From: Arthrobacter castelli DSM 16402 | GTDB lineage: Bacteria > Actinomycetota > Actinomycetes > Actinomycetales > Micrococcaceae | Assembly (NCBI RefSeq): GCF_000430705.1 | Contig: NZ_AUMN01000001.1 | Span: 248,001 to 312,000, forward strand | Direction: 5' to 3' | Length of the DNA stretch: 64,000 bases | Shown here: positions 1 to 64,000 of the stretch, in pieces | Position numbering within the stretch: the first letter of the stretch is position 1 | How the letters are laid out: each line of letters opens with the position of its first letter | Made by a program: the position numbers and the translations under genes | Notes under the pieces: generated by a model | Database searches by the model: none | What the model was told of the DNA's origin: nothing | What the model saw: the letters and a program-made list of their open reading frames with translations, nothing else

Positions 1-1174
1 GGCCGTCGGTGCCTGTGCCCGCGGCAAGATGAGCCGGACCGACCTGGACTCCATCGAAAAAGCCATCTGCCCGGGCGAAGGTGCCTGCGGCGGGATGTAC
101 ACCGCCAACACCATGGCCTGCGTCGGCGAGGCGCTGGGAATGTCGCTGCCCGGATCGGCGGCACCGCCGTCGGCCGACCGCCGCCGCGACATGTTCGCCC
201 GCAAGTCCGGCGAGGCCGTCGTCGAAATGCTCCGCCAGGGCATCACCGCCCGGGACATCATGACCCGCAAGGCGTTCGAGAACGCGATCGCCGTAGTGAT
301 GGCATTCGGCGGCTCCACCAACGCCGTGCTGCACCTGCTCGCCATCGCCCGCGAGGCCGAGGTCGACCTCAAGCTGGAAGACTTCAACCGGATCGGGGAC
401 AAGGTTCCCCACCTGGGCGACCTGAAGCCGTTCGGGCAGTATGTGATGACCGACGTCGACCAGGTCGGGGGAGTGCCGGTGATCATGCGCGCGCTGCTCG
501 ACGCGGGGCTGCTGCACGGCGACGTGCTGACCGTCACCGGCAAGACGCTGGCCGAAAACCTGGAGTCCATCCATCCGCCGGACCTGGACGGCAGGATCCT
601 GCGGTCGATGAACAACCCCATCCACCACAATGGCGGCGTGGCCGTGCTCCACGGGTCGCTGGCTCCGGAAGGGGCAGTGGTCAAGACCGCCGGATTTGAT
701 GCCGAGGTCTTTGAGGGGCCGGCGAGGGTGTTCGAACGTGAACAGCCCGCCATGCAGGCGCTTGAAGCAGGCGACATCAACCCGGGTGACGTCATCGTGA
801 TCCGCTATGAAGGCCCCAAGGGCGGTCCCGGCATGCGCGAGATGCTCGCCATCACCGGAGCCATCAAGGGCGCCGGGCTGGGCAAGGACGTGCTGCTGCT
901 CACCGATGGGCGCTTCTCCGGCGGAACCACCGGCCTGTGCATCGGGCACGTGGCGCCGGAAGCGGTCGACGGCGGCCCGGTCGCGTACGTCCGCGACGGC
1001 GACAGGATCCGGGTCGATATCGCCAACCGGGATATCGACCTGCTGGTCGACGAGGGTGAATTGGCTTCCCGCCGCGTCGGATGGGAGCCGGTGCCCCACT
1101 CCTACGACAAGGGTGTGCTGGCCAAGTACTCCAAGCTGGTGCACTCGGCATCCGAGGGTGCCTACTGCGGCTGA
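1..1174 (+). CDS. ilvD: Dihydroxy-acid dehydratase, 3' portion (5' end outside window)
   Basis: IlvD removes water from 2,3-dihydroxy-isovalerate or -methylvalerate to give the 2-keto acids, the third step of Val/Ile synthesis. It is a cytoplasmic Fe-S, Mg-dependent enzyme. The frame is open from base 2, so the start lies upstream. Visible family motifs are [12 protein letters not shown] near the window start, SLPGSA shortly after, and the C-terminal GRFSGGTTG block. About 390 residues are present of the usual 560-620. The stop is TGA at 1172-1174. A strong hairpin follows (1190-1237), and ilvB is the next gene, so ilvD is probably a separate transcription unit from ilvBNC. Confidence 0.96.
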
Positions 1175-1189
1175 ACCGGCCGCCGTCGT

Positions 1190-1237
1190 GCGTTAGGCGG
1201 CAGTGTTGGCGCTGGTGCCACTGATGCCGCCTGACGC
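1190..1237 (+). terminator. Hairpin after ilvD
   Basis: The arms at 1190-1200 and 1227-1237 pair over 11 bp with one G-U. The helix continues, after a 3-nt bulge, through cagtg (1201-1205) with cactg (1219-1223). It begins 16 nt after the ilvD stop. There is no clear T run, so termination efficiency is inferred. Confidence 0.5.
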
Positions 1238-1288
1238 ATAATTGTCACAACAGGTTTCGCGAACATTACGGACAACGGTGTCCGACGG

Positions 1289-1317
1289 TTGACAGCCGGG
1301 CCGGGGAGCGGAAAACT
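1289..1317 (+). promoter_or_regulatory. Probable ilvBNC promoter
   Basis: A perfect -35 TTGACA (1289-1294) is followed after 17 nt by AAAACT (1312-1317), a plausible actinobacterial -10. Transcription would begin about 6 nt later, at or next to the ATG of the leader peptide (1324), giving a leaderless transcript. Confidence 0.6.
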
Positions 1318-1323
1318 ACTGGT

Positions 1324-1368
1324 ATGCAGTTCGTTTCCGTAGTACTTCTTACCAAGCGCGTGATGTAG
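1324..1368 (+). CDS. ilvB leader peptide (14 aa, Val/Leu-rich)
   Basis: The short frame reads [14 protein letters not shown] and ends at TAG 1366-1368. It contains consecutive Val-Val-Leu-Leu codons (1339-1350), with further Val codons on either side. No Shine-Dalgarno is present. The ATG lies about 6 nt after the proposed -10, so translation is probably leaderless. The product is expected to have no function itself: ribosome stalling on Val/Leu codons would report shortage of charged tRNA and control the attenuator that follows. Leader peptides of this kind precede ilvB in Corynebacterium and other Actinobacteria. The call rests on codon content, position and the overlapping RNA structures. 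Confidence 0.75.
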
Positions 1369-1442
1369 GCCCAGTCCTCACACACTTGGTAACTACGTTA
1401 CGCGCTTACCCCGACGCCGTCCGCTGGCCGAGGGGTTTTTTT
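1349..1442 (+). promoter_or_regulatory. Transcription attenuator of ilvBNC
   Basis: Two competing helices overlap the leader peptide. In one, 1349-1356 pairs perfectly with 1385-1392 (8 bp). In the other, 1354-1368 pairs with 1393-1407 over 15 bp including two G-U pairs. Immediately downstream, CCCC (1409-1412) and GGGG (1432-1435) enclose a GCC/GGC inner stem, followed by seven T (1436-1442), an intrinsic terminator. The position of stalled or terminating ribosomes would decide which helix forms. I could not identify a segment that clearly pairs with the terminator arm, so the switching route is inferred. Confidence 0.65.
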
Positions 1443-1520
1443 GTATCCAAGTCCGCACATGGTCCGCCGGCTTCACAAGAGACGGCAGGGCCGGTATCGA
1501 TTCCGCAAAGGAAGAGCCAG

Positions 1521-3419
1521 ATGAGTAAAGGAACGCCAGCCAGCCCCGCGCTGATGGCCGCAAAATCCCCGGTGCCGTCCGCGTCCGGAACCAAGCGGGC
1601 AGGCACCCGCCTTGCCAGCGCAGCTCACTCCGTCTCTCCTGTACCCGGGCCCAACCACACCATTGGACCGGTGGAAATGACTGGCTCACAAGCCATCGTC
1701 CGCTCACTGGAGGAACTCGGTGTCGACGATGTCTTCGGGCTGCCGGGTGGGGCGATCCTGCCCACGTATGACCCGTTGATGGACTCGGAGCGGATCAACC
1801 ACGTGCTGGTCCGCCATGAACAGGGTGCAGGACACGCCGCGCAGGGCTACGCGATGGTCACGGGCCGGACCGGTGTCGCCATTGTCACCTCCGGACCAGG
1901 CGCCACCAACCTGGTGACGGCTATTGCGGATGCGCACATGGACTCGGTGCCGATGGTGGCCATCACCGGCCAGGTGGCGAGCTCTGTGATTGGCACGGAC
2001 GCCTTCCAGGAAGCTGACATTGTGGGCGTGACCATGCCGGTGACCAAGCACTCCTACCTGGTGACCGATCCCGAACAGATCCCGCGGGTGATGGCCGAGG
2101 CCTTCCATCTGGCATCCACCGGCCGGCCTGGCCCGGTGCTGGTCGACGTCGCCAAGGACGCGCAGGCCGGGCCGATGACGTTCTCCTGGCCGCCGAAGAT
2201 CGACCTGCCCGGCTACCGGCCCACCGTGAAGGGCCACCCCAAGCAGGTGCGGGAGGCGGCCCGGCTGATCGCGTCGGCGCAGCGGCCGGTGCTCTACGTC
2301 GGCGGCGGCGTTATTAAGGCCCACGCTTGTGACGAACTGGCCGAATTGGCCGAAACGACCGGGGCGCCAGTGGTCACCACCCTGACCGCCCGCGGGGCCT
2401 TCCCGGACTCGCATGAACAACATGTCGGGATGCCGGGAATGCACGGCTCGGTCTCCGCCGTCACATCCCTGCAGCAGGCAGACCTGCTGATTGTGCTCGG
2501 CGCCCGGTTCGACGACCGTGTCACCGGTGTGCTCTCGTCCTTCGCCCCGCACGCGTCAGTGATTCATGCCGACATCGACCCGGCCGAGATTTCCAAGAAC
2601 CGGACCGCTGATGTGCCGATCGTCGGCTCATTGGCCGAAATCCTTCCGGACCTGTCCAAGGCCGCCGAAGAGGAGTTCGGCAAGACCGGACGGCCCGCGC
2701 TGGAGCCATGGTGGTCACAGCTGAATCGGCTGCGCGATACGTACCCGCTGGGCTGGACCGAGCCCGACGACGGCCTGTCCGCCCCGCAGAATGTGATCAA
2801 GCAGATCGGGGCGCAGACCGGTCCCGAAGGTGTCTACGTGGCCGGCGTCGGCCAGCACCAGATGTGGTCGGCTCAATTCATCAAGTACGAACGCCCGCAT
2901 GCGTGGCTGAACTCGGCCGGACTGGGCACCATGGGCTACTCTGTCCCGGCGGCGATGGGCGCGAAGGTCGGAAGCCCCGATCGCACCGTGTGGGCCATCG
3001 ACGGCGACGGCTGCTTCCAGATGACCAACCAGGAACTGGCCACTTGCGCGATCAACAACATCCCGGTCAAGGTCGCCGTGATCAACAACTCCTCACTGGG
3101 CATGGTGCGCCAGTGGCAGACCCTCTTTTACGATGGCCGCTACTCGAACACCGACCTGGACACCGGCCACAACACCCGGCGGATCCCGGACTTCGTGAAG
3201 CTGGCCGAAGCCTACGGGTGCGCCGGCCTGCGGTGCGAGCGGGATGAGGACATTGAGGACACCATCAAGCAGGCGTTGGAGATCAACGACCGTCCCGTCG
3301 TCGTCGATTTCGTGGTCAGCCCCAACGCCATGGTGTGGCCAATGGTCCCGGCCGGCGTCAGCAACGACCTGATCCAAATCGCCCGGAATATGACCCCTCA
3401 ATGGGAAGAGGAAGACTAG
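1521..3419 (+). CDS. ilvB: Acetolactate synthase, catalytic (large) subunit
   Basis: This thiamine-diphosphate enzyme condenses two pyruvates, or pyruvate with 2-ketobutyrate, to acetohydroxy acids, the committed step of Val/Leu/Ile synthesis. I chose ATG 1521 (632 aa) because GGAAGAG lies just upstream and the longer frame would run back through the attenuator terminator. After a low-complexity N-terminal stretch of about 50 residues the fold begins at [21 protein letters not shown]. The TPP site shows [14 protein letters not shown] followed by VINN. It is followed 20 nt later by ilvN, its regulatory subunit, and then ilvC. Control is expected through the leader-peptide attenuator and by valine feedback on the IlvN subunit. 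Confidence 0.97.
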
Positions 3420-3439
3420 TGGGAAGAGGAGCAGTAGAC

Positions 3440-3952
3440 ATGAGCCGCCACACCTTGTCCGTGCTGGTCGAAGACAAACCGGGTGTCCTCACACGGGTGG
3501 CCGGGTTGTTCGCCCGGCGCGCCTTCAATATCCACTCCCTGGCCGTCGGCCCCACCGAGATCGAGGGCATGTCCCGCATCACGGTGGTCGTCGACGCCGA
3601 AGGTGACCTGCTGGAGCAGGTCACCAAACAACTCAACAAACTCATCAACGTGATCAAAATTGTTGAGCTTGCCTCCGACGCCTCCGTGCAGCGCGACCAC
3701 ATCATGGTCAAGGTGCGCGCCGACGCCACGAGCAGACTGCAGGTCACCCAGGCTGCAGAATTGTTCCGTGCCTCGGTGATCGATGTGTCCACCGACTCGT
3801 TGATCGTCGAAGCCACTGGCGTTCCCGAGAAACTCAACGCACTGCTTGCCGTGCTGGAACCTTTCGGGATCCGTGAGATCGTGCAGTCGGGAACCCTTGC
3901 CATCAGCAGGGGCGCGAAGTCGATGAGCGACCGGGCCTTACGCTCAGCATGA
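3440..3952 (+). CDS. ilvN: Acetolactate synthase, regulatory (small) subunit
   Basis: This 170-residue protein binds IlvB and mediates feedback inhibition by branched-chain amino acids. It starts with MSRHTLSVLVEDKPGVLTRV, a typical N-terminal ACT domain (about residues 1-75), followed by the small-subunit C-terminal domain (about 85-165). ATG 3440 has a good ribosome site, GGGAAGAGGAG at 3421-3431. An in-frame upstream extension would overlap ilvB and lacks support. The 20-nt gap to ilvB indicates co-transcription and coupled assembly of the holoenzyme. Confidence 0.96.
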   Translation: MSRHTLSVLVEDKPGVLTRVAGLFARRAFNIHSLAVGPTEIEGMSRITVVVDAEGDLLEQVTKQLNKLINVIKIVELASDASVQRDHIMVKVRADATSRLQVTQAAELFRASVIDVSTDSLIVEATGVPEKLNALLAVLEPFGIREIVQSGTLAISRGAKSMSDRALRSA

Positions 3953-4010
3953 CCTGAGCATGACCCGGCCTGAACAGCGCATCGGAACAACTAAAAACCT
4001 ACTAGCCTGA

Positions 4011-5081
<1,071 letters not shown>

Positions 5082-5135
5082 AGTGGCGTGATGCGCGCGG
5101 CCGGCGGCGTCTTTCGTGGACTGCGGCCGCCCGCG

Positions 5136-5202
5136 CTCGCCGAATGGGCAGTAAGTACCCGCTTGAAAGCGTGATTGCGGCAGGTACTGCCCGTTCGGCG
5201 AG
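5136..5202. repeat. Large palindrome between ilvC and serA (copy A of an intergenic family)
   Basis: Arms 5136-5153 and 5185-5202 pair over 18 bp with a single G-U, around a 31-nt loop. The inner ends read GGGCAGTA and TACTGCCC, and the outer parts contain a TTCGGCGAG-like sequence. It resembles the palindromes near 7.1, 23.9 and 59.4 kb. It could act as a terminator or RNA-processing site between ilvC and serA, but there is no T run. Confidence 0.7.
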
Positions 5203-5271
5203 GCCACGACCGTTTGCCCTGCCACGACCAGCTCCAATAGCCCCATCCGACCGACCACGCAAGGAAAATCT

Positions 5272-6876
5272 GTGCCAGCATCGAACGCCAGCCGTCCCGT
5301 CGTCCTGATCGCCGAAGAACTCTCGCCGGCCACCGTCGAGGCGCTCGGCCCGGACTTCGAGATACGCCAGACGGACGGCTCGGACCGTTCCACGTTGCTC
5401 AGCTCCATCGCCGAAGCCGATGCGGTGTTGGTCCGCTCGGCCACCAAACTCGATGCCGAGGCGATCGCCGCCGCGCCTAACCTGAAGGTGATCGCCCGTG
5501 CCGGCGTCGGCCTCGACAACGTCGACCTGAAGGCCGCGACCCGTGCCGGCGTCATGGTGGTCAACGCCCCGACGTCGAACATCACCTCCGCCGCCGAACT
5601 GACTGTGGGACACATTCTGTCGCTGGCCCGGAACATTCCGCAGGCCAGCACCGCGCTGAAGCACGGCGAGTGGAAGCGGTCCAAGTACACCGGCATCGAA
5701 CTGTATGAGAAGAAGATCGGCATCATTGGCCTGGGACGGATCGGCGCGCTGATCGCGGCCCGGCTGCAGGCCTTCGAGACCACCATCCTGGCCTACGACC
5801 CGTACGTCACCTCCGCCCGCGCCGCGCAGCTCGGCGTCCAGCTTGTCACCCTCGACGAGCTGCTTCAGCAGAGCGACTTCATCTCCATTCATATGCCCAA
5901 GACCCCGGAGACGGTGGGCATGATCGGCGCCGGAGCGTTTGAACAGATGAAGGAAAGCGCCTACGTCGTCAATGTTGCCCGTGGCGGGCTGGTGGACGAG
6001 GAAGCGCTGCACCAGGCGCTGAAAGAACAGAAGATCGCCGGCGCCGCCATCGACGTGTTCGTCAATGAACCCAGCACCGACTTGCCGTTCTTCGAGCACG
6101 ACAATGTGGTGGTCACGCCGCATCTGGGCGCGTCCACCGCGGAAGCGCAGGAGAAAGCAGGCGTCTCGGTGGCCAAATCCGTGCGCCTGGCGCTGGCGGG
6201 CGAACTGGTGCCCGACGCCGTCAATGTCGCCGGGGGAGTGATCGCCTCCGACGTGCGCCCGGGCATTCCGCTGATCGAGAAGCTGGGCCGGATCTTCACC
6301 GCGCTGACCCACGACTCGGTGACCCAGATCGATGTGCAGGTCGCCGGCGAGATTGTCGAGCACGACGTCAAGTCCCTGGAACTGGCCGCGCTTAAGGGCG
6401 TGTTCACTGACGTCGTTTCCGAGCAGGTTTCCTACGTCAACGCCCCGCTGCTGGCCGAACAGCGCGGCATCGCCACCCACCTGGTCACCACGGCGGACTC
6501 ACCTGAATACCGCAACGTGCTGACCATCCGCGGCGCGTTGTCCGACGGATCGCAGATCTCCGTGGCTGGCACCCTGACCGGGCCCAAGCAGGTGGAAAAG
6601 ATCGTCGGCGTCAACGGCTACGACGTGGAAATCCCGATCAGCGAGCACGTGCTGGTGATTGCCTACCAGGACCGTCCCGGCATCATCGGCATCCTTGGCC
6701 GGCTGCTGGGCGAGAACAACACGAACATTGCCAGCATGCAGGTCTCCAGGAACGACGACGGCGGCCAGGTGATGTGCCTGCTCACCGTCGACAGCGCCGT
6801 CAGCCAGGACGTGCTGGAACGGATCAAGACCGAAATCGGTGCCACCGCCGTCCGTGAAGTCGACCTCACCGAGTAG
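5272..6876 (+). CDS. serA: D-3-phosphoglycerate dehydrogenase (long ACT-domain form)
   Basis: SerA oxidises 3-phosphoglycerate to 3-phosphohydroxypyruvate with NAD+, the first step of serine synthesis. The protein is 534 aa, the length of the actinobacterial type with an extra intervening domain. The order is a substrate domain, an NAD-binding Rossmann domain (GLGRIG near residue 153), catalytic-region motifs RGGLVDEEAL and HLGAST (His near 284), an allosteric substrate-binding domain (about 315-450), and a C-terminal ACT domain (about 458-532) that usually binds serine. GTG 5272 follows AAGGAAA. It is probably its own transcription unit behind the palindrome at 5136-5202. Confidence 0.96.
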   Translation: MPASNASRPVVLIAEELSPATVEALGPDFEIRQTDGSDRSTLLSSIAEADAVLVRSATKLDAEAIAAAPNLKVIARAGVGLDNVDLKAATRAGVMVVNAPTSNITSAAELTVGHILSLARNIPQASTALKHGEWKRSKYTGIELYEKKIGIIGLGRIGALIAARLQAFETTILAYDPYVTSARAAQLGVQLVTLDELLQQSDFISIHMPKTPETVGMIGAGAFEQMKESAYVVNVARGGLVDEEALHQALKEQKIAGAAIDVFVNEPSTDLPFFEHDNVVVTPHLGASTAEAQEKAGVSVAKSVRLALAGELVPDAVNVAGGVIASDVRPGIPLIEKLGRIFTALTHDSVTQIDVQVAGEIVEHDVKSLELAALKGVFTDVVSEQVSYVNAPLLAEQRGIATHLVTTADSPEYRNVLTIRGALSDGSQISVAGTLTGPKQVEKIVGVNGYDVEIPISEHVLVIAYQDRPGIIGILGRLLGENNTNIASMQVSRNDDGGQVMCLLTVDSAVSQDVLERIKTEIGATAVREVDLTE

Positions 6877-6880
6877 GGCC

Positions 6881-6985
6881 CCGGTGGTCGAGTAAGGCGC
6901 CGGTGGTCGAGTAAGGCGCGAAGCGCCGCACCGAGACCGCGCCCCCCGGTGGTCGAGTAAGGCGCGAAGCGCCGCACCGAGACCG
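6881..6985. repeat. Dispersed 40-nt repeat, two full copies and one partial
   Basis: Two identical 40-nt copies occupy 6900-6939 and 6946-6985, preceded by a partial copy at 6881-6899. Each unit contains GGTGGTCGAGTAAGG, an inner hairpin GGCGC-gaa-GCGCC, and CACCGAGACCG. A diverged copy is at 47199-47240. Elements with this look are, as I recall, scattered between genes of many Actinobacteria. Here it follows the serA stop directly and may serve as its transcript end. Confidence 0.8.
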
Positions 6986-7092
6986 GGCACAGACCCGGCC
7001 TCTGCGCACGGCGGCAACGAAATTCGCTCGTCCCTCACGAATCTTAAGGCCGCCTTTCGCGCAGAGTCCTTCCCATGTGGCCACGGGTTCAC

Positions 7093-7168
7093 GTTCGGCC
7101 GGGGAGTAAACGGTGGCCTTTCAGGTACAAAGGGGCCGATTTCGGCCCAAGTTACTCCCGGTGCGAAC
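7093..7168. repeat. Palindromic intergenic element, copy B
   Basis: Arms 7093-7109 (GTTCGGCCGGGGAGTAA) and 7152-7168 match as inverted repeats at 14 of 17 positions, around a 42-nt centre that itself contains GGGGCCG/CGGCCC. It lies between serA and metG. It is closely related to the elements at 23885-23961 and 59391-59466. Confidence 0.75.
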
Positions 7169-7209
7169 AGCACACACGTCAGGACGCGACAATCGAGATC
7201 GAAAGCAGG

Positions 7210-7215
7210 TAATTT
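7210..7215 (+). promoter_or_regulatory. Putative -10 box of metG (leaderless)
   Basis: TAATTT lies 6 nt before the GTG start of metG, matching the spacing seen at other unit starts in this window. A gCGACA-like -35 is 18 nt upstream. No convincing ribosome site is present. Confidence 0.45.
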
Positions 7216-7221
7216 CTAAGG

Positions 7222-8814
7222 GTGAACGCTTCCGAGAAAACCCCGTACTACATCACCACGGCCATCTCCTATCCCAACGGGCTGCCGCATATCGGCCACG
7301 CCTACGAGGTGATAGCCACCGACGCCATGGCCCGCTTCAAGCGGCTCGACGGCTACGACGTCAGGTTCCTGACCGGCACCGATGAGCACGGCCAGAAGAT
7401 GCAGCAGACCGCGGACAAGGAAGACATGGATGTCCGGGTTCTGACCGATCGGAACACGGAGTATTTCAAGGACCTGCAGCCGGCGCTGAACATTTCGCTG
7501 GACCGCTTCATTCGCACCACGGACGAGGACCATATCGAGGCCGCCCAGGCCATCTGGAAACGGATGGATGAAGCCGGAGACATCTACCTGGACACCTATA
7601 CGGGCTGGTACTCCGTCCGCGACGAGGCGTACTACGCAGAAGAAGAAACCGAAGTCGCCGACGATGGTATCCGGTATTCCAGGGAGACCGGAACACCTGT
7701 GGACTGGACCGAGGAGGAAACGTTCTTCTTCCGGCTGTCGGCCTACCGCGACCGGCTGCTGGCCCACTACGAGGAGAACCCGGAGTTCATCGGCCCGGCG
7801 CAGCGCCGCAACGAGGTGGCCAGCTTCGTCCGCGGAGAGCTGCGGGATCTATCCATTAGCCGCACCACCTTCGATTGGGGCGTCCCGGTTCCCGGCCATC
7901 CCGATCATGTGATGTACGTGTGGGTGGACGCACTGACCAACTACCTCACCGGTGCCGGGTTCCCGGAGACGGAGTCCGAGTCGTACAAGACCTATTGGCC
8001 CGCCGACCTGCACGTGATCGGCAAGGACATCGCCCGGTTCCACGCCGTGTACTGGCCGGCGTTCCTGATGTCGGCGTCGCTGCCCTTGCCCAAGCGGGTG
8101 TACGCACACGGGTTCCTGTTCAACAAAGGCGAGAAGATGTCCAAGTCCGTGGGCAACGTGGTGGATCCGGTCGCGCTGGTCAACACATACGGTCTGGACC
8201 AATTCCGGTTCTTCCTGCTCCGCGAGGTGCCCTTTGGCCAGGATGGCTCCTACAGCCACGACGGCATCGTCGGCCGGATGAACGCGGACCTGGCCAACGA
8301 TCTGGGAAACCTGGCCCAGCGCTCCTTGTCAATGGTGGCCAAGAACTGCGACGGCAAGGTCCCCGAACCCTCCTCGCTGGATGACGCGGACGAGGAACTG
8401 CTGGCCAAATCCCAGGCACTGCTGGCCAAATGCCGGAGCGACTTTGAGGTCCAGGACTTCCACCGGGCCCTCGAATCCATCTGGACGGTCATTGGCGAAA
8501 CCAACCGGTACTTCTCCGCCCAGCAGCCGTGGGTGCTGCGGAAGACCGATCCGGAGCGGATGAATGCGGTGCTCTACTCGACGCTGGAAGTGCTTCGCGT
8601 GGCCAGTATTTTGGTGCAACCGGTGATGCCGGACTCCGGGGCAAAGCTGCTCACCCTGTTGGGACAGGACGATGGCGGTGCCGGTGACGACGCTGATGGC
8701 GGTGACGACGGCGGCGCCCGTGACTTCGCGGCGCTCGGAACCCGGATCGTGCCGGGGACGGACCTGCCGAAACCAACGCCGGTGTTCCCCCGTTACGAGG
8801 AGCCGGGGGCGTAA
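7222..8814 (+). CDS. metG: Methionine-tRNA ligase
   Basis: MetG charges tRNA-Met, including initiator tRNA, with methionine. It is a class I synthetase: the HIGH-type motif reads PHIGHAY near residue 21, and KMSKS is near residue 304 ([10 protein letters not shown]). The connective domain lacks the Cys zinc knuckle, as in the actinobacterial short type of about 520 residues. The C-terminal anticodon domain follows. An acidic Gly/Asp-rich stretch ([14 protein letters not shown]) near residue 495 looks like a recent in-frame expansion in a loop. The GTG start is supported by the -10 box 6 nt upstream, and no alternative start conserves the N-terminus better. Confidence 0.96.
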
Positions 8815-9013
8815 TCCGCGCGGTTCGGTGCTGCAGCCTGCGCAGACAGCCCGTGGCCGATCCTGACGAAGCCCGGGTCGGGCGATAGGACACCGGCGTC
8901 ACGGATCGCCCCGCTCCGAAATGGGACGTTACATCCACGGCGCGCAGGATGGAGAGTCCCACCCGCAGCATTTCCGGGACTGGAGTCCGGATTTCTACGG
9001 AATCTTCCGACTT

Positions 9014-9073
9014 CGCTCCGCTTTGGGACATTTGACCGGCGGCGCCGGTGTCACTTTGTCCCAAAGCGGAGCG
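9014..9073. terminator. Large bidirectional hairpin between metG and the ABC permease
   Basis: Arms 9014-9030 and 9057-9073 are perfect 17-bp inverted repeats (CGCTCCGCTTTGGGACA), extendable by a G-U and an A-T pair, with a 26-nt loop. The genes on both sides converge on it (metG ends at 8814, the permease stop is at 9115). A convergent terminator is the natural reading, though T runs are short. The rest of 8815-9114 has smaller TGGGAC/GTCCCA repeats and no gene that I can support. Confidence 0.65.
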
Positions 9074-9114
9074 GAACGCTCACCGGAAGCTCCGATCGGG
9101 TCTTGCCGGCCCCT

Positions 9115-11784
9115 CTATTCCATGGCCAGGCCTTCCACCGGGGAGAGCCGTGCGGCGCGGCGTGCCGGAACCACGGAGGCCAGCAGGCCGGCGGCGATGG
9201 CGACGGCCAGCACACCGGCGACCTGAAGCCACGGCAGCTGCGGCGTGACCGTGGCGAACAGTCCGAGCGCGGACTGCGCACCGAGCCACCCAAACGCGGT
9301 GCCAAGCCCGATACCGATCAGTGCCGCCACTCCGGCAATCAGCACTGCCTCGACCGCGAGCATCATCCGCAGTTGGCCCCGGGTCAGCCCCAGCGCACGC
9401 AGCAGCGACGACTCCCGGGTCCGCTCCAGTACCGACAACGACAGCGTGTTGGCCACCCCGATCAGGGCAATCAGCACCGCTACCCCCAGCAGGGCGGTGA
9501 CCACGAGCAGCATGACGTCGATGATCTGGTTGAACATCGCACGCTGGACTACGGCTCCGGACACCTGGAAATCGTCAACGCCCACGGCGTCGGCCACGGC
9601 AGATCGCAGGTCCACCAGCTCGCCCGATGTCATTCCCGACTCCACGGAGAGCCAGACCTGGGGCATCCAGGCGGAACCGGCGCCGGCGCCTGAACCCGCG
9701 CTCGAGCCCGCACCCGCACCGGCACCGGAGCCTGAACCCGCACCGGCGCCTGTACCCGAACCGGCACCCGAACCCGGCGTTGCCATGGGGCCGCCCACGG
9801 TTTCGAGGACGGTCGTGCTGACCACCGGGACCATTCTTTCGGTGTCGCTGGTGACGACATCCAAGGTGACCTCGCCGTCCTCGCCGACGATGGTGACAGT
9901 TTCCTCGTTCGTCCCGTTCGGCATGATAATCGTCGAATCCGCCACTTCGACGTCCTCGTCGTTCAGCACGGCGCGGGCATCGGCTGGATCGATGGCATAG
10001 ACCGGGTTGCCCGGCAGCTGCGCCTGTTCCGGTCCGCCGACCGAGCCTCCGGACGAAACCCCGGTGTCCTGCTTCTCAGTGGCGGCTGCGTCGTCAGCCC
10101 CATCCTGGATGGTTCCCGCCACCGGCAGGAGAACGGCCTGCTCCACTCCGTCGACTCGTTCGGCGGCTGTTACGGCAGCCGCATTGAGCGGCTGGTCCTG
10201 GCCGGAGGGGCCGGTGATGCTCATATCCACCGGAAAGCGTTCGTCGAGTTTGGCGTCGAAGGTGTGCTTGGCCGTTTCCGCGCCCGCCATCATCATTGTC
10301 ACCAGCGTCACGCCGATCAACAGAGCCGCCGACGTCGTCGATGTCCTTCCCGGATTGCGCACCGAATTCACTGCAGCCAGCTTGCCCGGCACACCCAACG
10401 GGGCGGCGAGCCGGCCGAAGGCGGACACCACCTTGGGCACGAAGAATGATGAACACAGCAGGAACCCGAGGAAGGTCAGTGCCCCGCCGGGCACGGCAAT
10501 GAGTAACTGGGACAAATATGCCCCGGAAATCAGCAGCACGGCGCCGGAGACCAGCAGGAACAGTCCGATCCCCAGCCGTACCTTCCCGCGTTTGCTGCCG
10601 ACGGAGAGGTCCTCGACCGGTCGCAGCGCGGCCAGCGGCGCGACGGCGGTGGCCGACCTTGCCGGGGCGAGCGCAGCGATCAGGGTGATCAGGATTCCAA
10701 CCACCATGCCGGTGATCACGGCCGAGGGCGGCACCGCCAAGGTGGCGAACCCGCTGCCCGGTAATGTCTGTGCCCAGCTGACCAGTCCGAACATCACGCC
10801 GACGGCCAGCAGCACGCCGAGTGCGGAGGAAACGAGCGCCACGACGAACGCTTCGATGAGCACCGACCGGCGGATCTGGGCCCGCCCGGCGCCAACACAT
10901 CTCATCAGCGCCAGCTCCCGCGTACGTTGGGCCAGCAGTACCGAGAAGGTGTTGGCGATGACCAGCCCGGAGACCAACACCGCGATGATGGCAAACGCCA
11001 GCAGCACGACGGTGAACTGGTCGGTGCCTCCGGTCAGTTCGGCGACGTCGGCAACCACCTGTTCTTCGGCGGTGCGCACGACGACGGGTTCGCCGGACAA
11101 CTTGTCCTCAACGGCGGCCACAGCCGCGTCCGGAGTTGCCCCGGGGGCCAGCGAGAGCTGGATGGCCTGCATCGTTGGCTGGACCGCCTCGCCAAGCTGT
11201 TTGAGCTGCTCGCCGGTGGCCTGGAATTGGGGTTGTGCGGCGGCGAGCGGGTTGTTGGTTGATTCGACGATCCCGGCGATCGTCACCTCGGTGCCGCCGT
11301 CGCCCTTGCCAGCCTGCGCTCCCGCCGGCTGCAGCGTCACCTGGTCGCCGACTGCGAGATTGAATTCGTCGGCCGTTGCCTGGTCAACACTGACTTGCCC
11401 GGTCGTCTCCGGCAGCTGGCCGGAGACGACATTTGTCGTCTCCAAGGCCTTCGGAGCGACACTGGTCAGTGCCGCATTGCCGGTCTCCGATCCCGTTTCG
11501 AATTCGGTGACGGCCCGCAGTTGACCGTAGCTGGCATCCACTTGGTCCAACTCTGAGACGGCGTTGAGGTCCTGGTCGGTGATGCTGGCATCGAAGTTCT
11601 CCGGGGTAATGACCACATCCGCGGCGGCGTACGATTCACCGAGGCTTTGTTTCAAGGACGCCGTCGTCGTCGCATTGACCGTCAGGGTGGCGGTCAGGAA
11701 TCCGACGGCAAGCATCACGGCAAGCCCGACGGCGATGAACCGGCGGGCGTGCATTCTTACCTGGGACAGGGCTACCTGCAGCAC
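9115..11784 (-). CDS. MacB-like ABC transporter permease (FtsX domains)
   Basis: This 889-residue membrane protein is the permease partner of the ATPase encoded just upstream. Such pairs act in extrusion of lipoproteins or peptides, or as mechanotransmitters. The start is GTG at 11784-11782: GGAGG lies 6 nt upstream, inside the end of the ATPase gene, leaving a 2-nt gap. TM1 spans about residues 13-35. Two FtsX modules of three to four TM helices (mid-protein and C-terminal, with the repeated ERTRE..LLRALG / QRTRELALMRCVG motif) flank large extracellular domains. Residues about 668-701 are almost pure Gly/Ser/Ala (minus-strand codons around 9680-9786), an unusual insert in an outer loop. Confidence 0.9.
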   Translation of the reverse strand: MLQVALSQVRMHARRFIAVGLAVMLAVGFLTATLTVNATTTASLKQSLGESYAAADVVITPENFDASITDQDLNAVSELDQVDASYGQLRAVTEFETGSETGNAALTSVAPKALETTNVVSGQLPETTGQVSVDQATADEFNLAVGDQVTLQPAGAQAGKGDGGTEVTIAGIVESTNNPLAAAQPQFQATGEQLKQLGEAVQPTMQAIQLSLAPGATPDAAVAAVEDKLSGEPVVVRTAEEQVVADVAELTGGTDQFTVVLLAFAIIAVLVSGLVIANTFSVLLAQRTRELALMRCVGAGRAQIRRSVLIEAFVVALVSSALGVLLAVGVMFGLVSWAQTLPGSGFATLAVPPSAVITGMVVGILITLIAALAPARSATAVAPLAALRPVEDLSVGSKRGKVRLGIGLFLLVSGAVLLISGAYLSQLLIAVPGGALTFLGFLLCSSFFVPKVVSAFGRLAAPLGVPGKLAAVNSVRNPGRTSTTSAALLIGVTLVTMMMAGAETAKHTFDAKLDERFPVDMSITGPSGQDQPLNAAAVTAAERVDGVEQAVLLPVAGTIQDGADDAAATEKQDTGVSSGGSVGGPEQAQLPGNPVYAIDPADARAVLNDEDVEVADSTIIMPNGTNEETVTIVGEDGEVTLDVVTSDTERMVPVVSTTVLETVGGPMATPGSGAGSGTGAGAGSGSGAGAGAGSSAGSGAGAGSAWMPQVWLSVESGMTSGELVDLRSAVADAVGVDDFQVSGAVVQRAMFNQIIDVMLLVVTALLGVAVLIALIGVANTLSLSVLERTRESSLLRALGLTRGQLRMMLAVEAVLIAGVAALIGIGLGTAFGWLGAQSALGLFATVTPQLPWLQVAGVLAVAIAAGLLASVVPARRAARLSPVEGLAME

Positions 11785-11786
11785 GT

Positions 11787-12614
11787 TCAGCCTCCCAACT
11801 TTGCCAGGGCGGCCAGGATGTCCTCGCTGCCGGGCTCGTTGAGTTCGCCGACCAGCGCCCCGTCGTTCATCAGCACCACACGGTCGGCATAGGAAGCGGC
11901 GATCGGATCGTGGGTGACCATGATGATGGACTGTCCCATCTCCGCCGAGCTGCGACGGAGCATGGACAGCACTTCGGCGCCGACCTTCGAGTCCAGGTTG
12001 CCGGTGGGTTCGTCGCCGAAGATCACGTCCGGCCGGGTCAGCAGGGCGCGGGCGACGGCGACACGCTGCTGCTGCCCGCCGGAGAGTTCGTGCGGACGGT
12101 GGGCCAACCGGTCCTCGAGCCCGAGCGTCTGCGTGACGTGATTGAACCACTGTGTGTCAACGGTTCCGTTGGCCAGGGAGATTGGAAGGGTCATGTTCTG
12201 CTCGGCGGTCAGCGTGGGCACCAGGTTGAAGGCCTGGAACACGAATCCGACACGATCGCGGCGCAGCCTGGTTAACTGCTTGTCGTTCAGGCCGGTGATC
12301 TCGGTGTCGCCCAGCCAGATCTGGCCGGAGGTTGCACTGTCGAGGCCGGCGAGGCAGTGCATCAGGGTGGATTTACCCGATCCGGATGGGCCCATGATGG
12401 CGGTGAACTTGCCGCGGTCAAAAGTGACGTCGACGTCGTGCAGGGCGTGAACTTTGGTGTCGCCCTTGCCGTAGGTCTTGGACAGGCCTCGGGCTGCGCT
12501 CGCCGTCGTACTGGTTTGCTGCTTGTCGGCGGACGGTGTCGGCGGGGGCGACTGCGGGTTTGACGGGTGCATGCTCGATGCCGCCGCGTCGGCTGAGACT
12601 GGTGGGTTGGGCAC
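11787..12614 (-). CDS. MacB/LolD-type ABC transporter ATP-binding protein
   Basis: A 275-residue ATPase that powers the neighbouring FtsX-type permease. I chose GTG at 12614 because AGGAGG (12624-12629) lies 9 nt before it; a longer frame to 12653 has no ribosome site. After a Pro/Ser/Thr-rich tail of about 40 residues come Walker A GPSGSGKST (about 75-83), the signature LSGGQQQR and Walker B VIFGDEP. The run GFVFQAFNLVPTLTAEQN is typical of the LolD/MacB branch. It lies downstream of a two-component pair on the same strand, an arrangement common for antimicrobial-peptide sensing and detoxification modules. Confidence 0.93.
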   Translation of the reverse strand: MPNPPVSADAAASSMHPSNPQSPPPTPSADKQQTSTTASAARGLSKTYGKGDTKVHALHDVDVTFDRGKFTAIMGPSGSGKSTLMHCLAGLDSATSGQIWLGDTEITGLNDKQLTRLRRDRVGFVFQAFNLVPTLTAEQNMTLPISLANGTVDTQWFNHVTQTLGLEDRLAHRPHELSGGQQQRVAVARALLTRPDVIFGDEPTGNLDSKVGAEVLSMLRRSSAEMGQSIIMVTHDPIAASYADRVVLMNDGALVGELNEPGSEDILAALAKLGG

Positions 12615-12747
12615 GTCGGATTTCCTCCTGGAATCGTTGGGATACCTTCCCAATCTATTGCCGTCGCGCCGCCGGCGAATCAGGCTGGGGGCTGACCTTC
12701 GCCGGCCGGTGCGGGCCGTGGGGTCATACCAGGGGAGGAGACACGCC

Positions 12748-13467
12748 TCAGCCGGTCCGGACCAGGCCGGTCTCGTACGCCATCACGACCGCCTGCACCC
12801 GATCCCGTGCCTGCAGCTTTGCCAGAATGTGCCCGACATGCGTCTTCACCGTCGCCTCCGACAGGTACAGCTGTCCGGCGATTTCCGGATTCGACAGTCC
12901 CTGGGCCATCAGCACGAATACCTCGCGTTCGCGCGTGGTCAAAGTGTCCACGGCCGCCTGATGTTGGTCTTGCTCGGGGCCTGGCTGGTTCAGCAGCGGC
13001 GCCACGTGGTTGAGCAGCCGCCTGGTGGTCGACGGTGCGATCACGGCATCGCCACGATGCACGGTGCGGATTGCCTCCAGCAGTTCTTCGGGCGGCGCGT
13101 CCTTGAGCAGGAACCCGCTCGCACCGGCCTGAATTGCCGACAGCGCGTACTCATCCAGGTCGAAGGTGGTCAACACCACGATCCGCATCGCGTCCGGGGC
13201 AGGCCCAGCCGTGCTGCCGGCCCCGGCGGCACGGCGCAGCAGTTGCCGGGTTGTCTCGATCCCGTCCATCCCGGGCATCCGCACGTCCATCAGTACGACG
13301 TCGGCACGGGTGGCGGCGAGCCGTGTCACGGCCTCGGAACCGCTGCCGGCTTCGACCACGACTTCCAAGTCGGGTTGCGAGTTGATGAGCATGCCGAAGC
13401 CGCCGCGCACCAACTGCTGGTCGTCAACCAGTGCCACCCGGATCGGGGCGGAATTGTCCTCGGTCAT
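12748..13467 (-). CDS. NarL/LuxR-family response regulator
   Basis: This 239-residue regulator is the likely partner of the kinase encoded just upstream. The receiver domain (about 8-130) has the acidic pocket VDD near residues 14-16, the phospho-acceptor D61 in VVLMDVRMPG, and a conserved switch region ending in GFLLKDAPPEELLEAI. A LuxR-type HTH (about 170-230) reads LTTREREVFVLMAQGLSNPEIA. The receiver is extended by a Gly/Ala-rich insert (RAAGAGSTAGPAP). The gap to the kinase gene is 32 nt. The gap to the ABC ATPase gene downstream is 133 nt, so that pump may be its target. Confidence 0.94.
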   Translation of the reverse strand: MTEDNSAPIRVALVDDQQLVRGGFGMLINSQPDLEVVVEAGSGSEAVTRLAATRADVVLMDVRMPGMDGIETTRQLLRRAAGAGSTAGPAPDAMRIVVLTTFDLDEYALSAIQAGASGFLLKDAPPEELLEAIRTVHRGDAVIAPSTTRRLLNHVAPLLNQPGPEQDQHQAAVDTLTTREREVFVLMAQGLSNPEIAGQLYLSEATVKTHVGHILAKLQARDRVQAVVMAYETGLVRTG

Positions 13468-13499
13468 AGAGTCCTTATCGTCAGGTCCGGTGCTTATGG

Positions 13500-14702
13500 T
13501 CAGTTCCCGGTGTAGGGGATCATCGCTGAAACACTGAAGCCGCCGCCGGTCTTTGGCTGCGCCGTCAACGTTCCATCGTATAGCTTGACGCGTTCAGTCA
13601 TGCCGCGGATTCCTTGGCCGGGCCCGTCCCGGTTCCGATCGGCAGCTGCCCCTCTGCCGTCGTCGAACACGTCAATGGACAGGCCGCGGCCGTTCCAACG
13701 CAGTTCCACTGAAGCCTTGGCCTGCGGGCCTGCATGTTTGAGCACATTGGTCAGCGACTCCTGCACGACGCGGTAGGCGGTCAATTCGGCCCCCGTGGGC
13801 AGCGTACGCTGTGGTTCCCCGGATTGGGTGCAGTCGACCTGCAGCCCGGTTCCCCGCAGGGTCGCCACGAGATCGTCGACGTCGGCAAGGGCCGGCAGCG
13901 GGCGGGTCGAGGTTTCCTCCCCGCTGCGGAGCACACCGAGCAGCCGCCGCATTTCCCGCAGCGACGTGCGGCCGGTGTCCGCGACCGTCTCCAGCGTCCG
14001 GGCGGCGACGGCGGGATCCGCGGCCGAGGCATACCGGCCGCCGTCGGCCTGGGTAATGATGACCGACAGTGAGTGGGCCACGATGTCGTGCATCTCGCGG
14101 GCGATGTGGCTGCGTTCGTCCGCGGCCGCCAGATCGCGCTCCTGTTGTTGTTCGATCTCGAGCCGGTATGCGCGGTCCTCGAGGGCCTGCACGCGCAGCC
14201 TGCGGGTGCGGGCGAGGTCCCCGAAGGTCCAGGCGAGTACCACTATCAACTCGATCATGATGAACATCGTGATGGTGACCGTGAGCGGTATGTCCGAAGG
14301 AACCATCCTCTGCGGTGAGGTGGAGCCTGCGCCGACGAAGCCGGGACGGACCGCATAGAGGAGCGCGCCGAGCGTTCCGGCCCCAAGTCCGGCAAAGCCC
14401 GACCATCGGGGACCGTAGGCGGCCAGGGCGTGAATCATGAACGGCGCGCTCAGCAGCGCCGGCACGGGCTCCATCTGGAACAACCAGACGCCGAGGTAGA
14501 CGATCACGAGCACGGCGGTGGCCGGAACAGGGTGGCTGCGGCGGAACGCGATGGGGATAATCATCGCGGCCGAAACGAGCATCAGCACCGGTTGGGACGC
14601 GGTCGGCAGCGCGAAGACGGCCAGCCAGAGCAGCATGACCAGCAGGTCGACCTTGCGGGGGTTCTGCTGAATCCAGCGGTAGATCTTTTGATGCACGCCC
14701 AT
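13500..14702 (-). CDS. Sensor histidine kinase, HisKA_3 type
   Basis: A 400-residue membrane kinase. The N-terminal part (about 18-165) holds five to six hydrophobic helices and little extracellular sequence, so it probably senses within the membrane or through a partner such as the ABC transporter. The dimerisation/phospho-acceptor helix has H205 in SHIAREMHDIVAHSLS, and the ATPase domain has the N box QESLTNVLKHA and G box DDGRGAAADRN / GQGIRGM. An upstream TACAGT (14711-14716) lies 8 nt before the ATG, suggesting a near-leaderless transcript. It diverges from leuB with about 150 nt between. Confidence 0.93.
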   Translation of the reverse strand: MGVHQKIYRWIQQNPRKVDLLVMLLWLAVFALPTASQPVLMLVSAAMIIPIAFRRSHPVPATAVLVIVYLGVWLFQMEPVPALLSAPFMIHALAAYGPRWSGFAGLGAGTLGALLYAVRPGFVGAGSTSPQRMVPSDIPLTVTITMFIMIELIVVLAWTFGDLARTRRLRVQALEDRAYRLEIEQQQERDLAAADERSHIAREMHDIVAHSLSVIITQADGGRYASAADPAVAARTLETVADTGRTSLREMRRLLGVLRSGEETSTRPLPALADVDDLVATLRGTGLQVDCTQSGEPQRTLPTGAELTAYRVVQESLTNVLKHAGPQAKASVELRWNGRGLSIDVFDDGRGAAADRNRDGPGQGIRGMTERVKLYDGTLTAQPKTGGGFSVSAMIPYTGN

Positions 14703-14842
14703 GATTATGCACTGTATCGGTGGCGCGGGGCGTCATGCCGCGGGATGAGTTTGCCGCTGCCCGCCGTCGTCGTCTTCATCCCCGCTCCCGCCCGCCCCGT
14801 CCAAAAGGTGAGACATGTTGCCCGCCATGTGATCTGTCGGAA

Positions 14843-14848
14843 TACAGT
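14843..14848 (+). promoter_or_regulatory. Putative -10 box of leuB (leaderless)
   Basis: TACAGT lies 6 nt before the leuB ATG, with TTGCCC (14818-14823) 19 nt upstream as a weak -35. There is no purine-rich ribosome site before the ATG. Confidence 0.45.
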
Positions 14849-14854
14849 GGAACC

Positions 14855-15904
14855 ATGAGCGAGACGATGAATCTGGCAGTCATACCCGGCGACGGCATCG
14901 GACCGGAGGTGGTCGCCGAAGCAGTAAAGGTGCTGCGGAAGGTGGCATCGGACGAGGGCGCGGAATTGAAGCTGACCGAGTACCCGCTGGGCGCCGAGCA
15001 TTGGAAAGCGACGGGGAAGAGCCTGCCCGACGAGACGCTGGAGCAAATTCGCGCCCATGACGCCATCCTGTTTGGCGCGGTCGGCGCGGCCCCGGGCGAC
15101 ACCGCAGTCCCGTCCGGGTTGATCGAACGCGAGATGCTGCTCAAGCTCCGCTTCAGCCTCGACCACTACGTCAATCTCCGCCCATCGAAGCTCTTCTCCG
15201 GCGTGCCCGGCCCACTGGCCGATCCCGGCGCGATCGACTTCATTGTGGTGCGCGAGGGCACCGAGGGGCCGTACGTCGGCAACGGCGGTGCGCTGCGCGT
15301 GGGAACCGAGCATGAAATCGCCACGGAGGTGTCCGTCAACACCGCCCATGGTGTGGAGCGCGTGGTCCGTGACGCCTTCCGCCGTGCCAGCGAACGGCCC
15401 CGGCAGAAGCTAACGCTCGTGCACAAGCACAATGTGCTGGTCCATGCCGGCCACTTGTGGAAGCGGACAGTCGAGAAGGTCGCCGCGGAATTCCCGCAGG
15501 TGGAGCACGACTACCAGCACGTCGACGCGGCAATGATCTTCCTGGCCACCGACCCGGCGCGGTTCGACGTCATCGTCACGGACAACCTGTTCGGCGACAT
15601 CATTACCGATCTCGCCGCGGCCGTGACCGGCGGAATCGGGCTGGCAGCATCCGGGAACATCAACATGGACCGGACGGCGCCGTCGATGTTTGAGCCCGTA
15701 CACGGCTCGGCCCCGGATATTGCCGGGCGGCAGCAGGCGGATCCGACGGCGGCCATCCTGTCGGCTGCCCTGCTGCTGGATCATCTGGGCCACCGTGAGG
15801 CCGCCTCGCGGGTACAGCAGGCTGTCGAGGCGGACATTGCCTCGCGGGGCAGCGGACCGAGGCCGACGTCGGTGGTGGGGGACGCGATCATCGACGCCCT
15901 GTAG
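14855..15904 (+). CDS. leuB: 3-isopropylmalate dehydrogenase
   Basis: LeuB oxidatively decarboxylates 3-isopropylmalate to 2-ketoisocaproate with NAD+, the third step of leucine synthesis. The protein from ATG 14855 is 349 aa, the usual length of the actinobacterial form, and begins [20 protein letters not shown]. Conserved features are the substrate-binding Arg residues ([17 protein letters not shown]), the catalytic Tyr/Lys region ([11 protein letters not shown] and LVHKHNVL), the metal-binding [13 protein letters not shown], and the NAD-binding [13 protein letters not shown] frame extending to 14720 would overlap the promoter region and was rejected. It stands alone, apart from leuCD 15 kb away. 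Confidence 0.96.
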
Positions 15905-15997
15905 CCGCTGTGGTCCCCGCGGGCCTGCTGCCGGTAGCCGGGACTTGGCCCCGGACGCCGTAGCCGCCGTCGCGCACCTGCGCGACAGCCCAAGAGG

Positions 15998-16006
15998 TAC
16001 TAGTCT
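15998..16006 (+). promoter_or_regulatory. Possible ilvE promoter -10
   Basis: Overlapping TACTAG (15998-16003) and TAGTCT (16001-16006) would start a transcript near 16010-16013, leaving a leader of about 50 nt with GTGGAGG before ilvE. The -35 is not evident. Confidence 0.35.
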
Positions 16007-16060
16007 TGTGGCAGAGTCGAAACCATTGCACGAAGACGTGTTGAAGTACGTGGAGGAATA

Positions 16061-17173
16061 ATGACCGAAACCGCTACCGGCCTGGAGTTCAGCCGGCAGT
16101 TGTCCAGCAACCGCAAGACCGAAGAACAGCGCGCCGAGGTGCTCGCAGATCCCGGTTTCGGAAATCACTTCACGGACCACACCGCCGTCGTGGATTACAC
16201 CGCCGGACCTGATGGACACGGTTCCTGGCACGACGCGCGGATCGAACCGTACGGGCCGATCCCGTTGGACCCTGCCGCCAGTGTGCTGCACTACGGGCAG
16301 GAAATCTTCGAGGGTATGAAGGCCTACAAGCACGACGACGGGTCGGTGTGGACCTTCCGCGCAGAGTCCAACGCCACCCGGATGAACCGCTCCGCCCGCC
16401 GCCTGGCCCTGCCGCAGCTGCCGGAAGAGACCTTCCTCGAGTCGCTGCGCCAGCTGGTTGAGGTGGACAAGGACTGGATCCCCACGGGTGAGGGCGACAG
16501 CCTCTACCTGCGTCCCTATATGTTCGCCACGGAAGCCTTCCTCGGCGTCCGACCGTCGCGGGAAGTCTCTTACCGGGTGATCGCTTCGCCGGCCGGCAAC
16601 TACTTCGGCGGCGAGCTGAAGCCGGTCTCCATCTGGCTCTCCCGAAACTACGCCCGCGCCGGACGCGGCGGAACGGGCAACGCCAAATGCGGCGGCAACT
16701 ATGCAGCTTCGCTTGCGCCCCAGATGGAAGCCGAAGAGCACGGCTGCAAGCAGGTGCTCTTCCTGGACCCGTTCAACGACGACGCCGTGGAGGAACTCGG
16801 CGGGATGAACGTCTTCTTCGTCTTCAAGGACGGTCGTCTGGTGACTCCCGCGCTGAGCGGCACCATCCTCGAAGGCGTCACCCGCTCCTCGGTGATCCAG
16901 CTCGGCAAGGACCGGGGACTGGACGTGCAGGAGCGCAAGATCACCATCGACGAGTGGGAAGATGGCGTGAAGTCGGGCGAAATCACCGAAGTCTTTGCCT
17001 GCGGCACCGCTGCGGTGATCACGCCGATCGGGGAGCTGAAGACCGAAAACGGCGATATCGGTTCGCCCGACGCAAAGCCCGGGGAAGTCACCATGTCGCT
17101 GCGCGAGCAGCTGCTGGGGATTCAGACCGGCAAGGCCGAGGACCCGCACGGCTGGCTGACGCGGCTCGCTTAG
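16061..17173 (+). CDS. ilvE: Branched-chain amino acid aminotransferase
   Basis: This PLP enzyme performs the last step of Val, Leu and Ile synthesis, transferring amino groups from glutamate to the 2-keto acids. The protein is 370 aa and fold-type IV. The PLP lysine is about K208 in GTGNAKCGGNYA. Other motifs are LHYGQEIFEGMKAY and EVFACGTAAVITPIG. ATG 16061 follows GGAGG at 16052-16056, an ideal spacing. A 17-codon frame starting at GTG 16008 ends in TAATG overlapping this ATG; it may couple translation or be chance. Confidence 0.96.
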   Translation: MTETATGLEFSRQLSSNRKTEEQRAEVLADPGFGNHFTDHTAVVDYTAGPDGHGSWHDARIEPYGPIPLDPAASVLHYGQEIFEGMKAYKHDDGSVWTFRAESNATRMNRSARRLALPQLPEETFLESLRQLVEVDKDWIPTGEGDSLYLRPYMFATEAFLGVRPSREVSYRVIASPAGNYFGGELKPVSIWLSRNYARAGRGGTGNAKCGGNYAASLAPQMEAEEHGCKQVLFLDPFNDDAVEELGGMNVFFVFKDGRLVTPALSGTILEGVTRSSVIQLGKDRGLDVQERKITIDEWEDGVKSGEITEVFACGTAAVITPIGELKTENGDIGSPDAKPGEVTMSLREQLLGIQTGKAEDPHGWLTRLA

Positions 17174-17390
17174 CCTGGCGGGCGTAGTTCCCCGGGTGGC
17201 GCGTTCCGCGGGCCTGCGTCCGGGCCTGGAGTGGTTCGAGGTTTGAGCCGATAGGCTTGGCGGCCCGGTAAACGCTGGCGTCCGGCCGCGACAATGGGTT
17301 AGCTGAGGCCGGTGGGCCCATGGCAGCATGCGCGCCGTCGGAAGTTGATCTCGAGAGTGACCGCATATCAAGATGTTGAGGAGGGATCGC

Positions 17391-17588
17391 ATGGGCCGCA
17401 AGGGGCGAAACACGTACTATCTTGAGCTGGCCAACGGCCAGCATGAAACCGTGCATTGCACCGGACTCATTCAGGAACAGTTCACCGGCATAGGCGCTTA
17501 CGCATTATTCGCCGAATTCGAAACGTCGGACGAACGGACCCTCGTGATCGGTGGCAGCAGTATTGTCTCGGCCGAAAAGCTGAACTGA
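17391..17588 (+). CDS. Small conserved-looking protein of unknown function (65 aa)
   Basis: I do not recognise a named family. ATG 17391 is preceded by GAGGAGGG, a strong ribosome site, and the codon use matches neighbouring core genes, so it is probably real. The product starts MGRKGRNTYYLELANG and looks like an all-beta fold: alternating hydrophobic residues, a single Cys (VHCTG), and no membrane segment. It stands alone between ilvE and the convergent AbiEi/DUF559 gene. About 215 nt upstream, without a gene, separate it from ilvE. Confidence 0.65.
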   Translation: MGRKGRNTYYLELANGQHETVHCTGLIQEQFTGIGAYALFAEFETSDERTLVIGGSSIVSAEKLN

Positions 17589-17659
17589 GCCTGTCGGGGC
17601 GGGGCAGGTGTTCGTCCAAGCAGGACTACACTGGAGTCCAACGGCCGAAGGGGCTCAAT

Positions 17660-18553
17660 TCACCGTTTCTTCCTGCCTGGCCGAACGCGGCGCCGCTGCA
17701 GCGTTTCGCGGATTACTGCGGCCACCCAGCGGGGCTGGAGCATGACGTGCTCCCAGCTGAACCGGAGCACGACCCAGCCACGGCGGATCAACTCGCAATC
17801 CCGAGTGTGATCGTCGTGCAGTGCCTTGCGATGACTGTGATACGCGTATCCATCCGACTCGAGGTCGATCATGCGCTCCTGATCGGCCAAATCAAGCCGA
17901 TAATTCACATGCCCGTCCTTGACCTGAACCTGCGGGACGAAATCGCCGAGCCGGTTCTCAATGCAGATGGCGCGAAGCGCCGATTCGAGGGCGTTGGCCG
18001 CATGTCTGTTGGCGTGCTTTGCCACTCGGCGGACGTTGCTTGCTCCGTAGCCGCTAAACGCATGTGCTCCAGTCTGCAGATCCCGCTGGCGTACCCATCC
18101 GCTGCGCAACGCTGAGTCCGCTACGGCAAGACCATCCGGGAACGACATCGTGCTGGCGCAGTCCAGGACAGTTCTCAATGGAGTCGTAACGCGCAGCCCT
18201 GGGACAAGGCTGAGCATGGCTTCACCGTGTAAGGACCGGCGGTGAAGGCGAATACCTGGCCTGGGCTTTGCATTGGAATTGGCCGGTACGGTGACGTGAA
18301 CCGCCTCGGGGAGGGATGCCACCTCAAACTTCCAATACCGTGCCGCGTCATCGTGAGACAAGACGCCGGATGTTTGCAGGGCGACGGAGTTGGCTTCAGG
18401 CAGGTCGGGGAGACCGTAGATTCCCCGACGCAAGCGAATGATGGCCCCGTTGCGGACACTATCGGTGATTAATCGCCCACTGCTGTAGATGAGGATTTCC
18501 TGGCGGGTAGTGGTTCCGTGTTTGGCTCTGAGGACGTCTTCGGGGAGGTACAT
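17660..18553 (-). CDS. AbiEi-like antitoxin domain plus DUF559 (VSR-type nuclease fold) protein
   Basis: This 297-residue protein belongs to a family common in Actinobacteria. The N-terminal half has a winged-helix AbiEi-type region (TTTRQEILIYSSGRLITD followed by IIRLRRGIYGLP). The middle has PLRTVLDCA. The C-terminal 100 residues form a restriction-endonuclease-like DUF559 domain (YRLDLADQERMIDLESDGYAYH, then RDCELIRRGWVVLRFSWEHVM), where the Asp/Glu-x-Asp residues would be catalytic. No toxin gene is adjacent, so it is an orphan, and its target is unknown. A CAGACT box 6 nt before the ATG suggests a leaderless mRNA. It diverges from the FAA-hydrolase gene. Confidence 0.8.
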   Translation of the reverse strand: MYLPEDVLRAKHGTTTRQEILIYSSGRLITDSVRNGAIIRLRRGIYGLPDLPEANSVALQTSGVLSHDDAARYWKFEVASLPEAVHVTVPANSNAKPRPGIRLHRRSLHGEAMLSLVPGLRVTTPLRTVLDCASTMSFPDGLAVADSALRSGWVRQRDLQTGAHAFSGYGASNVRRVAKHANRHAANALESALRAICIENRLGDFVPQVQVKDGHVNYRLDLADQERMIDLESDGYAYHSHRKALHDDHTRDCELIRRGWVVLRFSWEHVMLQPRWVAAVIRETLQRRRVRPGRKKR

Positions 18554-18774
18554 ACGGCGAGTCTGTTGCGTGATGGCGTGAAAACGAACCGGAGATGGCT
18601 GCTATGTGGACCGAACGAGAGAATCTTTGTCGTGTGGAGAAGAAGCAGGTGTGCGGTCAGGCAGGAGGAAATGCCGAAAACGGCGCTTTCGTCGCCCCGG
18701 ATCCGGGATTGCCCTGCCTGGGCGAACATCACATCCCTGAACCAAACGTGCACGGGCGAAAACGACGGAACCGG

Positions 18775-18780
18775 TAGGGT
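18775..18780 (+). promoter_or_regulatory. -10 box of the FAA-hydrolase gene (leaderless)
   Basis: TAGGGT lies 7 nt before ATG 18788. This is a typical actinobacterial -10 for a leaderless gene, and no ribosome site is present. Confidence 0.55.
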
Positions 18781-18787
18781 GGTGTGC

Positions 18788-19564
18788 ATGCGTATAGCCC
18801 GATTTGTAGTTGACGACGCCCCGATGTACGGCGTGGTGGAAGGGGAGCCCGGCAGCGAGGAAGTCGCCGTGGTCAATGGCGATCCGTTCTTCGGCAAGGT
18901 GGAAGTGACCGAGAAGCGCCACAAGGTCGACGACATCCGCCTTCTCGCCCCGATCATCCCCCGCAGCAAGGTCGTCGGAATAGGCCGTAACTACGCGGAA
19001 CACGCCAAGGAGCTGGGCAATGAGGTGCCGCCGGCCCCGCTGATGTTTTTCAAACCAAACACGGCCGTCGTCGGCCCCGGCGATCCTGTGACCATGCCCA
19101 CCTTTACCGAGGAAGTCTCCTACGAGGCCGAACTTGCAGTGGTGATCGGCCGGATCTGCAAGGATGTGCCCGCGGATCGCGTCAACGAGGTGGTTTTCGG
19201 TTACACCTGCGCCAACGACCTCACCGCCCGCGACGTGCAGCGCACGGACAACCAGTGGGCCCGCGCCAAGGGCTTCGACACGTCCTGCCCGCTCGGCCCG
19301 TGGATCGAAACGGAACTCGATACCGAGGATCTGACGGTCAGGGGCTACCTGGACGACGAACTCAAACAGGACGGCAACACCAGCCAGATGATCTGGGATG
19401 TCAAGGACCTGGTGTCCCTGGTATCGCAGGCCTTCACGCTGCTGCCCGGTGATGTGATCCTCACCGGCACGCCATCGGGTGTAGGTTTGATCACCGATGG
19501 CCAGCGCTACGAGGTGGAGATTGAAGGCATCGGCGCCTTGTCCAACCCTGTAATCCGCCGCTGA
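18788..19564 (+). CDS. Fumarylacetoacetate hydrolase family protein
   Basis: A 258-residue member of the FAH superfamily, whose enzymes hydrolyse or decarboxylate beta-diketo acids or act as oxaloacetate decarboxylases with Mg2+. The fold is seen from about residue 60: VVGIGRNYAEHAKELG, the metal-binding acidic run EVSYEAELAVVIG (about 107-119), GYTCANDLTARDVQ, and the C-terminal LTGTPSGVG. The N-terminal 50 residues are the usual small domain. ATG 18788 is chosen from the -10 spacing; a longer upstream frame overlaps the promoter. In related genomes this gene often sits before gltX, as here. The exact substrate cannot be read from sequence. Confidence 0.9.
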   Translation: MRIARFVVDDAPMYGVVEGEPGSEEVAVVNGDPFFGKVEVTEKRHKVDDIRLLAPIIPRSKVVGIGRNYAEHAKELGNEVPPAPLMFFKPNTAVVGPGDPVTMPTFTEEVSYEAELAVVIGRICKDVPADRVNEVVFGYTCANDLTARDVQRTDNQWARAKGFDTSCPLGPWIETELDTEDLTVRGYLDDELKQDGNTSQMIWDVKDLVSLVSQAFTLLPGDVILTGTPSGVGLITDGQRYEVEIEGIGALSNPVIRR

Positions 19565-19687
19565 AGGCCCTGCAGCTCGGCAGCGCCGCCGGACAGATCG
19601 GTGATGCAGATGAAGTACGACGACGGCGCCGGCGCTACTGTTCGTGCATGGCCGGTCGTATTGAGACAATGAGGTAGCCGGAACCAG

Positions 19688-21454
19688 ATGGACATTTCTG
19701 CATACTTTACGATGGGCGTCGTCCTCGCCGTCCTCGCCGGGCTGGCGTTCACCCGGCTCGCCGCTGACGTCATTCTTGTCACTGCGATGGTGACCTTGAT
19801 GGTCACCGGCATCCTCACACCTCAGGAAGCGCTTGCCGGCTTCGCAAACACCGGTGTCATGACGATCGCAGTGCTGTACGTCGTCGCCACCGGTCTGAAG
19901 GAAACCGGCGCCGTGCAGTGGATTGCCAATCGCCTGCTTGGGGAGCCGAAGAACATCAAGCAGGCACAGCTGAGGTTGCTGGCTCCGACGTCCGGGCTGA
20001 GCGCTTTCATGAACAACACGACAGTCGTGGCCATGTTCATTCCCGCTATCCAGGAATGGGCCGGCAAGTTGGGACTGCCGCCGTCGAAATTGCTGTTGCC
20101 GCTCAGTTACGCCGCGGTCGTTGGTGGTACCTGTACATTGATCGGCACCAGCACCAACCTGGTGGTGGACGGGCTGCTGCAGAGCCGCAAGGATGTCTCG
20201 CTTGAGATGTTCGAGCTCGCCTGGATCGGCGTGCCGTTGGTGCTGGTAGGCGGGGCATACCTGTACTTCTTCGCCGATAAGCTGCTGCCCGACCGGGAAG
20301 GCGTTCTGGAGCAGCTGGGTTCCGCGCGGGAGTACTCGGTGGAGGTCGGTGTCGACCCCCGTGGCCCCCTCGTACGGCAGACTATCTCGTCGGCGGGTCT
20401 GCGCAGTCTGCAGCATGGCTACCTGACTGACATCGAACGTGACGGCCAGCTGATGGCGGCGGTTCCTCCCGAGACCCAACTGCAGGCAGGGGACACGTTG
20501 ATGTTCATCGGCGCCCCGGAATGTGCCCGGGAGATCCGCCGGATTCGCGGGTTGATCCCGGCTGAAGGGGATGTCCATAAGCTGCAGATCGATCACCACA
20601 AACGTGAATTGGTCGAAGCTGTGATCGGGCCCGACTTCGCCGGTCTGAACCAGAGCGTCCGCGAGTCGCGATTCCGTTCCCGGTACCAAGCGGTGATCCT
20701 GTCGATTTCGCGGAACGGCGAACGGCTGCCGGGCAAGGTTGGCGATATCGAATTGCAGGTGGGGGACACGCTGCTGTTGGAGACGGGCCAGGATTTTGTG
20801 GATCAATACCGCTACCGCCGCGACTTCCTGCTGGTCAGCGCCCTGCAGGATTCGACTCCGCCAAACTTCAAGCGTGCGCCGTGGGCGCTTGGCATCCTGG
20901 CCGCCATGGTGGTCACCAGCGCCGTCGGCCTGCTCAGCATCATGCAGGCAGCCTTCCTGGCCGCGGGGGCGATGTTGATCCTTCGTTGCATGCCGTACTC
21001 CAAGGCCCGCCGTTCCATCGACCTGTCAGTGCTGATTGTCATCGCGTCGTCGTTCTCGCTGGGCGCGGCGATGACCAAGACCGGGGCGGCCGAGCAGATC
21101 GCCCAATGGCTATTGTTCAGCGAGGATCTGGCACCTTGGATCGGCCTGCTGCTCGTCTATGCCCTCACCGTGGTCTTCACGGAGCTGATCACGAACAATG
21201 CCGCGGCCGTGCTGATGTTCCCGATCAGCGTTTCGGTTGCCGCACAGCTCGATGTGTCCTTCATGCCATTCGTGATGGCCATTATGTTCGCTGCGTCCGC
21301 CAGCTTCATGACACCAATCGGCTACCAGACCAATTTGATGGTGATGGGCCCCGGTGGGTACCGGCTCACTGACTACGTCAGGCTCGGCGGGCCGCTCACC
21401 GTACTGGTGGGCGCCACCGTGGTGCTGCTGGTGCCATTGGTGTGGAGCTTCTGA
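19688..21454 (+). CDS. SLC13/DASS-type transporter with paired RCK_C domains
   Basis: A 588-residue inner-membrane transporter. Two hydrophobic blocks (about residues 5-190 and 395-588) carry the paired motifs FMNNTTVVAMFIPA and ITNNAAAVLMFP, and the GTSTNL / PIGYQTNL substrate-ion signatures of the SLC13/ArsB-like superfamily. Between them (about 205-385) lie two RCK_C (TrkA_C) regulatory domains, as in Sac1-like sulfate or sodium-coupled anion transporters. Its ligand is unknown; sulfate or dicarboxylate are the main options. ATG 19688 starts MDISAYFTMGVVLAVLAGL with the first helix at once. It lies 39 nt upstream of gltX. Confidence 0.88.
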   Translation: MDISAYFTMGVVLAVLAGLAFTRLAADVILVTAMVTLMVTGILTPQEALAGFANTGVMTIAVLYVVATGLKETGAVQWIANRLLGEPKNIKQAQLRLLAPTSGLSAFMNNTTVVAMFIPAIQEWAGKLGLPPSKLLLPLSYAAVVGGTCTLIGTSTNLVVDGLLQSRKDVSLEMFELAWIGVPLVLVGGAYLYFFADKLLPDREGVLEQLGSAREYSVEVGVDPRGPLVRQTISSAGLRSLQHGYLTDIERDGQLMAAVPPETQLQAGDTLMFIGAPECAREIRRIRGLIPAEGDVHKLQIDHHKRELVEAVIGPDFAGLNQSVRESRFRSRYQAVILSISRNGERLPGKVGDIELQVGDTLLLETGQDFVDQYRYRRDFLLVSALQDSTPPNFKRAPWALGILAAMVVTSAVGLLSIMQAAFLAAGAMLILRCMPYSKARRSIDLSVLIVIASSFSLGAAMTKTGAAEQIAQWLLFSEDLAPWIGLLLVYALTVVFTELITNNAAAVLMFPISVSVAAQLDVSFMPFVMAIMFAASASFMTPIGYQTNLMVMGPGGYRLTDYVRLGGPLTVLVGATVVLLVPLVWSF

Positions 21455-21492
21455 CCGCTCGATTGGTGTCGCTGGATTAGACTGGGAAGATC

Positions 21493-23016
21493 ATGACTGA
21501 ATCTGACTCCGCCTCCGCCGTCACGCCCACCGTCACCGACGACACCCCTGTCCGGGTGCGGTTTTGCCCCTCTCCCACGGGCACTCCGCACGTCGGGCTG
21601 ATCCGCACGGCGCTGTTCAACTGGGCCTATGCCCGACACACCGGTGGCACCTTCATCTTCCGTGTCGAGGACACCGACGCTGCCCGCGACAGCGAGGAAA
21701 GCTACCACCAGATGCTGGACGGGCTGAAGTGGCTGGGCATCGACTGGGACGAGGGCGTTGAGGTCGGCGGTCCGGACGAACCCTATCGACAGTCCGAGCG
21801 CGCGGACATCTACCAGGAGGTGATCGGCAAGCTCAAGGCCGCCGGGCACATCTATGAGTCGTATTCCACGCCGGAGGAGGTCGAAGAGCGTCACCGGGCT
21901 GCCGGCCGCGACGTCAAGCTCGGCTACGACAACTATGACCGCGACCTGACTCACGAACAGATCGCCGGCTTCCGGGCCGAGGGCCGCGAGGCCGTGCTGC
22001 GGCTGCGGATGCCCGACGACGACGTTTCCTTCACCGACGCCGTCCGTGGCGACATCACCTTCAAGGCCGGCACGGTGCCCGACTTCGCCGTCGTCCGCGC
22101 CAACGGCAAGCCGCTCTACACGCTGGTCAACCCGGTCGACGATGCCCTGATGCGGGTCACCCACGTGCTGCGGGGCGAAGACCTGCTCTCCTCCACGCCG
22201 CGCCAGATCGCGCTCTACCGGGCCCTGCTCGACGTCGGCGTCGCACAATACATTCCGCAGTTCGGCCACCTGCCCTACGTGATGGGGGCGGGCAACAAGA
22301 AGCTGTCCAAGCGGGACCCCGAATCCAACATCTTCCTGCACCGCGAACGCGGATTTATCCCTGAAGGGCTGCTGAACTACCTGTCGTTGCTGGGCTGGTC
22401 CCTCTCGGCCGACGAGGATATCTTCACCGTTGAGCAACTGATCGAAAAGTTCGACGTCCACGATGTGCTGGGCAATCCGGCCCGGTTCGATATCAAGAAG
22501 GCTGAGGCGATCAACGGAACCCATGTGCGGATGCTTGACGGTGCCGACTTCCGTCACCGTCTGATCCCGTACCTGCAGGACGCCGGCATCCTGGGCGAAG
22601 CGCTCAGCCCGCGCCAGGAAGAGATCCTCACCGAAGCGGCGCCGCTGATCCAGGAGCGGATTGCCCTGCTGGGGGAGGCGCCCCATATGCTCAGTTTCCT
22701 CTTCGCCGAAGACGAGGACATTGTGGTTGCCGACGACGCGCTGAAGGGTATGCCGGAGAATCTCACCGAGGCGCTCGACGCGGCCATCGCCGTGCTGGAG
22801 CCGGTACAGCTGTGGACCGCCGAAACCGTGCAGGAGGCGCTCCGCCGGGCGCTGGTCGACGAGCTCGGGCTGAAGCCGCGCAAGGCCTTCGGACCGGTCC
22901 GCACCGCAGTATCCGGGCAGCGCATCTCGCCGCCGTTGTTCGAATCCATGGTGATCCTGGGCAAGGAATCCTCGCTCAACCGGATCCGGGCGTTCCGCAA
23001 CGCGTCGGCGTCCTAA
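21493..23016 (+). CDS. gltX: Glutamate-tRNA ligase (probably non-discriminating)
   Basis: GltX charges tRNA-Glu. In Actinobacteria, which generally lack GlnRS, it usually also mischarges tRNA-Gln for later amidation by GatCAB. The protein is 507 aa. The HIGH-type motif is [17 protein letters not shown] (from about residue 25) and the KMSKS equivalent is KKLSKRD near residue 269. The C-terminal anticodon-binding helical bundle is complete. TAGACT (21478-21483) lies 9 nt before the ATG and GGGAAG lies between, so either leaderless or SD-led initiation is possible. The HAD gene follows with no gap, and both cognate tRNA types lie within 1.5 kb downstream. Confidence 0.96.
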
Positions 23017-23769
23017 ATGTCCACATCGGAAAATCCCTCGCCGGCCGGCCGTGTCGACGGGGTGCTCTTCGACATCGACGACACCCTGGTCGACCTGGAA
23101 ACGGCAATGGACAAGACACTGCGCCATGTCAGCGCCGAGCACGCGCCGGGGTTGGCCGAGCATGAATGGGCGGAGTACACCCGGCTGTACTCCAAGGATC
23201 CGCTGGGCCACTATGATCGATTCCTCTCCGGTGAATTGAGTTTCGTGGAGCAGCGGCTGGAGCGCATCCAGCACGCCCAGGAATGGGTCCATGGCACGTT
23301 GCTCGACTACGAATCGATGATGGCGTGGAACAAGGCGTACGAGCGGACGTTGCCGGTCCATTTCGCGCCGTTCGATGACGTCGCACGGGCACTGGACGCA
23401 CTGGAGGACGCCGGCATTGGCTACGGCGCCGTGAGCAATAACGTGGAGGAGTACCAGCGGATCAAGCTGGACAAGGCCGGGCTGAGGCGGGTCGAGGTGC
23501 TGGTAGGGACCGACGCGGTGGGGTGTCCCAAACCGGACCCGCGGATTTTCCACGAAGGTGCCCGTCAGCTGGGCACCGCCCCGGAACGGACCATGTACGT
23601 GGGCGACAACCTGGTGGTCGATGCCGAAGGCGCCGAAGCCGCCGGGCTGGCGGGGGTGTGGCTGAAGCGGCCCGAAGCGTATGGGACGCCGGGGCCGAAG
23701 GATAGGGAGTACGACGGCGTGACCGTCGGGTCGCTGGATGAATTGCTGCCGCTGCTCGGGTTGGGGTAG
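23017..23769 (+). CDS. HAD-superfamily hydrolase
   Basis: A 250-residue phosphatase-like protein of the haloacid dehalogenase superfamily (HAD-IA type). Motif I is FDIDDTLVD (nucleophile Asp near residue 20). A helical cap (about 30-120) follows, then motif II SNN near residue 138, Lys in KPDPRIF, and motif IV YVGDNLVVDAEGAEAAGL. Substrates of such proteins include sugar phosphates and nucleotides and cannot be assigned here. Its ATG follows the gltX stop directly (TAAATG), so it is co-translated with gltX. Confidence 0.9.
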   Translation: MSTSENPSPAGRVDGVLFDIDDTLVDLETAMDKTLRHVSAEHAPGLAEHEWAEYTRLYSKDPLGHYDRFLSGELSFVEQRLERIQHAQEWVHGTLLDYESMMAWNKAYERTLPVHFAPFDDVARALDALEDAGIGYGAVSNNVEEYQRIKLDKAGLRRVEVLVGTDAVGCPKPDPRIFHEGARQLGTAPERTMYVGDNLVVDAEGAEAAGLAGVWLKRPEAYGTPGPKDREYDGVTVGSLDELLPLLGLG

Positions 23770-23786
23770 GGGTCTGGTGAGCCGGG

Positions 23787-23826
23787 TGGCGCCCGGATTG
23801 CGTGCCCGGCTGGCGCCCGGATTGCG
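23787..23826. repeat. Short tandem duplication after the HAD gene
   Basis: The 16-nt unit TGGCGCCCGGATTGCG occurs at 23787-23802 and 23811-23826, a 24-nt period, just after the HAD stop. It marks local slippage or recombination. The surrounding 23770-24170 holds no gene that I can support, only this repeat and the palindrome at 23885-23961. Confidence 0.7.
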
Positions 23827-23884
23827 GATGAGGTGCCCAGTGTGCCGTGCCCCGGGGTCTGTCCGTCTTTCGGGCCGTGGATCG

Positions 23885-23961
23885 GTTCGGCCGGGGAGTA
23901 TAACTCGGCGTTTCGATGCACTAATGCCCGGTTTTGGCGGTTTTGTACTCCCGGGCCGAAC
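23885..23961. repeat. Palindromic intergenic element, copy C
   Basis: Arms 23885-23900 (GTTCGGCCGGGGAGTA) and 23946-23961 (TACTCCCGGGCCGAAC) are inverted repeats with 15 of 16 positions matching, around a 45-nt centre. It is the best-preserved copy of the family also seen at 7093-7168 and 59391-59466, and lies between the HAD gene and tRNA-Gln. Confidence 0.8.
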
Positions 23962-24170
23962 ACGCAAAGCCCCGGCCAGCAAACCGCAACCTGGCTGGGG
24001 CCCCGACGCCGGCAAGGCCCCGATCCCGCCCATGCCGGGCTTACGCGTCGGTTCCGGGAACCGGCGATCCCTCGTTTTGAACCCGTGCAACTCATCGGGT
24101 AATGTTGGGTGTCGGCGCTTGAGGGTGCGGAGCGGCAGAAATTGCCTGCCGGGACGGATCCACGTGTCAT

Positions 24171-24242
24171 TGGGGTATGGTGTAATCGGCAACACACTGG
24201 TTTCTGGTACCAACATTCTAGGTTCGAGTCCTGGTACCCCAG
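24171..24242 (+). tRNA. tRNA-Gln (anticodon CUG)
   Basis: Acceptor arms TGGGGTA (24171-24177) and TACCCCA (24235-24241) pair fully, with discriminator G at 24242. The anticodon loop TTCTGGT gives CUG at positions 34-36. The T arm CTAGG-TTCGAGT-CCTGG is intact. The anticodon stem has one C-A mismatch at its base. Total length is 72 nt, and no CCA is encoded. Confidence 0.93.
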
Positions 24243-24350
24243 CGCTTCATTTTCGGTCTGGAACGGTCGGAAATGGCATGCGCCACTCGATTGGCGTGGG
24301 CAACAGGCTGTGTGTAATACTCGTTTAGCTTGTTGAGCAAAGCTCAGTAC

Positions 24351-24423
24351 GGCCCCATCGTATAGCGGCCTAGTACGCCGCCCTCTCACGGCGGTAACGC
24401 GGGTTCGAATCCCGCTGGGGTCA
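24351..24423 (+). tRNA. tRNA-Glu (anticodon CUC)
   Basis: Acceptor arms GGCCCCA and TGGGGTC pair with one G-U, discriminator A at 24423. The anticodon stem CCGCC/GGCGG encloses CTCTCAC with anticodon CUC. The T arm GCGGG-TTCGAAT-CCCGC is perfect. It lies 108 nt after tRNA-Gln and is followed by a terminator. Confidence 0.95.
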
Positions 24424-24431
24424 CGAGCAAG

Positions 24432-24463
24432 AACCTCCGGTCCATCAGGGTCGGAGGTTTTTC
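24432..24463 (+). terminator. Intrinsic terminator after tRNA-Glu
   Basis: AACCTCCG (24432-24439) pairs with CGGAGGTT (24452-24459) around a 12-nt loop, followed by TTTTCC. It begins 9 nt after the tRNA and ends just before the stop of the convergent small gene. Confidence 0.85.
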
Positions 24464-24473
24464 CTTTCCCCCC

Positions 24474-24671
24474 TCAGGCCCCTTCTACATGGACCTCGCC
24501 GAAGGGAACCGACTCCGAGACCAGCGCCTGATGCTCGGACGGCACTCCCCGGATCAGCACCCCGAAGTCGCCCTGCGCCGCCGACTGCTCGAAGACCGGG
24601 AAGAATGCTTCGCGCTCCGCCGGGTCAAGAGTGTCCATAAATTCCGTGTACTTTCTGGGTAACTCAATCAT
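24474..24671 (-). CDS. Small acidic protein of unknown function (65 aa)
   Basis: I do not recognise a family. The start ATG at 24671 is supported by TATGCT (24678-24683) 6 nt upstream, the leaderless spacing used elsewhere here. A longer frame upstream overlaps the divergent GTPase gene. The product begins MIELPRKYTEFMDTLDPAER and is acidic, soluble and probably helical at its N-terminus. It has no Cys and no membrane segment. It is convergent with the tRNA-Glu terminator. Confidence 0.6.
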   Translation of the reverse strand: MIELPRKYTEFMDTLDPAEREAFFPVFEQSAAQGDFGVLIRGVPSEHQALVSESVPFGEVHVEGA

Positions 24672-24759
24672 GTGCCCAGCATAGGCATGAAGGGTCCAGT
24701 GTGGAACAGGCCGGGTGGAATAGGGGATATGTCCGGTCCGGGCTGGCATCATGGGCAGG

Positions 24760-26571
24760 GTGAATTCTTCAACGGCGACCGTGCCACCGGACGACGACGG
24801 GCCCTTGGCCACGCTGGGCGCTGCGCGGCAGCTGCTCGAGGAGACGAAGCTGCCGTTGGAGCTGCCCGGCGCACAGGCATCCCGTGACGATGTCCGGGAC
24901 GCCGTCGCCCAGCTGGATGACTATGTGCTTCCCCGCTACCGAAGCCTTGACGCACCGCTGCTCGCCGTCGTCGGCGGTTCCACAGGGGCCGGCAAATCCA
25001 CGCTGGTCAACGCGCTGGTGGGCAGACCCGTAACCCGCACCGGCGCCATTCGACCCACCACACGGCAGCCGATCCTGGTGCACCATCCCGATGACCGCGG
25101 CTGGTTTTCAGGGCAGCGGATCCTGCCCAATCTCAGCCGCATCACCCCGGCACTCGGCGGCATCGGCGACGGCGGCAGGGCAGCCGAGGCTGGCGGCAGC
25201 AGCGGCATCGACGACGGCGGCAAGGCAGCTGAGGCGGGCGGTGGCCTCCACGACGGGGCCATCACCTCTCTGGTGATGCTGGGCGAAGATACCGTCCCGC
25301 CCGGCGTGGCCATCCTCGACGCCCCCGATATCGACTCGATCGCCGACGAAAATCGCCGGCTGGCCGGACAGCTGCTGGCGGCCGCCGACCTGTGGCTGTT
25401 CGTCACCACTGCCAACCGCTATGCCGACGCCGTGCCGTGGAAGCTGCTGCTTGACGCGGCCGGGCGGGACATCACCGTCGCGGTCGTGCTGGACCGGGTG
25501 CCGTCCGGGGTGGAGGATGAGGTGGAGACCGACCTTCGGTCGCTGTTGAATGCCCAGGGGCTGAGTGGTGCAGACGTGTTCCTGGTTGGTGAGTCGAGCC
25601 TGGACGAACGGGGGATGCTGCCGGATGCCGCCATCCTGCCGGTGCGCGAATGGCTGCAGGGGCTGGCCGCCGACGCCACATCCCGCGCCGGGATCGCCCG
25701 CCGCACGCTGCACGGCGCGGTGCGCTCCCTGGGCGGACGGGTCGCCGGCATTGCCGAGGCGCAGCGGGCACAGTACGACGCCGGCGAGCGGCTGGCCGCC
25801 GATGTCCGGGAGGCCTACGACGCGGCCACATCGAGGGTGCTGGATGCCACCAGGGACGGCACCCTGCTGCGCGGCGAGGTGCTCGCCCGCTGGCAGGACT
25901 TTGTGGGCACCGGCGATTTTTTCCGCAGCGTGGAGACCAATATCGGCCGGTTCCGGGACCGGGTCGGGGCGTTCCTCACCGGCCGGCCGGCACCGGCGGT
26001 CCGCGTGGAGACGGCCATCGAAACGGGCGTGCAGGCGGTAATCGTCGACGAGGCGGCCAAGGCGGCCGAAGATGCGCACCAGCGGTGGCGCAATGACCCT
26101 GCGGGACGTCACCTGATCGGAGCGGAGGACCTCTCCCGGCCCGGTGCAGGCTTGTCGGAAAAGGTCGCGGCGGAGATCCGCGCCTGGCAGGGGGACCTGA
26201 TGGAGCTGATCCGTGACGAGGGCCAGGACAAGCGGTTCAAGGCACGGATGATGTCCTTCGGGGTGAACGGGCTGGGCGTGGTGCTGATGGTTGTCGTCTT
26301 TGCCTCCACAGCCGGCCTGACCGGCCTTGAGGTCGGCATCGCTGGTGGGTCCGCCGTCGTCGGGCAGAAGCTGCTCGAAGCAATATTTGGCGAGGATGCA
26401 GTGCGGAGGCTGGCTCAGAATGCGCGCCGGAACCTCAAGGAGCGCTGTGAGAATGTGCTCGCCGCCGAGTCCCGCCGCTTCCTGGACCGGTTGCCGGAGC
26501 TGCCGGACGGCGCGGCCCGCGACTTGGACCGCCAGGCCAAGGTGCTGCAGAAACTGGGGGCGGAGGCATGA
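24760..26571 (+). CDS. Dynamin-like membrane GTPase, first of a pair
   Basis: This large GTPase (603 aa from GTG 24760, 606 from ATG 24751) has the G1 motif GGSTGAGKSTLVNAL at about 72-86, a G3-like DAPDIDS near 188, and a G4-region VVLDRVP. About residues 502-535 form a hydrophobic hairpin (GVVLMVVVFASTAG, VGIAGGSAVVG) for membrane insertion. Bacterial dynamin-like proteins remodel or protect membranes, and in Streptomyces such a pair works in sporulation septation. A CATCAT box 7 nt before the GTG favours that start. Residues about 134-162 are an in-frame tandem repeat (GGRAAEAGG, GGKAAEAGG). The next gene overlaps by 4 nt, so the two GTPases are probably partners. Confidence 0.85.
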   Translation: MNSSTATVPPDDDGPLATLGAARQLLEETKLPLELPGAQASRDDVRDAVAQLDDYVLPRYRSLDAPLLAVVGGSTGAGKSTLVNALVGRPVTRTGAIRPTTRQPILVHHPDDRGWFSGQRILPNLSRITPALGGIGDGGRAAEAGGSSGIDDGGKAAEAGGGLHDGAITSLVMLGEDTVPPGVAILDAPDIDSIADENRRLAGQLLAAADLWLFVTTANRYADAVPWKLLLDAAGRDITVAVVLDRVPSGVEDEVETDLRSLLNAQGLSGADVFLVGESSLDERGMLPDAAILPVREWLQGLAADATSRAGIARRTLHGAVRSLGGRVAGIAEAQRAQYDAGERLAADVREAYDAATSRVLDATRDGTLLRGEVLARWQDFVGTGDFFRSVETNIGRFRDRVGAFLTGRPAPAVRVETAIETGVQAVIVDEAAKAAEDAHQRWRNDPAGRHLIGAEDLSRPGAGLSEKVAAEIRAWQGDLMELIRDEGQDKRFKARMMSFGVNGLGVVLMVVVFASTAGLTGLEVGIAGGSAVVGQKLLEAIFGEDAVRRLAQNARRNLKERCENVLAAESRRFLDRLPELPDGAARDLDRQAKVLQKLGAEA

Positions 26572-28382
26572 GCCGGCATCGCAGCAAGGCCGAACAGTCC
26601 AGTCTGAACGAGCGATTGTCCGCGCTCAACGAAGCCCGCGAACTCGCCGAAGGACGGCTGCCCGACGCGGCATTGGCCGAGGTTGGTGATGTGCTCGACC
26701 GGGCCGCGTCGCGGAGGTCGTTGTCCGCCAACCACACCGTGGTGGGCTTTTTCGGAGCGACCGGCAGCGGGAAATCGTCGCTGTTCAACGCCGTCACGGG
26801 CACCGGTGCCGCCACAGTCGCCGCCCGCCGGCCCACCACCGCTGAACCGCTCGCGGCGGTGTGGGGCAGTGAGGGGAGTGAGCCGCTGCTGGACTGGCTC
26901 AATGTCAGTCAACGGCACTGGATGGACGACGACGGCGGGCCGGGAGAGCGGGGCGAGCCGGGTACGGCGGGGGAGCGGCGTGCAAAGCCGGCGGTCGTGC
27001 AGCGAGCCCCAAAGCCGGCGCGAAACCGGCGTGCAAAGCCGGGCGCGACCGGAGGACGGCCACGCCGGCCCGACACCAACGCACCCGGGCACTTGATCCT
27101 GCTCGACCTGCCCGATTTCGATTCGACCGCGGCCGAACACCGCCAAATCGTCGAGAAGATGGCCGGACAGGTGGATGTGCTGGTCTGGGTGATGGACCCG
27201 CAAAAGTACGCTGACGCCGCCGTGCATTACGGCTTCCTCCGGCCGCTGGCGTCGCACGGCGCCGTCACGCTTGTGGTGCTCAATCAAGTGGACCGGCTGC
27301 ACGGCGAGGAGGTGGACCAGGTGGTCGGCTCGCTGCGCGGACTGCTCGCACAGGACGGGCTCACGGGTGCGGAAGTCCATCTGGTCTCAGCGGTCACCGG
27401 CACCGGCATCGACGGACTGCGGGAGACGATCCAGCAGGTCACCGCACGTCGGGAGGCGGCCGCACAACGCCTCGCCGCCGACGTCGAACGTGCCGCCGGA
27501 ACTCTTTCCGCCGCTTCCGCCGACAGCACCGCTGGCAGCACCACCGACAGCACCGGCCCGGAGCATCCCGCTGCCGGCAACGGCACCACCGGCACGGCCG
27601 AAGCAGGCAAGCGCGAGCGGCAACAGCTCGTGGACGGCCTCGCGAAGGCCGCCCGCGTGGAATCGGTGGTCGACGCCGTCGCCGGTTCCTATCGCCGTCG
27701 TGCCCGTGCCAGAACCGGATGGCCGGTCACTCGCTGGCTGGGCAGGTTCCGCCCCGATCCACTGCGCCGGCTCAACCTGGGCCGCGACGACGTCGTCCCC
27801 GAGGTGAACCGCAGTTCCTTGCCTGAGCAGGGAGCCGCGCAGCGTGCGCAGGCTGATTCGGCGGTCCGCGACTATGCAGACGCTGTCGGCAGCGGCGCGG
27901 CAGAGCCGTGGCGTGCCTCCATCCGCCGGGCGGCGGCGGAATCGCGGGAGCACCTTCCCGACGCCCTGGACCAGGCAGTGGCCGGCACCGACCTCCGGGC
28001 CGGCAAGGGGTCCTGGTGGTGGCCGTTAGTCGGGCTGCTCCAGTGGCTCGGACTGGCTGCCGCCGTCGTCGGGGCCGGCTGGCTCGGATGTCTCGCGGTG
28101 ATGGGATACCTCCAGTTGACGGTGGCGGAGCCGCCCGCGGTCGAAGGGTTCCCGCTGCCGACCCTGCTGCTGCTCGGCGGAATCGTGCTGGGTATCCTGC
28201 TGGCGCTGATCGCCGCGGTGCTGGCCCGGCTCACTGCCCGCCGCAGGGCCAAGCAGGCCCGACGACGGCTGCTCGCTGCCGTGAGGAAGGTGGCCGAGGT
28301 GCACGTCATGGGTCCTGTCCAGGCGGAGGCGGAGGCACTGAGGAGCTTCAACGACGCGTTGGCGCGGGCCACGGCGTCCTGA
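26568..28382 (+). CDS. YfjP-type GTPase with C-terminal membrane helices, second of a pair
   Basis: A 604-residue protein with a Ras-like GTPase domain: G1 GATGSGKSSLFNAV near residue 63, G3 DLPDFDS near 180, and G4 NQVDR near 239. Two TM helices lie at about 483-515 and 528-555, separated by a short loop. Only soluble helical sequence surrounds them. It starts at ATG 26568, overlapping the preceding stop in ATGA, so its synthesis is coupled to the first GTPase. Residues about 125-170 are a Lys/Arg/Pro/Ala-rich repeat (RAKPA, APKPA) placed just before G3. A Ser/Thr-rich linker (near 310) follows. The function is probably membrane-associated, as a heteromer with its neighbour. Confidence 0.84.
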   Translation: MSRHRSKAEQSSLNERLSALNEARELAEGRLPDAALAEVGDVLDRAASRRSLSANHTVVGFFGATGSGKSSLFNAVTGTGAATVAARRPTTAEPLAAVWGSEGSEPLLDWLNVSQRHWMDDDGGPGERGEPGTAGERRAKPAVVQRAPKPARNRRAKPGATGGRPRRPDTNAPGHLILLDLPDFDSTAAEHRQIVEKMAGQVDVLVWVMDPQKYADAAVHYGFLRPLASHGAVTLVVLNQVDRLHGEEVDQVVGSLRGLLAQDGLTGAEVHLVSAVTGTGIDGLRETIQQVTARREAAAQRLAADVERAAGTLSAASADSTAGSTTDSTGPEHPAAGNGTTGTAEAGKRERQQLVDGLAKAARVESVVDAVAGSYRRRARARTGWPVTRWLGRFRPDPLRRLNLGRDDVVPEVNRSSLPEQGAAQRAQADSAVRDYADAVGSGAAEPWRASIRRAAAESREHLPDALDQAVAGTDLRAGKGSWWWPLVGLLQWLGLAAAVVGAGWLGCLAVMGYLQLTVAEPPAVEGFPLPTLLLLGGIVLGILLALIAAVLARLTARRRAKQARRRLLAAVRKVAEVHVMGPVQAEAEALRSFNDALARATAS

Positions 28383-28401
28383 ATGTGCGGGCGGCGTCTG
28401 C

Positions 28402-28407
28402 TACTCT
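28402..28407 (+). promoter_or_regulatory. -10 box of the GNAT gene (leaderless)
   Basis: TACTCT lies 6 nt before ATG 28414, and no ribosome site is present. It sits between the GTPase stop and the GNAT start, giving the latter its own promoter. Confidence 0.5.
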
Positions 28408-28413
28408 CCCAAC

Positions 28414-28872
28414 ATGACTTCAGAAGCGTTTGTGCCGGCCGGGTTTGAGCCGCCGACGTCGTTGGTCACCGATCGGTTCCGCCTTGAGCCGCTGGGGCCA
28501 CAGCACAACGAGGCCGACCACGCGGCCTGGAGTTCGAGCATTGAGCACATCCGGACGACTCCGGGCTACCCGGACGGCAACTGGCCGCCGCTGGGCGGGA
28601 TGACGCTCGAGGCCAACCTTGCCGACCTGCGCCGCCATGCCGCGGACTTCGCAGCCGGTACGGGGTTCACCTTCACCGTTCTGAACCCGGCCGACGGCGA
28701 CGTCATCGGCTGTGTCTATTTGTATCCGGCGGCCTCGGCAGACCATGACGTGGAGGTCCAGTCGTGGGTGCGGGCCGATCGGGCCGAGCTCGACATCCCG
28801 CTGGCCGACGCGCTCGAGGCCTGGCTTGCCGCCGAGTGGCCGTGGGAGCGCGTCGACCGCTGCGGCCGATGA
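28414..28872 (+). CDS. GNAT-like N-acetyltransferase
   Basis: A 152-residue protein of the GCN5-related N-acetyltransferase type, which uses acetyl-CoA to acetylate small molecules or proteins. The N-terminal substrate half includes LVTDRFRLEPLGPQHNEADHAAW, and the core strand is GFTFTVLNPADGDVIGCVYLYP (interrupted here by no insert). The C-terminal part is short and divergent, and the canonical acetyl-CoA P-loop is not obvious, so the enzyme may be atypical. In other Actinobacteria close relatives are annotated simply as N-acetyltransferases. Its substrate is unknown. Confidence 0.75.
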   Translation: MTSEAFVPAGFEPPTSLVTDRFRLEPLGPQHNEADHAAWSSSIEHIRTTPGYPDGNWPPLGGMTLEANLADLRRHAADFAAGTGFTFTVLNPADGDVIGCVYLYPAASADHDVEVQSWVRADRAELDIPLADALEAWLAAEWPWERVDRCGR

Positions 28873-28902
28873 GCAGCGTCCGGCTCGCCGTATCCTGGCG
28901 CC

Positions 28903-29436
28903 TTAGGCTGATCCCGCGTCGGCCACCTTGTGCAGCGTCCTCAGATTCCGGGTGGTGGTTGCTTTTTTGAATTTGGGTTTGTTGGATAGTTTATTGATTG
29001 GTGAATCCAGGGTTTCCCCCACACGCACCTGCCAGGCGATGGCTTCGGGCCCCAGCCGCGTCTGGTTCTGATTCTGCTCCCCGCCGGCCAGCCGGTACAG
29101 CTCGTCGAGCACCGCCGGATCAGAGGAAAGGGTGACGTAAGAGTGGAACTCCTTCGAATCGGCAGGGTAGGGGGAAGCGGCGATAAACTCATTCACCCGC
29201 TCCAAGGTCAGCACTACGACCCAGGCCTCGTAGCCAAAGTGCATCCGCAGGCACCCTTCCACCAGGGTCTTCACCTCGGCCATGTCCGCGTCGGAGTCGC
29301 AGACGATATTTCCGGTGGCGAGCACAGTGGAGACGTTCTCCAGCGGCAGGGTCTCGACGGCCTCGCGCAGGTCGACCATCTTGATTTTGGCTCCGCCAAC
29401 GTTGATTCCCCGCAGGAAGACCGCATAAGTGCTCAT
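28903..29436 (-). CDS. DUF1697 family protein
   Basis: A 177-residue soluble protein with the family's conserved N-terminus (MSTYAVFLRGINVGGAKIKM) followed by LREAVETLPLENVSTVLATGNIV. The C-terminus has the NKLSNKPKFKKATTTRNLRTL segment typical of DUF1697. No reaction is known for the family. TAGGGT (29443-29448) lies 6 nt before the ATG, so it is probably leaderless. It is convergent with the GNAT gene, 30 nt apart. Confidence 0.92.
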   Translation of the reverse strand: MSTYAVFLRGINVGGAKIKMVDLREAVETLPLENVSTVLATGNIVCDSDADMAEVKTLVEGCLRMHFGYEAWVVVLTLERVNEFIAASPYPADSKEFHSYVTLSSDPAVLDELYRLAGGEQNQNQTRLGPEAIAWQVRVGETLDSPINKLSNKPKFKKATTTRNLRTLHKVADAGSA

Positions 29437-29505
29437 GAATGCACCCTAGCTTCTCCGGGTGGTGTCCTGTCGATGCAGCTCGTGGGTTGTGCGGCGCCCC
29501 CGGGC

Positions 29506-30225
29506 CTAATCTGTCACCTTCCGCAGCGCTTCGCTGAGGATCCGCGCGGAGTTGCAGACGACGTCGGCATACAGCCGGCCGGGCTGCCGGGTGAGCCGTT
29601 CCATCGGACCGGAAATTGAAACCGCGGCGATCACCCGTCCCGACGGGCCGCGCACCGGGGCCGATACGGAAGCGACACCCGGCTCCCGTTCGCCGAGGCT
29701 CTGTGCCCATCCCCGCCGTCGTACTCCCGCCAGCACTGTGGGAGTGAAACGGGCATTGGTGAGGCCTTCGAGCAGCCGGTCGTGATCCTCCCAGGCCAGC
29801 AGCACCTGGGCGGCGGACCCGCCCTTCATGGACAGTTGGGTGCCCACCGGAATCGTGTCGCGGAGTCCGGAGGGACGTTCGGCGGTGGCCACACAGATCC
29901 GCGAGTCACCCTGGCGGCGGAAGATCTGGGCGCTCTCGCCGGTCGCATCGCGCAACTGCAGCAGCACCGGCCCCGACGCCGCCGTGAGGCGGTCTTCTCC
30001 GGCCGCCGACGCCAGCTCACCCAGCCGGTTGCCCAGGATGAACCGGCCCTGGATGTCGCGGCTGACCATCCGGTGGTGCACCAGCGCCAGTGCGAGCCGG
30101 TGCACTGTCGGGCGGGCAAGACCGGTGCTCGTCACCAACTGGGTTAACGACGCCGGGCCGGACTCCAGAGCGTCGAGCACCATAGTTGCTTTATCGATGA
30201 CGCCGACTCCACTAGAATTGTCCAT
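29506..30225 (-). CDS. ndgR: IclR-family regulator of leucine biosynthesis (NdgR/LtbR type)
   Basis: A 239-residue regulator. Its N-terminal winged HTH (about 8-65) includes [23 protein letters not shown], and its C-terminal effector domain (about 75-235) is typical of IclR proteins. Position identifies it: it diverges from leuC-leuD, as do NdgR of Streptomyces, LtbR of Corynebacterium and their Mycobacterium homologues, which repress leuCD and related genes. ATG 30225 is preceded, 6 nt away, by CAGTAT, a possible -10, and a perfect palindrome lies just beyond at 30241-30255. Autoregulation is therefore likely. A long open frame that continues upstream on this strand is a shadow of leuC. Confidence 0.92.
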
Positions 30226-30240
30226 AGAATGATACTGCCG

Positions 30241-30255
30241 TCTCAATATTTGAGA
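30241..30255. promoter_or_regulatory. Operator palindrome between ndgR and leuC
   Basis: TCTCAA-tat-TTGAGA is a perfect 6-bp inverted repeat with a 3-nt spacer. It lies 16 nt upstream of the IclR start and 82 nt upstream of the leuC start, in the divergent promoter region. It is the only such palindrome between them. Binding by the IclR protein is inferred. Confidence 0.7.
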
Positions 30256-30336
30256 TGCAAGTCCACTCAGTGGCGGACGGCCGGGGTTTTGTTGTTCAGT
30301 TACATTGAGCACATTCAAGGTGAAGGGAAAGAGACC

Positions 30337-31851
30337 ATGGAACCGGTAGTTGAAGCCAAGACGCTTCCGGAAAAGGTGTGGGCCGACCATCTGGTCACCC
30401 GCGGTGAAGATGGCAAGCCCGATCTGCTCTACATCGACCTTCACCTGCTCCACGAAGTGACCTCGCCGCAGGCCTTCGAGGGGCTGCGGCTGGCCGGGCG
30501 GGACCTGCGGCGCAAGGACCTGACCATTGCCACCGAAGACCACAACACCCCCACGCTGGACATCGACAAGCCGATTGCCGATCAGACCAGCCGGACGCAG
30601 ATTAACACGCTGCGCAACAACGCCGAGGAGTTCGGCGTCCGCATCCACTCGCTGGGCGATGCCCAGCAGGGGATCGTCCACATTATCGGCCCGCAGCTCG
30701 GCCTGACCCAGCCCGGCATGACGGTGGTCTGCGGCGACTCGCACACCTCCACCCATGGCGCGTTCGGTGCCCTGGCGTTCGGTATCGGCACCTCCGAGGT
30801 GGAGCACGTGATGGCCACCCAGACGCTTCCGCTGAAGCCGTTCAAGACGATGGCGATCACGGTCGAGGGTGATCTCAAGCCCGGCGTGTCCAGCAAGGAC
30901 ATCATCCTGGCGGTGATCGCCAAGATCGGCACCGGCGGCGGACAGGGGTACGTGCTCGAGTACCGCGGTTCGGCCATCCGGTCGCTGTCGATGGAAGCGC
31001 GGATGACCATCTGCAACATGTCCATCGAAGCCGGTGCCCGCGCCGGCATGATCGCCCCGGACGAGACCACTTTCGAATACCTGAAGGACCGCCCGCACGC
31101 CCCCGAAGGTGAGGATTGGGCTGCCGCCGTCGACTATTGGAAGTCGCTGGGCACCGATGACGACGCCGTGTTCGACGCCGAAATCTTCCTCGACGCCAAT
31201 GAGCTCGAACCGTTCGTCACCTGGGGCACCAACCCGGGGCAGGGCGTCTCGCTGTCCGGCTCGGTCCCGTCCCCGGACGATTTCGGCGACGAGAACGACA
31301 AGGCCTCCTGCGAACGCGCCCTGACCTACATGGACCTCGAGGCCGGCACCCGCATGAAGGACATCCGGGTCGACACGGTCTTCCTGGGCTCGTGCACCAA
31401 CAGCCGCGTCGAGGACCTCCGCCTGGCCGCCGACGTCATCCGCGGCCGCACCAAGGATCCGGACGTGCGCATGATGGTGGTGCCCGGCTCCGCCCGCGTC
31501 CGGCTGGATGCCGAGGCCGAGGGACTGGACCAGGTGTTCAAGGACTTCGGCGCCGAATGGCGTTTCGCCGGCTGTTCGATGTGCCTGGGCATGAACCCGG
31601 ACCAGCTGCAGCCGGGGGAGCGGTGCGCATCGACGTCGAACCGCAACTTTGAAGGCCGCCAGGGCAAGGGCGGACGCACCCACCTGGTCTCTCCCGTGGT
31701 GGCCGCGGCGACGGCGGTGCGCGGCACCCTCAGCTCGCCCGCAGACTTGATGGACGACGACGGCGGGCCGGTTCCCGGCAGCGGTGGAGCTTCCGACGCC
31801 GTGACCGACGACTCAGCAGCCGGTGCAGCAGAGAAAGTGAGCCAGTCATGA
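30337..31851 (+). CDS. leuC: 3-isopropylmalate dehydratase large subunit
   Basis: With LeuD it isomerises 2-isopropylmalate to 3-isopropylmalate. It is a 504-residue aconitase-family protein with a [4Fe-4S] cluster. Cluster cysteines are visible in GSCTNSR (near residue 351) and CSMCLG (near 412 and 415). The N-terminal active-site motifs [18 protein letters not shown] and [14 protein letters not shown] are present. ATG 30337 has GAAGGGAAAG upstream. The C-terminal 35 residues form a Gly/Ser/Ala-rich tail ([12 protein letters not shown]) beyond the usual end. Expression is probably repressed by the divergent IclR protein. Confidence 0.97.
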
Positions 31852-32450
31852 TCGAGAAAATCAACACCCACACCGGTATCGGCGTTCCGCTGCGCCAGTC
31901 GAATGTGGATACCGACCAGATCATTCCGGCCGTCTACCTCAAGCGGATCACCCGTACCGGGTTTGAGGATGCACTGTTCGCCAGCTGGCGCAAGGATCCC
32001 GAATTCATCCTGAACAAGGAGCCGTTCAATCAGGGCTCCGTGCTGGTGGCCGGTCCTGACTTCGGCACCGGATCCTCACGTGAACACGCGGTCTGGGCGC
32101 TGAAGGACTTCGGCTTCAAGGCGGTGCTGGCCTCCCGCTTCGGCGACATCTTCCGCGGCAACTCCGGGAAGCAGGGACTGGTCACCGCGCAGGTGCAGCA
32201 GGACGACATCGAACTGATCTGGAAGGTGCTGGAGGAAGCACCGGGAACCGATGTGACGGTCGACCTGGAATCCCGGTTGGTCACCTGCGGATCCATCGTG
32301 GCGCCGTTCGAGATCGACGACTACACCCGGTGGCGCCTGATGGAGGGACTGGACGACATCAGCCTCACCCTGCGCGACGAGCAGGCGATCAGCAACTTCG
32401 AGGCGACACGGGCCTCGTTCAAGCCGAAGACACTTCCGGCTCGTACCTGA
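31848..32450 (+). CDS. leuD: 3-isopropylmalate dehydratase small subunit
   Basis: A 200-residue subunit that completes the isopropylmalate isomerase active site. It begins [32 protein letters not shown] and has the conserved [17 protein letters not shown] and the [10 protein letters not shown] segment. ATG 31848 overlaps the leuC stop (ATGA), so the two subunits are made in a coupled manner. Behind it starts a stretch of accessory DNA, whereas in related genomes murA is expected nearby. Confidence 0.97.
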
Positions 32451-32799
32451 CTCATCCCGGGACCGGCGGTACCCGCGGCTAATGCAGATGCATTCTGTCG
32501 TCTGTCGGGTCGGTGGTGTACCGATGTGGTGCCATGGTCATCTCTGTGTGTCGCGTTGTGCGTGCCACATAGGGGCCCGTGATTGGTCTGCTCACCGGCC
32601 TCCCTAACCGGACACGCAGCCTGCGGTCATTCCATCGTTGCAGGTCAGCGGCAGGTGTGACCGGTGACGGTTGGTCTTATGGGACACCGAGTCACTGATC
32701 GCTCACGGGGAGCGGTAGCGAACTTCCGTCAGTGTGGAGCCATCCACACAGGGTTTTGCGGTCTCGTCCGTCGACATTCCCATTCGTTCGTAGAACTGG
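32451..32799. other. Non-coding stretch at the start of the accessory region
   Basis: This 349-nt stretch has no supported gene in either strand. The base composition begins to fall in G+C compared with leuD. I saw short direct and inverted words (GGTGTGACCGGTGACGG, CAGTGTGGAGCCATCCACAC, a small hairpin near 32740) but no convincing transposase remnant or tRNA end. It is a candidate left junction of the region that separates leuD from murA. Confidence 0.5.
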
Positions 32800-33195
32800 T
32801 TGAAATTCAAGGATGAATGGCAAGTTCGGGTGGTGTTGAGACTAGCGTTGGCATGCTTTTTGCTGTCGGCTATCTTGATGCTCGTTCCCCTGGCTAAAGT
32901 CGCACCCGCTCGCTACCACGGCCCGGACATTTACTGCATTACTGAAGTAACGGATCGGGCGCCTGGTGAGGCGATAATATCTGCAGGGCATCCGCCTGAA
33001 GGCCGCATTTCCCTCCTGCCGCTGGATGTAACGTGCCAGTATTACGCTGGCGATACTGCTCCGCGTATATCTGTAAGTATCTTTCCGGAGTTCCACGCGT
33101 TCTCCTACGCCGGATACGCATTTGGCTGCCTCGGAGCATTACTCATCGTCCTACGCATGATCACGGGACCAGCGACCCACGGGACGAAGGGATAG
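32800..33195 (+). CDS. Small membrane protein of unknown function
   Basis: Up to 131 residues from TTG 32800, or 121 from GTG 32830; neither has a strong ribosome site, so the start is open. There are two hydrophobic helices (VVLRLALACFLLSAILML near the N-terminus and FSYAGYAFGCLGALLIVL near the C-terminus). They enclose an outside loop of about 55 residues with two Cys (DIYCITEV, VTCQYYA) that could form a disulfide. Codon use is less G+C-biased than in the flanking core genes, which fits recent acquisition. Confidence 0.5.
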   Translation: MKFKDEWQVRVVLRLALACFLLSAILMLVPLAKVAPARYHGPDIYCITEVTDRAPGEAIISAGHPPEGRISLLPLDVTCQYYAGDTAPRISVSIFPEFHAFSYAGYAFGCLGALLIVLRMITGPATHGTKG

Positions 33196-33286
33196 TTCTT
33201 ACTAATCCATCGCTATGGGCAACGGTCAGTGGCAAATCAGGATGTTGGGCCGCCATAGAGGGATTCCGCTACTGAGTTTAACATGC

Positions 33287-33292
33287 TACCTT
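33287..33292 (+). promoter_or_regulatory. -10 box of the PadR gene (leaderless)
   Basis: TACCTT lies 7 nt before ATG 33300, and no ribosome site is visible. Confidence 0.45.
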
Positions 33293-33299
33293 GTGGTGC

Positions 33300-33728
33300 A
33301 TGGTACCTGTAGATGAACGCATTCTGTCGCATCTCCGGCGCGGCACCTTGGAATACTGCGTTCTGGCCCTGCTCCGTTCGGGCCCGCACTATGGCTTGGA
33401 CATTGCTCGAACACTTACCAGCGGAGGGATTCTGATGAGCGGAGAGGGCACTCTTTATCCACTTCTTTCGCGATTGCGTAAGGCCGGCCTCGTAGTAACA
33501 AAGTGGCAGGAATCAACGTCCGGACCGCCTCGCCGCTATTACTCCCTCACGGCCGAAGGAGACAAATCGTTCGAGGCATTCAACGAGACATGGACGGCTT
33601 TCCGCAATGCCGTCGACTCAGCCCTGTCAGCTTCCCACGGCCGCAGCGCGGAGCCCGGAGCCGAATCTTTAGTGAACGAATTCCGTGTTACCCCCGCCCA
33701 GGATCCACTCAGCAATGGAGAGAGCTAA
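33300..33728 (+). CDS. PadR-family transcriptional regulator
   Basis: A 142-residue regulator (ATG 33300, MVPVDERILSHLRRGTLEYCVLALL). The winged helix with the PadR signature HYGLDIARTL and the wing EGTLYPLLSRLRKAGLV / RRYYSLTAEG is clear in the first 95 residues. The tail is Ser/Glu-rich. PadR proteins bind near their own promoter and respond to stress or small molecules. The stop overlaps the start of the next gene (TAATG), a pairing with a HAAS/DUF1700-like membrane protein that is common in Firmicutes and Actinobacteria. Confidence 0.88.
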   Translation: MVPVDERILSHLRRGTLEYCVLALLRSGPHYGLDIARTLTSGGILMSGEGTLYPLLSRLRKAGLVVTKWQESTSGPPRRYYSLTAEGDKSFEAFNETWTAFRNAVDSALSASHGRSAEPGAESLVNEFRVTPAQDPLSNGES

Positions 33729-34516
33729 TGGACACCACCGATGCTGCCACCATGTTGGTCGACACGTACCTCAATGACCTCGGCCGCATGCTGCAAAATG
33801 CCGAACCGGAGCTGCGATCAGAAGTGCTCGGAGGAGTTCGTGAACACATCCAATCAGCACTGGACGGTCGACCTGTCCCGCACACCGAATCCGACGTCAA
33901 CGAAATACTCTTCGAGCTCGGCCCTCCCGAAGACGTAGCAGCGGCGTCACTATCCGGCACTAATGGCGACAGAGAGCCTGAAAGTCTTCCGGATGAACAG
34001 CCGTCTGTGGCCGGTCCAACTCCTGCTCCGCTGCTAAGTCGGACTTGGGTTCCTCGTACCGTCGGGCTTCTGGGCCTGGTGGGGATCGGACTATATCTCG
34101 CCGTACTGTTGGCCGGAGCGCTATTCTCCACTGCAGCGAAGAGCGAAGCCGCCTCTGCCGCCTCCTCCGCTAATCCCGTCGTACCAGCATTCTGGGAACA
34201 ACTGTCCGTAGCCCTTGCTATGCTTCTATTCGTGGTGCCGCTATGGCTGGCTTCCATAATCTTGGTGGCGAACTCGCCGTTATGGTCGACAGGTCAGAAA
34301 TGGCTGGGTATTGCCATTCTCCCCACCGCCGTGGCACTCAATATCGCAGCGATAGCACTGGCTTCTATCTCAGATGCGCAGACTCTGATCCTGATTTCAG
34401 GAGTTGTCGTGGCAACGGCTATCAGCGCATGGATGGCAGTAAACACATGGAAACAAGGCAGAGCATCAACCACGCCTGAATTACCCGCCCAGAGCCGCAA
34501 CGAAACCAACCCGTAA
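33728..34516 (+). CDS. PadR-associated membrane protein (HAAS/DUF1700-like)
   Basis: A 262-residue protein. Residues 1-75 form a soluble helical domain (VDTYLNDLGRMLQNAEPELRSEVLGGVREHIQSAL, then VNEILFELGPPEDVA) that matches the HAAS/DUF1700 pattern usually partnered with PadR. Four hydrophobic segments follow (about 108-135, 155-180, 190-215, 220-240). It overlaps the PadR stop by 1 nt in TAATG. Such proteins are thought to bind or respond to their PadR partner at the membrane; the target here is unknown. Confidence 0.72.
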   Translation: MDTTDAATMLVDTYLNDLGRMLQNAEPELRSEVLGGVREHIQSALDGRPVPHTESDVNEILFELGPPEDVAAASLSGTNGDREPESLPDEQPSVAGPTPAPLLSRTWVPRTVGLLGLVGIGLYLAVLLAGALFSTAAKSEAASAASSANPVVPAFWEQLSVALAMLLFVVPLWLASIILVANSPLWSTGQKWLGIAILPTAVALNIAAIALASISDAQTLILISGVVVATAISAWMAVNTWKQGRASTTPELPAQSRNETNP

Positions 34517-34634
34517 AGCCATCCTGATCCGTCGGATGACATTTCTAAGCGCGGTTGTAGAGTTCGTAACGAACGATGCGCAGTTGATCTTTACCTTCGG
34601 CCGGTTGTCCTCGTTGAAGAAAGGAGCGGCTGAA

Positions 34635-35016
34635 ATGAGCAAACCCGTAAGTCGTGGCCACTCGATCACAGATGAGGAGATCGCCGCGCACGACGACCAG
34701 CGGGATATGGGCCAGTCGGGTTGGTCATCCTTGCGTACGCTCTACGCTGAGCAGTTTCAAGGGGTCGTCCTGGATGCTGTCGGAGGGACCGGGATTTATG
34801 CCTCAGCCCTCGAGGCTTCTGGTCTGGACGTTGTGCTGGCGGACATGGACGAGTCCATGTTGGCAGCAGCCGGCCGCCGTGCAGAACCTGCGTAAATCGC
34901 TCGACGAATGTATCGGATGCCTGTCCATGCGGACCTGCTCCATCCTCAACCCCGACGACGAAGCGGCGAACGAAGGCAGCGGATCCCGCTGGCTACGCCG
35001 AAGCGGGAGTCAGTAA
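34635..35016 (+). pseudogene. Class I SAM methyltransferase remnant
   Basis: From ATG 34635, with AAGGAGCGG just upstream, the frame reads a typical methyltransferase start: SITDEEIAAHDDQRDMG, then motif I VVLDAVGGTGIYASAL and DVVLADMDESML. It stops at 34895 after 86 residues, well short of the usual 200 or more. Similar-looking fragments in other frames (for example RMPVHADLLH near 34912) suggest that the rest decayed by frameshift and deletion. A short intact protein cannot be excluded. About 110 nt of sequence beyond 35016 has no feature I can support. Confidence 0.5.
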
Positions 35017-35123
35017 GCAGGAACCAGCGTCCACCCAGACCGCTCAAAGCGCAGAATCTCATTTCGCGTGAAAAGTTTCCGCTAGGGGATCCACAAATGA
35101 CGCATGGCCAAGGCGATAGCTGG

Positions 35124-35600
35124 TCACGTTCTGAATCGTTTGGTCAATCTCACGGCCAGGATGCTTGCAGCTAACGCGCTCACCCACCAGGGCCAGGCGT
35201 CCAACAGGGTCAGGGCCGTCCGGGGGCCTAAGACCAAGCATGCTGGAAGGAACACACCGACGATAGCCCCAAGGGCTGCGGACGGTGCCCGCAGCAGGGG
35301 CGATATTCGCCCGATCAGTACATGGAGCCCCAAAGCACATGCAGCAGAGAAACCGGCAACAACCCCACCGATGAAGGATCCGAATATCACCGCCACGATG
35401 TAGGTGCCGAAGTCCGGTTGCCAAGCTGGGCTCGGAGAAGGACCAATCATCGAAAGCGGCATCAGGACGGCACCGAAGAGAGACCCAATGAAGACGCCTT
35501 TGAATAATGCCGACGCATAAGGTGTTTCTCTCCGGCTCCGGTGAGCTATGTCGTCCACTGTTGCCGGTGCACCATGAGCACTTTCATCCGTATTCCCCAT
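35124..35600 (-). CDS. Four-helix membrane protein of unknown function
   Basis: A 158-residue protein with four predicted TM helices (about 34-52, 66-92, 105-125 and 133-150) after a hydrophilic N-terminus containing HGAPATVDDIAHRSRRE. I do not recognise the family. TAGTCT (35607-35612) lies 6 nt before the ATG at 35600, supporting a leaderless start. It is divergent from the lipoprotein gene at 35723. Confidence 0.6.
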   Translation of the reverse strand: MGNTDESAHGAPATVDDIAHRSRRETPYASALFKGVFIGSLFGAVLMPLSMIGPSPSPAWQPDFGTYIVAVIFGSFIGGVVAGFSAACALGLHVLIGRISPLLRAPSAALGAIVGVFLPACLVLGPRTALTLLDAWPWWVSALAASILAVRLTKRFRT

Positions 35601-35722
35601 AATCGAAGACTACTTCTCGTACACCCGGCAAGCGAGGAGAAATCCTGACACCACTGGACGATCCTCCACTGAGCTGTGTTTACCCCCTTATGTATTAGGA
35701 CCGAGTAGGGAAAGATGAGCAT

Positions 35723-36202
35723 ATGCCAGGCTCATCCAGTGTGATTGTGCGTCGCTTATTCGCCCTCGTCCTCATCCTCGCCTTGTGGGCTCTCGTTAGT
35801 TGCGGTGGCGGGCAGGGCGTGGACCCCTCTCCGCATCCAGAAGGTACCGCCCCCGACTCGTCAGTAAGGCTCGTCGGCGCGGCGGAGGCGGACCTGCTCC
35901 TCTATGTCAGCAACCAGTCGTTCAACGATGAGGAGGTCCGCATAACGATAACGATCGATGGTGTGACAGTGGTCGACAGCGTTTTCCATGTCGAGGACCA
36001 GCACAACTGGATGAGCTTCCCGCTGACGCTGCACCCCGGCATCCACGAGATCACGGCGGAATCCGACTCCGGGGCGACATTCCGTAAGTCGTTCAAGGTG
36101 CCGCGCGGCAAAATGCGCTACGCGGTCATCGACCACTGGACTGAGGATGGCTCAGCAGACCTCACGTGGCTGTTCCAGCGACAGCCGGTGGGCTTCGCCT
36201 GA
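35723..36202 (+). CDS. Putative lipoprotein (159 aa)
   Basis: It starts MPGSSSVIVRRLFALVLILALW with an Arg-Arg-hydrophobic signal peptide and a lipobox LVSC at about residues 24-27, so it should be lipid-anchored to the outer face of the membrane. The mature part looks like a small beta-sandwich (SVRLVGAAEADLLLYVSNQSF, EVRITITIDGVTVVD), perhaps carbohydrate- or protein-binding. I do not recognise a family. ATG 35723 is chosen because the signal peptide begins there. It lies in the lower-G+C accessory stretch. Confidence 0.65.
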   Translation: MPGSSSVIVRRLFALVLILALWALVSCGGGQGVDPSPHPEGTAPDSSVRLVGAAEADLLLYVSNQSFNDEEVRITITIDGVTVVDSVFHVEDQHNWMSFPLTLHPGIHEITAESDSGATFRKSFKVPRGKMRYAVIDHWTEDGSADLTWLFQRQPVGFA

Positions 36203-36377
36203 ACGGGCACGGCTGCGCGAGGGTTTGCACCGACATCCATTACGCCACACCGGCTCATGATCCGCATGATTTCAACTTGTCCGTACCACCCGGGAGGAAG
36301 CTTTGTCCCGTAGCGGATCCCGATGGTTCTTCAGCGATGCATATGTTTCTCACTGATTTTCACCTGCTGGCTAAGAA

Positions 36378-36752
36378 CTATTTACGGCGAATAGTGTCAG
36401 GCCAATCATCTGGACTTGTACCCTTGGCGACGTAGACATCGGCATAGTTACCTGTGAGTGCGATTGCTGTCTTGACGTCGACGCCTTGGATTTTCAGGGC
36501 CGTGGTCTGACCTACGACCTTCCAGCCATCGTCGGTGCAACCCAGAATGTCCGCTTCGCCAACAGGCGACGTCGGCCCTGGGGGCGTGGCCATCACTGCG
36601 CCATGCATCTCGTACGTCACACCCTGAAAGCGCATGCGCGCATTGCAATCAACAGACTGCGCGCTATCGCCCCCGCACGCCGTTATACTCATCAGCATTG
36701 CGGCCAAAAGAAAGTGACCGAAGAGAGCCCGCCACGTTGAAGTAGGCCCCAT
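36378..36752 (-). CDS. Putative lipoprotein (124 aa)
   Basis: From ATG 36752 the protein begins MGPTSTWRALFGHFLLAAML and has lipobox ITAC near residue 25, a lipid anchor site, followed by a mature domain of about 100 residues with two further Cys (VDCNAR, LGCTDD). TAGGCT (36760-36765) lies 7 nt before this ATG, favouring it over the longer frame to 36839. The repeated ADVYVAKGTSPDDWPDTI end is unlike any family I know. It faces the other lipoprotein gene, and both lie in the accessory stretch. Confidence 0.6.
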   Translation of the reverse strand: MGPTSTWRALFGHFLLAAMLMSITACGGDSAQSVDCNARMRFQGVTYEMHGAVMATPPGPTSPVGEADILGCTDDGWKVVGQTTALKIQGVDVKTAIALTGNYADVYVAKGTSPDDWPDTIRRK

Positions 36753-36903
36753 ATGTCGTAGCCTATACCGACCCCACCCTCTGCGCGCTGACAAAGTCCG
36801 CAAGGGGTGTCCCGCATAGAAGGTCCAGGGCCGTCCCAAAAGACCATCCGCCTACGGGACGCCGACTAATCCAGGTCCTGGACTTACGAGACCTGTCGTC
36901 ATA

Positions 36904-37206
36904 TCAGGCGATGGCCTCGAAGTGCAGTCGGAGTCCGAGGGCGTGGGACACCTTGATGACGGTGGCGAGGCTCGGATTGCCTTCCGCGGACAGTGCCTTG
37001 TAAAGGCCTTCGCGGCTCATCCCTGCTTGTCGGGCGATTTGGCTGAAGTTGCGCGACCGTGCGATAGATCCAAGCGCTCGGGCGATGACCGTGGGATCAT
37101 CGTCGCTTTCGTCGATGACTGCCTCCAGATAGGCGGCGACGTCTTCGACGGTGTTCAGGTAGTTCGCGGCATCGAATGGGGCGAAGGTTTCGGTGTTGGT
37201 ACTCAT
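36904..37206 (-). CDS. HTH antitoxin (putative addiction-module antidote, HigA-like)
   Basis: A 100-residue protein of the addiction-module antidote type: a short acidic N-terminus (NTVEDVAAYLEAVIDESDDDP) and a lambda-repressor-like HTH (about 47-95, SIARSRNFSQIARQAGMSREGLYKAL, then GNPSLATVIKVSHALGLRL). Such antitoxins bind the adjacent HigB/RelE-type toxin and repress their own operon. Its ATG 37206 overlaps the toxin stop (4-nt overlap), toxin first, which is the typical order for this family. Confidence 0.87.
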   Translation of the reverse strand: MSTNTETFAPFDAANYLNTVEDVAAYLEAVIDESDDDPTVIARALGSIARSRNFSQIARQAGMSREGLYKALSAEGNPSLATVIKVSHALGLRLHFEAIA

Positions 37207-37442
37207 TCGTGTGTTCCTTGTGTGCGGCGCCAGTTGTCGGCGATGGTGTGGCCGGCCCCGATGTCTGCCTCTTGGGTCGATTTGTCTCCTCCTGTCAGCA
37301 GTAAGATCAGGCGGTTACCTTCGTGCAAGAAATACACGCGGTATCCCGGGCCGTTGGCAAGCAGCGTCTCTGCATAGCCATTGAGTTGGACCCCCACATC
37401 GCGCAGTGATTGGATGACCTCGTTTCGCGATTGCCCGCCCAC
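37203..37442 (-). CDS. HigB/RelE-type toxin with atypical N-terminus (possibly truncated or chimeric)
   Basis: The C-terminal half matches the addiction-module killer family (NGPGYRVYFLHEGNRLILLLTGGDKSTQ), whose members cleave ribosome-bound mRNA. The first 30-40 residues (SRNEVIQSLRDVGVQLNGYAETLLA) do not show the usual basic RIxxRIxRL helix or the GxFGDxKxVGxGVxELR region. GTG 37442 gives only 79 aa. An in-frame CTG at 37478 with AGGAG 9 nt before it would give 91 aa. Either the gene was recombined or it is a diverged toxin. The neighbour antitoxin looks intact. Confidence 0.6.
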   Translation of the reverse strand: MGGQSRNEVIQSLRDVGVQLNGYAETLLANGPGYRVYFLHEGNRLILLLTGGDKSTQEADIGAGHTIADNWRRTQGTHE

Positions 37443-37571
37443 CCGAATCAGCAGACCGTCAGTTGCAGCTGTGCTCAGAAGATGATTCTCCTCTTCTCAG
37501 GCCGGACAACGACCTCGCATGATTGCCCCGACAGCGGATCCCGCAACTGAAACTCCTTGGGAGCCGGGCAG

Positions 37572-37587
37572 ATGAGAGACCTCTCAT
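37572..37587. promoter_or_regulatory. Palindrome between the toxin-antitoxin pair and the glycosyltransferase operon
   Basis: ATGAGAG-ac-CTCTCAT is a perfect 7-bp inverted repeat with a 2-nt spacer. It lies in the divergent region, 94-130 nt from either start. It could be the operator of the HigA-like repressor or of a regulator of the glycan operon. Confidence 0.45.
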
Positions 37588-37682
37588 GGATCGCTCACAT
37601 CCGGCTCATGAGCGGCTGGTTGAGTGAATCGTAGTTGAACGAATGGTTACGCGGGACCCTACGAAGGAACAGGCGGGCGATT

Positions 37683-38675
37683 ATGGGCTGGACGACGCAG
37701 GAGGACCTTCGGGTTGTTCTCTACTCCCACGACTCGCAAGGGCTCGGCCATTCACGGCGGAATCTGGCCATTGCGCACGCGATGGCCGCATCAATACCGC
37801 AACTTACCGGCCGGGCCGTGACTGGCCTGCTAGTCACCGGTGAATCCCATGCCACCCGCTTTGAGCGCCCGGACGGTTGGGACTGGGTTGTGCTGCCGGG
37901 GGTCAGCAAGGGCGCCGATGGTTATGTGCCGCGCAATCTTGCCATTGGTCAGGAGAAGCTGACCGGTCTTCGCTCGCACATGATGGACGCAGTCCTGCAG
38001 GAATTCCGCCCGCACCTGATGATCGTTGACCGTCATCCCTTCGGCGTCGATGGGGAGTTGAACCAGGCATTGATGGCACTGAGGAAAACCAATCCCCATT
38101 GCCGGGTGGTGCTTGGGCTGAGGGAAGTCCTCGACAGCCCCTCCGTGGCGAAACGGGAGTGGCGGAACCTGGGTGTCAACAACGTGCGCCGGTGCTTCGA
38201 TGAGTGCTGGGTGTACGGCGACCCGGGCATCCACGACCCATTGGTGTCGGGCGAAATCCCCCAGGAGATGGCCGACATGGTCCGCTACACCGGGTACCTG
38301 GCCGCCGGCCGCCACGCTGCACGCCGCACCGGCGGAGCGAGCCGTCCGTACCTGCTCACCACGGCCGGTGGAGGGTCCGACGGACTCGACATCATGCTGA
38401 CCGCTGCGCGGACCGTGGTGCCTGACGGATACGAGCACCTGATCATCACCGGTCCCCAGATGCCCAAAGACGACCGGGCACAGGTGGAACGGGCGGCTGT
38501 GGCCGGCACTCGGGTGCTGGGCAGCGTCAGGGATGCCTTGGCCGAAATCAGGGGCGCCTCGGCGATCGTCTCGATGGGCGGCTATAACTCAGTCTGCGAG
38601 ATCATGAGCACCAGCACTCCGGCACTGCTGGTTCCGCGGATCACCCCCCCGGCGCGAACAGATCATACGGGCTGA
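37683..38675 (+). CDS. MurG-like glycosyltransferase, interrupted by a +1 frameshift
   Basis: It starts MGWTTQEDLRVVLYSHDSQGLGHSRRN, a common opening of GT-B enzymes that process activated sugars, and has an acceptor loop and the donor-site motif VSMGGYNSVCEIMSTSTPALLVPR. The usual PRVTPRREQ-type ending is broken: after ITP the frame reads PARTDHTG-stop at 38675. In the other frame the expected RREQIIRAESLAR follows, so one extra C in the run 38644-38650 (C7) explains the break. If corrected, the frame continues without a stop into the next glycosyltransferase (to 40197). ATG 37683 is preferred over TTG 37635. Confidence 0.75.
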   Translation: MGWTTQEDLRVVLYSHDSQGLGHSRRNLAIAHAMAASIPQLTGRAVTGLLVTGESHATRFERPDGWDWVVLPGVSKGADGYVPRNLAIGQEKLTGLRSHMMDAVLQEFRPHLMIVDRHPFGVDGELNQALMALRKTNPHCRVVLGLREVLDSPSVAKREWRNLGVNNVRRCFDECWVYGDPGIHDPLVSGEIPQEMADMVRYTGYLAAGRHAARRTGGASRPYLLTTAGGGSDGLDIMLTAARTVVPDGYEHLIITGPQMPKDDRAQVERAAVAGTRVLGSVRDALAEIRGASAIVSMGGYNSVCEIMSTSTPALLVPRITPPARTDHTG

Positions 38676-38883
38676 GTCCCTGGCCAGATGCCATCTGGCG
38701 GATGTCTGCCACCCGGAAGAATTCACCCCTGCGGCAATGGGCGCCTGGCTCAGTACAGCCCTGGACACCCCTGTTGTTCGTTCTGACGTCGACCTTTCCG
38801 GGCTGAGCGCCGTTGGCCATCTGGCCGCGGCCTTGGTGGGGCCGGCTCCACCGAAGTTGGTATACCGGCAGATTGGGAGCGCA

Positions 38884-40197
38884 ATGAAGCCGTCTAATGA
38901 TTCCTTCACCGCCGATCGCGGGGTTGCCGGTTCCCGCGTTGCGTACGTGTTGAAGATCTATCCGCGCTTTTCCGAGACGTTCATCGTCACTGAGATCCTG
39001 GCCCGGGAGGCTGCGGGGGAACGGCTGGAAATCTTCTCCCTCCGGCCGACGGTCGACCCGCGGTTCCATCCGGAACTTGCCCGCGTGCAGGCGCCGGTCA
39101 ACTACGTGGCGAAGCCCGCAAAGCTCAGCGAGGGCTGGGAGATCATCATGGCGGCCTGCGCGGCTCTTCCCGGCTTCGAGCAACGGTTCGCTCAACTGCT
39201 GCCTGAGCTGGTGGACACCGATCCGGCCGATGTCCATCAAGGCGTGGAGCTTGCGGTCCGGTTTGTCCGGCAGGGCATTACACATATCCATGCGCACTTC
39301 GGTTCCATCGCTGCCCGCACAGCGCGGATTGCTTCGGGGCTGACCGGCATACCCTTTTCATTTACGGCTCATGCCAAGGACATTTTTCATCAGGATGTGG
39401 ACCAGGCAACGCTGATCTCGCTGATGACCGAAGCCGATCATGTGATTACCGTGAGCGATTACAACCTGGATTACCTCAGGAAGCTGTGTCCCGGCTGCGA
39501 GGCAACCATTCACCGTGTGTACAACGGGCTGGAGCTCGAACGCTTTCGCTACGAGGCCCCCGTCCCGCCGCATTCACCTTTCCGGATTGCCGCCGTGGGC
39601 CGGCTGGTGGAGAAGAAGGGGTTCGATCTGCTCCTCGACGCCGCGGCCACACTGGTCCGTGGCGGGTTGGCGCTGGAGCTGAGAATTGCCGGGGGCGGCC
39701 CGCAGTACGATCAGCTGGAGAAGCAGATCCACGACTTGGGACTGACGGAATCAGTATCCTTGCCGGGGCCCCGGACGCAGCAGGAAGTCAGTGACCTGTT
39801 GCGTTGGGCCGACGTGTTTGTCGCTCCGTGCGTCACCGGCCAGGACGGCAATGTTGACGGGCTTCCCACCGTGCTGCTGGAAGCCATGGCCGTTGGCGTG
39901 CCGTGCATTGCCAGTGATGTGACCGGCATCCCGGAGGTGATGGCAGACCGATATGGGCGCCTGACGGGCGTGCTGATCCGCTCGGGCGTGAGCGCCGATA
40001 TCGTGGACGCTGTTTCCTTCTGTGCTTCCGAGTCCTTTGACCGCCAGGCAACGACGACGGCGGCGCGGGAGCTGATAGAACGATGCTTCGATTCAAGGAG
40101 CCAGGCATCCCGGCTGCGGAGCCTCGCTTCCGGGAATGGGATGACGCCGGAGGCGGAGCCCGGCAAAAAGGCAGGGCTGGCCGGGGTGGCTTCATGA
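38884..40197 (+). CDS. GT4-family glycosyltransferase
   Basis: From ATG 38884 (GGGAG 5 nt upstream) this is a 437-residue retaining glycosyltransferase of the GT4 fold. The N-terminus has VLKIYPRFSETFIVTEIL, then FTAHAKDIF and VSDYNLDYL. The donor half has VGRLVEKKGFDLLLDAAA and the E-x7-E motif LLEAMAVGVPCIASDVTGIPEV. It resembles enzymes of exopolysaccharide or glycolipid synthesis. The frame is also open upstream into the corrected frame of the previous gene, so a fusion protein is possible. Its stop overlaps the start of the third glycosyltransferase (ATGA). Confidence 0.88.
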   Translation: MKPSNDSFTADRGVAGSRVAYVLKIYPRFSETFIVTEILAREAAGERLEIFSLRPTVDPRFHPELARVQAPVNYVAKPAKLSEGWEIIMAACAALPGFEQRFAQLLPELVDTDPADVHQGVELAVRFVRQGITHIHAHFGSIAARTARIASGLTGIPFSFTAHAKDIFHQDVDQATLISLMTEADHVITVSDYNLDYLRKLCPGCEATIHRVYNGLELERFRYEAPVPPHSPFRIAAVGRLVEKKGFDLLLDAAATLVRGGLALELRIAGGGPQYDQLEKQIHDLGLTESVSLPGPRTQQEVSDLLRWADVFVAPCVTGQDGNVDGLPTVLLEAMAVGVPCIASDVTGIPEVMADRYGRLTGVLIRSGVSADIVDAVSFCASESFDRQATTTAARELIERCFDSRSQASRLRSLASGNGMTPEAEPGKKAGLAGVAS

Positions 40198-41327
40198 TCC
40201 GGCTTGCTTATGTGTGCATAGACCCCGGTGTGCCGGTTTTTGGCACCAAAGGTGCCTCGGTCCACATCCAGGAAATCATCCGTAGCTGGCGCACGTTAGG
40301 TGCCGAGGTGGCGATCTACTGCACCCGTGCCGGATCCACCGTCCCGCCGGACATGGGGGATATGAGGGTCGTGGAGCACCGCCTGCCCAAGAGCACGGGA
40401 CCGGACCGCGAGCGGGCGCAGGCGAAGGCCGCGGACACCCTTGCGGCGCAGGCCATCAAGGATGGTGCCGATGCCGTGTATGAGCGGTACTCATTGTTCA
40501 GTGACGCGCTGGAGCGCATCACCACCGCACTGGACGTTCCAGGACTCCTGGAGGTCAACGCTCCCTTAATTGACGAGCAGCGCACCCACCGGGAACTGCA
40601 GGACGAGGACGCCGCGCTGGTGTGCCTGCGCCGCCAGGGTGCCGCCGCGGTCCGGATCGCCTGTGTTTCCGCGCCCGTGGCCGATTGGGTCGCCGAACGG
40701 ATCGACGCCGGGGCCCACGACCGGGTGGTGGTGGCACCGAACGGGGTCAACTGCGCCCGTATCCAGCCCACCGCTGAAGCGGAGGGCCGTCCCGTCGTCG
40801 TATTTGTTGGAACCCTGAAGCCCTGGCACGGGGTGCGGACGCTGATCGAAGCCAAAGCGGCTGCCTCCGGTGACTGGGCGCTGAAGATTGTTGGCGATGG
40901 TCCCCAAGGCCCGGAACTCCGGGCGCTGGCGGCGAGCCTGGATGTCGACGTGAACTTCACCGGCGCCGTGCCACCGGAGGACATCCCCGCCGCGTTGGCC
41001 GGGTGTGCGGTGGCGGCAGCTCCTTACCCCGCGACCGGGCAGGCATCGGAGCAGTACTTTTCGCCCCTGAAGATGTACGAATACCTGGCAGCCGGCCTGC
41101 CGGTGGTGGCGTCACGGCTCGGCCAGGTGCCGGACATCATCGAGCACGGCATTACCGGTCTGTTGGTGGAACCGTCCCGGCCCGATGAGCTGGCGGCCGC
41201 CATCGACGAACTTGCGGCAGCGCCTCAGGGCCGGGCAGCCATGTCCGACGCCGCCCGGAAGCTGGCGGTCGACCGCTATGGCTGGGACGAAGTCCTGGCC
41301 GGCATCATCGAGGGGGTGGCACTGTGA
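40194..41327 (+). CDS. GT4-family glycosyltransferase
   Basis: A 377-residue GT4 enzyme. The N-terminal acceptor domain has YVCIDPGVPVFGTKGASVHIQEI, and the donor domain has VVFVGTLKPWHGVRTLIEA, KIVGDGPQGPEL and the E-x7-E motif YEYLAAGLPVVASRLGQVPDII. It starts at ATG 40194 in a 4-nt overlap with the preceding stop and ends in a 4-nt overlap with the ABC exporter start. Coupled to an exporter, it probably adds a sugar to a carrier that is then moved outward. Donor and acceptor are unknown. Confidence 0.9.
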   Translation: MIRLAYVCIDPGVPVFGTKGASVHIQEIIRSWRTLGAEVAIYCTRAGSTVPPDMGDMRVVEHRLPKSTGPDRERAQAKAADTLAAQAIKDGADAVYERYSLFSDALERITTALDVPGLLEVNAPLIDEQRTHRELQDEDAALVCLRRQGAAAVRIACVSAPVADWVAERIDAGAHDRVVVAPNGVNCARIQPTAEAEGRPVVVFVGTLKPWHGVRTLIEAKAAASGDWALKIVGDGPQGPELRALAASLDVDVNFTGAVPPEDIPAALAGCAVAAAPYPATGQASEQYFSPLKMYEYLAAGLPVVASRLGQVPDIIEHGITGLLVEPSRPDELAAAIDELAAAPQGRAAMSDAARKLAVDRYGWDEVLAGIIEGVAL

Positions 41328-43222
41328 CCGTGCTGAAGGAGCGGCCGCTGCGGTGCACGCTGGCCATGGTCCGCCCCCACCTGCGCGGCCACAAATGGCT
41401 GATGGCCGGCGGGGTGACCGCATTGCTGTTCGAAGTGGTGTTCAGGGTGCTGGAACCCTGGCCGGTGAAATTCGTCGTCGACGCCATCACCCGCAGCCTG
41501 GGTGCGGACCTGGCCGGTACCGGACCGGCAGCGACGCCGGCGCTGCTGCTGGCCGCCGGGGCCGCCGTCGTGCTGTTCACCGGCATGCGTGCGCTGAGCA
41601 ATTTCCTGGCCACTGTGGCGTTCGCCCTGGCCGGTTCCCGGGTCGCCACGGCTCTGCGGGCCCGCGTATTCAACCACGTGCAGTCCCTGTCGGCCGGCTA
41701 CCACTCCTCGTCACGCAGCGGCGACATGGTCCAGCGGCTGGTTTCCGACGTCGGCAGGCTGCAGGAAGTGGCAGTCACCGCCGGGCTGCCCCTGCTCGCG
41801 AACTGCATCACGCTGGTGGCGATGGGAGGGGTGATGTTCTGGCTGGACCCGTTGCTGGCACTGGTGGTGGTTCTTGGCGCCGCCGGTTTTGTGTTGCTCT
41901 CGAGGGGGAGCACCGGCAAAATCACGACGGCGGCCCGGCGCACCCGCAAGGGGGAGGGCTCGCTGGCCAACACTGCCGCCGAAAGCCTCGGCGCCATCCG
42001 CGTGGTGCAGACCTACGGGCTCGAAAGCACGCTGGCCGAACGTTTCGGCAGCAGCAATGCGCAAACCCTTAAGGAGGGGGTGCAGGCCCGACGCCTCGCC
42101 GCCGCGCTGGAGCGGCGCACTGACGTCATCGTGGGTGCGGCCACCGCCCTGGTGCTGGCCGGTGGAGGCTGGCGCGTCGTCGAGGGGGCGATGACGCCGG
42201 GGGACCTGGTGCTGTTCCTGACGTACTTGAAGACGGCGATGAAGCCGTTGCGGGACCTGGCCAAATACACCGGGCGCATCGCCCGGGCCGCGGCTTCGGG
42301 AGAGCGTGTTGCGGAGTTGCTCGAAGAGCGCATCGATATTACCGATGCCCCCGGGGCCGAACCCTTGGGCAAGGTATCCGGAGAGCTCGGATTCCGGGCA
42401 GTGACCGCCGGCTACGGTGATGCTGCACCGGTGCTGCGGGATCTGGACCTGACCATCCGCCAGGGAAGTAAAACCGCCATCGTCGGCCCCTCAGGATCCG
42501 GCAAATCCACCCTGGTCTCCCTGCTGGTGCGCATGATGGACCCGGTGGCGGGAGCCGTGACCATTGATGGCACGGACGTGCGGGACGCAACGGTGGCATC
42601 GGTTCGTTCGGCCATGAGCCTGGTGCTCCAGGACGCGGTACTGTTCAGCGGCACTATCATGGAAAACATCCGGTACGGGAAACTGGACGCAACGGACGCC
42701 GAAGTCGAACAGGCCGCCCGGCTGGCCAATGCCCACGGCTTCATTTCCGCATTTGCCGACGGATATTCGACGGTGATCGGAGAACGAGGCGGCACGTTGT
42801 CCGGCGGACAACGGCAGCGCATCACCATTGCCCGTGCCGTGCTGCGTAACTCACCGGTGGTGATTGCCGATGAAGTAACCACCGGGCTGGATCATGCGTC
42901 CCGGTCGGAGGTGCTTGCGGGGCTGGATGCGTTGAGTGCGGGACGCACCACGGTGTTCATCACCCACGAAGCCTCGGTGGCGATGGCCAGCGACCGCGTG
43001 GTGTGGCTGCAGGAGGGCAAGGTGCTGCTGGAAGGCACGCCCGCCGAACTCATGCGGCAGCCGTTGTTCGCCTCGTGGGTGGAGCAGCACCGGGCGGCCA
43101 ACGCCCGGCACTCATTATCGGGACCGCAGCGGCGGCCGGCGGTGCCGCCGCGTCCGGAACGGGCGCCCGCCGGGGGAAGCGCAGGAGTACAGGCAGGAGC
43201 GCAGGCAGGGGTGCGGGCATGA
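41324..43222 (+). CDS. ABC exporter (MsbA-like half-transporter)
   Basis: A 632-residue fused permease-ATPase. The first 320 residues hold six TM helices, typical of type-1 exporters. The nucleotide-binding domain has Walker A GPSGSGKSTL, signature LSGGQRQR, Walker B VVIADE and the H loop ITHEASV. Half-transporters like this act as homodimers that flip lipids, lipid-linked glycans or peptides. GTG 41324 overlaps the GT stop by 4 nt. The last 30 residues are a Pro/Ala/Gly-rich tail (GVQAGAQAG) without homologous counterpart. Its place between glycosyltransferases and kinase-like proteins suggests the glycan product as cargo. Confidence 0.92.
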   Translation: MTVLKERPLRCTLAMVRPHLRGHKWLMAGGVTALLFEVVFRVLEPWPVKFVVDAITRSLGADLAGTGPAATPALLLAAGAAVVLFTGMRALSNFLATVAFALAGSRVATALRARVFNHVQSLSAGYHSSSRSGDMVQRLVSDVGRLQEVAVTAGLPLLANCITLVAMGGVMFWLDPLLALVVVLGAAGFVLLSRGSTGKITTAARRTRKGEGSLANTAAESLGAIRVVQTYGLESTLAERFGSSNAQTLKEGVQARRLAAALERRTDVIVGAATALVLAGGGWRVVEGAMTPGDLVLFLTYLKTAMKPLRDLAKYTGRIARAAASGERVAELLEERIDITDAPGAEPLGKVSGELGFRAVTAGYGDAAPVLRDLDLTIRQGSKTAIVGPSGSGKSTLVSLLVRMMDPVAGAVTIDGTDVRDATVASVRSAMSLVLQDAVLFSGTIMENIRYGKLDATDAEVEQAARLANAHGFISAFADGYSTVIGERGGTLSGGQRQRITIARAVLRNSPVVIADEVTTGLDHASRSEVLAGLDALSAGRTTVFITHEASVAMASDRVVWLQEGKVLLEGTPAELMRQPLFASWVEQHRAANARHSLSGPQRRPAVPPRPERAPAGGSAGVQAGAQAGVRA

Positions 43223-44505
43223 CTGTCGACAGGAACGACCCGGCCGCCTCGGGGACCTGGGAGCCACCGGTTCGCCCAATAGATCCGGATTTGCCCGCCT
43301 TGGACTTGCTTTTTGACCCTTCCGCTCTCAGCACCGCCTTGGGGCGGCACGTGAGGGCTGATCATCTGCGGCACAAACCCGGGGTCTCCGCCGTCGCACG
43401 TCTTCAACCCGACGACGGCGGCACGCCCGGCTGGATTGCGGCATACCATCGTGATGCTGCCATCAAGGCCGAAAACCTGCTGCGTCGAAGCAGGCAGTGG
43501 TCCTCGGCAAACACCGGGGCGGCACTGATCCCCGTGCCGGGCCCGACCGGCCAGATGGTGGTCAGCGGGCCGCTTCGGCTGGACAAGAAGCTGCACAAGG
43601 TCCTGGCTCCGTTCGCCGGATCGGCCGTCGGGGAACCGGACCTGGCGAGGAATGTGCTCAATTACAACCCGTTCAGGCGGGTGGTGTTCTCCCTGCAGAC
43701 GGATGCCGGGACTGTGGTGTGCAAGGCCGGGTCCGCGACAGTGGACACCACCGCACCGTTGCTGGGCAGACTCGCCGCTGCCGGAGTGCCGGTTGTGGAG
43801 GAATACACCCCGGCAGCGTTGCCGGACGGTCTTCCGGACTGGCCGCGGCTGCGCTACTACCCCTGGTTCGGGTCGACCGACCTCGCATCAATAGCAAGGC
43901 ACCGGCCTGGGCCCTCGACGGCCGAGCTGAGCCGGGCGGCGGGCAGGGCACTCGCCAAACTCCACGCCCACCCACGTCCCGAAGAACCCCTGCCCGGTGA
44001 CGCCGACAGCCGCCATGGGTATGAGCCCGACGGCCCGGGGAGACTCGCGTTGATGATCAGGGACCTTTCACGGCTGGCCCCGGAGCTCGGCGCCAGGCTG
44101 GACCGCTTGCGCAGCAAACTCGCGATACGGCTGGCCAGGACCGGCCAACAGGTGCTGACCCACGGGGACTTCTCCGCAGACCAAGTGCTGGTCGACGGCG
44201 GCCAGGTGCGCCTGGTCGACTTCGACCGTGCCTCGCGGGCTCCGGCAGCGGCCGACCTGGGCAGCTTCGCCGCCGTCGAACTTGTTGCTGATGCTCCGTC
44301 CACGCAGGGACGCGCAACGCGGCTGTTGCCCGGCCTGCTCGAGGGATACCGTTCCGGCGGCGGCACCGTGAACGACGCCGATATCGACGCGTGGACCGCC
44401 TTTCACCTGCTCGGACGCCTGAACGAACCGTTCCGCCAGTGCAGGAAGGGCTGGGAAGCTGAGATGGCGTCCCGGCTCACGCTGGCGGAGGAGGTGCTGC
44501 GGTGA
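43219..44505 (+). CDS. Aminoglycoside phosphotransferase-fold kinase, first of two
   Basis: A 428-residue protein of the APH/choline-kinase fold. The C-terminal lobe has the catalytic loop HGDFSADQVLVD near residue 315 (Asp base, with Gln where Asn usually binds Mg2+) and LVDFDRAS as the metal-binding DFD-like motif. The N-lobe has VVCKAG as the likely ATP-anchoring Lys. Gln at the Asn position also occurs in maltokinase-type sugar kinases (HGDxHLGQ). Within this operon a sugar or glycolipid phosphorylation role is more likely than antibiotic resistance. It starts at ATG 43219 in a 4-nt overlap with the exporter stop. Confidence 0.82.
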   Translation: MTVDRNDPAASGTWEPPVRPIDPDLPALDLLFDPSALSTALGRHVRADHLRHKPGVSAVARLQPDDGGTPGWIAAYHRDAAIKAENLLRRSRQWSSANTGAALIPVPGPTGQMVVSGPLRLDKKLHKVLAPFAGSAVGEPDLARNVLNYNPFRRVVFSLQTDAGTVVCKAGSATVDTTAPLLGRLAAAGVPVVEEYTPAALPDGLPDWPRLRYYPWFGSTDLASIARHRPGPSTAELSRAAGRALAKLHAHPRPEEPLPGDADSRHGYEPDGPGRLALMIRDLSRLAPELGARLDRLRSKLAIRLARTGQQVLTHGDFSADQVLVDGGQVRLVDFDRASRAPAAADLGSFAAVELVADAPSTQGRATRLLPGLLEGYRSGGGTVNDADIDAWTAFHLLGRLNEPFRQCRKGWEAEMASRLTLAEEVLR

Positions 44506-45635
44506 ACCGGTTGTCCCTGGCCGGGGTTTCGCGGGCCACGGGATCGGCGGTCTTGGAATCCCTCGATGATGCTGTCGCCGGTGCCATCGGTGTGCCGGTT
44601 GCGGTGAAGAGGGCGTGGCCGGCAAATGACGGTGAGCTCACGTTTGAAGCAACGGAGCGCAACACCGGCCGCATCCGGGCAGGGCGAGTGCACGCAGACG
44701 GGACCGTACAGGCGGGCGCATACTGCGAAGACCCGAAACTGGAAACCCTGGCAGAGGCCGCCCGCGCCGGCGACCTGCTGGTGCACAGGTACGGCCGCCG
44801 GGCAGTGATCCGCAGTACGGATCCTGAGGCGCCACAGTCCTTCATAAAAGTACTGCGCACCGGCAAATCCGCTGCCGCTGCCCGGGCACACAAGGATGCC
44901 TCGGCGCTCGCAGCCGGATCCGGCGTCGTCGTTCCCCAAGTTCTTGCCGAAGGTGCCGGAAGCATTACGCTGTCCACTGTGCCCGGCAGGGGCCTGCATT
45001 TGCTGGGGCGAGAGGTCGGGGCAGCAAGCCAAGGGCCGGATGACGACGGCGGGGCAGCCGCACGCTGGATGCAGGCCTGGCGATTTTTCCGCCGTCACTG
45101 GCCTCGGTTTGCCCGTCCCGTCGCTGGCGCAATCCCTTCCTACAGCGCCGACGACGAATGCCGCACCGTGGAAAAGTGGGCGGCACATGCCCGCGGGTTC
45201 GGGACACTGGCCGTGGGGGAGCGGCAGCTGGGGGACGCTGCCGACCGTGTGCAACAGGCGCTGCTCGCCGGCGAGGCCCAGAAGCCCGTACTGGCCCATC
45301 GGGACCTGCACGACCAGCAGATCCTGTTCGACCCGAAGCAGCGCTCGCTGGGGCTGATCGACTGTGACACCCTCGCGCCGGCCGAGCCGGCGCTGGACCT
45401 GGCGAATCTGGCCGTGCACCTGGAATTCCGCTGCTACCAAGGCCTGCTCCATCCCGCCGCGGCTGCTGCGGCGAAAGCAGAGGTGCGCCGCACAGCTGAT
45501 CAGTTGGGCGTGGAGCCGGAGCGAACCCAAGCCTATTCGATGGCAACGGCACTGAGGCTGGCGTGCGTGTACTCGTTCCGGCCTCCGTATCGTCGGCTTG
45601 CCGAAGACTGGTTCCGCGGCAGGTTTCCGTCTTAA
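44502..45635 (+). CDS. Aminoglycoside phosphotransferase-fold kinase, second of two
   Basis: A 377-residue protein with the same fold as its neighbour but little direct similarity. The catalytic loop is HRDLHDQQILFD near residue 266 and the metal site GLIDCDTLAPAEPALDLANL. The ATP-anchoring FIKVLRTGK lies near residue 115. Again Gln replaces the usual Asn. It starts at GTG 44502, overlapping the preceding stop by 4 nt, and ends at TAA 45633-45635, sharing TTAA with the convergent ugd stop. Two such proteins side by side may act on successive steps or form a heterodimer. Confidence 0.82.
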   Translation: MNRLSLAGVSRATGSAVLESLDDAVAGAIGVPVAVKRAWPANDGELTFEATERNTGRIRAGRVHADGTVQAGAYCEDPKLETLAEAARAGDLLVHRYGRRAVIRSTDPEAPQSFIKVLRTGKSAAAARAHKDASALAAGSGVVVPQVLAEGAGSITLSTVPGRGLHLLGREVGAASQGPDDDGGAAARWMQAWRFFRRHWPRFARPVAGAIPSYSADDECRTVEKWAAHARGFGTLAVGERQLGDAADRVQQALLAGEAQKPVLAHRDLHDQQILFDPKQRSLGLIDCDTLAPAEPALDLANLAVHLEFRCYQGLLHPAAAAAAKAEVRRTADQLGVEPERTQAYSMATALRLACVYSFRPPYRRLAEDWFRGRFPS

Positions 45636-47053
45636 GCCGGCGCCGGTACGGCGGCAGGCAGCTCGGGACGGCCGAGTGCGCGATACGTCCAACCCGCCGC
45701 ACGCCACGCTTCACCGTCGAGGCAATTGCGGCCATCGACGACCTCGGTGCGGGCGACCTGGCCGGACAGCCAGGCAGGGTCGAGTGAACGGTACTGCTGC
45801 CACTCGGTCAGCACCAGCACGACGTCGGCGTCCTCGACTGCCTCGGCAGTGGTTTCGGCGTAGTTCAGTTCCGGGAACCGCTGTGCCGCGTTGGCTGTCG
45901 CTTCCGGATCGGTAGCGGTCACCGCGGCTCCCTGCAGCTGCAATTGGGCGGCAACGTTGAGCGCGGGCGAATCCCGGACGTCGTCGGAATCAGGCTTGAA
46001 TGCCAGCCCGAGTACCGCAACCCGCTTCCCCAGCAGAGATCCGCCGCAGGCCTGGCGGGTCAGGTCCACCATGCGGGCGCGGCGGCGCATGTTGATCGAA
46101 TCGACCTCACGCAGGAAGGTCAATGCTTGTTCGGCGCCGAGTTCGTCGGCACGTGCCATGAAGGCACGAATGTCCTTTGGCAGGCACCCGCCGCCGAAGC
46201 CCAGCCCGGCATTGAGGAATTTGCGCCCGATACGGTCGTCGTATCCGATGGCGTCGGAGAGCATGGAGACGTCGGCACCGGCCGCTTCGCAGACTTCGGA
46301 CATCGCGTTGATGAAGGAGATCTTGGTGGCCAGGAAGGCGTTCGCGGAGACCTTGACGAGCTCGGCAGTCTCGTAATCCATCACCAGCCGGGGGCAGCCG
46401 TTCGCGAGGGCATGCTGATACACCGCGTCCAGCATGCTTTGGGCATTTTCGCGTGTGCCGTTGGCCGATGTGCCGGCCTGGGCTGTTTGGCCGGCCCGGG
46501 CTGCGTGGCCGGCCTGGTCGCTCCAGCCGACCCGGTCGTCGTCGGGCAAGCCGTAGACCAGCCTGTTCGGGATGAGAGTGTCCTGGACCGCGAAGCCTTC
46601 GCGCAGGAATTCCGGGTTCCAGACGAGTGTCGCTTCCGGACAGCGGCGGGATATCGTTGCAGCGATCTGCCGGGCAGTACCCACCGGAACGGTGGATTTT
46701 CCCACCACGAGATCACCGGGGGCCAAATAGGGGACCAGGGCATCAACGGCCTGATGGACATAGCTCAGGTCGGCCGCGTGCTGGTTGAATTGTTGCGGCG
46801 TGCCGACAGCGATGAAATGAACCCTCGCTGCCGCAGTTGCGCTGATGTCGGTGGAGTAGGTCAGCCGGCCCGCAGCTGTCTGAGTTTCCAGCAGCTCGGG
46901 TAACCGGGGTTCAAAGAATGGTGGCAAGGCGTTGCTCAGCGCCTCCACCTTGTCGCGGTCCACATCGATGCCGACAACATCATGCCCGAGGCTTGCCATG
47001 CATGCCGAATGAACTGCGCCCAAGTACCCGCAGCCGATCACTGAAATACGCAT
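45632..47053 (-). CDS. ugd: UDP-glucose 6-dehydrogenase
   Basis: It oxidises UDP-glucose to UDP-glucuronate with two NAD+. The protein is 473 aa. The NAD motif is GCGYLGAVH near residue 8, the catalytic Cys is about C290 (GFGGGCLPKDIRAF), and the C-terminal UDP-binding domain begins at GLAFKPDSDDVRDSP. Residues about 174-204 form an Ala/Gly-rich insert (AGHAARAGQTAQAG) not expected in the family. The ATG at 47053 has AGAAGGG upstream. It converges on the glycosyltransferase operon and overlaps its last gene by 4 nt, and it may supply UDP-GlcA to those enzymes. Confidence 0.94.
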   Translation of the reverse strand: MRISVIGCGYLGAVHSACMASLGHDVVGIDVDRDKVEALSNALPPFFEPRLPELLETQTAAGRLTYSTDISATAAARVHFIAVGTPQQFNQHAADLSYVHQAVDALVPYLAPGDLVVGKSTVPVGTARQIAATISRRCPEATLVWNPEFLREGFAVQDTLIPNRLVYGLPDDDRVGWSDQAGHAARAGQTAQAGTSANGTRENAQSMLDAVYQHALANGCPRLVMDYETAELVKVSANAFLATKISFINAMSEVCEAAGADVSMLSDAIGYDDRIGRKFLNAGLGFGGGCLPKDIRAFMARADELGAEQALTFLREVDSINMRRRARMVDLTRQACGGSLLGKRVAVLGLAFKPDSDDVRDSPALNVAAQLQLQGAAVTATDPEATANAAQRFPELNYAETTAEAVEDADVVLVLTEWQQYRSLDPAWLSGQVARTEVVDGRNCLDGEAWRAAGWTYRALGRPELPAAVPAPA

Positions 47054-47198
47054 AGTCCCACACCCTTCTGTTCACGCGCCGACCGCAGGAGTTGACCGGA
47101 AGATCATGGCACCAATGGCCGCATCATGGTGCCACGCTAGGCCGTTTGCATGAGTGGACGGTGAAACGATCATGAGAGCCGCGTGAGAATCGCCGACC

Positions 47199-47240
47199 CC
47201 GGTGGTCGACTAAGGCGCTCCGCGCCGCTCGGAGACCCGC
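47199..47240. repeat. Diverged copy of the 40-nt dispersed element
   Basis: CCGGTGGTCGACTAAGGCGCT and a downstream CTCGGAGACC pair match the element at 6900-6985 with several changes. GCTCGGAGACCCGCC is itself partly doubled. It provides the stop and last codons of the YjbR-like gene on the minus strand. Confidence 0.7.
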
Positions 47241-47548
47241 CGCTCGGAGACCCCGCCGGCGATGCGGTGCGACTCTTCGAGCAGCTCGCCCAGCTCATCG
47301 TCGGGTACCGAATCGAGCCGGACCAGCACGAGTTGTCCGGATCGTTCGTGGTGCGGCGTCCAATAGTAGATTTCAGGTGCCGTGGCGGCGAGGGACTCAC
47401 GTTCGTCGGTCTTCACGGTGAGCACCCCCGGTTCCCAAATACGCGCCATCAACGTTCGGGCAAACCATGCCGGCTGGCCCCAGCTGGGGCGCTCCGTCAC
47501 TCCCGGCAGTGCGAGGCAGATGCGGCGTACGTCGTCTTCAGAGGCCAT
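47210..47548 (-). CDS. MmcQ/YjbR-family protein
   Basis: A 112-residue protein of the MmcQ/YjbR family (CyaY-like fold, sometimes annotated DNA-binding): MASEDDVRRICLALPGVTERPSWGQPAWF, then VLTVKTDERESL and YYWTPHH. The last 15 residues (RRVSERRGAP) come from the dispersed element at 47199-47240, which has replaced the original C-terminus or stop. No function is firmly known. It lies 156 nt downstream of the ugd start on the same strand. Confidence 0.85.
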   Translation of the reverse strand: MASEDDVRRICLALPGVTERPSWGQPAWFARTLMARIWEPGVLTVKTDERESLAATAPEIYYWTPHHERSGQLVLVRLDSVPDDELGELLEESHRIAGGVSERRVSERRGAP

Positions 47549-47560
47549 GGTCGCGGCGGG

Positions 47561-48019
47561 TCATGGAAGGAGCTTCACGGGAGCTGCCCCGGCCGCTTCC
47601 AGCGGGTGCGGCTGTTCGGCGGTTCCGTCCGGGATCGGTGCGCCATGGGGCGCCGGTTCGCCGCCGAGGGCTGACGGGCTCCGCTGGAAGAACGCGAGGC
47701 GGGCGGCGTCGGAATTATGCAGCACCCGGACCGCCGGACATTCCGGCAACACGGCTGGTGTCTCGATCTGGGCGGCGTCTTCGGGACGGTGCGGCTCTTC
47801 GGCGCACAGGAACCGCAGCCGCTCCAGGGCGGAATCGTCAATATGCCGGGCCTTGCGCAGGTTCACCACCACGCGCATTCCACCGGAGAGTGACCGGGCG
47901 CGGCGGATGACCGGCAACAGCGCCGAACAACCCGGACGAGTGAGGCACCCACGGACTTCAATCGCAGCGCAATTGAGATCGGTGTTGAAACGTACGAGTA
48001 CGCGAAGCTTATGTTCCAC
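47561..48019 (-). CDS. STAS-like protein of unknown function
   Basis: GTG 48019 has GGAG about 6 nt upstream and gives a 152-residue protein; a GTG at 48043 is the longer alternative. Residues 5-75 (AAIEVRGCLTRPGCSALLPVI, then MRVVVNLRKARHIDDSALERL) have the strand-helix pattern and Asp/Ser site of STAS domains such as anti-sigma factor antagonists. The following 75 residues are Pro/Ala-rich. A role in regulated protein-protein binding is a guess. It lies just downstream of the long murA promoter region, facing away from murA. Confidence 0.6.
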   Translation of the reverse strand: MEHKLRVLVRFNTDLNCAAIEVRGCLTRPGCSALLPVIRRARSLSGGMRVVVNLRKARHIDDSALERLRFLCAEEPHRPEDAAQIETPAVLPECPAVRVLHNSDAARLAFFQRSPSALGGEPAPHGAPIPDGTAEQPHPLEAAGAAPVKLLP

Positions 48020-48332
48020 GAAACACTCCGGGCGGTAGTACACGGGCAGGCGGCTGCTTCACCCTTGTCTGAGACATTACCCACACCGTTTTGTTACTGT
48101 CGAGTACTTTACGACGATGGTCCGCACCATCCATCACATCCGCCCCGCCCGTCACAACGCCGGCACAATTTCATCGCACGGGCCCGCTGCCTTGCGGAGC
48201 GGCCGAAAGCGGATCAGGCCAAATTGGCCGGGGACACGGGCGGCTATATTTCATCTCTGATGTGCCCAACTCTTACACTTAGTAAAGCCTTTGTAGTTGC
48301 CAGAGGTGTTTTCGTCAGAGTTAAGGGTATCC
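48020..48332. other. Intergenic region upstream of murA
   Basis: This 313-nt divergent region separates the STAS-like gene from murA. I see no gene. TATATT (48245-48250) and TACACT (48274-48279) are candidate -10 boxes for murA, with a weak TTGGCC 15 nt before the first. An AAGGG (near 48323-48327) serves as the ribosome site for ATG 48333. Confidence 0.45.
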
Positions 48333-49655
48333 ATGAGTAGTGTATTGACCGTTCGAGGCGGAGTACCGCTGGCCGGCCGCATTGAAGTTCGAGGAGCCAA
48401 GAATCTGGTTCCAAAAGCCATGGTCGCGGCGTTGCTCGGGTCCGAGCCGTCATACCTTCGCAGCGTCCCTGAGATTAAAGACGTCGACGTCGTCACGAAC
48501 CTGTTGAAGCTTCACGGCGTGGACGTGGCGAAGGAGCCGGAGACCGGCGACCTTCGGCTGGACCCGGTGAACGCGAAGACGGCCAGTACGGTCGACATTG
48601 ATGCCCACGCCGGCGATTCCCGGATCCCGATTCTCTTCTGCGGCCCGCTGATCCACAGCATCGGCGAGGCGTTTATCCCTGACCTGGGCGGTTGCAAAAT
48701 CGGCGATCGGCCCATTGACTACCATCTGGATGTGCTGCGCCAGTTCGGCGCCGTCGTCGAAAAGAAGCAGACCGGAATCCATATCTCCGCGCCCAAGGGC
48801 CTCAAGGGAGCCAAGCTCTCGCTGCCGTACCCTTCGGTCGGCGCCACCGAGCAGGTGCTGCTCACCGCCGTCCGCGCCGAGGGCAATACCGAATTGCGCG
48901 GGGCGGCGACGGAGCCGGAAATCATCGACCTGATCGCCGTGCTGCAGAAGATGGGTGCGCTGATCACGGTGCAGACCGACCGCACCATCCGGATTGAGGG
49001 GGTCAGCGAGCTGTCCGGCTACACCCATCGTGCGCTGCCGGACCGTATCGAGGCTGCCTCCTGGGCATCGGCCGCGCTGGTCACCCGCGGGGATATCTAT
49101 GTCCAGGGCGCCAAGCAGACAGACATGATGACCTTCCTGAATACCTACAAGAAGGTCGGTGGCGCGTTCGATATCAGCGACGACGGTATCCGGTTCTATC
49201 ACCCGGGCGGCAAGCTCTCCCCGCTGGTGCTGGAGACCGACGTCCACCCCGGCTTCATGACTGACTGGCAGCAGCCGTTGGTGGTGGCGCTGACCCAGGC
49301 CCAGGGCGTGTCGATCGTGCACGAGACGGTATACGAAAATCGATTCGGCTTTACCGACGCACTGGTGCGGATGGGCGCGAACATCCAGGTGCACCGCGAA
49401 TGCCTCGGCTCGGGCCAGTGCCGCTTCGGGCAGCGGAATTTCCTGCACTCGGCTGTCATTTCCGGGCCGGCGCAACTGTCAGGCTCAGACATTGACATTC
49501 CGGACCTGCGCGGGGGGTTCAGCCATCTGATTGCGGCTCTGGCTGCTACCGGCACCTCAACCGTTACAGGCATCGACGTCATCAACCGGGGGTATGAACG
49601 CTTCACCCAGAAGCTTGAGGCTTTGGGAGCGGACTTCGACATGACCAGCCGCTGA
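48333..49655 (+). CDS. murA: UDP-N-acetylglucosamine 1-carboxyvinyltransferase
   Basis: MurA transfers enolpyruvate from PEP to UDP-GlcNAc, the first committed step of peptidoglycan synthesis. The protein is 440 aa. The catalytic cysteine is C121 in LGGCKIGDRPIDYH, so the enzyme should be fosfomycin-sensitive in principle. Other motifs are RGAKNLVPKAM and the C-terminal LRGGFSHLIAALAA. ATG 48333 follows AAGGG, and a longer frame to 48297 is less likely. It leads the block murA-plsC-gpsA-ddl, linked in that order in many Actinobacteria. Confidence 0.96.
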   Translation: MSSVLTVRGGVPLAGRIEVRGAKNLVPKAMVAALLGSEPSYLRSVPEIKDVDVVTNLLKLHGVDVAKEPETGDLRLDPVNAKTASTVDIDAHAGDSRIPILFCGPLIHSIGEAFIPDLGGCKIGDRPIDYHLDVLRQFGAVVEKKQTGIHISAPKGLKGAKLSLPYPSVGATEQVLLTAVRAEGNTELRGAATEPEIIDLIAVLQKMGALITVQTDRTIRIEGVSELSGYTHRALPDRIEAASWASAALVTRGDIYVQGAKQTDMMTFLNTYKKVGGAFDISDDGIRFYHPGGKLSPLVLETDVHPGFMTDWQQPLVVALTQAQGVSIVHETVYENRFGFTDALVRMGANIQVHRECLGSGQCRFGQRNFLHSAVISGPAQLSGSDIDIPDLRGGFSHLIAALAATGTSTVTGIDVINRGYERFTQKLEALGADFDMTSR

Positions 49656-49668
49656 GGGCCGGACCTGA

Positions 49669-50490
49669 ATGACACCCAAGATCCGCAATACCTTCCGGGT
49701 GCTGGCGTTTGTGCTGCGGCCGCTGATGAACCTGCTGCTGGCGAAGAAGTGGTCCGGCGCTGAGAACCTGCCCGACTCGGGTTTCATCGTGTGTCCCAAC
49801 CACGTGACCGAGATTGATCCGGTCGTCGTCGGACACTTCCTCTACAACCACGGCGTGATGCCGCACTTCCTGACCAAGGCCTCGTTGTTTAAGGTCCCGG
49901 TGTTCGGAGCCGCGCTGCGGGAATCCAGGCAGGTTCCGGTCGAACGCGGCGGCAGCGCGGCGCAGGGATCGCTGGCGGTCGCCCGCGAGGTGCTCGACGA
50001 CGGCGGCGGCATCATCATTTACCCGGAAGGCTCGCTGACCCGGGATCCGGATTACTGGCCGATGAAGGGACGCACCGGAGCTGCCCGGCTGGCCTTGGAG
50101 ACCGGTGCTCCAGTGGTTCCGGTGGTCCACTGGGGTGCGCAGGAGTTGTTCCCCCGCTACGCCAAACGGATCCACCCATTTCCCCGCAAGACCGTCAGGG
50201 TGGTGGCCGGGAAGCCGGTGGACTTATCGGCTTTCGCGGACAGGCCCTTGGACAAGGCCACGCTGGACCAAGCCACCGACGTCATCCTGGACGCCGTCAC
50301 CGCGTTGCTTGAAGACCTGCGCGGCGAATCCGCACCGCCGGAACGGTGGGATCCTAAGGCGAAGAACCAGACGGCCTATGGGCGGGTCATCAGCCGCGAA
50401 GCGGAAACGTCCAGCGCCGAAGACGCCGGTCAAGGTAGCGTGGACCCGGCGACGAAACGCGAAGGACAGGAACCAGGGAGCACTGCATGA
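49669..50490 (+). CDS. plsC: 1-acyl-sn-glycerol-3-phosphate acyltransferase
   Basis: It acylates lysophosphatidic acid to phosphatidic acid at the membrane. The protein is 273 aa with the acyltransferase HX4D motif NHVTEID (H45, D50), the FLTKASLFKVPVFG segment, and YPEGSLTRD as the substrate site. The last 45 residues are Ser/Glu/Lys-rich and hydrophilic. It starts 13 nt after murA, and its stop overlaps gpsA by 4 nt. Confidence 0.93.
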   Translation: MTPKIRNTFRVLAFVLRPLMNLLLAKKWSGAENLPDSGFIVCPNHVTEIDPVVVGHFLYNHGVMPHFLTKASLFKVPVFGAALRESRQVPVERGGSAAQGSLAVAREVLDDGGGIIIYPEGSLTRDPDYWPMKGRTGAARLALETGAPVVPVVHWGAQELFPRYAKRIHPFPRKTVRVVAGKPVDLSAFADRPLDKATLDQATDVILDAVTALLEDLRGESAPPERWDPKAKNQTAYGRVISREAETSSAEDAGQGSVDPATKREGQEPGSTA

Positions 50491-51515
50491 AGGCTGCACC
50501 ACCAACGATTGCCGTGATCGGCGCAGGTTCGTGGGGCACCACATTCGCCAAGGTGGTCGCCGACTCCGGAGCACCGGTTGATCGGCAGATCCGCATCTGG
50601 GGTCGGCGCGAAGAAATCGTGGCCGAGATCAATGAGCAGCGGACCAATTCCCAATACCTGCCTGGTATCGACCTGCCGGCAAACATCACCGCGTCCACCG
50701 ACGTTGGCGCCGTGCTCACCGGCGCTGATCTGGTGGTTCTGGCCGTGCCGGCGCAATCGCTGCGCAGCCAGCTGCCCGACTGGGCTCCGCACCTGAGCAG
50801 CACCGCCGTCGTCGTCTCCCTGATGAAGGGGCTGGAAGTCGGCACCGATGCCCGGATGAGCCAGGTGATCCAGTCGGTGCTCGGGCTCGAAAGTGAACGG
50901 ATCGCTGTCATTTCCGGCCCGAACCTGGCCAAGGAAATCGCCCGCGAGGAACCGACCGCTTCGGTGGTGGCCTGTGTCGACCACGACGTCGCCAGCTGGG
51001 CCGCGGAACTATGCACCACGACGTATTTCCGGCCCTACACGAACACCGACGTGGTCGGCGTCGAAATCGGCGGGATCGTGAAGAACATTATCGCGCTGGC
51101 TGTCGGAGTCTGCGAAGGCAAGCAGATGGGCGACAACACCAAGGCCTCAGTGATCACCCGCGGCCTGGCCGAGACCACCCGGCTGGCCATCGCACTGGGC
51201 GGGCACGCCGAAACCATGTCCGGACTGGCCGGACTGGGCGACCTGGTGGCCACCTGCTCGTCGCCGCTGTCGCGCAACCACACCGCCGGACGGCTGCTCG
51301 GTAAGGGACTGACGCTGGAGGAAGTCGCCGAGGAAATGACGCAGACTGCCGAGGGAATCAAATCCGCCCAGCCGGTGCTTGACGCCGCCCGGCAGCGCGG
51401 GATCGAAATGCCCATCACTGAAGCCCTGTGTGCGGTGCTGCAGCGCAAGATCTCCGTCGACGAGCTGGGCCCGCTGTTGCTGGCCCGGGAGCTGAAGCAT
51501 GAGAGCGTGCGATGA
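50487..51515 (+). CDS. gpsA: Glycerol-3-phosphate dehydrogenase [NAD(P)+]
   Basis: It reduces dihydroxyacetone phosphate to sn-glycerol-3-phosphate for phospholipids, so it directly precedes the plsC step biochemically. The protein is 342 aa. The dinucleotide motif GAGSWGTT is near residue 13. The catalytic Lys region GIVKNIIALAVGV and SGLAGLGDLVATC are conserved. It overlaps plsC and ddl by 4 nt each, which indicates strict co-translation. Confidence 0.96.
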   Translation: MKAAPPTIAVIGAGSWGTTFAKVVADSGAPVDRQIRIWGRREEIVAEINEQRTNSQYLPGIDLPANITASTDVGAVLTGADLVVLAVPAQSLRSQLPDWAPHLSSTAVVVSLMKGLEVGTDARMSQVIQSVLGLESERIAVISGPNLAKEIAREEPTASVVACVDHDVASWAAELCTTTYFRPYTNTDVVGVEIGGIVKNIIALAVGVCEGKQMGDNTKASVITRGLAETTRLAIALGGHAETMSGLAGLGDLVATCSSPLSRNHTAGRLLGKGLTLEEVAEEMTQTAEGIKSAQPVLDAARQRGIEMPITEALCAVLQRKISVDELGPLLLARELKHESVR

Positions 51516-52642
51516 GCGCCGCTGAAAACGGGCATAAACCGCGGGTCGCGATCCTCTTCGGCGGCCGGTCCTCCGAGCACGCCGTCAGCTGCGTCACCGC
51601 CGCCGGCGTGCTGGAATACATCGACAGGGATAAGTACGACGTCGTCCCGATCGGCATCGCCAAGAACGGCCAATGGTCGCTGGTCGCCGACGACCCCGCC
51701 CAGTGGTCGCTGACCTCGCAGACGCTGCCCGAAGTGACCGCGTCGGTCGAATCGCTGACCGTCGGACACAGCCTCGACGACCGCAGCCTCGTCGCCGTCG
51801 CGCCGGAACAGATGCCGCGGCACCTGGGGGAGATCGACGTCGTGCTTCCTCTGCTGCATGGGCCCTTCGGCGAGGATGGCACTATCCAGGGGCTGTTCGA
51901 ACTGGCCGACATCCGGTACGTCGGCGCCGGAGTGCTGGCTTCGGCCGTGTCCATGGACAAGCACTTCATGAAGGTGATTTTCGCGTCCGCCGGCCTGAGC
52001 GTCGGGCCGTACGAAGTCATCACGGACAGGCAATGGAGCCGGAGCCGGGACGCCTCGCTGGAACGGGCCGCGTCGCTGGGATTTCCGGTGTTCGTCAAGC
52101 CCGCGCGCGCCGGATCATCGGTAGGCATCAGCAAAGTGTCCGACGCCGGCGGGCTGGCTGCCGCGGTCGAGGCGGCCCGGGAACACGACCCCAAAGTGCT
52201 GATCGAAGGAGCCGTCACAGGCCGGGAAATCGAGTGCGCCGTGCTGGGCGGCCGTGACGGGGGCGAATCCAGGGCCAGCATGCCGGGCGAGATCGTCGTC
52301 GCCCGCGACGGTGAGCACGAGTTCTACGACTTCGAGGCGAAGTACGTGGACGACACCGCAGCGCAGCTGTCGTGTCCTGCCGATTTGCCCGGCGACATCA
52401 CCGAACAGATCCGCTCCCAGGCCGTGCAGGCGTTCGACGCAGTCGAGGCGGAGGGCCTCTCCCGGGTGGACTTCTTCTACACCGGCGACGGCAACGTGGT
52501 GATTAACGAGATCAACACCATGCCCGGGTTCACTCCGAACTCGATGTACCCGCAGATGTGGGCGAAATCCGGGGTCGGCTACACGGAACTGATCGACGAG
52601 TTGATCCACCTCGCCCTGACCCGCCGCACCGGCCTGCGGTAG
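51512..52642 (+). CDS. ddl: D-alanine-D-alanine ligase
   Basis: It joins two D-Ala with ATP for the peptidoglycan stem peptide. The 376-residue ATP-grasp enzyme shows LFGGRSSEHAVSCVTAAG, the LHGPFGEDG active-site loop, MDKHFMK, and the C-terminal INEINTMPGFT. It overlaps gpsA (ATGA). In relatives the next gene is usually DUF3515/thiL; here the block ends and an unrelated TetR/efflux pair follows after a 342-nt gap. Confidence 0.96.
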   Translation: MSAAENGHKPRVAILFGGRSSEHAVSCVTAAGVLEYIDRDKYDVVPIGIAKNGQWSLVADDPAQWSLTSQTLPEVTASVESLTVGHSLDDRSLVAVAPEQMPRHLGEIDVVLPLLHGPFGEDGTIQGLFELADIRYVGAGVLASAVSMDKHFMKVIFASAGLSVGPYEVITDRQWSRSRDASLERAASLGFPVFVKPARAGSSVGISKVSDAGGLAAAVEAAREHDPKVLIEGAVTGREIECAVLGGRDGGESRASMPGEIVVARDGEHEFYDFEAKYVDDTAAQLSCPADLPGDITEQIRSQAVQAFDAVEAEGLSRVDFFYTGDGNVVINEINTMPGFTPNSMYPQMWAKSGVGYTELIDELIHLALTRRTGLR

Positions 52643-52799
52643 CGGAGTCCCCCGGCGGTCCCGAACCGATCCGGGACCGGCCGCACCCCGCCGACGTAGG
52701 TAGTTACCCGCGAGTCAGCGGGTTGCAACGGGCTACCTCGAGGCGCAGGGGCTACTTCGGCGGGCAGGGGCGACGCCGTCGTCGTGCGTGGGTACCGGG

Positions 52800-52882
52800 C
52801 CCGGACGGGTGGCAGCCCCGTGGTCCCAGGTCCGGACGGGGCGGCCCCGGAGCTCCGGAGGCCCGGACGGGTGGCAGCCCCG
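52800..52882. repeat. Direct repeats between ddl and the TetR gene
   Basis: A 21-nt sequence (CCCGGACGGGTGGCAGCCCC plus G) is identical at 52800-52820 and 52862-52882, 62 nt apart, with a partial third copy (TCCGGACGGGGCGGCCCC) from 52831. The surrounding 52643-52930 is very G+C rich and holds no gene that I can support. A frame running through it toward TetR is an artefact of composition. Confidence 0.65.
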
Positions 52883-52934
52883 CAGCCCCGCAGGCCCGGC
52901 CGGGCACCCGAACCCACACGTGATTTTGCCGACA

Positions 52935-52978
52935 TTGCACTCCTGCAACTTTGCACTCGTGCAGAAATTTGGCAGAAT
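52935..52978 (+). promoter_or_regulatory. Promoter and tandem operator palindromes of the TetR-efflux operon
   Basis: TTGCAC (52951-52956) and CAGAAT (52973-52978), 16 nt apart, form a promoter whose start would fall at the GTG 52985, giving a leaderless transcript. Two small palindromes overlap it: TTGCA-ctcc-TGCAA (52935-52948) and TGCAC-tc-GTGCA (52952-52963). They are the natural site for self-repression by the TetR product. Confidence 0.6.
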
Positions 52979-52984
52979 AGTTGC

Positions 52985-53626
52985 GTGCCCGAACTAACTA
53001 CCGACACCGCCTCCCTCCCTTTACGCGAGCGTAAGCGCGCCGAGACGTGGACGACCATCCATCAGGTGGCCGCGGACCTGACCCTCGATAGGGGACTGCA
53101 GGCAGTGACCGTCGAGGCGATCGCGGAACAGGCCAACATCTCGTCCCGGACCTTCTTCAACTACTTCAGTGGCAAGGAAGACGCGATCCTCGGTCTACAG
53201 GAACCGAAGATCGACGAGGAAGTGCGCGACGGATTCGCCTTGACCGGGGATCTGCTGAGCCGTGTGTCGACCCTGCTAATGACCGTCGGCCAGTCCACCT
53301 TCGGCGGCGACAATGCCACCAGCCGGCGCTTCGAAGTCCTGGAACGGTATCCCGAACTGGTCCAGCGCCGGCTCTCCTATATCTCCAAGGTCGAAGACCT
53401 GGTCGCTGAATTGGTCGAAGAGCGGCTGGAAGAGACCGGGCAGTGGCGGGCCGAACTGTCTGATGTGCCGTGCAGTGAGGCGGCGCGTGTGCTGGTGATG
53501 ATGGCCAGCGCCGCCATGCGGTTCGCGATGCAGCGCGGCAGTCCGCCGGTCGGGCGCGACGAACAATTCGAGGCACTGGACAGTGCCACCACACTCTTTC
53601 GCAGAATCCTAAGGAAGGCCCTATGA
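52985..53626 (+). CDS. TetR-family transcriptional regulator
   Basis: A 213-residue regulator (GTG 52985). The N-terminal HTH (about 38-60) reads TVEAIAEQANISSRTFFNYFSGKEDAI, a near-consensus TetR recognition region. The C-terminal ligand domain is helical. It overlaps the efflux gene start (ATGA) and so controls that pump, probably with a drug-like ligand. Its own promoter carries palindromes that would be its operator. A longer frame upstream lies in repeat DNA and was rejected. Confidence 0.92.
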   Translation: MPELTTDTASLPLRERKRAETWTTIHQVAADLTLDRGLQAVTVEAIAEQANISSRTFFNYFSGKEDAILGLQEPKIDEEVRDGFALTGDLLSRVSTLLMTVGQSTFGGDNATSRRFEVLERYPELVQRRLSYISKVEDLVAELVEERLEETGQWRAELSDVPCSEAARVLVMMASAAMRFAMQRGSPPVGRDEQFEALDSATTLFRRILRKAL

Positions 53627-55359
53627 CCCGGAGTCCCGCACCGCAAGCGGCCGAATCGACAGCCAGGGAGAAGCCGGCGCTGATACTGCTCTTTATCGGG
53701 CTGATGCTGTCCATGCTGCTGGCATCGCTCAGCCAGACAGTCCTGAGCACCGCCTTGCCCACGATGGTGGGCGAGCTCAACGGCGTGGACCAGATGTTGT
53801 GGATCATGACCGCCTACATCCTGGCCTCGACCATCATGATGCCGGTCTACGGCAAGATGGGGGACCTGATCGGCCGCAAGAGCCTGCTGATCATGGCCAT
53901 CCTGCTGTTCATGTCCGGGTCCATCGTGGGCGGGCTCGCCGCGAACATGACGTGGATGATCGTCGCCAGGCTCATCCAGGGCCTCGGTGGCGGCGGGTTG
54001 ATCATCCTCTCCCAGGCCATCATCGCCGACGTCGTTCCCGCCCGTGAGCGCGGCAAGTACATGGGCATCATGGGCGGCGTCTTCGCCGTTTCCTCCGTGG
54101 CCGGTCCGCTGCTGGGCGGCTGGTTCACCGAAAGCATTGGCTGGCGCTGGACGTTCTGGATCAACCTGCCCCTTGGCGCGCTGGCCCTGCTGGCCGCCGT
54201 CTTCTTCCTGCACCTGCCCCAAGGCAGCAACCGCAGGCCGCGCGTCGATTTTGCCGGGATGGGCGTGTTGGCCATCACCACCGCGTCGCTGGTGCTCGCC
54301 GCGTCCTGGGGCGGAGTCGAATACGCGTGGACGTCGCCCATTATCCTGGGTCTCTTCGCCACGACGGTGCTGGGGGCGATCGTGTTCGTGATGATCGAAC
54401 GCCGCGCCGCCGAACCGATCATTTCCCTGCACTTGTTCCGGAAGTTGAACTTCAACCTCACCACCGGTGCCGGCCTGCTGATCGGCGTCGCCATGTTCGG
54501 TGTCCTCGGCTACATGCCCACCTATATCCAGATGGCGACCGGGCTGAGCGCCACCCAGGCCGGATTCGTGATGGTCCCGATGATGGCGATGCTGCTGGGC
54601 ACATCGGTCAGCTCCGGTTTCGTGATCAGCAAGACCGGACGCTACAAGTGGATGCCCATCACCGGTGCGGCAATTATCGGCATCGCGCTGACCCTGCTCT
54701 CCACGCTGGACGTTGAGACCCCGCTGTGGGTGCTCTGTGCGTTTATCGGAATACTCGGCATCGGGCTGGGCCTGAGCATGCAGGTGCTGGTGCTGATCGT
54801 GCAGAACACCTTCCCGAACTCCCAGGTGGGAACGGCCACCGCGTCGAACAACTACTTCCGGCAGATCGGCGCATCGCTGGGCTCCGCCGTCGTCGGCAGC
54901 CTCTTTACATCCCGCCTGACCACGCTGATCAGCGAAAAGCTGCCGGGCGGTGCCGCTAACTCGGCCGGCGGGGCGGACAATCTGACACCCGCTGCCGTCC
55001 ACAACCTCCCTGCGGCGGTCCAAGAGCCAATCATTCAGTCCTATAACGAGGCGCTGACGCCACTGTTCCTCTACATGGCGCCGCTTGCCCTCGTCGCGAT
55101 TGTGCTGCTGTCCTTCATCAAGGAAGTTCCGCTGGCAACCACCATTGACCGGGACGCAAAGACCGCGCCGGGGGAGTCGGCGGACGACGACGGCAGGCAG
55201 CCGGCGGGGCAGCGCTCAGGGCTGGACGACGGCCGCAGGATCGGCGATCGGACCGGTGACGGGATCGGCGACGGGACGAGCGATGACAGTGAAGGCACCA
55301 TGGGCGACCCGATCGAAGCCGAACACTCGCAGGTGCGCGCCGGTTCCGGAACCCGCTGA
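53623..55359 (+). CDS. DHA2 (EmrB/QacA) family MFS efflux transporter
   Basis: A 578-residue transporter with 14 predicted TM helices. Motif A is GKMGDLIGRKSLL, motif C AVSSVAGPLLGGW, and the motif LSQTVLSTALPTMVGEL at the first helix is typical of the 14-helix drug:H+ antiporters. It should export hydrophobic or cationic drugs. The last 60 residues are a soluble, Asp/Gly/Arg-rich repeat (DRTGDGIGDGTSDD). It is co-transcribed with the TetR gene by a 4-nt overlap. Confidence 0.93.
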   Translation: MTRSPAPQAAESTAREKPALILLFIGLMLSMLLASLSQTVLSTALPTMVGELNGVDQMLWIMTAYILASTIMMPVYGKMGDLIGRKSLLIMAILLFMSGSIVGGLAANMTWMIVARLIQGLGGGGLIILSQAIIADVVPARERGKYMGIMGGVFAVSSVAGPLLGGWFTESIGWRWTFWINLPLGALALLAAVFFLHLPQGSNRRPRVDFAGMGVLAITTASLVLAASWGGVEYAWTSPIILGLFATTVLGAIVFVMIERRAAEPIISLHLFRKLNFNLTTGAGLLIGVAMFGVLGYMPTYIQMATGLSATQAGFVMVPMMAMLLGTSVSSGFVISKTGRYKWMPITGAAIIGIALTLLSTLDVETPLWVLCAFIGILGIGLGLSMQVLVLIVQNTFPNSQVGTATASNNYFRQIGASLGSAVVGSLFTSRLTTLISEKLPGGAANSAGGADNLTPAAVHNLPAAVQEPIIQSYNEALTPLFLYMAPLALVAIVLLSFIKEVPLATTIDRDAKTAPGESADDDGRQPAGQRSGLDDGRRIGDRTGDGIGDGTSDDSEGTMGDPIEAEHSQVRAGSGTR

Positions 55360-55451
55360 TCCTGCCGCAACCCGCTGATCCTGCACGGGAACGCGCGGCG
55401 GATCTGGTGTGACGAAGCAAGGTTTGCGGCGGCTCTTATGATTGGTTGGCA

Positions 55452-55502
55452 GTACAACCGAGGATAACGCTCGGGTGGCCCAATTCCGGGCGGTGGTTGT
55501 AC
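55452..55502. repeat. Palindrome upstream of the molybdenum oxidoreductase operon
   Basis: GTACAACC (55452-55459) and GGTTGTAC (55495-55502) are a perfect 8-bp inverted repeat, extended to GGC/GCC if one A is bulged, around a 35-nt centre. It lies between the efflux gene and the operon at 55620 and could terminate the former or regulate the latter. Just before it, a 15-nt ACCCGCTGATCCTGC is doubled near 55351-55385. Confidence 0.5.
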
Positions 55503-55619
55503 GCCCCGCGGTGCTGGGATAGATTACGTGCTAAGCCCCCTTGCCATGAGGGCGGTCCGGGCGATGCATGCGCGCCCGGGTGCGTCCGGCCAAACAGGAA
55601 CCGCTGGAGGTCAAGCTCC

Positions 55620-56240
55620 ATGGACCAGAACATTACCTTGTATGTGGACGGCAACCGGCGGCCGGTCACCGTCGATACCCGCACCACGCTGCTCGATGCC
55701 CTCCGTGACCGGCTGGATGTGACCTCACCGAAGAAGGGCTGCGATCACGGTCAATGCGGGGCGTGCACGGTGCTGCTCAATGGGCGCCGGGTCACTTCGT
55801 GCCTGGTGCTGGCGGTGGCGTACGACGGCGCCGACGTCACCACGGCGGCCGGGCTGGGCTCCGACGACGAACTTCATCCCGTGCAGCAGGCATTCCTGGA
55901 CCGCGACGGCTTCCAGTGCGGCTACTGCACCCCGGGCCAGATCTGCTCGGCAGTCGGAATGATGGAAGAAGCCGAGCGCGGCAGCCCCAGCCATGTCAGT
56001 GCGAACCTGAACGATCCGGTGGAACTGACCGACGAAGAAATCCGCGAGCGGATGAGCGGGAACCTGTGCCGCTGCGGAGCCTATGTCAACATCGTCGCGG
56101 CCATCCGGCAGGCCGCCGACCCCGAGGCTGAACAGATCAGGCAGGCCCGCGCCGAACGGCAACGCAACGAGCCGGTGCTGCGTGAGGACGATGCCCCGAC
56201 CTCGTACCAGGTCTCCGTGTCGGGAGAGGAGGGACGATGA
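55620..56240 (+). CDS. paoA: Aldehyde oxidoreductase, [2Fe-2S] subunit (PaoA-like)
   Basis: A 206-residue iron-sulfur subunit of the xanthine oxidase family. The first plant-type ferredoxin-like cluster has CDHGQCGAC with a further Cys (GRRVTSC); the second, helical cluster has CGYCTPGQ and CRCGAY. It passes electrons from the molybdenum site to FAD. ATG 55620 has GGAGG about 9 nt before it. Unlike the E. coli periplasmic PaoA it has no Tat signal, so the complex should be cytoplasmic. The stop overlaps the FAD-subunit start by 4 nt. Confidence 0.92.
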
Positions 56241-57247
56241 TCCCGTTCGATTACCAGCGCGCCGACGACGCGGACAGCGCGGTCGCCACCGTGACCGGTC
56301 ACCCTCAGGCGCAGTTCCTCGGCGGCGGCACCAACCTGGTTGACCATATGAAACTCGGTGTAGCGGATCCCGAGCTGCTGGTCGACATCAGCCGGCTGCC
56401 GCTGGATGAGGTGACGGAGCTCGACGACGGCGGCCTGCGGATCGGTGCCACGGTCCGCAACAGCGACCTGGCGGCGCATCCGTTGATCCGCCGTCGCTAC
56501 CCGGTGCTGGCCGAAGCCTTACTGGCCGGCGCGTCCGGGCAGTTGCGGAATATGGCCACCACCGGCGGGAACCTGCTGCAGCGAACCAGGTGCGTGTATT
56601 TCCAGGACGTCACGATGGCGTGCAACAAGCGCGAGCCGGGGTCCGGGTGCGCGGCGCTGGAAGGTTACACCAGGTACCACGCCATTCTCGGTGCTTCGGA
56701 CGGCTGCGTCGCGGTGCACCCGTCGGATATGGCTGTAGCCATGGCGGCCCTCGACGCCACCGTGGTGGTGCTGGGCGCAGCCGGGGAGCGCCGCATCCCG
56801 CTGGCGGAGTTCCACCGGCTGCCCGGATCCGAGCCGCAGCGCGACACGGTGCTCGAACACGGCGAGCTGATCACCGCCGTCGACCTTCCGGCATCGACGC
56901 CTCGGCGGCAGGCGTACCGCAAGGTGCGGGACCGGGCTTCGTACGCATTCGCGCTGGTATCGGTCGCCGCCGTGGTCAAGGTCGACGCCGCCGAGGGTGA
57001 ACCGTGCATCACCGATGCGCGCATCGCCCTCGGGGGCGTGGCCCACAAACCGTGGCGCGCTTCGCGGGCCGAAGAGACACTGAGCGGAGCCGCGCCGTCG
57101 GTGGAGAGTTTCCGGCGGGCCGCCGAGGCAGAATTGGAACAGGCCGATCCGCTGGGCGACAACGGGTTCAAGATACCGATGGTCCGCAACACCATGGTCG
57201 CCGTGCTGGCGGACCTGACCGGTGTGGAACCGGAGGCTGTGGCATGA
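56237..57247 (+). CDS. paoB: Aldehyde oxidoreductase, FAD/[4Fe-4S] subunit (PaoB-like)
   Basis: A 336-residue FAD-binding subunit of the CO dehydrogenase/xanthine oxidase FAD type. [13 protein letters not shown] and the [14 protein letters not shown] region bind FAD. The insert with [22 protein letters not shown] matches the extra [4Fe-4S] cluster seen in E. coli PaoB. The C-terminal domain (CO_deh_flav_C) follows. It is coupled to both neighbours by 4-nt overlaps. Confidence 0.92.
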
Positions 57248-59310
57248 GTGAAATCCTGGAATCAACCGAAATCGGCCGGCCCATGGTGCGCCAGGACGGC
57301 CCGGCGAAAGTCCGCGGCCTGGCTCCCTACGCCTACGAACAACCGGTGCAGGACCCGCTCCACCTGCACCCGGTGCAGTCCACCATCGCGCTGGGCTGCA
57401 TCGTCTCCATCGACACCAGCGCAGCCGAAGCCTTGCCCGGCGTCGTCGCCGTCCTCACTCATGAAAATGCCCCGCGGCTGGCGAACACGGATGACGCCGA
57501 GCTCGCGGTGTTGCAGGGCCACGAGGTCGGCTTCCGTGGCCAGTTCATCGGCGCGGTGCTGGCCGAATCGCCGGAGGTTGCAAGGCAGGCGGCCGCGGCC
57601 GTCGTCGTCGACTATGAAGCCGAAGAACACGATGCCGACTTCCGTGCCGATCATCCGCAGCTGACTGAACCCAACGCCGCGACGGCTGACACGTTCGACG
57701 GCGACGTGGACACCGCGCTCAGGGCAGCGGCGCACACGGTCGAGGCGACGTACACCACTCCTGCGGAGCACAACAATCCCATGGAGCCGCACACCACCAT
57801 CGCGCTGTGGGACGAGCGCGGGCTGACCCTCTACGACTCCACCCAGGGTCCTCACCCCGTGCGTCAGACCATTGCCCCGGTGTTCGGCCTTCAGCCGGAC
57901 CAGGTGCACGTCATCGCACCGCATATCGGGGGCGGATTCGGCTCCAAGGGATTGCCGCATGCCAACGTGGTGCTCACCGCTTTGGCCGCACAGCGCAGCG
58001 GCGGCAGGCCTGTGAAACTGGCGTTGACCCGGCAGCAGATGTTCACGGTTGCCGGTTACCGCACGCCCACCATCCAGCAGGTGCGGCTGGGGGCCGACGA
58101 CGACGGCCGGCTTTCCGCCGTAGCGATGGACGCGGTGGAGCAGACCTCCAAGATCAAAGAGTTCACCGAAGAAAGCGGCCAGCCGGCCCGGATGATGTAT
58201 GCCACGCCCAACCGCCAGGTGACCCAGCGGCTGGCGCGGCTCGATATTCCGGTGCCGTCCTGGATGCGCGCGCCCGGAAAGTGTCCGGGCATGTTCGGCC
58301 CCGAAGTGGCGATGGACGAAATCGCCGAAGCCTGCGCACTGGACCCGATCGAGTTGCGAGTGCGCAACGAGCCGGAGTCCGACCCGGAGACCGGCAAACC
58401 CTACTCATCCCGGCGGTTGCTGGACTGCCTGGCCGAAGGAGCCAAGCGGTTTGGCTGGGATCGGAGGAATGCGCGGCCGGGCCAGCGGGTTCAAGGACGA
58501 TGGCGGGTTGGCCTCGGCGTGGCCGCCTCCACCTACCCGTTTCTTCGCCAGTTCTCAGAGGCTAAAGTCAGCTACAGCGCGGACGGGACCTACGCGGTGC
58601 ACATCGGCGCCGCGGACCTGGGCACCGGCGCCTGGACGGCGCTGACGCAGATCGCAGCCGATGCCCTGGGCGTTTCCGCGCATCGGATTCGGCTGGAAAT
58701 CGGCGATACCGCGCTGCCGGTCGCCTCGGTAGCCGGCGGCTCGTCCGGAACTGCCAGCTGGGGCGCGGCAATCATCGCCGCCGCCGACGAATTCCTCGCC
58801 AAGTTCGGCGTCGAACCGGATCCCGGCGCTGAGGTGCAGACGGCGGCGCCTCGGGATTCGGCGCAGAAGGAGTACGCGATGCACTCCTTCGGTGCCCAAT
58901 TCGCCGAAGTGTGCGTCAACGTGGACACCGGCGAGGTCCGGGTGCCTCGGATGCTCGGGGTGTTCTCCGCCGGTCGGATCATCAACGCCGGCACGGCCCG
59001 CTCGCAGTTCATCGGAGGGATGTCCATGGGTATCGGGATGGCACTGCACGAACAGAGCGTGATGGATGCCCGCTTCGGAAGCTTCGTCAACCATGATTTC
59101 GCCGAGTACCACGTACCCGCCAACGCCGACATTGCCGACGTCGACGCCGTCTGGCTCGACGAAGTGGATCCGCTCGCCGGGCCGCTGGGGGCGCGGGGGA
59201 TCGGCGAAATCGGCATTGTCGGGGCGGCTGCCGCCGTCGCCAACGCCACCTACAACGCCACCGGAATCCGGGTCCGGGATCTGCCGCTGACACCCGATAA
59301 GTTCCTTTAG
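57244..59310 (+). CDS. paoC: Aldehyde oxidoreductase, molybdenum cofactor subunit (PaoC-like)
   Basis: A 688-residue catalytic subunit of the xanthine oxidase family, hydroxylating aldehydes or heterocycles with a Mo-cytosine- or molybdopterin-type cofactor. Visible are [18 protein letters not shown] (Moco site), MRAPGK where most relatives have MRAPGE, and the catalytic Glu in [17 protein letters not shown] near the C-terminus. Aromatic aldehydes are the probable substrates by analogy with PaoABC. No maturation chaperone (PaoD/XdhC) lies within the window. Downstream is a palindromic element (59391-59466). Confidence 0.93.
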
Positions 59311-59390
59311 GTATCGACAGCTGATCCCGGGTTCTGTGACAGTGGCCGGTACCCGCCATCGCGTGCTGATGCCGGGTTCCTGCCTCACGC

Positions 59391-59466
59391 GTTCGGGCGA
59401 GGAGTAACCACGCCCCGATATGGCCTGTTTGCACCTGGAAGGGGCGCAATTACTCCTTGGGCGGAC
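59391..59466. repeat. Palindromic intergenic element, copy D
   Basis: Arms 59391-59407 (GTTCGGGCGAGGAGTAA) and 59450-59466 match at 13 of 17 positions as inverted repeats, around a 42-nt centre that includes CGCCCC/GGGGCG. It belongs to the family seen at 7093-7168 and 23885-23961. It ends 13 nt from the stop of the GAF gene on the other strand. Confidence 0.7.
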
Positions 59467-59478
59467 GCACAGAGCCGG

Positions 59479-59820
59479 TCAGGGGTCGAAGTGCGTCCTG
59501 GGTTCTTCACCGTGATTGATAGAAGCGACCACTTCCGCCGCCACGTTCCGCGCGGCGTTCAAGCAGGGGCCGTCGGCGAATTCATACTGCAACTGGTCCA
59601 TGGCACGGGCGCGTTCGCTGCTGCTGGCCACGGTGGCGGCATGTTTGTGCCTGAATAGAGTGACGCCGCAGAGGACTTCATCGTCAGGACCCGCGAGCTT
59701 CCTGGACGCCAGATGCGTCAGTTCTTCCAGGAAATTCTCCACGTCATCGGTGCCGAGGAGCATGGTCTGCAAGCGCTCCAAAGTGGAGGTGCCGGCCACG
59801 CCGGTACCTGTGGTGCTCAT
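59479..59820 (-). CDS. Truncated GAF-domain protein
   Basis: The 113 residues match the first two thirds of a GAF domain common in actinobacterial GAF-ANTAR regulators (FLEELTHLASRKL, then CGVTLFRHKHAATVASSSE and FADGPCLNAAR). The frame ends early, without the last GAF strands or an ANTAR RNA-binding domain. Its end lies 13 nt from palindromic element copy D, so loss of the 3' part may be linked to that element. It may be a remnant rather than a working sensor. About 216 nt upstream (59821-60036) holds no gene. Confidence 0.75.
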   Translation of the reverse strand: MSTTGTGVAGTSTLERLQTMLLGTDDVENFLEELTHLASRKLAGPDDEVLCGVTLFRHKHAATVASSSERARAMDQLQYEFADGPCLNAARNVAAEVVASINHGEEPRTHFDP

Positions 59821-60036
59821 TGATGCCCCGTTCAGTCCACGTCATGAATATGCGGTGCGCATAGGGCGACGCAGAGGGTCCGGCGGGGTTGCCGTAGGTG
59901 CGGTCCCAAGCACCAACCGCTTGTACTAAAAGCGATAGATTGGGCCGCGTCTTGACCGTGGAGTCCATACTACAGATCGTAGACCGGTGTGGTGAAAAGG
60001 AGGGCGCTGCAGGTCGCCCATGGGCGTCGGGGGAGT

Positions 60037-61200
60037 TTAGTTCTGCTCCCCGCCATGGTTGGAGCGGCCCGCCTCGTCCGCGTCGCCGGCTTCTGCCTCG
60101 TCGTCCGCTTCGTCGTCGGCAATCTTGGCGTGCCGTTCCTGCTCACGCCTCCCGTAGGTCGCTGCCCGAATCGCCTGATCTGTCTCGAAGCTGGATCCAA
60201 GGGCTCCGGCCACAGTTCCCATCGAGGTGGCCAGCCACGACAACTGAGCGTACGCCGCCCACGTTACAGGGTGCTCGAGTTGGGTCTGCATAAATTCGGC
60301 GGGAATGACAATAAAGGACCCCAGGAAAGCCCCCACGAACAGCAGGACATACATGCAGGTCACCCCGGCGAGCAAGGTGGCCACGGTGGCCGAGTTGTAT
60401 AAGAAAGCGTCTTTGGAGACGCGATGGACCTTTGGCTTTTCCCAAAGATTGTTGTAGTGAATCAGCCAGAGCACCATTGCACCGATGGTGATGGCACTGA
60501 TCAGCAGAAGCCGCAGTGGGCTGAGCGAATCTGCCATGATCCAAATGGTCGAATAGAAGATGCCGAATGCGGCGACTGCGGCAGCCGCCGCCACGGCGCT
60601 GGACAAGCTGGGCACCAGCAGCCAGGGCCGGTTGATGCGGACCATTCCGGAGAGTAGACGCAGCCGTCCGCGCAGCCCCCGGAGAGCCAAATGGGAGGTC
60701 CTGCCACCGGGGCCGGAGATCGTCGCCTGCCGCACCGGGGACTGGACCAGCGGCTTGGTCCACCGTGGGCTGGCCCGCCGGGAGACCTTGCGGTCGGGCT
60801 GCAGGTCGTCGTCGACCATCTCCCGCAGCACCCTGATGATCGCGTTCGCGACGTGACGGCGCGGCCGGAGGGCCCCCAGGGCCGGAAGCGATATGACGGC
60901 TGCCTGATGACTGAGGCTGGCTTCGGAAATGACCAGGTGTTTATCGCGGCGCAGCGGCAGCTCCGTGATCGCCACCATCATGTCCCAGCCGTTCTTCCGT
61001 TTGATCCGATCGCTGTTGCGCCACACGATAATTCCGCCGTATTCATCGAGCGGCAACGGCACGCATTGAACCTGGATGTCCCAGTCGATCTGGTCGGAGA
61101 CTGAATCGGTCAGCACCTGTTTCAAGTCCCCGGCGATGCTCTCGGCTATCTCGTTTGGCAGGTCGGGGTCAGTGACGATTCCAACAGCGCGTCGCTCCAT
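60037..61200 (-). CDS. Conserved membrane protein of unknown function
   Basis: A 387-residue protein with a soluble N-terminal domain (about 1-190: MERRAVGIVTDPDLPNEIAESIA, then VQCVPLPLDEYGGIIVW) and four TM helices (about 195-215, 225-250, 275-305 and 320-345), followed by an acidic tail. Relatives in Actinobacteria carry doubtful names such as methylene-tetrahydrofolate dehydrogenase; nothing here supports that. The ATG at 61200 directly follows the stop of the small upstream gene, so both form an operon. Confidence 0.75.
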   Translation of the reverse strand: MERRAVGIVTDPDLPNEIAESIAGDLKQVLTDSVSDQIDWDIQVQCVPLPLDEYGGIIVWRNSDRIKRKNGWDMMVAITELPLRRDKHLVISEASLSHQAAVISLPALGALRPRRHVANAIIRVLREMVDDDLQPDRKVSRRASPRWTKPLVQSPVRQATISGPGGRTSHLALRGLRGRLRLLSGMVRINRPWLLVPSLSSAVAAAAAVAAFGIFYSTIWIMADSLSPLRLLLISAITIGAMVLWLIHYNNLWEKPKVHRVSKDAFLYNSATVATLLAGVTCMYVLLFVGAFLGSFIVIPAEFMQTQLEHPVTWAAYAQLSWLATSMGTVAGALGSSFETDQAIRAATYGRREQERHAKIADDEADDEAEAGDADEAGRSNHGGEQN

Positions 61201-61431
61201 CTACTCCTCTTCCGGATCCCAGGACAGGGTGATCTGTACGCCGTCGTCGGTTTCAACGATGACCAAATGCAGGTCTTCGCCATAGAGATCCTCATGTCCG
61301 GCCCCGCCGTCGACTTTCGCAGCCTGGCTTGCCAGTCCGGCCATTGCCCGCGCCATCGCGCGCCCCCAGTCGCCCGGATGTTTGCTCGAAGCCGATTCGG
61401 ATGCCTTGTATCTGCCTTCGTGGATAGCCAT
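61201..61431 (-). CDS. Small protein of unknown function (76 aa)
   Basis: It is a soluble, acidic 76-residue protein: an N-terminal basic/Ser-rich part (GRYKASESASSKHPGDWG) and a C-terminal strand-rich part (DLHLVIVETDDGVQITLSW). TACTGT (61438-61443) lies 6 nt before the ATG at 61431, suggesting a leaderless mRNA. The stop directly touches the start of the membrane protein gene, so the two probably work together. I do not recognise a family. Confidence 0.65.
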   Translation of the reverse strand: MAIHEGRYKASESASSKHPGDWGRAMARAMAGLASQAAKVDGGAGHEDLYGEDLHLVIVETDDGVQITLSWDPEEE

Positions 61432-61539
61432 GATTAAACAGTAACCTTACCGTTATGGTTGAGCCACCCTGCCAAGGTCAGCTTTCTCCCGGTGGGGGCG
61501 TGTGCCCTGAGCGAGGATGAAGAGTGGACCTGAGCGGCG

Positions 61540-62625
61540 CTAGCGGCGCGGCAGTACTTCGTTCAGGTCGAACGCGACGGGCTGTTCGAGCTGCTTGTAG
61601 GTGCATGATTCAGGTTCCCGGTCGGGCCGCCAGCGCACCAGTTGAGCGGTGTGCCGGAACCTGTCGCCCTCCATGTAGTCGTACCGCACCTCAACCACTC
61701 GTTCGGGGCGCAGTGGCACGAAACTCAGGTCCTTGCCTGCGTTCCAGCGGCTGCCTTCGGATTTCCGGGGCGAACGGGCTCCAGAAGCGGTGGTTTCGGC
61801 GCTGATGTCTTCGGTCCAATTCCACGGATGGTCTTCGATACTGGTGACCAGCGGTTGAAAGTCGTCATAGAGCTCCCGCCGCTTGGCCATGGACAGTGCC
61901 CCGATCACACCCACGGACGAGAGTTCACCGTCGTCGTCATACAGGCCCAGCAGCAGCGAGCCAATCGCGTCGTCGCTACCCTTGTGCAACCGGTAACCGG
62001 CGACCACGCAGTCGGCCGTGCGCTCATGCTTGACCTTGTGCATCACCCGCCTGTCCTGTTGGTATGTCAACTCGCGCGGTTTGGCAATGATCCCGTCCAG
62101 GCCCGCGCCTTCCCAGCGGTTGAACCAGTCTGCGGCGGTGTCGACATCGTCGGTGGCGGGTGTGATGTAGACAGGGGGTCTGGCATCGGCGAGGGCGTCC
62201 TCGAGGCGGGCACGACGGCGGTCCATGGGCTGCGCTGTCAGGTCCTCGTCGTCGAGGGCCAGCAGGTCGAAGGCCACAAAACTGGCGGGGGTTTGGCTGC
62301 TCAGCAGTTTCACTCTGCTGTCGGCCGGATGGATGCGCTGCTGCAGCACCTCGAAGTTCAGCCCGCTGCCGGTGGGGTCGACGACGACGATCTCGCCATC
62401 CAGTACGCACCGGTCGGGCAGGTTCGCCTTCAAAGCGGTGACAACTTCGGGAAAGTAGCGGGTCATTGGCTTGCCGTTTCGACTGCCGATCTCCACCTCT
62501 TCGCCATCGCGGAAGATGATGGCGCGGAAGCCGTCCCACTTGGGCTCGTAGATTTGACCGGCCGGGATTGTCTTCACCGGCTTGGCGAGCATTGGCCTCA
62601 CCGGGGGCATTACTGGAAGGTCCAC
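61540..62625 (-). CDS. ligC: ATP-dependent DNA ligase (LigC type)
   Basis: The 361-residue protein from GTG 62625 has the nucleotidyltransferase lysine K29 in YEPKWDGFRA, then EIGSRNGKPMTRYFPE, LDGEIVV, and the C-terminal OB-fold. It lacks the nuclease and polymerase domains of LigD and resembles mycobacterial LigC, which acts in alternative end joining or base-excision repair. GTG 62625 is chosen from TACGCT (62632-62637) 6 nt upstream. A much longer open frame upstream is composition-driven. The gene is divergent from the PRC-barrel gene. Confidence 0.9.
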   Translation of the reverse strand: MDLPVMPPVRPMLAKPVKTIPAGQIYEPKWDGFRAIIFRDGEEVEIGSRNGKPMTRYFPEVVTALKANLPDRCVLDGEIVVVDPTGSGLNFEVLQQRIHPADSRVKLLSSQTPASFVAFDLLALDDEDLTAQPMDRRRARLEDALADARPPVYITPATDDVDTAADWFNRWEGAGLDGIIAKPRELTYQQDRRVMHKVKHERTADCVVAGYRLHKGSDDAIGSLLLGLYDDDGELSSVGVIGALSMAKRRELYDDFQPLVTSIEDHPWNWTEDISAETTASGARSPRKSEGSRWNAGKDLSFVPLRPERVVEVRYDYMEGDRFRHTAQLVRWRPDREPESCTYKQLEQPVAFDLNEVLPRR

Positions 62626-62736
62626 ACGCACAGCGTAACGCGATGTGGCATCAATCACGAGCTTACTGCACGGCCGGCCTGCCCCGTAAGGTGGAGGAGG
62701 CATGCACCGCCCCGGCGAGAACCACAGGAGAACCTC

Positions 62737-63120
62737 ATGGTGAATATGCAGGCACTTCAAGACATTCTGGAAAAGAATGGCAACATCGTCGACCGTGAGG
62801 GCGCCAGGATCGGAAAGGTCGGGCAGATCTATCTGGACGACCAGACGAACGAACCGGAGTGGGTCACTGCCGCAACCGGCCTGTTCGGCTCCTCTGAGTC
62901 CTTCGTTCCCGTGAAGGGCGCGGTGGTGCACGGTGGCGAAGTGGCCGTCGCCTACGGCAAGGACATGGTCCTGGGCGCCCCGCGGATCGAAGCCGAAGGA
63001 CATCTGAGCGCGCAGCAGGAATCCGAGCTGTACGCGTACTACGGGCTCGAACACCCCGGAAGCAATAGCGCAGCGTTGCGCAAGCACGTAGGGCGCGGGG
63101 ACGGTCGAGACTCCTCTTAG
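62737..63120 (+). CDS. PRC-barrel domain protein
   Basis: A 127-residue protein. The N-terminal 85 residues form a PRC-barrel ([54 protein letters not shown]). Such domains bind RNA or proteins or act in stress-response proteins of Actinobacteria. The tail is Ser/Asp-rich. ATG 62737 has AGGAG 7 nt upstream. It precedes nhaA by 95 nt. Confidence 0.85.
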
Positions 63121-63215
63121 GTCACAAAAAGTCCGGCAATGTAGGGTGGGTTCTGGTGAGCCGGGAAGTCTGGTCGGCGAGTACAAACGTCGAGCCTTCC
63201 CGGGAGCACTCTTAT

Positions 63216-64000
63216 ATGGCTGAACATTCGCCCGAACACAGCCCGCCGTCCGTACCTGCCCGCCGCAGTTCCGCTGAGTCGCTGCGTATCGGCCGGATCC
63301 TGAGGAAGGAGACCGTCGGCGGCTTACTGCTGGTCGTCGCCGCCGTCGTCGCGGTGGTGTGGGCCAATTCGCCGGCCGCTGACAGCTACTTCGCCTTGCG
63401 GGATTTCACCATTGGATATGAGCCGTGGCATCTCGAGTTGAGCCTCGGTGCCTGGGCCGCTGACGGATTGCTGGCCATCTTCTTTTTCCTGGTCGGCCTC
63501 GAGCTGAAGAAGGAGTTCGTCGCCGGGGACCTACGGGACTTGAAGAAGGCCGTCGTCCCGGTGGCGGCTGCGGCCGGCGGGGTGGTGGTGCCTGCGGTGA
63601 TCTACGTGCTGATCAACCTGTCCACTCCCGAGACCTTGTCCGGCTGGGCGATTCCCACGGCCACGGATATTGCGTTTGCCGTTGCCGTGTTGGCTGTGAT
63701 CGGATCGCATCTGCCCAGCGCCCTGCGGATCTTCCTGCTGACGCTGGCGGTCGTGGATGACTTGTTGGCTATCTCCATCATCGCGTTCTTCTACACCGAC
63801 AATGTCCAGCTGCTGCCGCTGGCGCTGGCGCTGTTGCCCCTGGCTGTGTACACCTTCCTGGCCCAGCGGTTCCGCCGATTCTTTGGCCTCAAGGCCTCCG
63901 CAGCATGGTTTATTCTGCTCCCGATCGGGGTGCTGGTCTGGGCCCTGATCCACGCCTCCGGTATTCACGCCACGGTTGCCGGTGTGCTGCTTGGCTTCGC
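63216..64000 (+). CDS. nhaA: Na+/H+ antiporter NhaA, 5' portion (runs off the window)
   Basis: ATG 63216 with GGGAG 9 nt upstream opens a frame that continues to the window end (261 residues). The product begins with a Pro/Ser-rich tail followed by [23 protein letters not shown]. Conserved NhaA features are [14 protein letters not shown] (Asp at about 151) and [14 protein letters not shown] (the ion-binding Asp pair D181-D182), and [11 protein letters not shown] near the end. It exchanges Na+ for H+ across the membrane, typically using two protons per sodium. Confidence 0.95.

Follow-up and report, generated by a model that had tools for sequence, protein, structure and literature searches.

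An ilvB leader of Arthrobacter castelli and its relatives across the Actinomycetes: two adjoining conserved helices and regulatory codons that match the downstream gene

The ilvGMEDA, ilvB and leu attenuators of Escherichia coli and Salmonella combine a leader peptide containing regulatory codons with an intrinsic terminator. The locus described here shares this plan. It differs in that the leader peptides of E. coli and Salmonella are led by a Shine-Dalgarno sequence and their antiterminator overlaps the terminator.

Leader peptides before ilvB are already known in Corynebacterium and other Actinobacteria, as a preliminary description of our locus had correctly noted. The ilvBNC attenuator of C. 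glutamicum (ilvB-II motif) has, like the present element, an upstream open reading frame (uORF) rich in codons for branched-chain amino acids (BCAA), a P1 hairpin over the end of the uORF and an intrinsic terminator, P2, and its uORF is leaderless, as is predicted for ours (PMC11857589, PMC10272879). The peptide encoded there, MTIIRLVVVTARRLP, agrees with the [ILV]-x-x-R register. A Val-to-Ala change abolished valine-dependent expression there, and loss of the leader start codon cut expression by 80% (PMC11857589). The description of the ilvB-II motif was limited to Corynebacterium, with an antiterminator drawn as overlapping the terminator, whereas in the family described below the corresponding helices abut and a third helix is lineage-specific. 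In Streptomyces, ilvL (MRTRILVLGKRVG) and the leuS leader LeuL2 (MRAVRLLLSEPR) are leaderless by RNA-seq, as is predicted for our element, and resemble it in their hairpins and U-tract; they were linked neither to each other nor to other actinobacterial leaders (PMC8079986). The ilvB1 attenuator of Mycobacterium tuberculosis has a BCAA uORF (LVVI) and a terminator ending at about +126, and an LVVI-to-AAAA change abolished its codon-dependent induction; its antiterminator was inferred from folding (PMC13236596), and it is compared with the present leader by description. The ilvB-OMG and Leptospira ilvB motifs likewise place a BCAA uORF before ilvB, with a different consensus (PMC10272879).

The window, as we call the whole 64,000-nucleotide stretch analyzed, comes from Arthrobacter castelli DSM 16402 and carries ilvD, ilvB, ilvN, ilvC and serA in this order. 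The leader lies between ilvD (end 1174) and ilvB (start 1521), and all features given below are on the forward strand. The promoter (1289-1317), with counterparts in relatives, consists of TTGACA (1289-1294), a 17-nt spacer and AAAACT (1312-1317). The leader-peptide ORF (1324-1368) starts with ATG at 1324, 6 nt past AAAACT, and ends with TAG at 1366-1368; homologous short ORFs in about 140 relatives are in register with helix B (see below). It contains the run GTA GTA CTT CTT (Val Val Leu Leu, 1339-1350). The intrinsic terminator T (1408-1442), recognized by sequence, fold and covariation, pairs CCCC (1409-1412) with GGGG (1432-1435), with an inner GCC/GGC, and ends in a U-tract (1436-1442); A1408 can pair with U1436 at its base. 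Downstream are ilvB (acetolactate synthase large subunit, 1521-3419; NF005860), ilvN (small subunit, 3437-3952; TIGR00119) and ilvC (ketol-acid reductoisomerase, 4056-5081; TIGR00465), all above the cut-offs of these models. The promoter, uORF, mutually exclusive helices and T7 terminator of the preliminary description were all found in place 5′ of ilvBNC. With its position directly 5′ of ilvB (1521-3419), an Ile/Val/Leu codon run whose register is kept in relatives, and a terminator with U-tract between uORF and ilvB (1408-1442), the element very probably belongs to the already known actinobacterial ilvB leader-peptide attenuators.

No Rfam family matched the element or its relatives above the gathering score. 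A crude promoter and terminator scan picked up neither signal of the window, owing to the AAAACT form of the -10 and to an internal loop in the terminator. A palindrome, CGGACA-ACGG-TGTCCG, lies 5′ of the -35 at 1269-1284 and resembles the NdgR/LtbR operator (PMC4340878); relatives have palindromes of the type GTCCA-N5-TGGAC or TGAGAC in the same place, with the same resemblance.

By DNA search, the leader was recovered at 86% identity from the sister species and also from further genera of the family. When the upstream regions of 80 named ilvB genes were compared, the same layout was seen in Arthrobacter, Pseudarthrobacter, Paenarthrobacter, Glutamicibacter, Kocuria, Nesterenkonia, Cellulomonas, Promicromonospora, Isoptericola, Brevibacterium, Janibacter, Kineococcus, Jiangella, Actinomadura and others. 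A covariance model, R1, built from 34 of the ilvB leaders found in this way, matched 291 of the 395 Actinomycetes genomes sampled, in 116 of 138 genera, and recovered the Streptomyces ilvL peptide (L218, L220) and leuS copies. R1 had no match at the Microbacteriaceae ilvB loci L065-L068, L071, L073, L078, L080, L082-L085, L087-L089, L091, L093, L094, L096, L097, L100, L101 and L107-L110. The Microbacteriaceae ilvB genes examined were without leader peptide, helix B and terminator. In the class search, none of the listed genomes of one family (f4) had a match; this family is probably Microbacteriaceae too. As the promoter-to-start spacing, uORF, helix B and terminator recur in about 140 ilvB leaders, and helix B and T covary, a chance origin of the arrangement is untenable.

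The window sequence predicts that the ilvB transcript begins at 1324 or 1 nt upstream, that is, a leaderless start in this organism. A -10-like hexamer lay 6 or 7 nt 5′ of the start codon in 131 of the 136 leaders with a recognized promoter; the promoter pattern permitted 4-9 nt, so that the informative part of this count is the concentration at 6-7. Mapped homologues agree. The C. glutamicum ilvB transcription start is 1 nt from the leader ATG (PMC11857589), the S. lividans leader is transcribed leaderless according to RNA-seq (PMC8079986), and the Streptomyces-like loci L218 and L220 encode a leader peptide identical to that of S. lividans. The earlier proposal of a leaderless Val/Leu leader peptide and attenuator before ilvB was well supported by these data. 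It had also remarked on the start codon falling on the transcription start of the promoter; the spacing fits this, but a leaderless start is the rule for this ilvB leader family and not peculiar to this genome.

Three helices can be drawn in the window. Helix B (1354-1407), identified by class-wide covariation and proposed here as an antiterminator, has arms at 1354-1368 and 1393-1407 with the core 5′-GCGCG at 1356-1360. Helix A (1338-1397), drawn from folding and comparison, pairs 1338-1342 with 1393-1397 and 1349-1356 with 1385-1392; we propose it as a lineage-specific anti-antiterminator. The third is T. A and B are mutually exclusive because they cross and have 1354-1356 and 1393-1397 in common. 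The preliminary description had suggested folding 1324-1445 and aligning it with relatives, and both supported the element: the minimum-energy fold was B plus terminator, its stability exceeded that of 197 of 200 shuffles (z -2.7), and the alignment returned the recurrent layout described above. Enforcing helix A cost about 5 kcal/mol relative to B.

Comparison across the class separated these helices. In a class-wide alignment, double-sided changes occurred in 55 cells of B and T; shuffles gave 24.5 and slid controls no more than 23. In a second alignment of 49 distinct sequences to the model, B and T had 90 double-sided changes against 36, though this alignment was fitted to the structure and leans towards it. 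We also used an alignment-free test, in which duplex energies of cognate segments were compared with those of segments swapped among cluster representatives; this test is blind to pairings whose two sides never vary. At thresholds leaving at least 16 representatives, cognate arms were preferred with z of -7 to -9.5 for B and -6 to -10 for T. For helix A, z was about -1 to -1.8 (p 0.04-0.15), a weak class-wide preference. Within Micrococcaceae, helix A was formed in 68% of cells, with no excess of compensatory changes. Segments after the stop codon or in the loop gave no consistent cognate-over-swapped signal with either half of the terminator. B and T alone covary class-wide; helix A and all overlapping antiterminator candidates do not. 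Of the two mutually exclusive helices noted earlier, both stand in the window but only B is kept class-wide, A being patchy even in Micrococcaceae. The earlier remark that an antiterminator pairing is not obvious holds for the whole class, with no overlapping antiterminator conserved anywhere.

Three candidate elements were rejected. An overlapping antiterminator, formed by post-stop, loop or uORF segments with both terminator halves, was no better in cognate than in swapped combinations; in the window, the weak candidate of this kind, GGCCCAG (1368-1374) with CTGGCC (1424-1429), spanning 1368-1429, was likewise without support in this test. Helix A as a universal anti-antiterminator was rejected because it is patchy and lacks excess compensatory changes. 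A pseudoknot between the B loop and T was dismissed as a general explanation, since loops of 3-6 nt are common among B hairpins.

Two distances in the leader are nearly fixed. First, the first nucleotide of the last Ile/Leu/Val codon lay 8 nt 5′ of 5′-GCGCG in 115 of 143 leaders, with another 18 at 5 nt; the distance in the window is 8 (1348 to 1356). About half of the leaders in the distance counts were gathered independently of R1, from ilvB upstream regions and DNA similarity, and the remainder came from R1 matches, among which the spacing built into R1 could be over-represented. A stop codon precedes 5′-GCGCG in L017, L018, L027, L047, L053, L079, L081 and L095, and both 5′-GCGCG and its distance from the BCAA codon are retained. 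Since the distance is maintained where the stop precedes B (L053, L079, L081), 5′-GCGCG is constrained as RNA and not as the codons for Lys-Arg-Val. Second, in 137 of 138 leaders the distance between the outer end of B and the terminator stem was -2 to +3 nt, despite B spans of 15-75 nt. B and T were 0-3 nt apart in 131 of the 138 and overlapped, by 1-2 nt, in 6. A single nucleotide, A1408, separates them in the window.

These distances bear on a classical attenuator, in which helix A would be a pause or anti-antiterminator hairpin and B an antiterminator overlapping T, as in the three-hairpin model of C. glutamicum. A, B and T do correspond to H1, H2 and H3 of that model (PMC11857589), and A and B cross in the window. 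The antiterminator of such an attenuator excludes the terminator through shared bases, and here no overlapping pairing was supported and B and T abut. The rarity of B/T overlap, the lack of excess compensatory changes in helix A within Micrococcaceae and its weak preference class-wide make the classical scheme rather unlikely for this family.

In genomes with two or three R1 matches, the extra copies precede cimA (citramalate synthase of the isoleucine pathway, TIGR00977) and leuS (TIGR00396). Among the I/L/V residues, the share of Ile was 64% in 26 distinct cimA leaders, compared with 15% in 126 distinct ilvB leaders (Fisher p 1.6e-24), and that of Leu was 92% in four leuS leaders (for example MQHALLLP* and MRRNLLLT*; p 2.8e-5); relatedness among the sequences means that these p values are overstated, but the direction is clear. 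Examples of cimA leaders are VPSQVIIISRRAG, VLHHVIIIR* and MHSTIIIRERVDV. The codons thus match the downstream gene, Ile for cimA and Leu for leuS, which argues that they are the sensor; among our comparative results this match is the strongest indication that they are.

The cimA copies with Ile codons were L169, L201-L203, L213, L251, L254-L262, L265-L267, L269, L271, L273, L274, L276, L277, L282-L285 and L288. We found no paper on cimA leaders in the literature searched, which had few subscription journals; leader peptides before leuS were already known (PMC1262725, PMC8079986). The host genome has a leader, MKTLLL* (L292:1319-1392), predicted to be leaderless, directly before leuS; its tight B hairpin of 9 bp is followed, 2 nt further on, by a terminator. 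At a permissive threshold, R1 found the ilvB copy alone in this genome, and the leuS copy was found by inspecting the leuS upstream region. R1 scored this copy weakly (E 0.62), yet placed it exactly on the start codon.

The codon match also bears on whether ilvB is mainly under an operator-binding regulator of the NdgR/LtbR type, with the leader a vestige. The palindromes 5′ of the -35 in relatives are similar to the NdgR motif (PMC4340878), and codon mutants of the S. coelicolor ilvB leader were reported to be without effect (cited in PMC1262725). The strong purifying constraint on the codons, B and T, the tracking of the downstream gene by codon identity and the demonstrated codon-dependent regulation in C. 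glutamicum and M. tuberculosis make a vestigial leader very improbable.

We consider it highly probable that the leader is a ribosome-mediated, translation-dependent transcription attenuator of ilvBNC. Sequence and comparison show the uORF, the conservation of helices B and T, the two distances and the codon-gene match, and they point to a leaderless position of the uORF. We infer that B may be the ON structure and may act by abutment, excluding T sterically within the RNA exit channel without any overlap in sequence. Transcription would start on the A of the leader AUG, and a 70S ribosome would initiate on the naked 5′ end. As long as Val- and Leu-tRNA are charged, the ribosome would reach UAG and cover the 5′ arm of B; B would be prevented, T would form and RNA polymerase would halt at the U-tract (OFF). 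Under Val or Leu shortage, it is the ribosome that would stall, on GUA GUA CUU CUU, blocking helix A and leaving most of B free. B would then form right against the base of T and stop it from closing, so that ilvBNC is transcribed (ON). Without translation, helix A would form first in the window leader and block B, leading to termination. Such blocking of B in untranslated RNA, where helix A is present, would explain the lower expression on start-codon loss in C. glutamicum; the model can accommodate that result only on condition that helix A (H1 of that study) takes over.

The role of B was proposed from the smallest copies. Loops of 3-6 nt are frequent among B hairpins, and the tight hairpins (L095, L198 and the leuS copies) cannot accommodate helix A or a separate antiterminator in their loops, which leaves B as the obvious candidate for sensing the position of the ribosome. 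In these copies, B is free with the ribosome on the first regulatory codons and covered with the ribosome at the stop. Stalling must mean ON, because of the Val-to-Ala result in C. glutamicum and the LVVI-to-AAAA result in M. tuberculosis (PMC11857589, PMC13236596); B is therefore most simply the ON structure. Since B shares no bases with T but always ends within about 3 nt of it, abutment is proposed. That B is an antiterminator by abutment is a tentative reading, which we hold to be somewhat short of probable. Its extension to all actinobacterial ilvB, cimA and leuS members, with B occupying the space at the terminator base in the polymerase exit channel without sequestering T bases, is possible but doubtful. 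Among the points against the mechanism, a ribosome stalled on the last Leu codon would already cover part of the B arm, and the S. coelicolor codon mutants were reported to have no effect (cited in PMC1262725).

Equilibrium folding did not reveal a switch. With a ribosome footprint, B and T coexisted and T was favoured wherever the ribosome stood, the margin being at least 3.3 kcal/mol in the window and about 7 kcal/mol on average class-wide. The equilibrium terminator probability was flat against ribosome position in all leaders tried. As T wins at every ribosome position, thermodynamics alone does not give the switch.

The same calculations provide the main point for an opposite role of B, as an anti-antiterminator, with the true antiterminator formed by the post-stop region and the terminator (in the window, the GGCCCAG:CTGGCC candidate). 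A ribosome stalled on the last BCAA codon would mask 5′-GCGCG and free the post-stop pairing with T, and a ribosome at the stop would mask that pairing. Consistent with this, the preference for T in the window was lowest (3.3 vs 7.4 kcal/mol) when the ribosome masked the B arm, the 8-nt distance puts 5′-GCGCG inside a ribosome stalled at the final Leu codon, and post-stop pairings with the terminator can be drawn in many Micrococcaceae. The energy dip was absent in other genera, however, cognate post-stop pairings were no better than swapped ones, and such pairings are impossible from tight B hairpins. We regard this role of B as unlikely.

Improbable to a greater degree is that B is mainly a roadblock or pause hairpin synchronizing ribosome and polymerase, with switching set by the distance between them. 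In its favour, B begins 8 nt past the A-site nucleotide of the final BCAA codon, close to where mRNA enters the ribosome. A roadblock would leave the 0-3 nt gap to T unexplained, and a lagging ribosome would favour T under starvation, which is the wrong sign.

As far as the literature searched shows, four aspects are new: the class-wide unity of the element, its two fixed distances, the cimA copies with Ile codons and the absence of a conserved overlapping antiterminator. Actinobacterial attenuation is exploited in strains for valine production and is relevant to rifampicin-resistant M. tuberculosis. A single conserved helix beside T, together with near-fixed distances, reduces the question of the antiterminator to simple spacer and compensatory mutations. 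If B does act by abutment throughout, this actinobacterial family would have a non-overlapping RNA antiterminator that is reused for three amino acid specificities, with the sensor codons exchanged to suit the gene: Val/Leu/Ile for ilvB, Ile for cimA and Leu for leuS.

Follow-up and report, generated by a model that had tools for sequence, protein, structure and literature searches.

A stretch of 64,000 nucleotides from Arthrobacter castelli DSM 16402 (the window) contains six co-directional genes at 37683-45635 on the plus strand. They encode a GT28-like glycosyltransferase, two GT4 family glycosyltransferases (GT4a and GT4b), an MsbA-like ABC exporter and two kinases of the APH fold (K1 and K2). 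With moderate confidence, the cluster is interpreted as a horizontally spread, self-contained module that makes and exports a phosphorylated glycan. This reading is based on comparison of sequences and structural models: the gene order, a survey with the GT28 profile only, gene fusions, co-varying gene distances, the motifs and folds of the kinases, and the partner genes (ugd, AlgE-like porins, a PL11 lyase, a sulfotransferase and two-component systems).

The candidate pathway begins in the cytosol, where the GT28-type enzyme would start a saccharide from nucleotide sugars and the two GT4 enzymes would extend it. One of the donors in this lineage is probably UDP-glucuronate produced by the linked Ugd. 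The tandem kinases K1 and K2 would phosphorylate the saccharide or its primer, and the ABC exporter would carry the product across the membrane. Enteric Gram-negative bacteria would then use an AlgE-like beta-barrel to pass it through the outer membrane. Expression may often be tied to a nearby two-component system.

A more far-reaching possibility is put forward only tentatively. The cluster may represent an unrecognised trans-phylum type of glycan secretion, spread by plasmids and genomic insertions, in which the phosphate added by two dedicated sugar kinases, as a priming or end mark, serves as the recognition signal for the exporter. As a compact unit of six genes that hardly ever lacks its pair of kinases, present in Gram-positive and Gram-negative phyla and on conjugative plasmids of E. 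coli, the cluster would offer a new way of making phosphorylated glycans for the surface or for secretion. Many genes labelled "aminoglycoside phosphotransferase" would gain a testable role outside drug resistance, and one could ask experimentally whether phosphorylation of a glycan gates ABC export.

Gene layout and the GT28 frameshift

The features of the locus are listed in Table 1. Four junctions are exact 4-nt overlaps: GT4a/GT4b (ATGA, 40194-40197), GT4b/ABC (GTGA, 41324-41327), ABC/K1 (ATGA, 43219-43222) and K1/K2 (GTGA, 44502-44505). K2 faces the convergent ugd gene, and the ends of the two genes share the sequence TTAA at 45632-45635. A preliminary description of the locus had reported the six open reading frames, their folds, the four overlaps and the convergent ugd; the coordinates and Pfam matches confirm all of these. 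The exception is its start of the first gene at 37572, which is unsupported, as that frame contains a stop; TTG at 37635 or ATG at 37683 are usable.

The first glycosyltransferase is a divergent GT28-C protein, scoring 20.2 bits against the Pfam cut-off of 22. Its frame ends approximately 80 residues earlier than in relatives. The missing C-terminal residues, conserved in the relatives, follow a stretch of seven C and are read in a different frame, which continues without a stop into GT4a. Either GT4a starts at about 38884, or it is fused to the C-terminus of GT28. Since a natural GT28-GT4a fusion is present in another genome (L094), the window may hold a frameshifted gene of this kind. The loss of frame may be an assembly error, a mutation or slippage, with no preference among the three. 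With GT28 out of frame, this strain may not have a working system.

Table 1. Coordinates of the cluster, the adjoining ugd gene and the insertion within the window
Feature	Position	Strand	Evidence
GT28-like glycosyltransferase, N-terminal ~330 residues	37683..38675	+	56-65% identity to full-length relatives until the frame is lost; Glyco_tran_28_C 20 bits
Seven-C run, point of GT28 frame loss	38644..38650	+	Conserved C-terminal sequence resumes right after it in another frame
GT28 C-terminal part, shifted frame, in frame with GT4a, no stop between	38651..38883	+	Translation RREQIIRAESLARCHLADVCHPEEFTPAAMGAWL... agrees with relatives
GT4a, GT4 family glycosyltransferase (candidate start)	38884..40197	+	Glycos_transf_1 E 2e-31; scores 618 bits with a GT4a profile drawn from other clusters and is 70% identical to L043
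GT4b, GT4 family glycosyltransferase	40194..41327	+	Glyco_trans_1_4 E 2e-29; 4-nt overlap with GT4a
MsbA/ABCB-type ABC exporter, membrane and ATPase domains in one chain	41324..43222	+	ABC_membrane 1e-35, ABC_tran 4e-31
K1, APH-fold kinase carrying an additional N-terminal domain	43219..44505	+	PF01636 E 1e-18; conserved motifs; AlphaFold; top solved match maltokinase
K2, APH-fold kinase	44502..45635	+	PF01636 E 7e-10; HxD and DxD invariant; AlphaFold; best solved structures maltokinase, glucosamine kinase
ugd, UDP-glucose 6-dehydrogenase-type nucleotide sugar dehydrogenase, convergent	45632..47053	-	TIGR03026 405 bits; linked in 17 of 90 loci
Insertion bearing the cluster, between leuD and murA	32451..48296		Most relatives lacking it at this site have leuD next to murA

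Conservation and spread of the cluster

Of 90 loci with the ABC gene, drawn from Actinomycetota, Rhodobacterales, Planctomycetota and Enterobacterales, nearly all retain the order GT28-GT4-GT4-ABC-K1-K2; this count is biased by the way the loci were gathered, namely by scans seeded with K1 and K2. A less biased test used the GT28 profile only over 347 genomes of Actinomycetota. Eighteen of these had a match, and on nearly all contigs of sufficient length GT28 was followed by two GT4s, the ABC gene and kinases. This survey also produced a variant order GT4b-K-ABC (L150, L156 and L158, two of them with an extra kinase after ABC) and one locus with just a kinase near GT28 (L157).

Fusions were found among relatives at three junctions, GT28-GT4a, GT4a-GT4b and K1-K2. 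The 4-nt overlap is the commonest or joint commonest type of junction in relatives for GT4b/ABC (52 loci), ABC/K1 (40 loci) and K1/K2 (18 loci). The genes are inherited together: their pairwise distances co-vary with rho 0.84-0.91 over 76 loci, compared to at most 0.21 in label permutations, shared ancestry contributing to the correlation. These comparisons support the six genes as one functional unit, in an arrangement far beyond chance. That they are chance neighbours with no joint function is extremely improbable: nothing speaks for it except that each of the gene families is individually common, and it is contradicted by the order kept across phyla, the fusions and the correlated divergence. 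The preliminary description had proposed to search for the six-gene order and had named genes scattered elsewhere, merely adjacent here, as the outcome that would refute it; against that outcome, the order is kept in dozens of loci. Its remark that it knew of no characterised system with exactly this set is also supported, as no description of the six-gene set was found in the open-access literature, the scope of the search.

The cluster is carried by Arthrobacter and its relatives, Kocuria, Microbacterium, Ornithinimicrobium, Rathayibacter, Tessaracoccus, Millisia and others. It is also present in many Rhodobacterales, where K1 and K2 form one protein of about 700-760 amino acids, in two planctomycete metagenome-assembled genomes, and in Tenebrionibacter. 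In E. coli it was found in 18 of 5,426 complete genomes, always on plasmids, which are conjugative and of the IncF type. Lipid A is absent from most of the carriers, which are Gram-positive.

In the window leuD and murA are separated by 15.8 kb, whereas they adjoin in most of the relatives examined. The left third of the insertion has a GC content of 56-60% and contains gene remnants and an addiction-module antidote. Another genome of the same genus has a gap of 4.7 kb at the leuD/murA site with none of the six genes. Its own copy of the cluster lies on a different contig, and K2 of that copy is just 37% identical. The insertion site, the unlinked and divergent copy within the genus, and the carriage on plasmids together make horizontal spread of the cluster likely.

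Kinases, exporter and linked genes

Both kinases pass the PF01636 gathering cut-off of 23.2 (K1 68.4 bits, K2 39.6 bits). The motifs HGDxSxDQ and DxDR of K1 are kept in 28 sequences, the HxD and DxD residues of K2 are invariant, and the catalytic and metal-binding residues of both proteins are invariant across 27-28 sequences. The AlphaFold models are confident (pLDDT 89 for K1 and 94 for K2). The best solved structures found by Foldseek, maltokinase for both and also glucosamine kinase for K2, are 13-17% identical to them with TM about 0.45. The motifs and models suggest that K1 and K2 are active kinases of small molecules or sugars. In Foldseek, sugar kinases lead other APH enzymes by small margins, and the label "sugar kinase" is therefore a leaning that falls short of proof.

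Maltokinase and glucosamine kinase both act on free sugars. One possibility, then, is that K1 and K2 feed the pathway, providing sugar phosphates (e.g. sugar-1-phosphate) for nucleotide sugars or glycosyltransferase primers, while the glycan itself is exported unmodified by them. However, no nucleotidyltransferase recurs in the flanks of the loci. Moreover, in one planctomycete a sulfotransferase domain, typical of enzymes that decorate glycans, is fused to K2, which suggests a role on the glycan. We regard such a feeding role as unlikely.

Aminoglycoside clusters include proteins with the APH fold and ABC exporters, and the profile of K1 matches APH(3')-VIII. By analogy with the export of streptomycin phosphate, the product could be a small secondary metabolite, glycosylated or aminoglycoside-like, which phosphorylation keeps harmless and the ABC protein exports. 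This is very unlikely, as neither aminocyclitol nor other small-molecule biosynthesis genes recur in the flanks, the partners include AlgE and ugd, and the bare six-gene set is present across phyla. The NCBIfam model of aminoglycoside-resistance APH(3') enzymes, APH_3p, gives K1 19 bits against 205 and does not match K2. The class V lanthionine synthetase LxmK was rejected as a candidate, the hit being a kinase-domain cross-hit far under the cut-off (39.6 against 315). A paper on CenKR of R. sphaeroides names RSP_1465, a "putative aminoglycoside phosphotransferase", as a target, in passages that draw no link to this cluster (PMC9275681).

The ABC protein matches the models of MsbA, HepA and ChvA, all under their equivalog cut-offs; for the MsbA lipid A flippase (TIGR02203) it scores 365 bits against 602. 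It also matches TIGR02204, again below the cut-off. Despite their likeness to several glycan systems, the exporter and the GT4 proteins fall under the curated cut-offs of every specific glycan family inspected. Two other assignments were rejected. The model of the cyanophycin-associated ABC transporter (NF052233) yields 321 bits against 880, and cphB/cphA-like genes were seen only at one locus (L097), 5-6 kb away, so that the family is not recurrent. The search for anti-phage defence with PADLOC gave only ATPase-domain cross-hits to the ABC protein and no system-specific match.

Flanking genes were identified with a home-made codon-usage caller, and so the counts of neighbours are approximate. 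The ugd gene of the window exceeds the TIGR03026 cut-off of 189.8 and contains all three UDPG_MGDP_dh Pfam domains. Such genes occur in the fetched flanks of 17 of the 90 loci, in four different arrangements. The 4.6 Mb genome of the window has two copies over the cut-off, and at this density we estimate that less than one locus of the 90 would have ugd nearby by chance. On the E. coli plasmids the core is directly followed by genes for an AlgE-like porin (PF13372) and Ugd. The product likely contains uronic acid where ugd is linked, and the glucuronate suggested in the preliminary description has gained in weight.

An AlgE-like gene also adjoins the core in Tenebrionibacter, which makes two enteric lineages, and in one genus a secreted PL11 rhamnogalacturonan lyase is encoded downstream of the cluster. 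Although neither is proof, the porin and the lyase point to a secreted, perhaps polymeric, uronate glycan; the beta-barrel in enterics argues for a free or secreted glycan there rather than a membrane-anchored lipid. They bear on two further claims of the preliminary description, which proposed a carrier, taken here to be a lipid, and, from the lack of Wzx/Wzy-type genes, a short product. Indeed, no flippase, polymerase or chain-length genes of this type are among the recurrent neighbours of the loci. However, their absence has no bearing on a pathway with cytosolic polymerisation. The short product is unsupported, as is the lipid carrier. No enzyme priming or anchoring the glycan was found.

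The product could still be a short phosphoglycolipid, a view close to that of the preliminary description. The GT28 enzyme would glycosylate a membrane lipid, the GT4 enzymes would extend the sugar, the kinases would phosphorylate it, and the ABC protein would flip it as MsbA flips lipid A. GT28 enzymes often use lipid acceptors (as do MurG and the MGDG synthases), the ABC protein is closest to MsbA-type models, and there is no polymerase gene nearby. On the other hand, the MsbA equivalog cut-off is missed, and the enteric porin and the lyase of one genus fit a free polyuronate better than a lipid. We consider a phosphoglycolipid rather unlikely. As for the secreted phosphorylated glycan, ugd, AlgE and the lyase are missing near most loci, and therefore uronate and export through a porin may be lineage-specific.

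Two-component genes are present in the flanks of 47 of the 90 loci, in many as immediate neighbours. The sensor domains vary by lineage, and the motif DPxTGxPF occurs in 8 of 44. Since the sensor domains differ, recruitment of two-component systems was probably repeated, and a single conserved sensor kinase as the companion of the cluster was rejected. A kinase encoded in the genome of the window, unlinked to the cluster, shares 74% identity over the sensor region with the kinase of one locus (L026). The two-component partner, the GT28 frameshift, the leuD/murA insertion and the spread past Actinobacteria are additions to the preliminary description.

Comparison with known systems

The MsbA, PglK, HepA and NdvA/ChvA pathways resemble the cluster in combining soluble or peripheral glycosyltransferases with a single half-size ABC exporter that has the fold of the cluster's own. 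To our knowledge, none of them encodes paired APH-fold kinases next to the exporter. Maltokinase (Mak/Pep2) and the actinobacterial glucosamine kinase share with K1 and K2 the APH fold, the acidic HGD and DxD motifs and a glutamine at the metal site; however, maltokinase belongs to the GlgE pathway and is not encoded beside an exporter.

Alginate export has in common with the E. coli plasmid and Tenebrionibacter versions the AlgE-like porin. In contrast to the cluster, it depends on a membrane synthase (Alg8/44), and AlgE is missing at most cluster loci. In teichuronic acid synthesis (tua), the GT4 proteins resemble TuaC and TuaH, and Ugd resembles TuaD, all below the equivalog cut-offs (75.5 of 550, 61 of 550 and 361 of 700 bits, respectively). 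The tua product is an envelope polymer containing uronate, as the product of the cluster may be; the tua system has its own flippase and polymerase and is not known to have such kinases.

A possible functional analogue of K1 and K2 is WbdD, a chain-terminating kinase that acts on O antigen before ABC export. The WbdD systems differ in having a two-protein transporter of the Wzm/Wzt type and a methyltransferase domain. The cluster is filed as a variant of ABC-exporter-dependent glycan synthesis that lies outside every tested family.

The insertion site between leuD and murA

The genes leuD and murA stand side by side in most Micrococcaceae and order-level relatives; in the window they are separated by the segment 32451-48296. 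The contents of this gap differ between the window and one genome of the same genus, and thus the site may be a hot spot for insertion. The DNA to the left of the six-gene cluster (32451-37600) has a GC content of only 56-60% and looks like debris of the insertion site. Its addiction-module antidote gene has a short partner ORF beside it, which may be a degraded toxin.

Features in the window and in related genomes
Feature	Location	Strand	Remark
PadR and HAAS genes	within window 32451-37600		
Methyltransferase gene	within window 32451-37600		truncated
Addiction-module antidote	window 36904-37206	-	PF21716
Unlinked sensor histidine kinase	L162:12426-13799 (G000:C3:248479-248955)		window's genome
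Second kinase (K2)-sulfotransferase domain fusion	L112:8470-10611		PF13469; planctomycete
PL11 lyase genes	L025:4790-7327; L027:11817-14327; L028:12135-14687; L029:11575-14118		
ATP-grasp-like protein	L097:10111-10962	-	Palleronia; tail to tail with fused kinase
Core, AlgE-like porin and Ugd	L124:8638-18816; L122:1547-11737		IncF plasmids

Kinase variants and neighboring genes

A group of Arthrobacter/Pseudarthrobacter genomes (loci L060, L061, L065, L067, L068, L070, L086) has an extra K2-like gene after K2. Four genomes belonging to a single genus encode a secreted PL11 rhamnogalacturonan lyase approximately 0.5-0.7 kb 3' of K2. In Palleronia, candidate genes for cyanophycinase and cyanophycin synthetase lie farther downstream than the gene for the ATP-grasp-like protein. 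The sensor histidine kinase located apart from the cluster in the window's genome has a sensor region 74% identical to that of the cluster-adjacent one in a same-genus genome. It is preceded by a FemAB-like gene.

Copies in gamma-proteobacterial records

An Arthrobacter-like copy of the cluster on a contig labelled Vibrio cholerae strain 35D (L071) is probably a contaminant of that assembly. The core also occurs, together with genes for an AlgE-like porin and Ugd, on conjugative IncF plasmids of E. coli from crow, cattle and food, one of which also carries a heat-stable enterotoxin gene. The core is present in only 18 of 5,426 complete E. coli genomes.
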